Source: Flammula alnicola
Taxonomy: Eukaryota > Basidiomycota > Agaricomycetes > Agaricales > Strophariaceae
Direction: 5' to 3'
DNA length: 29,148 bases
Assembly (NCBI GenBank): GCA_015499995.1
Contig: JADNRV010000500.1
Coordinates: 1-29,148 of the forward strand
Position 1 is the stretch's first letter. The number at the start of each line of letters is the position of its first letter. The position numbers and the translations under genes are program-made. This document shows, in pieces, positions 1 to 29,148 of this stretch. The notes beneath the pieces were generated by a model. It made no database searches. It worked only from the letters and a program-made list of their open reading frames with translations, and was not told where the DNA came from.

Positions 1-241
1 GCTTCTAATGTCCCATTCTTGCTCACCCTGGGCTTGCGCGTCCTCTTGCGGATTTCTTGTATAAGCTTGTTCAAGCTTCTGTCAGCATCAGGGTATGCTT
101 CAAGAAATCGGTTGTCGTTACCACCCAAGCTGGATGAAACACATGAGCGGATGTGGGATACAACAAAAGGTGTGTAAAATCTCACCGCTGATACTCCGTG
201 AATAGAAGCTCTGGCTGACTGCGCAAACTTCCTGTCTTATC
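1..241 (-). CDS. Partial host gene fragment, two exons, runs off the window
   Basis: On the minus strand an open segment runs from about 241 to 186, is followed by a GTGAG donor at 185 and a CCAG acceptor at 130, and continues open from 129 to base 1. The phases agree (two bases plus one), giving a peptide that starts DKTGSLRSQPELLFTEYQ, has a GGNDNRFLEAYPDAD stretch, and then a basic run ending RKRTRKPR. I do not recognise the family. The basic run could be nuclear or nucleic-acid binding, but that is a guess. Joined to the right flank, the sequence just before GATAAG reads CTAAATACAG, which looks like a 3' splice site. If so, the big transposon landed at or beside an exon start of this gene. 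Short length keeps confidence modest. Confidence 0.4.
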
Positions 242-242
242 C
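235..242. repeat. Left target-site duplication (probable)
   Basis: TCTTATCC directly precedes the left inverted repeat. The right copy at 16922-16930 reads TCTTTATCC, the same word with one inserted T. An 8-bp duplication is what I recall for the KDZ/Zisupton group. A 6-bp reading (TTATCC on both sides) is possible if the right end extends three bases further. Confidence 0.6.
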
Positions 243-735
243 CACATAGGACAGTGTAACAATCACCTTAGTAACCTGAGTCCGGTAATCAACAAAATCA
301 CAATGATCACCGGGCTAGCCGCACTGACTTAGAAACAACAGCTGTCATGTGCTTCACGGTGCGGCCGGATCAGATACGAAATCGCGTGTCTCACGGTTCA
401 TTTGCATGCGACTGGGTCCTATAGGCACACCCAGGGCCTGGTTACCATACGGGGTTCGGTCCCGAGGGTGGGCGTAATGGCTTCCCAGGGGGCCCGGTAA
501 TCCATTCCCAGGGGGCCCAGGCGATTGATTCCCAGGGGGGCCAGCTAGCGCAGGATAATAGGGGCCCGGTAATTGGTCCCGAGGGCGGCCATATAAATGG
601 CCCTCGGGTTCTGCCTAGCATTCCTTTACACGTTCGTCCCTCAGCATGTACTCCCTCGGTCTCGCATATTCACCAGAAAATGATATGTAGTGTCATGTTG
701 TCTTCCACTGGATGTAGATGTAGAAAGCAAGCACC
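243..735 (+). repeat. Left terminal inverted repeat of the giant element
   Basis: Bases 243-633 are the reverse complement of 16531-16921 with one mismatch (374). Inward of 633 the match becomes patchy but resumes around 660-735, in the stretch running from the ATTCACCAGAAAA word to GTAGAAAGCAA. The TIR contains three copies of TTCCCAGGGGG starting at 482, 505 and 529 (spacing 23 and 24), flanked by GGTCCCGAGGG words. These are candidate transposase binding repeats or G-rich structures. Confidence 0.92.
592..598 (+). promoter_or_regulatory. TATA-like box inside the left TIR, facing inward
   Basis: TATAAAT lies in GGCCATATAAATGGCC, about 400 bases before the dioxygenase ATG at 995. Because it is in the TIR, an identical inward-facing copy exists at 16566-16572 on the minus strand. 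No other good TATA box was seen between here and 995. Confidence 0.35.
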
Positions 736-905
736 GTGGTGGGATGCTGCATTCAACTAACAGTTGAAATTGGTACTGTTATTTGAATTTAGCATCCCAC
801 CACTGGCCTTGCTTTCTACTTCTACATCCAGTGAAAGACGATGAGACAAACAAATACAGATCATTTTCCGGTGAATATGCGGGACCGAGGCAGTGCGTGC
901 CGAGG
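660..905. repeat. Long imperfect subterminal hairpin
   Basis: An arm at about 660-753 (CATATTCACCAGAAAATGAT through GGTGGGATGCT) is repeated in reverse complement at about 793-885 (AGCATCCCACCA through the CGGTGAATATGC word), with a loop of about 40 bases. The same word set occurs once more at the right end (16411-16490), so the element has three copies of one ~95-bp subterminal repeat, two of them head to head at the left end. Confidence 0.8.
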
Positions 906-936
906 GTCAGCCATTGTAAGATTTGACCCTCGGCAC
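897..936. repeat. 13-bp perfect inverted repeat with 14-base loop
   Basis: GTGCCGAGGGTCA (897-909) pairs with TGACCCTCGGCAC (924-936). It sits just upstream of the TET/JBP reading frame and contains the CCGAGGG word that recurs in the TIRs. It could be a protein binding site or an RNA stem in the leader. Confidence 0.75.
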
Positions 937-994
937 TTCCATTCAGCCAAAGGAACAATTGTACTAAATAAAATTTACTGCAATTTCCCATCAC

Positions 995-2307
995 ATGACC
1001 AGGTCACGTCAGGGAAATGAAATTATACGCTCTTTCTTCCAACCACAAACCATCATGACACCAGACATTGCACTTCACCTGACAGAGGCTATTTCTACTT
1101 ACATGAAAGCCAAATTTCTACAAAAGCTTCACTCCTGTGATGATGATGTCCCTTTCCCATCTGACTGGGACTTTACACTCTTGCAGGAATGTGACTTGGC
1201 TGTTGATGTCCTCACAGATGCATACAGCAGAAAATGTAAGTTGATCACTCTGCCAAGGGAATGATGTCAGTCATTAATTGAAGATTTGAAACAGATGTAA
1301 CCCAGTGGAGGGCCGACGACTATGTGGCCGAGTTAACCGAGAAGGCCACCGGTCGCAATTCCAAGGTAGAGGCCAAATTGGTCAAGAAGTTTCCTCCCAT
1401 ATTTTCGCCCACGGTCTACCAAACGGAACCATGCATAGTCACCGATATGGATGGAAATATCTTGGTCTGGTATATACCCGGGGCGCTGACAACACAACGT
1501 TCGGTGAGTGATTCTGTTGACGTCCTCGGGGGGCCAAGGTTGACCGAGGAGCGCCAGAGGCAAATGTGGGACGATATGCATCTACTGGAGAGATCCATCC
1601 ATACCAAGGGATGCAGTAGCTGGCGCGGGGGACCGAAATTTTTCAGAGCAGAAGAAGGATGGTTAAAACCAGGAAATGTTAGCATGGCACCAGCCTGGTT
1701 TCAGCAGGCCCACGAGGTAAATATGTGAATGCAGTTGCGATCCAAATAACTGACTTTCTCGCAGAAATCAAACAACATGGAAGTTTCTGCAGCACTGATG
1801 CAGAACCACAGCATGGCATGGGTGGAAAAGCAAATAAGAGCTTCAGCATTAGTTGGTGGAATGTTGAGTATCATGCACCCCGAGGTGTATGCCGCCGGAG
1901 TAGAAAGTCTCAAGTTGCTCGCCGGGCGCCCGAGGTCGATCAAAAAGGGGGATCAGCTCGCCGAGGTACTCCGAGTTTGGAGCTCCCCATTCACAGTCAT
2001 GACTATCATCAGCAACCGAGATACACCATTTCACCGAGACAATGGGGCAGCTCATCCATGGTTTGACATACTGGTGGCCCTCGGAATATATGAAAATGGA
2101 CGGATCGAATTTCCGGGATTGGGGATGAGATTAAAGTATGACCCAGGGACCGTGGTCGCTTTAACCGGCAGGCTTGTCAGGCATGGTGCTAATTGTCCCG
2201 GGGACCGAGCATGCATTGCATATCACATGAAGCAGAACGTTATTGAGGAGTTGGAGATTGCCAAGCCATCATGGGCAAATGAATCAATGTATTCAGACCA
2301 CTGTTAA
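995..2307 (+). CDS. TET/JBP-family 2-oxoglutarate/Fe(II) DNA dioxygenase (KDZ cargo)
   Basis: Exons are 995-1235, 1295-1716 and 1765-2307, with phases 1 and 0 consistent, giving about 401 aa. The family oxidises 5-methylcytosine in DNA using Fe(II) and 2-oxoglutarate, so a nuclear role is expected. The C-terminal exon carries the double-stranded beta-helix signature: HRD at residues 311-313 (metal His and Asp) in TPFHRDNGAAHPWFDIL, a second metal His at 361 in GRLVRHGA, and the 2-oxoglutarate-binding Arg at about 369 in GDRACIAYHM. The N-terminal part has VTDMDGNILVWYIPGAL, typical of fungal members. A GTGAGT...CCAG stretch at 1504-1557 (54 bp, in frame) may be a further intron, giving about 383 aa ending that block in RSRQMWDDM. 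A start at 1054 is the alternative to 995. Fungal TET genes are known to travel with KDZ transposons, as here. Confidence 0.88.
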
Positions 2308-2501
2308 TGCGGTGCCTATGGGGAAGATTTATATATATAACCAAATCAATCAATATATTGACCCAGCAATTTATATTCGACATGATAAAAAGTACATTTG
2401 TGCAAAACAAGAGCAGGGCCCTGGGGGAGATGATGCCGTGGGGGTTCAACAAACGAAAATGGCAGGCCCACGGCACATGGAGACCTACAAGGTGTTACAA
2501 T
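2308..2501. other. Convergent intergenic space
   Basis: This is the 3' space between the plus-strand dioxygenase and the minus-strand acidic-tail gene. It is AT-rich at first (repeated ATATATAA and ATCAATC words around 2330-2360) and likely holds both 3' ends. No separate gene is seen. Confidence 0.5.
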
Positions 2502-3872
2502 TTATTCATCTTCCTCATCTCCGTCATATTCTTGTTCACTGTTCTCCGAATCAACTTCACCCTCGGCATCCAATTCCCAATTGCCACTGTCACCCTCGGA
2601 ATCATCATTAGACAAGTTGTGCTCTTCAGAGCCATCGGAGTCCTGAGCGCGGAACTCTGACGGGATTGATTCTACCGACTCTGCTTCAGAGTCATGTGGG
2701 TTGCTCGCAGTGGAGTTCGCGGGCCCGCCGGCCGCCGGGGGGCTACCGTCTGACTGCCTAGGGCCCTCGGCCTCCTCTGATGCCTGCTGTTTGGCCCATG
2801 CTCTCCGTTTGATTCCATTCAAAATGCCATCGTGATGTTCGTGCCTCGGGAATATGTTCTGGTATTCCTCAGGCAATGAATCCCCATCTTGAAATGGTAT
2901 GCCATGCTTCGAATACACCTTGTCGAGTATGTCGTATGCCCCCACCCTCGCTGCAGATCTCTCTGCGGCTTCTTTACCCAAGATAATGGCACCGTTGACT
3001 CGAGTCTGGATGGAGTGAAGGCGTTCAAAAGCCAGGAGCAAGGTCTTACGGAGTGGTGCACAATTAGGACAGGTAGGAGCACTCCCAGGAACTGCGGGGG
3101 TACCGACCTCGGGCGTCCCGTGGGTCGTAGTCGCCGGTGGAGGTGGCCTCGCAGCTAGCCCAGGGACATCGCCTATGTTGTTGTGTTGAATGTTCTGAGT
3201 GCTTCCCAGAGCTTCCATTTGTGCCATATGTTTGTGCGTCACCTTTCAAAAGCAATGGATATTGTTGTAATAAAAAGAATTGGAGGAGCAAACTCACAGT
3301 TGTGAAAAAATCTTTGAAATGGGCTTGTATAATCTTGCAGGTGACTCGGGGCACCTCGGCCTCCGACTCGGGTGACTTCCACCAGTAACAGTAATCTTTG
3401 GTGCACCCGAGGATCTCGACATCTTGGTCAGCATTGAAGTCCATGTTAATGGATGCTGGAAGGGTGTTGGCCTCGGGCTGCCGAGGGGGATTAGTCTCGA
3501 GGAGCATATCTGACAAATCCTTCAAAAGGTAGGGGATCTGAATTCGGAACCCGTTGACTGTGCAAAACCCAACGTGAGTGAGTACTTGCTCCTGTGGGAT
3601 GAATGACGATGTTGTTAGACCATCGGCAGTGTTCAAAGGCGCAATATGCGTACAGCTTCATCTTGAATGTTCTGCTTCCAGTTCAAGATTTTCCAATTGC
3701 GATCACGGGACATCACTGTTCTTATTGCGGTCCGAAGCCGGGCCATTAGCAGATGCAACTTCAACCTTGCACTTGCCTCCCGATCTTCATAAGAGATGGG
3801 CATTCGGGCGTCGGGTGGTGGGGAAACAAGGTGTGGTAGAGGCATGGTGGTGGTTGAAGGAGAGAACAACAA
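2502..3872 (-). CDS. Unknown KDZ-cargo protein with acidic C-terminal tail
   Basis: Three exons on the minus strand, 3654-3872, 3298-3591 and 2502-3242, join in phase 0 at GTACGC...CACAG and GTGAGT...GAAAG introns (62 and 55 bp), giving about 417 aa. I do not recognise a named domain. The middle exon is the most structured part: VGFCTVNGFRIQIPYLLKDL, then VEILGCTKDYCYWWKSPE and VTCKIIQAHFKDFF. The last exon has a helical stretch (LRKTLLLAFERLHSIQTRVN, KEAAERSAARVGAYDILDKV) and then a long disordered Ser/Asp/Glu tail ending YDGDEEDE. Such tails occur in histone chaperones and other chromatin proteins, but that is only a resemblance. It is convergent with the dioxygenase and tandem with the transposase, from which it is separated by 154 bases, so it may share chromatin context or readthrough. 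Confidence 0.75.
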
Positions 3873-4026
3873 TAAACTTGAACTTTGGAACTGATGATCT
3901 GAGATAAGATCATGTGATCAGACCTATAATTGGAATGATATATGGAATTTCGGCGTTCCCATGGCCGATGATATGCCGCGGGGCCCACTGGGGTGAGTTA
4001 GTAAAGACCATAATCACAGATTTGAA

Positions 4027-7000
4027 CTACAGTACAAGCCGCCATACGCACACGTGACTACTGTTAGCATTAGAAAAAATGACTTCTGATACCCGCCCGA
4101 GCTCGTTCCACATTGCCATTTGTTTCTCGGCGTAGGCTCGGTGCCCACGGGAGACTTCCACCTCGGGGTCCCTCCGTGCCTTCCATTTTTCTGCCATGTG
4201 CACATACCACCGGACGGTCCATTGCATTTCATGCTTTGTAAGATTCAGCTCCTCGGCCCAGCGATTGTTCTGAGCTCTTGCACGTAGCCAATTTACCCGA
4301 TAAACTGATGGAATAATTAGATTTGAATACTCAGGACAAGAAGAGAGCTTACATTCATTCTGGTGTTCAGTGTCGGTGGCCGAGGTCGCTACCAGACGAG
4401 CAGATGAGCTCCAAAACCATGGGAGGCGGTCCCGACTTTGGCCAGCTGAATTTGGATTGGAAATGGTAGTACTGATGCGGCAATGCTCTAATTCAAGGAA
4501 TGGATATTTGATAGCAACAGTTTCACGATTGCCAAGGGTCATCATGACAGTCCTGTTGTGATTGTACACCCGTCGGTGAAGCTTCCACGTCCGGTTCAGC
4601 AACTTGACTTGATCCCAGGCCCGCGTTGTCTGTACCCCCGACCTCGCAGTTCGGACCTTGTTTTTGAACTGCCAAGAAAGATGTATGACGGCTGTCCGAA
4701 CCAGGTCTAGTGCATCGTCCCCGTGGCCCTCACGAATGTCAAGCTCATTTGCCCGGAGGGCTGCGATGACAGCTCGGCGCTCCGCGGGGAGGGTGGCAAT
4801 GAAGTCTTCTGGAATGGCCGAGGGGAATGGAAGAAGTTGGCCCTCGGGGTCCGCTGCACTATTGTCCATTCTCTGTTTCATTTCTCTTCCTCGCTGACAT
4901 CCTCATCCACAACAACTGCTTCCACATCATAAATACTGTCCTGGCATCTTCTCCGAGATATTCAATGCCAGCATTTGTGAAAGCTCGGATTCGGTTTTTG
5001 AGCTGTCGTCGCTTGTTAGCTAACTCCAGCTTCTGCGCAGTTGTCGGCCTCCGACCCAGCTTGCGTACGTGATCACGAAGTTCAAATCTTACACCATTGG
5101 ATTAGCTTCAGATTGGGTATATGTTCAGAATACTTACTGCGATTCTTCTATCTTTAGACCTTTTGAGATCCAGGCTGCTTGCCCAGTCTGCCCACCGGTG
5201 TACAACTCTTTCTCTGATAATTTGAGTTCAACTTCACATCGGGTGAGAGCTGCGGGGAGAGACATTGAGATACCATAATAGCCAGTGGTACTGAAGACTA
5301 ACGTTTTTCGACTTTCAGGTTCATGTAGTCCATGCTTTTTACATCCTCTTGACGGCGCGCCTCGGCCTGTTCAATTTCTCGCTTCCATATTGGAACTAAT
5401 TCCTGCGGACAGGCCTCGGTGAATTCTTCGAAGTATTTTTCGCTTTCTGCCTGCTCCTTAACCGCCCGTTCATACTTATTCACTATGGTGGATGCTAAGG
5501 TCATATATATTGAGACATAATTCAGGAACCAATGTGATGGAAGCACTCACCCATGTTGATTGTTTTCTTCCAATTAGAGTCCCCCATATGGTCATCGACG
5601 ACCTCGGTCCGGTGGGCGGTGGTGGCCGACCGGAGGCTTCGAGAGATTGCATTCAGCACAGCCCAGAGGGTCTCGAGGATTTCACCATCGATCACACCGA
5701 GGCCGGGAATGTAAGTGGTAGCATACCGAGGGAGGCAATCATCTTTATGACCGTGAACATGAAATAAGCCGATGGCCTTGACGATTGCAATGCCCTGAGG
5801 GAGGGTGAGGCCTGTGTGGTCATAGAAACGGTCATCTAGGTGGACGCCATATTCACACATGATATCATAGATTAGGGCGACTGTTTCAATGGAGCCGATA
5901 TTGGTGGTTTTGAGGGCTTCGGAGAACGAGTAGTCCATATTCATCTGCTTCTCACCCTTTTGGAAATCCACCACACTGCTCGGGCAGAAGCACCCATGGC
6001 GAGCACATGCATTGGCGCCGATGCCCCGAGCACGTTTTCCAGGACCGCTCTTCTCACCATCCAGAACAGCACGATGGGAATTGCAAGCTGGCTTCTGAGA
6101 ACAGAAACAATATCAGTACATGTGACCTGAAATGCTAGATCTCAGATGCAGTAGTCAACTACATCGGTGCCCGTGGGTAAGTGTATCGGTGCCCGAGATG
6201 TTCAGACCACCGGTGCCCGAGTGGTGCATGCCGTCGGTGCCCGAGGAGGAAACCATCAGTGACGGAGCCTGTAGGACATCTGCGACCGAGGGTGCACCCA
6301 TCGGTGCCCGAGTGGGAATCACCTCGGCATCCGAAATGTGATGATGCTACTGTCGATGCCCAGCTACCGATGCCTCATCGGCCACTGACGTTCTTCCTCG
6401 GCCACCGAATTGATAAAGAATCGGCCACCGAGGTCGTTAACACACGGCCACCGATCGTGTTTGCAGACAACAAGAATCAACTCACTCGTGTATAACGGGG
6501 TGCCTTAGCAGTCGCATCCTTTAAATGTTCCTGGTATGGGCCGGGGGCAGTCATAAAGCCTTCTCCGTGGGTGAGGTGCACATCGTCAGCTTCATTTTTT
6601 GGAGTGAGATGCTCTGCCTTGAAATTTCCATCTGCCGTGAATACCCTGGTGTATAACTCCCTACAATGGACAGTGAATTTGGATACCAATTTATGCATGA
6701 ATTGTCGACTGCATACCTGTGAGGGTCATCCTGCCAATTAGCAGGGAGATTCACCCCTGGCTGGGGACATGCTGGGCAGAACGACGCCAACTTTCCTCGA
6801 GGTACATTGTCCGTGGCCATCGGGGTTCCAAGATCATTATCTGAACCTTCGTGCAAGGCCGTCGGCGCCGTCAGCGGTGCACCATCAGTGGTGCCCGCGG
6901 TGATGGGGGCTGCGGGAAGTGGCATCTGAGGAATGCCCTCGGGCTCATCATGAGCACGGCCATGCATTTTCCACTTTTTCATATTTCTGTATTCCCTGCT

Positions 7001-8181
7001 AAGCCTTCGGAGCTCCCGATATCTGTTGAGAACCGCTTTGGGGAATGCAGGACACGTCAACCTCCTCAACTTCTGATAGTATTGGTATGACGAAGTTTTG
7101 CATTCCAGATTGGATAATCGATAGTCTTTCAGGACGTTGAAAGTGAAGACAGTTTGAATTCGGATGAAGCTCGTTGGGAATAAACCCATCTTCAGGTAGG
7201 AAATGTCCATGTCAGAGTCGGCGTCGTTACATGAACATCCAATGACTGGCAGATGATGGATCCCGGAAACATCAACAATCGTGATAAAAGGATTACCATG
7301 ATTGTCATAGGGTGGAGGCCGCGGGAGAGTGCTCGGATGTGCAGTTGTCGGCGCCTCCATGACATCGACATCGTCGTCATCATCATCATCACCCTCGGCG
7401 GCCACAGGGATTTCCGGATCAGCCCACATGTCACCCTCGAAGCCAGCTTCTGCAGTGGCAGCTGGTGTGGGGCCGAGGTCATATCCCTCGGCATTGTCTG
7501 CCACAGAATCAGCGTTAGCTCAACAGTATGATAGTAGCTTACCATCAGAAGGCTCAGTTTCCCTCGGCCTTGTCGCCGACCCGGGGCATGGCATTCCATG
7601 ATGGCCGAGGTATAGTTTAACGCCAACTTGCCACAGGGCTCCCACCTTGAAATAACGCCCATTCCATGTCTCGACACGATGAAAGGGGAGAAACTGGTGT
7701 TCCTTCTGGAAACACAGACCACAGAGGAGGCGCCCACCGGCACATTGGTTACAACGCCATTTGCCTGCCCGGCGGCCACACACCTCGCATCTCTCCATAG
7801 GATCCCGCGGTGCTTCCATCGCCAAGATTGTCTTCAAATAGTCGGGTCGCCGAGGCACCCATTCCCGCAGGAAATCGTTTTGCGACTGCTTGGCATTAGA
7901 ACTGCTCCATCGGTCATCCTCGGCATGCTTACCTTGCCACCGGGCCGTATGTCTGGCAGATTTCGGACATTATCAATTACGTCCTGCTCCGTCGGGTCTC
8001 CGAGGTAAACCTCGGGTTCCACAGGTTGCCACGGCTGCTGAACTTCGGGTACCACTCTAGTCTCGCTTCCTCCTTTCCTTTTTTTTTGCCTTTTCCCCTT
8101 GTTCTCTTTCCACCATCCCATCTCCCGTGGTTCATCGTCACTGGACTCACCAGAATCAAGGGTTTGGACGCGAGTGCTCAT
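4027..8181 (-). CDS. KDZ transposase with N-terminal CxC2-like cysteine cluster
   Basis: Ten exons on the minus strand: 7933-8181, 7543-7885, 6717-7497, 6486-6660, 5551-6094, 5303-5494, 5138-5249, 4937-5087, 4353-4893 and 4027-4304. All phases agree and give about 1121 aa. Residues about 116-152 hold CEVC...CNQC...CGLC plus two His, the cysteine cluster that precedes KDZ transposases. Then come ECKTSSYQYYQKLRRLTCPAFP and FCPACPQPGVNLP. The catalytic core shows ADGNFKAEHL (Asp 468), GIGANACARHGCF, IYDIMCEYGVHL (Asp 593), FHVHGHKDDC and IDGEILETLW (Glu 654/657), which I infer to be the RNase H-like acidic residues. The C-terminal part has the family's NTR-type and WLRARAQNNRW helices. It would bind the TIRs and excise and insert the element. 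The frame is intact. The 4894-4936 intron is only 43 bp and the least certain; the 6095-6485 intron is exceptionally long. Confidence 0.93.
6095..6485 (-). other. Unusually long (391-bp) transposase intron
   Basis: The donor is CGA|GTGAGT at 6485 and the acceptor CTCAG|AAG at 6095, both in phase 0, joining APRYTR to KPACNSHRAV as expected for the family. The other introns of the gene are 43-56 bp. This one is filled by a ~23-bp minisatellite (separate entry). Confidence 0.85.
6163..6455. repeat. ~23-bp minisatellite built on TCGG-N3-CCGA dyads
   Basis: Units start near 6163, 6185, 6210, 6233, 6256, 6279, 6300 and 6323 (spacing 21-25). A related block follows at about 6353-6455 with units near 6378, 6398, 6421 and 6444. 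The core is TCGGTGCCCGAG in the first block and TCGGCCACCGA in the second. Both are the palindrome TCGG-N3-CCGA. Between the cores the sequence is mostly unconserved, so the dyad rather than the whole unit is what is maintained. Confidence 0.85.
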
Positions 8182-8831
8182 GAGATGAACCAGAAGCAGA
8201 GAGGGAAAGAATGGTGGAGGGAGGAGAATATTCCTCTTCGCCCCTTCTTTTGAGTGTTTACCACTCGTTATCTATTCCCCCTGTCATAATCGGATCATCA
8301 TTAAGACGTCTCAAAAATAAATTCATACTAGGAGAACATGAGGCGGAACACGAGCAACTAACATGAGGAAGACATGAGGGATGGCCGGCCACATGCCAGA
8401 CACATGTGGTGTTCTTTTTTTTGAGATCCCCATCTCACTTTCTGTATTTCACTGCCTTAATAAAATATATTCAGCATCTCAATACAAAGAAAATGGATGT
8501 ATCCGGAAGAAAATCTGAGCAGACATTGTGAAGATATGAAAAAAGACTTTCCATAACAGCTTGGGAGCATGATCAAAAGACAAAACAACTACTGAAATCA
8601 AGAATCCTCGTGCAGATCTCAACTTTTCTGAAGAGAAAAAGCAATATCTCAAGAACCACTGCTCGGATTCCTTTCCGGAGTATCTCATTCTGTTAATAAT
8701 TTACAAGTGTATATCCGTCCATTTTTATATATATTAAACTTCCCCCAAGTAGCTTTGTGAGGGAGGAAATAGGACGGGTGTCATAAGACACCGAGGCCAT
8801 TTTCTACCGCGCGCAAAACTGCAAGCTGGGA
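8182..8831. other. Intergenic, upstream of the transposase gene
   Basis: About 650 bases, AT-rich, with no supported reading frame. It should hold the transposase promoter on the minus strand, but no convincing TATA box was identified. The words ACATGAGG, GACATGAGG and CACATG repeat loosely at 8335-8405. Confidence 0.4.
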
Positions 8832-9197
8832 CTAGCCCGTCAGATATGTTGGAACAGTAGGTTTAAAGAACATATTCCTCGAGCAGGAAAGTATGGGGTG
8901 GCTTTCAGCACTTCCCATGTTTACATTTTCTAATGTAAGTAAAACCTCCTCCCAGGGTGTAGATATTCCGTAAAAAAGTGAAATAACCAGGGGCCCCCGA
9001 GGGTGGCAGGTACATAACCTCATACACCAAGTTTTGACCCCAGGAGAGCAAAACAGGTGGAGATATTCATGTATCGTTTCCTCTACGTCGGCCACAGTGG
9101 AGGATGACGTCGCCTCAAAACGCAGATCTTGGCAATAAGAACTGTCATTTAGAGAATAGGCTCGGCAGGCACCGTCGATCACGATGCTTAAATTCAT
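8832..9197 (-). CDS. Small hypothetical ORF, weak
   Basis: A single minus-strand frame of 121 aa starts at an ATG (MNLSIVIDGACRAYSLNDSS) and ends PTVPTYLTG. It is cysteine-containing (CQDL, CSPG, CMRLCTCH) but has no motif I recognise, no signal peptide and no clear splice sites. It lies divergent from the plus-strand gene at 9411, with about 210 bases between. Composition is compatible with coding, but length alone does not prove a gene; it may be an exon of a longer transcript or chance. Confidence 0.3.
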   Translation of the reverse strand: MNLSIVIDGACRAYSLNDSSYCQDLRFEATSSSTVADVEETIHEYLHLFCSPGVKTWCMRLCTCHPRGPLVISLFYGISTPWEEVLLTLENVNMGSAESHPILSCSRNMFFKPTVPTYLTG

Positions 9198-9376
9198 AAA
9201 GTGTGATCTTGATCAGGCACAATGACATCATATGACATCAATGCACAATCGGCCACCGGTGATCTACCCTCGGCAAGATCAGGGCACAACATGTGGGTTA
9301 TCTTGATCAACCTCAAGGCGCATAGCCTCCGTTGATTATCATTGATAATCAGGATTAGCCGAGATCATGATCACCT

Positions 9377-9382
9377 TATAAG
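9377..9382 (+). promoter_or_regulatory. TATA-like box before the WFGNH gene
   Basis: TATAAG lies 29 bases upstream of the ATG at 9411, implying a very short leader if used. A TCGGCCACCGG dyad variant lies further upstream near 9249. Confidence 0.35.
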
Positions 9383-9410
9383 AGTCTCAGCTGCGTATTT
9401 CTTAACTAAG

Positions 9411-11599
9411 ATGACTGAACCCACCCCCAACGAATCCTCTGGCAATCTGAACGATGATGGCGCTGTTGCCTTCGACTTTGACAATGACACTCCTGACTCC
9501 CAGATCTGGACTGCGAAGGAAAAGATGATACTGAAAGCGCACCTTGAAGGTTACCGAGGGGCCCCGCGGAAAACAAAGTCCTCCTATGTTGCAACTACAG
9601 TCGTTCCCGAAATCAAAGAGACGTGGAAGGGCCGATATGACAAAAAGAACATGAAAAAGGACCGCGCGATTAAAAAGGAGTGGGAAAAAAAGAAATATGT
9701 GAGCGTCGGTCGGTGTCCGTGGACCTACTCTGATTCCGGCCCCGAAGCAAATATTCACCTGGTTTGGGAATCATGCGGCCACCGAGCGCGGTTTGAAGAT
9801 CCCAGGAATCAACTTGAATGTCACATTTGATACCGTGGTTCAGGCGAAAAAGAAGATGGAGATCCAAGAAGAGGCCAGGCGGCTGTCCGGTGGCAGCGAA
9901 GATACTAGGAAATGGTTACCCTACTACCAGACTGCCAAGAAGTCGATCAAGGAGACATTGTCGGAGGCCGAGCGAGAGGAGTATGAACGGGAGGTGGAAG
10001 AATGGAAGACCACGGGCATTCCAAAGGAAGTCCAAGCTGAGTGAGTGGTCCGGTGCCCGCACGTCGGTGGCCGAGACTGATTCATTCAGGACGGCGTCCC
10101 GACACGGCAAGAAACTCATTCACAAAATGGACCAGCTGAAGTGGAAAAGCATGAGAATGAGAACGTTTTCATTTGAATGCCACTATAATACCGAGGGGAA
10201 GATGTCGTATTCTGTGTAAGTCTATACCCCTATTATTTTATCAGCCAGGCTTAAACTCGTAGTCAGTTTTGATACACAGAGTTTAGTGGCCGACGGCACA
10301 TTGTCGACTCCAGCGGACTCGAATTCCACCGGATACCGCGGGGTCAGACAAGTTCCTACATTTTCCCAATATGATCCAACGGCATACCAAGCCATGAAGA
10401 AGGCTTACCTGAAGTACATCAAGCACATAGCCTCGATCGAAAAAGGGACAGAGCCCGCGGCTAACACAGTGACCAACTTCACTATGGCAGATCTGAAGTG
10501 CGAGCCCTCGGGCCTGCCGCGGCTGCCAGATCCAATCCGGAATTCAAACAGCATTGAAACAAATATCATACGGCAACAAATCATTCGTGCATATGTGGCG
10601 AAGCATTATCGTAAGGAGCACTAACATGATAGAACAATTGAAAGCTTACCCCGTGGTGTAGATCTGGCTACAGGAAAGAACGGGCCCGTTCCATATACAG
10701 CAATCCTTCCAACATGGACCGAATTTGTACTGCCAATCTACCTGCCGCGTAACATTCCCTTGAAGGATCCCAGCAAATATGTCAGTAACGAAACGCATCA
10801 GATTCTGAAACTATGGAGGAATCGACAGGAACGGGGAGAAATTACATTCAAGTTTGATTGCACCTTGGGCGAAGATAAGCTGCCCGAGGAGGCTGACTAC
10901 CCCGCGGGCCTGTTTCGTAATATAGTATCCCCGGGCCCGCGGTCTTCAAGTGTTCCTAGGGAGAGTTTTGCAATAAACCAACCGCATAAATCGACCTTCA
11001 CTTCGGCCACACCCAGCGATTCCGAGGATGAGGAAGATCAAGATGAACTACCATTCAAGAAACATAGGGCTGCATGCTCAGATGATGACAGTGACGAAGG
11101 GGGGCAGCCCGAGGTCGTGTCGGTAGATAACGACAAGAGTACTGGACAAAAGGATAATAGCCAAGATGAGCAGAGTGAAGACACAGAGACTCATCAGGCC
11201 GGGGGGACAGGACGGTCCAAACCGAGGCATCCAATTGCAGCAGAGCATCCTCGGGGCCGGCTACTTGTGACGCCTCAGGGTACCCGAGGTGACCATTCAC
11301 AGGACTTTGGTTCCAGTCCAACTCTGCAAGGGTCGTCCCCAGCGGTTAACAACAGATCTCGGGCACCACTTAGACGAGCACCATTGCGCCGCGGGATTTT
11401 ATTGACCCCAGAACCCAGTAATGCGTCAACCCCGGCACCGCAAGAGGAGCCACGTGCACTTCGATCGAAGACGAAAGCCGAGGCAGCAGTTCAGAAAGTG
11501 CAGTCCAAGACGAATGCAAATACGGGCACCGAGGGAGCTATGAAGACACGGTCCAGGGCCAGGGGGAGCCCATCAAAGACAAGGGCCAAAAAGACTTAG
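9411..11599 (+). CDS. KDZ-cargo protein with WFGNH motif and basic disordered tail
   Basis: Five exons, 9411-9698, 9748-10040, 10090-10213, 10280-10610 and 10662-11599, give about 657 aa with consistent phases; the 10214 donor is the least certain. The N-terminus (WTAKEKMILKAHLEGYRGA, then a Lys-rich helix KKDRAIKKEWEKKK) leads into IFTWFGNHAATERG at about residues 98-111. That resembles the WF/WY-x-NH motif that I recall from many agaricomycete proteins of unknown function. A Glu/Lys-rich helical segment follows (KKSIKETLSEAEREEYEREV), then a conserved-looking globular part (YLPRNIPLKDPSKYVSNET). The last ~200 residues are disordered: acidic patches, TGRSKPRHP, RRAPLRRG, and a basic end KTRSRARGSPSKTRAKKT suited to nuclear import or DNA contact. 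Function unknown; a DNA- or chromatin-binding role is inferred. Two of its introns contain the TCGG-type dyad. Confidence 0.8.
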
Positions 11600-11877
11600 T
11601 AGAACTATGTGTATTTGGTAGTCACAATTCAGTGTTGCATGGTTGGCAGTCACTTAGATCACACTTTGGGACAGCAAGACAGGATCAATTAAACATTATA
11701 AAACAAATATATAACAGACAAAAAAAAAGGGGCCCGCAGCAAGTGCATGTGTGGTCGAAGGGCCACGGGCCCCGAGGGCGGCATCGTCAATCAGCTACAA
11801 AAAAGAGGCGGTGCAATGTCACCGAGGGGAGGAGGGAGGCAAGAGGACTACTATCTACAAACACGACCAACCTGCCC
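11600..11877. other. Convergent intergenic space
   Basis: This is the space between the 3' end of the plus-strand WFGNH gene and the minus-strand zinc-cluster gene. It contains an A-run near 11720 and a GGGCCCCGAGGGCGG word like those in the TIRs. No gene is supported. Confidence 0.4.
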
Positions 11878-14088
11878 TACTTCTTGCCAGCGGCCTTCGG
11901 CTTCCGAATGGTTCCCTTCACTTTCGAGCCACCTGCCTTCACCGGGGAGTGTTGAGGTTTCGCCTTCTTCGGGGCCGCTGGTTCCTCATCCTCATCGCCG
12001 TCGGCATCCCCGCGGCCCTTCCGCTTCTTCGACTTGGGTACCTCCACCTCGGGTTCAGACTCCTCACTCGAATCGACACCCGGGGAAGGGCAATCGCCTT
12101 CATTCGATTTCGCGTATGGTCAGCCACCACGGAAGGGATGGCCTCCTCTTCCTCCTCTTCAACGTGCGGTGCCCTCGATGCACTAGATGCTGAGCCACCA
12201 GTTGGCCGAGATGGGATGGGCCGAGGTGAGGGCACAGTGGCCCCTGGGATGGGTGGCGCCAGTGGTGTCGATCCAGCTGGGATCTCTTCTTCGCTGTCGC
12301 TGATCGGGGGGCCCTTTCGACTGGGTGCAATGAGGGGCCGTGGGGTCGGCGCCTTCGGTGCAGGCGAAGGCGTCCGCGGGGCTCGGTGACCGTGGTCGGT
12401 TGTGGGGTTTTTGGCTGTGGAGTTGCCTTGGGGGGTGTATTGGGGGGCGGGGGTGTCTGAGGCCGAGGTGTCGCCTTCTTGCTGGGGGGCGGGGGCAGCG
12501 TCTGAGGCCGAGGGGTTACCTTGCCGGGGGGTGTTTTAGCCCGCGGGGGGGACAGTGCTGGGGCTGACAGTGCAGCTGAGAGGCCGAGGATGAGCTCCTT
12601 CAGCTCACCCTGCCCCTTGGCATCATATGCCGTCCTCGACCGGAGGGCGGTCTGCACCGCCCTCATCTCCCTTCGCAACTCCCTGTTCTCCTCCTGTGTT
12701 GCTCGCACCGTCTGGAGGAGCTCAACGAGAAGCTCCCCCAGTGTCGCCGGCCCGTCGGGGTTCTCACCTGCAGTACCCGCACCTGGAACACCATCGGCAC
12801 GGGAGGGGGCAGGCCCGAGCAAGTCAGCGAGGGCATTCAGGGGGGTGTCGAGGTCAACGACGATGGGGCCCGAGGACCGGGCATTGGGGAGGCACCCGAT
12901 CTTGCGTACCTTGCACTGCCAGCATGCCTTCGGGCCCGCCTTCTTGAGGGCCTCGGGCGTCCACAGGCACCGTCGGCTGTGCTTCATGCAATGGATGCAC
13001 TTCTCCTCGAGCTCGAGGCAGTCGGCAGGAGGGGCCTCGGGGCGGGTCTGGGCGGCTTTCTTCGCCTCGGCACGTGCCTGTACGGTCTCCAGCGGGGGTG
13101 TCTCGTCGTCCGACCCGTCGGACTCGTCGGTGTCCACCGCGCTCTTTGCCTTCGACTTAGGCTTGGGCTTGGCCTTCCCTTTGCCCTTGCTCTTCTTCTC
13201 CTCCTTCTCTTCGTCGTCCGAGCTCTCCACCGTCGGCTTCGATGTGATTCTGCGCTTGGTCACCTTCGGCGCCTTCTGTTTGTCGACCGGTGGTTTCCCC
13301 TCCTTGCTCCCTCTACTCGGTGCCGGCGTCCGCTCAGCATCATCGCGACTCTTCTTTTTCCCCTGGGCCTTCGCACCATCCTTCGCCCGTGGGCGTCTGC
13401 TACTCTCCTCTTCCTCACTCGACTCCGACTCCTCTGGCTCCACCGCCTTTGCTTTCCCCTTTGCCTTCCCACTCGCCTTCACCTCGGCGTCTTTCTCCTG
13501 TCTTCCCTGCCTCTCCTCCTCCTGCACATTCCCTTCGGCTCCCTTTTGCTTCGCTTTCTTCACCTCTGGCCCCTCGGTCCTCTCCCTTCGTCTCTCCACA
13601 CTGTCCTTCTCCTGCACCTCACCCTCGGCCTGTCTCGTCTCGTCCTCCCTCCGCTCCACGCCCTCGGCACCTCGGTACTTCGCCCCTGACACCTTGTGCC
13701 CCTCCACGGCCTTCCAGTCCTCAAACTTGCGCCTGTACTTCTTCACACTCTCGAAGTCCGCATTTAGCTTGACGGTGCCGTTGGGCAGTTTTGCCTGGCC
13801 CTTGATGAATACCCGGACCCAGAAGTCCAGGAGGCGGAACTCGTCCGCGGGGCGCTTGTAAACCTCCAGCGCTTTGTTTGCTTCATACTGAGATACACTG
13901 TGAGTATCAAATGGAATATAATGACAACTCAGACATACCAGGTCCAGGTACAATCCCTTCTGGTTCCTGTAGAACCCCTCCTTGTCGTCCGTGTCGAGGT
14001 AGCGCGTCACGCGCGCTTCGAATCCGTCAGCCAGCCGATGTGCTTGCGCCTCTGAGACGTTGGGTTGTTGGGTTGTGGGTGATGGCAT
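11878..14088 (-). CDS. KDZ-cargo protein with binuclear zinc-cluster-like motif (3' part frame-shifted or spliced)
   Basis: Exon 1 is 13939-14088, followed by a 51-bp in-frame intron (13888-13938, GTATGT...CTCAG) and a long exon. The N-terminal ~100 residues look globular (LADGFEARVTRYLDTDDKEG, FWVRVFIKGQAKLPNGTVKL). A long Glu/Lys/Ser-rich disordered region follows. At about residues 345-381 sits CIHCMKHSRRC and then CWQCKVRKIGC: two C-x2-C-x6-C halves 14 residues apart, as in fungal Zn2Cys6 DNA-binding domains. A coiled-coil-like stretch comes next (TVRATQEENRELRREM). The frame stays open to 12100. However, the convincing tail sits in two other frames: PPISDSEEEIP...EEEEEEAIPS (about 12400-12110) and then EVEVPKSKKRKGRG...KAAGKK stopping at 11878. 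Two introns or two frameshifts in C/G runs are needed. A transcription-factor-like role is inferred. Confidence 0.7.
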
Positions 14089-14316
14089 TGCGGATAATGG
14101 AGGGCGGGGGATCGAATTGGAAGTGGGTGGGATGGAGGACGGTGGATGGAGATGGTAGTGGTAGTGGTAGTGAAAAGAGAGCGCTCGAAATGAACTTGGC
14201 CAATTTCAACCTTGTACAAACAAACACAACATGTGTCACGTGACCTGCCCGGGCTCCGATAAAGGCTACCGATCGATAAGGAAATCAGTCAACTTGCCTT
14301 TACGCTCCACTCATCC
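14089..14316. promoter_or_regulatory. Divergent promoter region of the two right-hand cargo genes
   Basis: 228 bases separate the minus-strand ATG (14088) from the plus-strand ATG (14317). The region contains a GGTAGTGGTAGTGGTAGTG microsatellite (about 14153-14171), CACGTGACC (14237-14245, an E-box-like CACGTG) and a CGATCGATAAGG word. It probably serves both genes. Confidence 0.4.
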
Positions 14317-16007
14317 ATGTCTAAGAATTTCTCCAGACGTTCAGCAGCAGCACACGAGGTGTCTCCAGCTGTGAAAAGCCCCAGTACTTCTCTCCAAATT
14401 GCTGGCAATCAAGCAGGTAATCAACAGTCACACCCCGCGAACACTATGCATAGCAGGATTATCAACACTGGTGCAGGCTCACCCTTGTTGACTTTATCCA
14501 ATGCTTTGGACAAGTTAAGCATACCACCACCGAAGAAGCCCGTCAAGCCCACCGGGGCCGAGGGACGTGTAGCCAGCCAGCCATTCGAGCTCAACCCGCG
14601 CTCCACACTCGCTCTCTCTTCTGACTCAGACTCCGAGTCCGGGCCCGAGTTGACAGAAGGCTGTACACCTACTGTGGCCGCGGGACGTCATACCGAGGGC
14701 CCCGAACCAGTGCCCAACATCGCCAGCCAACCCTTTACCCTAATCCCACGGTCAGAGGTTATTCTCTTATCTGACTCGGAGGCCGAAGTTGTCCCCATGG
14801 GTATACTATGCAGCCAGCCTTTTGCATTGATCCCGCGGGGCAGGCATGCTATTGATATATCCGACTCGGAATCAAATCTGCAGCCCGAGGCCAGCCAGCC
14901 ATTCGCACTAGTTGACCGAGTTCAGGTCTCATCTGGTAAGTTTTTCTCCTTACTTAAGTCTTCCACAAACTCAGACTACAATCAGATGATGAGGCCCCTC
15001 ATGTGATCGATGTTCGTAAATCGGTGGACACATTGCTTGGTAAGTCAGACTTAGCCATTTGCATCCCAACCTGACATTGGATCAGGCACCAATTCCTCGG
15101 ACGCTGATGCCTGGTCGCCCTCGGGATCCACGCCGCAGCCACGTCTACTGCTCCACTCAATTAAGGCCGAGCAGCTTGAGGCAATATTAGGTATGGTCTG
15201 CAACTGTCGGCATGCCGAGGCTGACTGACCCCTCCATTAGGCAGTGATTCTGACTCCGAGGTGTCCACAAAGGGCAAGAACATAGCAGTTAAAAAGGACT
15301 TTCAGGAGCTCGAGAACATGTCAGGCAGTAAGTGTCATATTGGACATTGTGGAGTCTAAGCTGATCACATTCTGAAGACACGGCTATGATTGTAGGAAAC
15401 ATTCAACAGAGCTTCGGTGAGCCTTCCATCGTCCCAGTACCTGTCACTAGCTTACCTTTGATCAAGATTCCGAGGCTGAACCAGTGGGGCCATCGGGCAC
15501 TCCGGCGTCTCTCGCGTGCGCACCCAAACCCTCTTGGGTGGAGGTGGTGGATGCCGTTATTGACGATGCCCATGGGCCGAATACTTTTTTCAGACCACCC
15601 CCGGAAGCCAGGTTTGTTTCCAACAGGAATGTCCACACCCGCGGGGAGGGACCCATGACCCCGGTCGCCGCTTATGAACGTCCCTTGAAGCCATCGGACA
15701 TTGAGTTAGATTCGACAAGATGCATCTCGAACTTCAACCCGCCGATAAAATTTGTGAGTATATATTCACATTACTTGTCTATACCACTGAACACAGTCCA
15801 TAGTCATACACCGAACAGCAGCTCTATAACGTCCATATGGGAGTTTTAGACTCGGACTTCGATGACAACACGTATGAAAACAAATTACACGTGTTTAACA
15901 GTGCTCGTCGTAACCAGTTGCAGGCCGAAATTCTTTCTGTGAATATCCTTTCCGAGGTGGGAGATGAACTCGAGAGTATCAAAGATCTTTTGCGCCCTTG
16001 GATGTAG
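14317..16007 (+). CDS. KDZ-cargo protein with tandem SQPF / SUMO-interaction-like repeats
   Basis: Seven exons, 14317-14935, 14986-15039, 15086-15190, 15241-15327, 15378-15416, 15467-15753 and 15804-16007, give about 464 aa. Five of the six introns are phase 1. The first exon has four copies of a repeat opening SQPF-x-L (residues 87, 137, 166 and 193). The first three continue with a hydrophobic core and an acidic serine run: LALSSDSDSES, EVILLSDSEAE and AIDISDSESN. These fit the SUMO-interacting motif pattern (three or four aliphatic residues followed by phospho-acceptor/acidic residues). More such words appear where small exons join (HVIDV, GSDSDSEVS, SFDSEAEP). The C-terminal exons are different and probably folded or helical (YTEQQLYNVHMGVLDSDFDD, ELESIKDLLRPWM). 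Family unknown to me; binding of SUMOylated chromatin or PML-like nuclear bodies is inferred. Confidence 0.78.
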
Positions 16008-16410
16008 TTACACGACTGAGTATGGCTGTAGCATATATTACCATGACAATAGCATGTAAATGATATCAACTTGGGTCAAATAAAAGACAGTTAAAATATG
16101 CTAACTTGAAAATCATTCAGTGCAGAAAATCATGTATGACTGGCCCGGAGGCCCTGCACCCGAGGGTCGACAGTTGCTCCGCAGGGGTGCTCAGTCGAAT
16201 TACATGACATGAATAGTAGTGGACCGTGATGCAAATATGGTTAAAAATTCCTGAAAATTGGGATGACCACGGTGGGTTCTATCGGCCGAGGGTTGACATT
16301 TCACCATTATCACCTACCTGCGATAGAAAAACATGATTCGCTGCATAGTCTAAATGTGTTGGTTAACTTCAGGGGTACTTTTCTAGTTATGACACCAATT
16401 TAGACTGTTA
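16008..16410. other. Right subterminal non-coding region of the element
   Basis: About 400 bases between the last cargo gene and the right TIR. It contains CACCCGAGGGTCGACAG (about 16158-16174) and CGGCCGAGGGTTGACA (about 16282-16297), two versions of a CCGAGGGTYGACA word. The left end has the related CCGAGGGTCA at about 900. No gene is seen. Confidence 0.5.
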
Positions 16411-16921
16411 TTTGCTTTCTACTTGTACATCCCCTGGAAGACAATATGTCAAAACTACAGATCCTGTTTTCTGGTGAGTGTGGGAGACGATGCAGGGTAT
16501 GCTGAGGGACAACCAATTTTTGTGGAATGGACGTGTAAAGGAATGCTAGGCAGAACCCGAGGGCCATTTATATGGCCGCCCTCGGGACCAATTACCGGGC
16601 CCCTATTATCCTGCGCTAGCTGGCCCCCCTGGGAATCAATCGCCTGGGCCCCCTGGGAATGGATTACCGGGCCCCCTGGGAAGCCATTACGCCCACCCTC
16701 GGGACCGAACCCCGTATGGTAACCAGGCCCTGGGTGTGCCTATAGGACCCAGTCGCATGCAAATGAACCGTGAGACACGCGATTTCGTACCTGATCCGGC
16801 CGCACCGTGAAGCACATGACAGCTGTTGTTTCTAAGTCAGTGCGGCTAGCCCGGTGATCATTGTGATTTTGTTGATTACCGGACTCAGGTTACTAAGGTG
16901 ATTGTTACACTGTCCTATGTG
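16411..16921 (-). repeat. Right terminal inverted repeat of the giant element
   Basis: Bases 16531-16921 mirror 243-633. The inner part, 16411-16530, matches the left subterminal sequence only partly: TTGCTTTCTACTTGTACATC corresponds to the hairpin arms at the left end. The terminal base pairs are CACATAGG at the left and CCTATGTG at the right. Confidence 0.92.
16566..16572 (-). promoter_or_regulatory. TATA-like box inside the right TIR, facing inward
   Basis: This is the reverse complement of the TATAAAT at 592-598. On the minus strand it would drive transcription into 16500-16008, opposite to the upstream plus-strand gene ending at 16007, so antisense or regulatory transcripts are conceivable. 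Confidence 0.25.
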
Positions 16922-16930
16922 TCTTTATCC
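16922..16930. repeat. Right target-site duplication (probable, one-base insertion)
   Basis: TCTTTATCC directly follows the right inverted repeat and matches TCTTATCC at 235-242 apart from one extra T in the T run. Confidence 0.6.
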
Positions 16931-17687
16931 TGTATTTAGGTATTCAGAGTAATAAATTTACTTATTCTATGTATTGTGCAATGTGAATTGAATTGATTAC
17001 CCACGATCAGCGAGGAGCAGCAGGAGCTGAACCCTGTGAATAATGCTAACCGAGCACGCTAAACAGGCCTGGAGCGGCCAATGTTATCGGGATGCCATGG
17101 CAAGGTCGTGCCAATACCCCTCTTATTTGACAGTCATGTGGCGGCGTTTTTGTACACCATGATGGCATCTGGCCGGGTGTCATCGCCTAAGAGTCCGGAT
17201 ATCCGAACCGTGACCTTATTTTGACATCCCATCAAATAGGCGGTGTAGTAATTCGAGGCTGTAAGCTCACACAAGGATCCGATCGTCCTGTTCTCACATG
17301 GAAAATTGACCGTAAATGTATCATTCACGGCCAATTTTGACGTTTTGAAATTCTCAATTTTCCAAATTTGGGAAATATCATAAGGAAAAAATCATAATTC
17401 TTTTTTTTTTCAGGAAGAATATGTGTAATATGTCCTTTGCCTCATTTGCAATGCATGAAGTAAAGACTTGTTTTATGTTAAGATATAACGCGTTGTGGGT
17501 TTCTATTCACGAAGTCGAGCCACGGCCACCAGGTGGCTGACTAAGCCACCTGGTGGCGTTGCGTTGAAACTCTCTAATAACAGCCTCTAATTTCTTCTTA
17601 GCTGCCTTTCTCCCTCTTTAAATCCAACAGTGATAACTGGACAAAAACGATCCCCAAATCCTCAGCCAAATCCTCATCCTCATCGAA
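16931..17687. other. Host flank right of the insertion
   Basis: No convincing gene. A 66-codon minus-strand frame at 17134-17334 (MAVNDTFTVNFPCENRTIGS...) is open but unrecognised. It might be an exon of the same gene as the fragment at 1-241, on the far side of the insertion. A 10-T run lies at 17401-17410. Confidence 0.35.
17525..17557. repeat. Double palindrome, 13-bp inverted repeat
   Basis: GCCACCAGGTGGC (17525-17537) and GCCACCTGGTGGC (17545-17557) are reverse complements, separated by TGACTAA. Each arm is itself a near-perfect palindrome around its centre. It lies about 130 bases before the MYND gene start, so it could be a dimer-binding operator or a terminator stem. Confidence 0.7.
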
Positions 17688-18481
17688 ATGTCCCAGGCTC
17701 CCTTCCTCAGAGAAAACCAAGTACAATGTGGGAGTTGCTCCAGGGTTTTATCGATTTCTGGATCCAAGACATGTGCAGCTTGTAAGGCTAGAACATACTG
17801 TGTTCGTATGGTCATTTCTATTTGCAAGAATTTCTTATAACTTGAGTTGCATTATCACAGGGAAAGGAATGCCAAAAGGCCGATTGGCCTCAGCACAAGA
17901 AGTTCTGCTCACCAGCTGAAGAGTCTTCTAAGTGCATCCGAGCATATGATGCTGCATTTAGCGATCTTCTTCTTTGCCTTGCCCAGTCCATTCTGGACTT
18001 TTCCAGTGTTGCAAGGGTTCCCATTGAGCAACGTCGGGAGGCATGGCTCCCCATCTGCCAAAATCAACTGGTATTGCTCCATTTCCGTTCAGTGCCAAAT
18101 CCTGCCCCAGGTCGCCACAACCGCATCCGCCTCGTTGAGGTTAATCTCGACAATATTGCTGACCTAGGTGCAGAGAGAGCCTCCAGCGTTACCACAAGAC
18201 TCTCCGACCGCTTCCCTTCCGTTTGTTTGGGTTTTGCTGTCATCCCTGATGACCCCAATGTTTGTGGCACTGTCGATGTCATCACCCACCATTTCGATTG
18301 GCCCGAGCTTTTTGCGACGTCTGCTGCTATAGCAATTCAGGCGCCGTTGTGTCCGCCTTCTGTCGGAGACATCCTCAACGCTATACTGGAACGTAAGCAA
18401 AGGTTAGAAAGGGAGGCTCTTCAGCGTTATGCCTCCTCTGCCTCCACTTCTGCCTCTGGTGACAAGAAGAAGAAGAACTAG
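17688..18481 (+). CDS. MYND-type zinc finger protein
   Basis: Two exons, 17688-17801 and 17861-18481, with a 59-bp phase-0 intron, give 244 aa. The finger is split by the intron and reads CGSC...CAACKARTYC, then GKECQKADWPQHKKFC: the full MYND pattern C-x2-C...C-x2-C...YC-x3-CQ-x3-W-x2-H-x3-C at about residues 14-54. MYND fingers bind two zinc ions and mediate protein contacts, often with proline-containing peptides. The remaining ~190 residues are unrecognised (LLCLAQSILDFSSVARVPIE, RIRLVEVNLDNIADLG) and end in a Ser-rich, Lys-rich tail DKKKKN. Many agaricomycete genomes hold numerous such uncharacterised MYND proteins. The donor GTTCGT is non-consensus, but it alone restores the finger. This is a host gene outside the transposon. 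Confidence 0.88.
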
Positions 18482-18573
18482 GGATGGGGCGAGCAGCAGT
18501 TGTTTTGCTTCAATGCTTAAATAGGTTTTTTTCTCTTGAACTTTTCTTGAACATATATGAAATAGACATTGTG

Positions 18574-18579
18574 AATAAA
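18574..18579 (+). terminator. AATAAA polyadenylation-type signal after the MYND gene
   Basis: AATAAA in GTGAATAAAGAATG lies 93 bases after the stop codon, a sensible place for 3' end formation. Confidence 0.5.
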
Positions 18580-18764
18580 GAATGAATTTCTAGTGTTCCT
18601 CCAATATCATGGAATCCTTGAGCCTTCTTATGGATTCTTCAATTCTTTCTCCCAATATTCCAACATACACAACACCCTGGATGCCAGCTTTCAATTAAGT
18701 AGTATTGTGAAGGAAAGGCCGATGTGATGCTATGGAGTGCTATGGACCAATGCTATATAGCACA

Positions 18765-18960
18765 CTGCCAACTCTGTGTAGAGAACAAATACATCAGTAA
18801 AACGTCAGATACCTATGTAGGCTACATAGACCTATATAGGTTAAAGTTCGCCGTAGGCAACCCCCTACTATATAGGTCATTATAGGCAAATAGATCTCCT
18901 CTATAGCTGAGTGTAGGTTACAGGAGGTCTCAGATTTTAGAGCCTGTTAGGTCTGATAGG
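18765..18960. repeat. TAGGT-rich repeat cluster, left arm
   Basis: Many short words of the type CCTATRTAGG: ACCTATGTAGGCTACATAG, GACCTATATAGGTT, ACTATATAGGTCATTATAGG, GATAGGCAGG. Several are palindromic. The cluster is mirrored at about 20265-20370, suggesting subterminal repeats of an old element or inverted-repeat arms around 18960-20265. Confidence 0.55.
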
Positions 18961-20264
18961 CAGGATTAGGGACATTTGGACAGCAAAATCATGCATTAGT
19001 GGTATTTACTGAATACAATTCTACGTGTACATTTATACCACGATTAAATTGGTCGGTCCTCTTCCTTGACGGCATAGGACGGTGTCTAGAAGTTCTGTTT
19101 GATGCACCCAAAGAGATGCTGAAGCCGTTGCATTTGCGGCAGACACGGAAGGGAGCAGAGCCTCTCGGGTTGTCCGTATGCATCGGTGGGCGCTGCGGAA
19201 AGGGCATACGGACACCTAAACTCGAGGAGGCGAGCCGAACGGGCGACGATTGCGGGAACGGTAGCCAGCTATGTGTTCATCTGCGAGGCATGAGAAGGGA
19301 ACGATTAGATAAACGTCGGAAAAGATAGAACAAGAACCTTACACGGAGGAAATTCATCGAAATTCAAAAAGAATAAAAGGACAACGAAACGTACCTGATG
19401 CCCAGAGCCTCCAAACACCCAGCCAGCCACGTTTTTGTTGTGATCACCGTATATCTCGTGCATGGTTGTTTTCGCAGCTGCTGGGATTGTGGGGTACATG
19501 AACTTTGAGACTAGACACAGATCATAACTCAATCCAATGCTCACCTGGTCTACTCGCACAATCATCGCGTTGCGCCATCGCGGTCGTCTTCGACATGCAA
19601 AAACATTGCATTAGCAAATTGAAAAGGGGTGATCGGCTAACTGATCGAATGGTCGGTACACGTTGGGGACTCTCGAAGACTTCAGCGGCGAGCCTAGCAG
19701 GTGGTATTCGTCCAATGCGAGGGCTTGTGGTGAGTGACGCCAGTAACAGCTGTTGACTTCAAAACATGGCGAACTCCTTTGGTGTGATGGTAAGAACCGG
19801 GCCCAAAGGTAATAGCAGACATACCTCGTCAGATGGCATGACCCAACTTCGTTTCGGGGTACTAAAATACCTATCAGAGTTGAAGAAGTGATTCCCTGCG
19901 TACTTACCTATGTTGGTTACAGACCAGCTTCCTAAGTCCTGACTATGGTGCACAGTCTTACCCATTAAAGTCATGTATTAGGCTGGGACAAAGCTGGAGG
20001 TTATTTTACGAGAGATACTGTGTCATGAAGGGCAGCGATAGTGATGGTAGAAGACAAGGGAGGAGTCGGAAAAAGTTGAACATTGATCAATAAAGTCACG
20101 TGTTTCGGAGTTTGAACGGACTTGTACCGTTCCGAGTATCGAAGTTCTTGATACACCGCCGTCTCGAAGCTCTCCTTTCCTTTGCACCACGAATAGTTCA
20201 ATGCTGCGACACTCTTTTATGCAAATGTTCCATAATCGGCTTTTTGTAAATTATTTGCCTTTGA
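18961..20264 (-). other. Possible degraded or multi-exon gene between the TAGGT clusters
   Basis: The minus strand has several open segments with plausible splice sites. One (about 19390-19520) reads SKFMYPTIPAAAKTTMHEIY then GDHNKNVAGWVFGGSGHQ between a GTCTAG acceptor and a CAG|GTACGT donor. Another (about 19000-19207) reads MPFPQRPPMHTDNPRGSAPF. The upstream segment 20001-20201 lacks an ATG. I could not build one consistent gene and do not recognise a family. It may be a small host or element-borne gene, or a relic. Confidence 0.25.
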
Positions 20265-20370
20265 TAGTACATAGGATAACCTATCAAGCCTATAGTGACC
20301 TATTGAGGCAGTGCAGATACCTATGGAAACCTACAGGGACACGGTAGACCTATGTAGATATGGCCAAACT
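20265..20370. repeat. TAGGT-rich repeat cluster, right arm
   Basis: Contains AGGATAACCTATCAAGCC, TATAGTGACCTATTGAGG, ACCTATGGAAACCTACAGGG and TAGACCTATGTAGATATGG. The complement of TATAGTGACCTA matches TAGGTCATTATA of the left cluster with one change, so the two clusters are inverted with respect to each other. Confidence 0.5.
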
Positions 20371-20708
20371 AATTGGGAAAACCAGTTTTCCTGATGTAGA
20401 GAAGTGAGAAAGCTTCCACCACTACTATGGCCCACCACCGATTAGGCACTACCTACATCTATACTATAAATCGAAGAGGGTCTTTCACACGTGACAGACA
20501 AATGCCTGTCACAATTGCTCACAGACAAACATGTCACGTCTCTCTGCCGTTCCACATCTAGGCCAACGGCACGCCCGTGCGAAGCACGGGTCACACGCTC
20601 GTCATTTAGAACGATGTTAATTTATTAAATTACCCTTAGTCTCTTGTAGGCGTAGATAAATGTCAAATTGTAACAATTGTAACATACCATTCAGGGCTTC
20701 TCCCTTTA
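20371..20708. other. Intergenic, holds a Helitron-like hairpin
   Basis: No reading frame is supported. Features are a TATACTATAAAT word near 20460, CACGTGACAG near 20490, and the GC-rich hairpin listed separately. Confidence 0.4.
20574..20590. repeat. Hairpin resembling a Helitron 3' end
   Basis: CCCGTGC-GAA-GCACGGG is a perfect 7-bp stem with a 3-base loop, the hairpin type found just inside Helitron 3' ends. On the plus strand it is followed by TCACACGCTCGT, which is not a canonical CTRR end. On the minus strand it is followed by 12 bases and then CTAG, which fits CTRR, although the next base is A instead of T. No Rep/helicase gene is in the window, so at most this is a terminus of a short or degraded copy. 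Confidence 0.4.
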
Positions 20709-21661
20709 CAGGGTCTTGCATAAAAACGTAGAGTCAATTTAGGTTCGGAGCAAGCCCCTGCTCCGGTCCGGTCCCCGGACACCTTCGCTGAAGGGGCTTG
20801 CTTCAGAGTGACGGATTTGATGGGCTTTCTGAATGGTATCTAACTCAACGAGGTCTCAACCTTTCTTCTTCAAATAAACTGTATCATAAAGCCAGGATGT
20901 ATAGCTACTCTTCTGTGTAATTTGTATTAAAAATAATTGTCTTGAAAAATTTCCAGTCCATATACAAGAATCATTTTGTGAAATCCTTGGTTGACAATAT
21001 GTGAGGAATACAAGGTTATTACTGGGTGTTTTTCATTAAAAGGAAATTTGATATGAGATATAGAACATATATATAATCCTTGCCTGAAACCTTGAGACTG
21101 AGCATTATTGGGAAGTAGGTGAGCGTGCATATACATGGGCGAGCACAAATTTCTGTCGCGGTCATCACGTGATCGAGTGCCCTTCATGGATTCTCGTATT
21201 GGGAGGAGGATTTTAGGCGCTGAAGTACTTCTAAGCTCCAATCTTTTTGCATAATCATAGATATATATGCTAAAACTATGTGATGCAAATGTTTTATGGC
21301 ACCAGGATGGCTGTATGCTTAGAAGGGAAGCCTCCTTCCAAGGACCCTAAATTACTCTACATTGCCTGAGCCATATAATTATAATGAACAAGCGCTAAAA
21401 TAATTCCTTGTCATCAATAGGTGTATTGGATGTCTGATAAAAGATCTCTAAGCCAATGTTAAATGGTAGGATTACAAACCGGTTCAAGCGTCGATGAAGA
21501 CAAAGCCCCCAAATTTCGTCACTCTGAAGCAAGCCCCTTGTCAGGATTGTGTTCCGCAATATATATACAAACAAACAAATGCCTGCCGAAGCATTGCCGA
21601 CAAGGGGCTTGGCACGAACCTAGATGGACTCGTCACTCTACGTTTATTATGCAAGACCCTG
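20709..21661. mobile_element. Non-autonomous Tc1/mariner-like element, 953 bp
   Basis: The ends CAGGGTCTTGCAT and ATGCAAGACCCTG are perfect inverted repeats. Each is flanked by TA (20707-20708 and 21662-21663), the target duplication of Tc1/mariner elements. Homology continues inward with ACGTAGAGT and AGGTTCG, and with the words CAAGCCCCT and AGGGGCTTGCTTCAGAGTGACG, which appear twice in each arm in opposite orientation. The arms are clearly diverged and partly expanded (the right arm holds an extra ATATATATACAAACAAACAAA segment). The interior is AT-rich with no transposase, so it must be mobilised in trans, if at all. Confidence 0.8.
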
Positions 21662-21663
21662 TA

Positions 21664-22310
21664 ATAAACCCCGCTACAAATGGGTACGTTCACTCATTTG
21701 GGCTAGTCTCCTAGTCAGACAAACAAATTCCGTGTCTTTTTTATTGTCTATTTCATTGGGTCAACAGTGCAATTACATAGCTTACATCACTGAGCCCAGC
21801 TCAGGCGTTAGCCTTTACCTGATTCATCCTTGGGAACGCGTACGGCGACATTCTTGATCAACGAATGTTGGTCTGGTTCTGAAGGCCTGAAACTCATAAC
21901 CTCGGACCAGCCAGGACCGGACCACCGAGCAACAAAACAGCTGCCGAGCGATCTATAGTCGCTGTTGGACGTCTTCCAAGTTCCCGCCCATTTATGCTCA
22001 GCCTCAGCTCATATCAAGCGGTGACTCAGAATCCCGCCGACTATTTCCCTTACGTGACCCGACGTACTCATTATCCACCAGTGACTAGGCGATGCCAGAA
22101 TTGTTCTATCCCTGTTGTTTTTGTAGGGCCATCGTCATCCCTATCCTGGAGTTCCCAAGCACACGCTCTCTCCCTCAACTAATATTGCAGAACGAGAAGG
22201 AGTCAGACCTTAGCGTTGATGTTCGGATGAGGTGCGATCGCTCCCCTTTAAAAAGGCGGAACCCACATGCGTTAACAGCCAAGCACTGTTATCCAATACC
22301 ACCACCAGAG
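21664..22310. other. Upstream region of the 150-aa gene
   Basis: About 650 bases with no supported gene. TTTAAAAA at 22247-22254, 57 bases before the ATG at 22311, is a plausible TATA-like element. A GCGATCGC palindrome core lies just before it (about 22234). Confidence 0.4.
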
Positions 22311-22894
22311 ATGCCTTCTACCCGTTATCGAATCCCCCTGCTCGCAATGTATGTAGTTCTTCTGCAGATTATTCTTAATTTCATATTTTAATAATGATCT
22401 TCTTCATAGGCAACATACGCTGCGGTGCGAGCAAGGTTGTACAGCGTCTTGCTAGCGAATCCTATTTTCATTCCTGTGTTGACACGAACGGCAGGTCACC
22501 ATCGGTTTCCCATCATGGAAGAAGCTTTCTCTGGGATGAGAACACAGCCTCATATTCACGATGTCATCGTGACTGTTCAATGGAGAGGCCGTTGGTATCG
22601 TTTTCATATTTTTGTGAAGAATCATCGCCTTCTGCCCATGAATCCAACGGTTTCAGCAATGGTCCCCGGATGCCAGTGGAACGGCGATATCGTCATCATG
22701 AGAATCGGAGTTGCTGTCCCCAGGGTGGTGAATATGAGAGGTGACGATTGGCGTGCGGCTGATCATGCTCTTAGGCAGTGTGTTTTTTCTTCTTTGTTTT
22801 TCTCGTATTCTTTATTTTAATAATCTCATCTAGTTTTCTTCACCGCGCTAGGCAAGGCAGGCGCTTGCGATTCCCAAGGGACCTAGTCTTCTGA
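22311..22894 (+). CDS. Unknown basidiomycete protein, about 150 aa
   Basis: Three exons are proposed: 22311-22352, 22410-22777 and 22852-22894. The last junction uses GTGTGT...CTAG in phase 2 and gives a C-terminus RRLRFPRDLVF. The first donor (GTAGTT) is weak, whereas a stronger GTATGT four bases earlier breaks the frame, so the N-terminus is uncertain. The central exon is compact and looks folded: PHIHDVIVTVQWRGRWYRF, NPTVSAMVPGCQWNGDIVIM, and VPRVVNMRGDDWRAADHALR. I recall similar short proteins with a VVNMRG-type ending as an expanded family of unknown function in mushrooms, but cannot name a domain. No signal peptide or membrane segment is evident. Confidence 0.6.
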
Positions 22895-24215
22895 AACCTC
22901 GAGATGGAGAAGAAAAGCAGAAAGGGACGTCGCACACTTGGTGTTTCTATCTTTATGTACAATTACTTTACACAACCTTTCAGATATTTTTTGCTTATCG
23001 ACTGTGAGCCTAAACAAAATGTTTTATTCACGCATTGTAATCAACGAGCGACCGTCTACATAACAGTACGAGAAGATTCCGTCCCTATCTGGAATACACC
23101 GATATAACCAATCCCTTGCAGCAATCATTTTTCTTGGGCTGTTGAACTAAGGATTCGAGTCCACTTGGAGTCCACAGTCGGTGTACTCTTTGGATCCTAA
23201 AATTTTCGGTTTCTGTCCGCATGCATAGGCTAGATTTTGGGCCGGATAGCGGTTTAGAGGTTGTGGGCAGTCTGTGCACGACGAGCACAACACCGGTAAG
23301 CCAGATGTGACGAAGCGGAGGTGTTCTGCTGCTGACCTTGGGCATTCGCCAGCGTATCAAGCACAGGAGAGCTCGCCAGTGCTCAGGCTGTAGAACAGGG
23401 ACTGCGAGGCAACGCTGCCGTCGCCATTAGGGGAACGGAGGGGAAGGAGCAAAGGTTGACGAGGAGTAGGCGTAGTCGCCAGCCGTTGCAACATACGACG
23501 TTGGACGGAAAAGGGCAGCACGAAGGGTTGGTTAGGACGGACGTAGAATCAAGGGCATCGCGTTGGTTTGGGCATCGGTACGCAGTCGACTCCATGCTTC
23601 GTCGTTGCTGACACTGAGAGCTCGATTTCCGGCTCGGTACGTAGTTTCCTGCATCCTACTAGGTCGAGATTGACGCTACGTGTCTGTTGCTGCTCCCAAA
23701 GTGGCCGTATGCGTTGCCTATACGTGCCGAATTGTGTTTGAGAGCGGGGATAGGGGATACGTCGGTTTCTGCTCAAGGAGACGATTTTGGGCAGATTGGT
23801 GGGCAAACAGGGAGGCTTGGGCGCTATTTTCATGCCGCTACGCTGCTGTTACTGATTTGTATGCTCCTTTTTCTGGGCGGAGAGGTTGTACGACGAGCAT
23901 GAGCGTGTGCGGGCGATGAGGAAGTGGGGGATAGTGCTTGGTCTTCGGTAGCTACTAACTTCTAAGCTCTTCAAGGCTTCCTCGGGCATATTCTCAGAGT
24001 CAAGCATGTCGTAGTCATCAAAGTCCATTGCAGTTGACAGTGAAAACGAGTCAGGGCAACGATATCGGAGGCAATGAGAGTAGGCGCTGCAGTGACAAGC
24101 GAGACGACCGAAGATATTACATAATATGGTTACATAATTATCCGCTATCCGCTATCCTCCACAGGCATGGCCGTCCCTCCTCTGGCCAGAGAGGAGAAAC
24201 CAGAAAGGAACGACG
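22895..24215. other. Long intergenic region without a supported gene
   Basis: About 1.3 kb. Open frames on both strands (for example 23383-23595 and 23549-23833 minus, 23680-23919 plus) lack ATG context, splice sites or recognisable motifs. The stretch 23370-23930 is GC-rich and may be a degraded coding relic. The Nudix promoter should lie near its right end. Confidence 0.4.
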
Positions 24216-24978
24216 ATGAATAGGCTCCAGGCGCCCCCTCCATCTACACCACGATCGCCTTCTCCTCCGCCCCTTTCAAATTATTCAACCCATGGTGTAA
24301 ACGACAGCGCCTGGGCATCTTCTGACTTCCTGCTGGGTGCGGGAATGGTTATCATACAAAGGAATACCCATTTGGTCGTCGTAGTGTACGACACGCAAAG
24401 GAAAGACTGGTTTTTTCCGCAGGGAAGAAAAAACATAGGCGAGGCACTCGAACAAACGGCTTTGAGAGAGGCCTATGAAGAGGTGAGTGTTATCTAGTTT
24501 TGTCTTAGATGACTATCCTAATTGTAATTTCCAATGCTTGACAGGCAGGCTATCTCCCGGAGTTTATGCCTCTCTGCAATCCCTGCCGCCAGCCTGTTGC
24601 CCCACATCAGAAAGCAATCTACAACAAACAGCCTTTTAATGCGGAACCTATCTTCCTCACGCTAACTGCATGGGAGCCCCGCAGAAAGCATAGCAGAGAC
24701 TGTTATGACGATGGAGCAGAATACCTCACGACTTGGTATGTCGGGGAGATAGATGAGGATGTGGTGCGTTTAATTACCACATCTTTACTGATGACTGATG
24801 GTCATCTGCGCCTATATTATCTTAGGTTCCGAAGACTGGGACTGGCAATTATCAAAGTCATTTGCTTCCTTACGAGCAGGCTATGAAACAAGTTTCAGCC
24901 TCCGAGAAAAAGGTTCTTCACTACACAAGGACCATTTATGTCCAGACAATGAACCTGCTAGTTCAGGATGAAGACTAA
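24216..24978 (+). CDS. Nudix hydrolase
   Basis: Three exons, 24216-24482, 24545-24763 and 24826-24978, all joined in phase 0, give 212 aa. The Nudix box G-x5-E-x7-REUxEExGU is complete once the first intron is removed: GRKNIGEALEQTALREAYEE joins AGY, at about residues 70-92. The box's glutamates bind the metal that hydrolyses a nucleoside diphosphate linked to another group. Substrates range from ADP-ribose and dinucleoside polyphosphates to diphosphoinositols, and the sequence does not decide among them. The N-terminus is Pro/Ser-rich and disordered (PPPSTPRSPSPPP). The strand before the box (LLGAGMVIIQRNTHLVVVVY, KDWFFPQGRK) is typical of the fold. The C-terminal ~50 residues (KTGTGNYQSHLLPYEQAMKQ) are family-like helix. 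The intron splitting the catalytic motif is a useful marker. Host gene. Confidence 0.92.
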
Positions 24979-25813
24979 AGCAACAACGGTACGAATAACC
25001 CTGCTTTGAAAGTTTATAGTGCTTTACTATTCTTCTGCTAGACCCTGCTTCCGAGTCTTTGTCCGAACTCAGAGCCTGTATTACATGCATGTTAAAGTAC
25101 TATTTATCATCTCCCTGTTTGCTCAACTGCCTTCCAGAACCTTAATTGCAGGGATTCCATGGGATGGCCAAGTTATATCATTATGTCAATAGAAAAACTG
25201 GTTTGTAACACTTCGTTCAATTTGTCCACTTTTTGACTTGTTTGTATTTCGAAAAATCGAGAAATTTTTATTTAAATCCAGTATCAGAAAAATCTGGTGT
25301 GGCGATGGACGAATTGAACGAAAAGCTTCGACGACGACTCGGAACCTTGAACAAAGCCCGAGAGGATGATGATGAACGATGACGACGGTGACGAATGAAG
25401 TTCGTTGTAGTAAGGCTGGCCCTAAATTCAACCAAACGTTCGCGTAATGACATTGACATGCCTTTCCTCTCCTTTCCTCGTCTCGCGCGATTATACGCTG
25501 CTTGTTCCCTCCTCATCTCTCGAGTGCTGAACCGCGCGATTATACGCTGCGTCGGAGCTCGTTGACCCCTACCACCCTCTTCATCTCCTCACCCGGAGCT
25601 TGCTGAAAGAGCTTTGTGGCTGCTGTGCCGGTCGACTCTCCCTTTGTTACGGGTTACCTGGATTGAGCAGCAGACGGCACCACCGCCGGTTCTCCTTGCA
25701 ATTGGACGCGTTGAGCAGGTCTTTGGATCTGTTCCGCACCCCTCTCTCGTTCTCCGACATCCTATCCCTAATTCTTATCTCACCAACATAACTCAATTTA
25801 CTAATATTCGATC
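24979..25813. other. Intergenic, upstream of the 967-aa gene
   Basis: About 830 bases. Frames here are short and unconvincing. It holds a direct repeat (25484-25550, separate entry), and the CT-rich tract ending in CCTAATTC...CACCAACATAACTC before the ATG at 25814 looks like a fungal leader. Confidence 0.4.
25484..25550 (+). promoter_or_regulatory. Two copies of an 18-bp direct repeat upstream of a gene
   Basis: CGCGCGATTATACGCTGC occurs exactly at 25484-25501 and 25533-25550, 49 bp apart, about 265 bases before the ATG at 25814. Each copy contains TATACGC and a CGCG core. A duplicated activator site or promoter duplication is plausible. Confidence 0.5.
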
Positions 25814-28717
25814 ATGAACTCGAGCGACGCCCGGAGCCGACGGACCTTCATAGGAGAACGCCTCCTTAGCTACGCCGGGTACCTCTTCCCTCCTGTAATG
25901 CTCGACGCCCTCTGCTTCTTCTTGCCCCCATTCCAAATGGTGTCTTCCCGAGTCGTGTTGTGGAAAAAGAGGGTATGGGAGTTCTGGTCCCCAAACTCCC
26001 CTCGCATGCCTTACTATCCTGGAGTCCGCGACCCGCAAATGAATTTCGGACACAACCAGCCTCCTCACCTGCGGAGATGCGATGGACACCTAGGTCGATT
26101 CGACCCCACCGTCTCTCCTCAGCATTTCGACCCTGCGAGGCCCTGGCAGGGCTTTATCCGCCGTTGCTCGGATGAGTCCCGTCCGGAATACAGGAGTTTC
26201 CTGTTGGTTTGGCAGCTCAGCAGCCCGCCCAATAGCGGCTCCATCAAGCCGTCGTTTATCGTGGAACTTCGGGATCGTGTGGCACTAGCTTTGGTGAAAG
26301 TGGAAAGTTGGTCGGCGCTGGAGAAGATTAGACCGGACCTATGGTTGAAAAGGGTCAGGCACCCTAACGTGGGCGATGTCAATAGGCTAGAGGAAGTCTC
26401 CGACTTCGAGAGCGCTCTCGATCTCTGCACAAGAATACAGCGTGGTATCAAGTCTCTCACAGCCTGGAGCAGAATGGCATCTACGATCGTCACGGATTTC
26501 CGTCAGCCTGCTGGCATTCTGGGCCGGGTTGCCCCGGCTGACGACTCGATGATGGGTGTATGGCTTAACGGTTGCTCTGAGAAGGAAGGGACCTGGCTCC
26601 TTCGACACCGTGTCCCCTGCTTCATCGTCCATGAAGCCATTGGGCTGAACGACGTGAGGGAGGCTCTGGCCCGCGTTGCCAATGCGCCCAAAACGAATTT
26701 TGTGATGGACACCCTTGCCTCTTCCTTGCATTCCTCGGTTAACCCGATCGATATGGCCGTGCTCCTGAATGGAGGACGATTAGTCGATATAGAAATCGAC
26801 ATCGGCTTGGGACGACTGCCTGATACCTCCGTCGAAGATAGGGAGAGGTCTTCAGCCTTCCGTCAGGGATGGTTCGGTGGGCGCTACGTCGGTCATCTGT
26901 CGGTGCCTGGCCCCATCTCGCGCTTTGCCGGCCCGACTGTGATTCAGGTTAACGGACGAATCATCCCCCCTCCTGTCATAGAGGCGAAACCTGCTGGGTC
27001 CTGGTCGAGGTGGAACGAGGAGTCATCCGAAGAGTCGGGCGCCTATCTTCAGATCCGCGGCAAGAACAACAGGGACCTGCATGGAGATCACAAGTATTAC
27101 GATCGGCAGTACAAACGCTGGTTGTATCTAGAGCAGCCTTTGGCCATACCGTCACACTATGACGCGGATCCGCAAGTGTTTGGTCTCCCTGCTCCTGTGG
27201 CCAGGTACGTCGAGATGGAGAACAACACCAGTCTCGCAGAGCGTAGGGCATCTATGTGGGTGTATTACAAGGAACGCCCTGCTAGGATTGATGTTGGACG
27301 GGTCTACATCCCTCCGGCCCCTGCTCCCCCACTTCCTCCAGCTCTGCCACCTCCACCCCCACCGGCTGCCCCTCTGCTGGCTGCACCTGCGCTGGCTGCA
27401 CCTGCACCTGCTCCTATCTGTGTATCGGTTGCAGCCTCTGCTGCAGGCTCGTCCCTTTTTCGGTCCCGCCGCACCATCCGGTCTACTGCCTCTAGCAGTC
27501 GGCACCGCAGCCGCAGTCCTTCACCCATGGACGTTGACATCCTCAATCAGGAGCCTTGCCGCCGCTCGCCATCTCCTCCTGCTCGCCCCTCCTCTCGTTT
27601 CAGCAGAAATCGCCACTACTCGCCTCCACGCCGGAGCCGCTCTCCCGTCCTCTATCCTCGCCGCTCCTCTCCACGGTTCGAGTCTCCCCGACGTAGAAGC
27701 TATCCCCCAGTTCGCTCCCGGGGCTGTTACTCTCAGTCCCTCTCCCCTGAAGAGAGACACGGGAGACGCTCGCCGTCGCCTTCTCGTCGACTCCACTCGC
27801 ATTATCCAAGCTCCTCACGAGGACGTTCCCTGTTATCTCAGTCCCCTCGATCCGCTATGTCGACGATTCGTGGCAGATCTCCAGCTCAGCTTCAGCGTGA
27901 CAGCGGATCCTCTGACGCTTCCAGCCGCAGTACTCGCCACTCTCGCCGCACGACCCCTTCTAGGAGCCTTTCGCCCTCTCCTTCCCATCGCCGCTCGCTG
28001 CTCAGTCGTTCGCCGTCACAATCGTCTGCTGGACAGCTCTCTCTGTCCCGTCGCCTTCGGTCATCTGCTCAAGAGCATGCTGCTCTCAGCCCCGCTCCGA
28101 ATCGCAGCTTGTTGGATCTTTTGGATGGTCCCTCTGTCGACGCCTTCGCTTCGCCCATGAAGCTCGATATGGAGCGCTTGGGGTCTTTATTCCCTCCCCC
28201 TACGTCGCCTGGCATACCAGTGCTGAAAAAGATTGGTTCCAGAGCTCAAGGTAGTGAGACTCGTTATCTGATGATCTGGAACCTGCCTGTTTGCTACGTG
28301 TGGGTTGACGTCGTCGCATGGATTGAGAGTTTACCCATTAGACTGGAAACTGTGCAAAGGGTGCTGCGTACCAATCAAGACAGTTTTCAATTCTTTTGGT
28401 TTGTCTTTGACAGCGTCGAATCAGCTGAGAGGTTTAGGGGTATTGTGTCTGGTCGCTGCACCGAGGATACTCCGGACTTGAAGTGCGACTTCGTTGACCA
28501 GAGACAGTACAGCAGCGCTTCCGGCCATTCAGTGGACGCCTGGCGCCCTGTTCATGGCTTCGAAAACGATATCGATACTACACAACCCTTCGGAGGCAAC
28601 ATTCCAAGTCGGATCGGCCCTGGACCCCCAGACATCAAGAAAAGGAAGCGACAACACCGCCCTCGGGAAATCGTAGTGGTAAGAAACGTCGTGACAAGGA
28701 TTCGGATCCTGCAGTGA
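25814..28717 (+). CDS. Large intronless protein with Pro linker, RS-rich region and RRM-like C-terminus
   Basis: One uninterrupted frame of 967 aa, notable where neighbours have several introns. The N-terminal ~490 residues are globular and unrecognised, with MGVWLNGCSEKEGTWLLRHR followed by VPCFIVHEA, which I have the impression recurs in hypothetical mushroom proteins. Residues about 495-545 are Pro/Ala-rich (PPAPAPPLPPALPPPPPPAA). Residues about 555-770 are rich in RS/SR dipeptides (RHRSRSPSP, RRSRSPV, RRSPSPSRR), as in SR splicing factors, and expected to be phosphorylated and nuclear. Near residue 820, RYLMIWNLPVCYVWVDVVAW and later FQFFWFVFDSVESAERFRG resemble the RNP2 and RNP1 strands of an RRM. 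The last ~20 residues (IVVVRNVVTRIRILQ) look out of frame: a neighbouring frame reads SGNRSGKKRRDKDSDPAVTG and then GSSRSS-stop at about 28743. An RNA-binding role is inferred. Confidence 0.75.
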   Translation: MNSSDARSRRTFIGERLLSYAGYLFPPVMLDALCFFLPPFQMVSSRVVLWKKRVWEFWSPNSPRMPYYPGVRDPQMNFGHNQPPHLRRCDGHLGRFDPTVSPQHFDPARPWQGFIRRCSDESRPEYRSFLLVWQLSSPPNSGSIKPSFIVELRDRVALALVKVESWSALEKIRPDLWLKRVRHPNVGDVNRLEEVSDFESALDLCTRIQRGIKSLTAWSRMASTIVTDFRQPAGILGRVAPADDSMMGVWLNGCSEKEGTWLLRHRVPCFIVHEAIGLNDVREALARVANAPKTNFVMDTLASSLHSSVNPIDMAVLLNGGRLVDIEIDIGLGRLPDTSVEDRERSSAFRQGWFGGRYVGHLSVPGPISRFAGPTVIQVNGRIIPPPVIEAKPAGSWSRWNEESSEESGAYLQIRGKNNRDLHGDHKYYDRQYKRWLYLEQPLAIPSHYDADPQVFGLPAPVARYVEMENNTSLAERRASMWVYYKERPARIDVGRVYIPPAPAPPLPPALPPPPPPAAPLLAAPALAAPAPAPICVSVAASAAGSSLFRSRRTIRSTASSSRHRSRSPSPMDVDILNQEPCRRSPSPPARPSSRFSRNRHYSPPRRSRSPVLYPRRSSPRFESPRRRSYPPVRSRGCYSQSLSPEERHGRRSPSPSRRLHSHYPSSSRGRSLLSQSPRSAMSTIRGRSPAQLQRDSGSSDASSRSTRHSRRTTPSRSLSPSPSHRRSLLSRSPSQSSAGQLSLSRRLRSSAQEHAALSPAPNRSLLDLLDGPSVDAFASPMKLDMERLGSLFPPPTSPGIPVLKKIGSRAQGSETRYLMIWNLPVCYVWVDVVAWIESLPIRLETVQRVLRTNQDSFQFFWFVFDSVESAERFRGIVSGRCTEDTPDLKCDFVDQRQYSSASGHSVDAWRPVHGFENDIDTTQPFGGNIPSRIGPGPPDIKKRKRQHRPREIVVVRNVVTRIRILQ

Positions 28718-29148
28718 CTGGCGGTTCTAGTCGCAGCTCCTAATATTTTGTTGTTCTATAGTATTATCTTGCATGTGACTCTGTAGTTTACATTTGTTTA
28801 CATACTTAACATTTGTTAGTCACCACTATCAAATGTCATTTTTGCCGCTACCGATGGTCCCAAGACAGGTCAAAACCCGATAACGCGGCTCTCTCCTCTT
28901 CCAACCTTCAGTACACCGAAATCCCTCGAACCATGAAATCCCTCGAACCATCGGCGTTACAATAGTGGGGCACTGCGGACTTCATCCGACTCTTGCATCT
29001 TATCGTCGTGGTCAGCAAACGATCATGTCTCCAATTCTGACATCAAATTTGCCTTTATCATCAGGGCTCGAAGAGAAATTGGGTTCAGTTTGTTCCTACA
29101 TCAGTCAGGATGATGAGCAGTGCAACGAGAGGTTTGGTGGTTAAACTA
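28718..29148. other. 3' flank of the RS-protein gene; possible start of another gene
   Basis: The gene's 3' end probably lies near 28750-28810. A short plus-strand frame beginning at ATG 29025 (MSPILTSNLPLSSGLEEKLG, then SVCSYISQ) runs to a stop at about 29143. It could be a first exon of a gene beyond the window, or chance. The phrase AATCCCTCGAACCAT is directly repeated at about 28920-28950. Confidence 0.3.

What the first reader, a model, noticed from the sequence alone, without database searches (positions are those of the whole stretch)
243..16921. A 16.7-kb KDZ transposon carrying a multi-gene chromatin toolkit
One pair of near-identical TIRs encloses a transposase, a TET/JBP DNA dioxygenase, a zinc-cluster-like protein, a SUMO-interaction-like repeat protein, a WFGNH protein and an acidic-tail protein. 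KDZ-TET association is known; a defined unit with this whole cargo set at precise ends is not something I know to be described. Inference: the cargo rewrites or reads DNA methylation and chromatin so the element can escape silencing or time its transposition.
Basis: partly seen in the sequence, partly recalled or inferred. Interest (0 to 1): 0.9.

Follow-up and report, generated by a model that had tools for sequence, protein, structure and literature searches.

The report
Jumping gene carrying anti-silencing kit
In the mushroom Flammula alnicola, a 16.7-kb jumping element carries five genes (its transposase, a TET-like DNA-methyl-oxidising enzyme and three proteins of unproven function) whose protein sequences show purifying selection across copies, and which would likely help it undo the DNA methylation that its resident copies appear to suffer.

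Summary
The unit is real. Inverted repeats of 401 nt (243-643, 16521-16921) enclose five genes: TET/JBP dioxygenase, KDZ transposase, WFGNH protein, zinc-cluster-like protein and SUMO-interaction-motif protein. The "acidic-tail protein" is most likely the transposase C-terminus. The host genome (Flammula alnicola) holds nine two-ended coding copies, one an assembly chimera; eight carry all five genes in one order. Of eight non-chimeric two-ended copies (one non-coding) whose flanks I read, five have perfect 7-bp duplications. Between subfamilies all five genes show dN/dS of about 0.2-0.4. Zinc-cluster and SIM genes were found only beside these ends (18 of 18, 19 of 19 loci). Resident copies show a strong CpG C-to-T excess, the transmitted lineage a weaker one, as expected if resident copies are methylated and the lineage partly escapes. 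Complete TET-bearing Kyakuja elements with 7-bp duplications were published in December 2025, so the kind is known. Additions here are the long repeats with 24-bp iterons, the co-inherited five-gene set under selection, and the methylation-like footprint. That the zinc-cluster protein steers TET to the iterons is inference. The window copy has frame-breaking differences in the transposase and zinc-cluster genes, and other species could not be searched for the unit.

The parts
243..643 (+). left terminal inverted repeat, begins CACATAGGACAGTGTAAC
   Evidence: same end in other copies
16521..16921 (-). right terminal inverted repeat
474..544 (+). 24-bp iterons, about 3 copies, in the left repeat
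16620..16690 (-). 24-bp iterons, about 3 copies, in the right repeat
235..242 (+). left flank TCTTATCC, possible damaged target-site duplication
   Evidence: imperfect, perfect only in other copies
16922..16930 (+). right flank TCTTTATCC, possible damaged target-site duplication
1306..2307 (+). TET/JBP dioxygenase, exons 1306-1716 and 1765-2307; 5' exon and start uncertain
   Evidence: Pfam; matches CcTET chains E 2.7e-36 and 2.8e-36; model (its first exon is interrupted in C59 and C119)
2502..8181 (-). KDZ transposase model with CxC2; acidic C-terminus 3242-2502; frame-breaking net loss of 5 nt at 4861-4942 in this copy
9411..11599 (+). WFGNH protein, 662-aa model, 5 exons; function unproven
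11877..14088 (-). zinc-cluster-like protein, CX2CX6C-X14-CX2CX6C at about 13002-12895; 1-nt loss at 12377 in this copy, so the C-terminal reading is uncertain
14317..16007 (+). SIM-like repeat protein with four S[QRE]PF repeats, 452-aa model

Best explanation
This is a five-gene KDZ (likely Kyakuja-type) transposon with 401-nt inverted repeats, whose genes show purifying selection and are predicted to serve the element itself by keeping its DNA out of CpG silencing. Predicted steps: (1) the transposase would recognise the CACATAGG ends and insert the element; 7-bp duplications are seen, the enzymology is inferred. (2) Resident copies are likely CpG-methylated by the host, inferred from CpG C-to-T decay. 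(3) The TET enzyme would oxidise 5mC on the element, inferred from homology to CcTET. (4) The zinc-cluster-like protein likely binds the 24-bp iterons inside the repeats and steers TET and/or transposase there, with the WFGNH protein as a further chromatin factor and the SIM protein as a SUMO-dependent bridge to host proteins; all of step 4 is inference.
For: Colinear copies with distinct perfect 7-bp duplications. All five genes in one order in eight of ten two-ended elements, including diverged C49. dN/dS 0.21-0.37 in comparisons between subfamilies (one 139-codon transposase comparison 0.13), all nine A-B and A-C tests below neutral under three transition weights, p at most 2.2e-3. TET keeps HxD, the distal His and the Asp that PMC12730594 calls essential for 5mC. 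Private C>T at CpG: C264 68/83, C119 34/52, C59 19/28, C548 13/17, against 20% expected. Resident 134 CpG: 46 other against lineage 99:168, p 5e-15; non-coding per-site ratios 10.0 against 2.6. Iterons vary in number with subfamily; inner repeat, zinc-cluster and SIM genes diverge most.
Against: No methylation, expression or binding data. Host DNA methyltransferase not found out (requests unanswered). The CpG contrast was not calibrated on transposons without TET, its two classes cover partly different stretches, and survivorship of unmethylated copies would also give it. Iterons were not found in the left end of C49, which has the same genes. The window copy is frame-broken in two genes and no copy is free of stops or frame differences in all genes by these models. 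Within subfamilies several genes still show low ratios (WFGNH 0.19). The WFGNH fold model failed.
Confidence: 0.55

Rival explanations
1. Ordinary TET-bearing Kyakuja: TET acts genome-wide without targeting, and the other three proteins are transposition accessories (end binding, complex assembly) with no role in methylation.
For: PMC12730594 suggests non-targeted TET action in Agaricomycetes; iterons inside terminal repeats would suit transposase or accessory binding as well.
Against: Does not by itself explain the faster divergence of inner repeat with zinc-cluster and SIM genes, which is weak evidence.
Confidence: 0.33
2. Cargo serves the fungus, as in Starship-like elements, or is passenger DNA.
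For: Multi-gene cargo; WFGNH stays constrained even between close copies (0.19).
Against: Genes were not found outside the element family apart from C534; several genes lose constraint within subfamilies (TET 1.4-1.5, SIM 0.6-0.9); in every copy some gene is broken.
Confidence: 0.06
3. Chance adjacency or assembly artefact.
For: C415 is a chimera of C264 and C548 flanks; the window is on a small contig whose copy has indels that could be sequencing errors.
Against: Independent copies with distinct duplications and the same content.
Confidence: 0.02

Closest known systems
TET-bearing Kyakuja transposons (Kojima 2025, PMC12730594; parts 1-4 of 7, sections 26 and 34 and passages read)
   Same: KDZ transposase plus AG-type-like TET, 7-bp duplications, CA...TG termini, Agaricomycete host, proposed escape from silencing
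   Different: Kyakuja-1_LB and -2_LB are stated to have no TIRs; here 401-nt repeats with iterons. The text has no mention of HMG, zinc or SUMO and I saw no description of this cargo set
KDZ-TET linkage in basidiomycetes (Iyer et al. 2014, recalled; not held)
   Same: Linkage of KDZ, TET and further proteins, recalled to include a divergent HMG that the WFGNH protein may correspond to
   Different: Recalled as gene neighbourhoods; whether this set was listed could not be checked
Cryptococcus KDZ1-3 (PMC12810828, passages)
   Same: KDZ elements of 9-11 kb with 139-241-bp TIRs
   Different: 4-8-bp duplications, CxC1 instead of CxC2; no TET mentioned in the passages seen
Arabidopsis VANDAL/VANC anti-silencing (PMC5735166, passages)
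   Same: Layout only: tandem motifs in the element that vary in number, and a fast-evolving candidate DNA-binding protein
   Different: Plant Mutator-like element; no oxidase; here binding is untested
Spm/En TnpA (recalled)
   Same: Accessory protein that binds subterminal repeats and counters methylation
   Different: No oxidase; unrelated transposase

Membership tests
KDZ superfamily | KDZ transposase domain | tested here: met
   PF18758 E 2.3e-37, with CxC2 PF18803 E 2.3e-18
Kyakuja | 7-bp target-site duplication (Zisupton and Dileera 8 bp, PMC12730594) | tested here: met
   perfect in 5 of 8 non-chimeric two-ended copies read; C323 6 of 7 bases; window imperfect; C49 none; C590 not read
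Kyakuja | 5'-CA..TG-3' termini | tested here: met
   CACATAGG...CCTATGTG
Kyakuja | absence of TIRs, as stated for Kyakuja-1/2_LB (not said to define the group) | tested here: not met
   401-nt TIRs
Kyakuja | transposase clusters with Kyakuja in a tree | not tested
   no named reference sequences were at hand
AG-type TET | HxD...H triad; Asp337 kept; Gly or Ser at Gly331 (positions as in PMC12730594) | tested here: inconclusive
   triad and Asp kept in the six copies compared; at the Gly331 position Ala in window, C548 and C9, Ser in C264, C59 and C119
VANC-like anti-silencing | element-encoded protein binds its own tandem motifs and removes methylation there | not testable with these tools
   only the layout is seen
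Zn2Cys6 cluster | CX2CX6CX5-12CX2CX6-8C (recalled) | tested here: inconclusive
   CX2CX6CX14CX2CX6C; six Cys kept in seven copies and C49; Pfam E 5.8, below cut-off
HMG-box protein (WFGNH) | HMG-box profile match or fold | tested here: not met
   no HMG match in Pfam at E up to 10 (HMMER filters drop most weak matches); structure model pLDDT 33, not usable

The most novel reading that the evidence does not exclude
The element encodes a self-addressed demethylation machine: its zinc-cluster protein reads the 24-bp iterons in its own ends and brings its own TET oxidase there, while the SIM protein recruits SUMO-dependent host factors, so that each subfamily wakes only its own copies: a VANC-like address system joined to an enzymatic eraser in one mobile unit.
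Probability: 0.28. Interest if true: 0.87.

Novelty: new variant of a known kind. Interest (0 to 1): 0.62.

Why it matters
TET genes on fungal transposons are known, but whether they serve the transposon, and how they would find it, is open; Kojima 2025 states that the function is not experimentally validated. This family offers precise ends, near-identical young copies, diverged subfamilies with their own iterons, and a sequence footprint that looks like methylation of resident copies and partial escape of the lineage. It names a candidate address protein and address sequence that one binding assay could test.

Tried and rejected
Separate acidic-tail gene: judged more likely the transposase C-terminus. 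Extra stretches of 2058, 1776, 599 and 1106 nt in C548, C59 (two) and C119: read as nested insertions, because those in C548, C119 and the 599-nt one repeat 8-9 flanking bases; the 1776-nt one repeats only ACGG; not searched for family. C415 as an independent copy: rejected. Structure of WFGNH: pLDDT 33, no fold search made. HMG: no Pfam match; only GTF2I at E 0.02, below cut-off. Other species: SIM search gave 6 of 6 Flammula; WFGNH 4 of 4, and with an alignment 7 Flammula plus 2 unnamed metagenomic proteins; these searches reach only relatives sharing short words; zinc-cluster, TET and transposase were not searched there; other fungal genomes could not be searched for the unit.

Not found out: host DNA methyltransferase, empty insertion sites, and the stretches beside nine TIR-like ends (C140, C210, C223 at three places, C534:245329, C856, C159, C201), which lie on contigs or regions without the five genes. 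In C49, 108,700-121,499 was not read, so its pairing of ends is less certain.

Limits: loci were grouped by hand, whose counts are lower bounds (one search scored 145 of 167 candidates). Tallies leave out TET matches at 25-46%, KDZ at 57% (C268) and weaker, and two WFGNH matches at 24%. dN/dS uses script-made gene models; transposase introns may pass round the frame-broken stretch. Low-ratio exceptions within subfamilies are told in the full report. C9 was outgroup, not a resident copy, and C447 (three C>T) was left out there.

Papers: searches showed no paper with this five-gene set or with Flammula transposons; the library lacks most subscription papers. PMC12730594: parts 1-4 of 7, sections 26 and 34, passages. 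PMC5735166, PMC8889193, PMC12810828, PMC7641404: passages. Others: listings. Iyer 2014: recalled.
Full report
What is there. The window holds 401-nt inverted repeats, 99% complementary, at 243-643 and 16521-16921. It is contig C447 of a held genome of 74.4 Mb in 861 contigs. Protein labels and contig lengths (129,452, 130,429, 56,229, 51,931 and 31,341) identify the host as Flammula alnicola. Inside lie five genes: TET/JBP dioxygenase (+), KDZ transposase (-), WFGNH protein (+), zinc-cluster-like protein (-) and SIM-repeat protein (+). The sixth, the acidic-tail protein, is best read as the end of the transposase.

A mobile unit. The exact 18-base end occurs 17 times, reversed control 0; with up to 2 mismatches 39 times, control 2. 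Facing pairs define ten two-ended elements: C447, C264, C548, C415, C59, C119, C590, C9, C49, C323. C415 is a chimera. Identity to the window copy over aligned bases: C264 98.4%, C548 99.7%, C59 91.3%, C119 91.1%, C9 91.5%, and over partial copies C55 89.8%, C239 99.9%. C239 shares the left flank of C548, so it is the same site again. Perfect 7-bp duplications: C264 TTCAGAG, C548 GTGCCAT, C59 GTCCAGT, C119 CATCACG, C9 GAACATG. C323 matches 6 of 7; the window matches only with an indel; C49 has none. C590's flanks were not read.

The set travels together. Searches of the genome with each protein, grouped by hand: zinc-cluster genes at 18 loci and SIM genes at 19, each on a contig with an end within or near; WFGNH at 15, 14 with an end; close TET at 10 of 10; close KDZ at 11, 10 with an end. 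Eight of ten two-ended elements hold all five genes in one order. C9 lacks window 6.3-12.2 kb, so WFGNH and the transposase N-terminal half are gone. C323 is 3.2 kb with 1044-nt perfect inverted arms and no match to the five proteins beyond one chance-level hit. C49, with end CACATGGG and 451-nt repeats at 95.8%, holds all five in the same order and orientation at about 30-68% local identity; its SIM match covers only the C-terminal third. No zinc-cluster or SIM match appeared near the more distant TET and KDZ families of this genome.

Selection. Between subfamilies A (C447, C264, C548), B (C59, C119, C55) and C (C9): TET 0.21-0.32, transposase 0.25-0.30 (0.13 in one 139-codon comparison), WFGNH 0.23-0.27, zinc-cluster 0.30-0.37, SIM 0.32-0.37. 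In nine tests under three transition weights all are below neutral, p at most 2.2e-3. In each of the B copies C59, C119 and C55, 21 of 22 zinc-cluster indels are multiples of three; C264, C9 and C239 have other frame breaks there. Within subfamilies the picture is mixed: C59-C119 TET 1.38, transposase 0.69, WFGNH 0.19, zinc-cluster 1.09, SIM 0.95; C447-C264 TET 1.54, transposase 0.31, WFGNH 0.19, zinc-cluster 0.38, SIM 0.62, on few changes. I read it as genes needed by the lineage and partly released after insertion.

Methylation-like footprint. Private C-to-T changes at CpG: C264 68 of 83, C119 34 of 52, C59 19 of 28, C548 13 of 17, C9 63 of 140 (mostly lineage changes), C447 1 of 3; 20% expected. 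In the first four the CpG rate is 8 to 19 times the rate at other C. The window copy has five private changes, the fewest. In lineages A and B, polarised by C9, the ratios are 2.7 and 3.0; 134:46 against 99:168 gives p 5e-15. Split by site: non-coding 10.0 against 2.6, p 1.2e-4; third positions 6.7 against 2.1, p 0.023; first and second positions 19.3 against 3.5, p 2.4e-10. The resident class includes 6.3-12.2 kb, the lineage class does not, because C9 lacks it. I read this as resident copies being CpG-methylated and the lineage that transposes less so. Survivorship of unmethylated copies would also explain it, and no TET-less transposon was used as a control.

Possible address. The repeats hold 24-bp iterons: about 3 copies in A, 3.8 in B, 5.8 and 7.6 at the two ends of C9, 2.5 in C323, none found in the left end of C49. 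Between A and B, 500-bp windows over zinc-cluster, SIM and right end differ by 9-24%, the inner left repeat by 16%, and the TET-transposase-WFGNH core by 3-10% except 16-18% at a repeat-rich stretch at 6.0-6.5 kb; the outermost left repeat differs by 6.6%. The six cysteines are kept in seven copies and C49. SIM-like matches: six overlapping in four places, against 0.016 in shuffles, 0 of 2000; two places are kept in seven of seven copies, one in five, one in three. The pattern was chosen after seeing the sequence. That the zinc-cluster protein binds iterons and brings TET is inference, by analogy with VANC21, which binds tandem YAGTATTAY motifs in its own transposon with loss of methylation (PMC5735166, passages).

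Prior knowledge. Kojima (PMC12730594) described complete TET-bearing Kyakuja elements with 7-bp duplications and CA...TG termini, no TIRs in two Laccaria families, and proposed escape from silencing. In Pleurotus intact KDZ elements were all preceded by CxC2 (PMC7641404, passages), as here. Iyer 2014 is recalled only. The kind is therefore known; the iteron-bearing long repeats, the five-gene set under selection and the CpG footprint are additions as far as the held papers show. Placement in Kyakuja rests on duplication length and termini, without a tree.

Weak points. The window copy has a net loss of 5 nt at 4861-4942 in the transposase against all five copies aligned there, and 1 nt less at 12377 in the zinc-cluster gene than C264, C548, C59, C119 and C55, while C239 agrees with the window; assembly error is possible. 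By these models no copy is free of frame or stop differences in all genes. After rechecking, the probability of the novel case was set to 0.28 (0.30 in the returned draft) because iterons were not found in C49, which has the same genes.

Noticed in passing
window 638-906: Imperfect palindrome (arms 638-689/855-906 and 691-764/775-848, 84-87%) just inside the left repeat; only a part recurs at the right end (16412-16453).
   Followed up: no
window 6139-6315: Small direct-repeat array (ATCGGTGCCCGAG type) in the transposase gene, variable between copies.
   Followed up: partly
window 592-597: TATAAA inside the terminal repeat in the A copies C447, C264, C548; not found by the same pattern in C59, C119, C9.
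   Followed up: no
window 20706-21664: Possible MITE-like unit bounded by 21-nt inverted repeats TTACAGGGTCTTGCATAAAAA at 95%.
   Followed up: partly
window 17846-18481 and 24138-24497: Flanking genes: part of a MYND finger (E 2.7e-4, just below cut-off) and a NUDIX domain (E 8.8e-8).
   Followed up: partly
L029 (C323:109598-112802): Non-autonomous relative: 1044-nt perfect inverted arms with the same ends and iterons.
   Followed up: partly
G000 C323:355736-358950 and C779:212636-215832: A distant WFGNH match (24%) lies about 3 kb from a TET at 45-46%, hinting that WFGNH-type genes accompany other TET families.
   Followed up: no
L030-L032 (C49:88996-123547): Diverged five-gene family, 34.5 kb between ends; 12.8 kb of it not read.
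   Followed up: partly
window 1206-2307 and 4001-5500: Fixed sites group A with B in TET (50 against 23) and transposase 4001-5500 (36 against 21), but A with C in 10 of 13 regions: possible recombination between subfamilies.
   Followed up: partly
P0014, P0015: Unnamed metagenomic proteins (contigs 3,565 and 4,738) match WFGNH at 30% and 41%, so the gene is not confined to Flammula.
   Followed up: no
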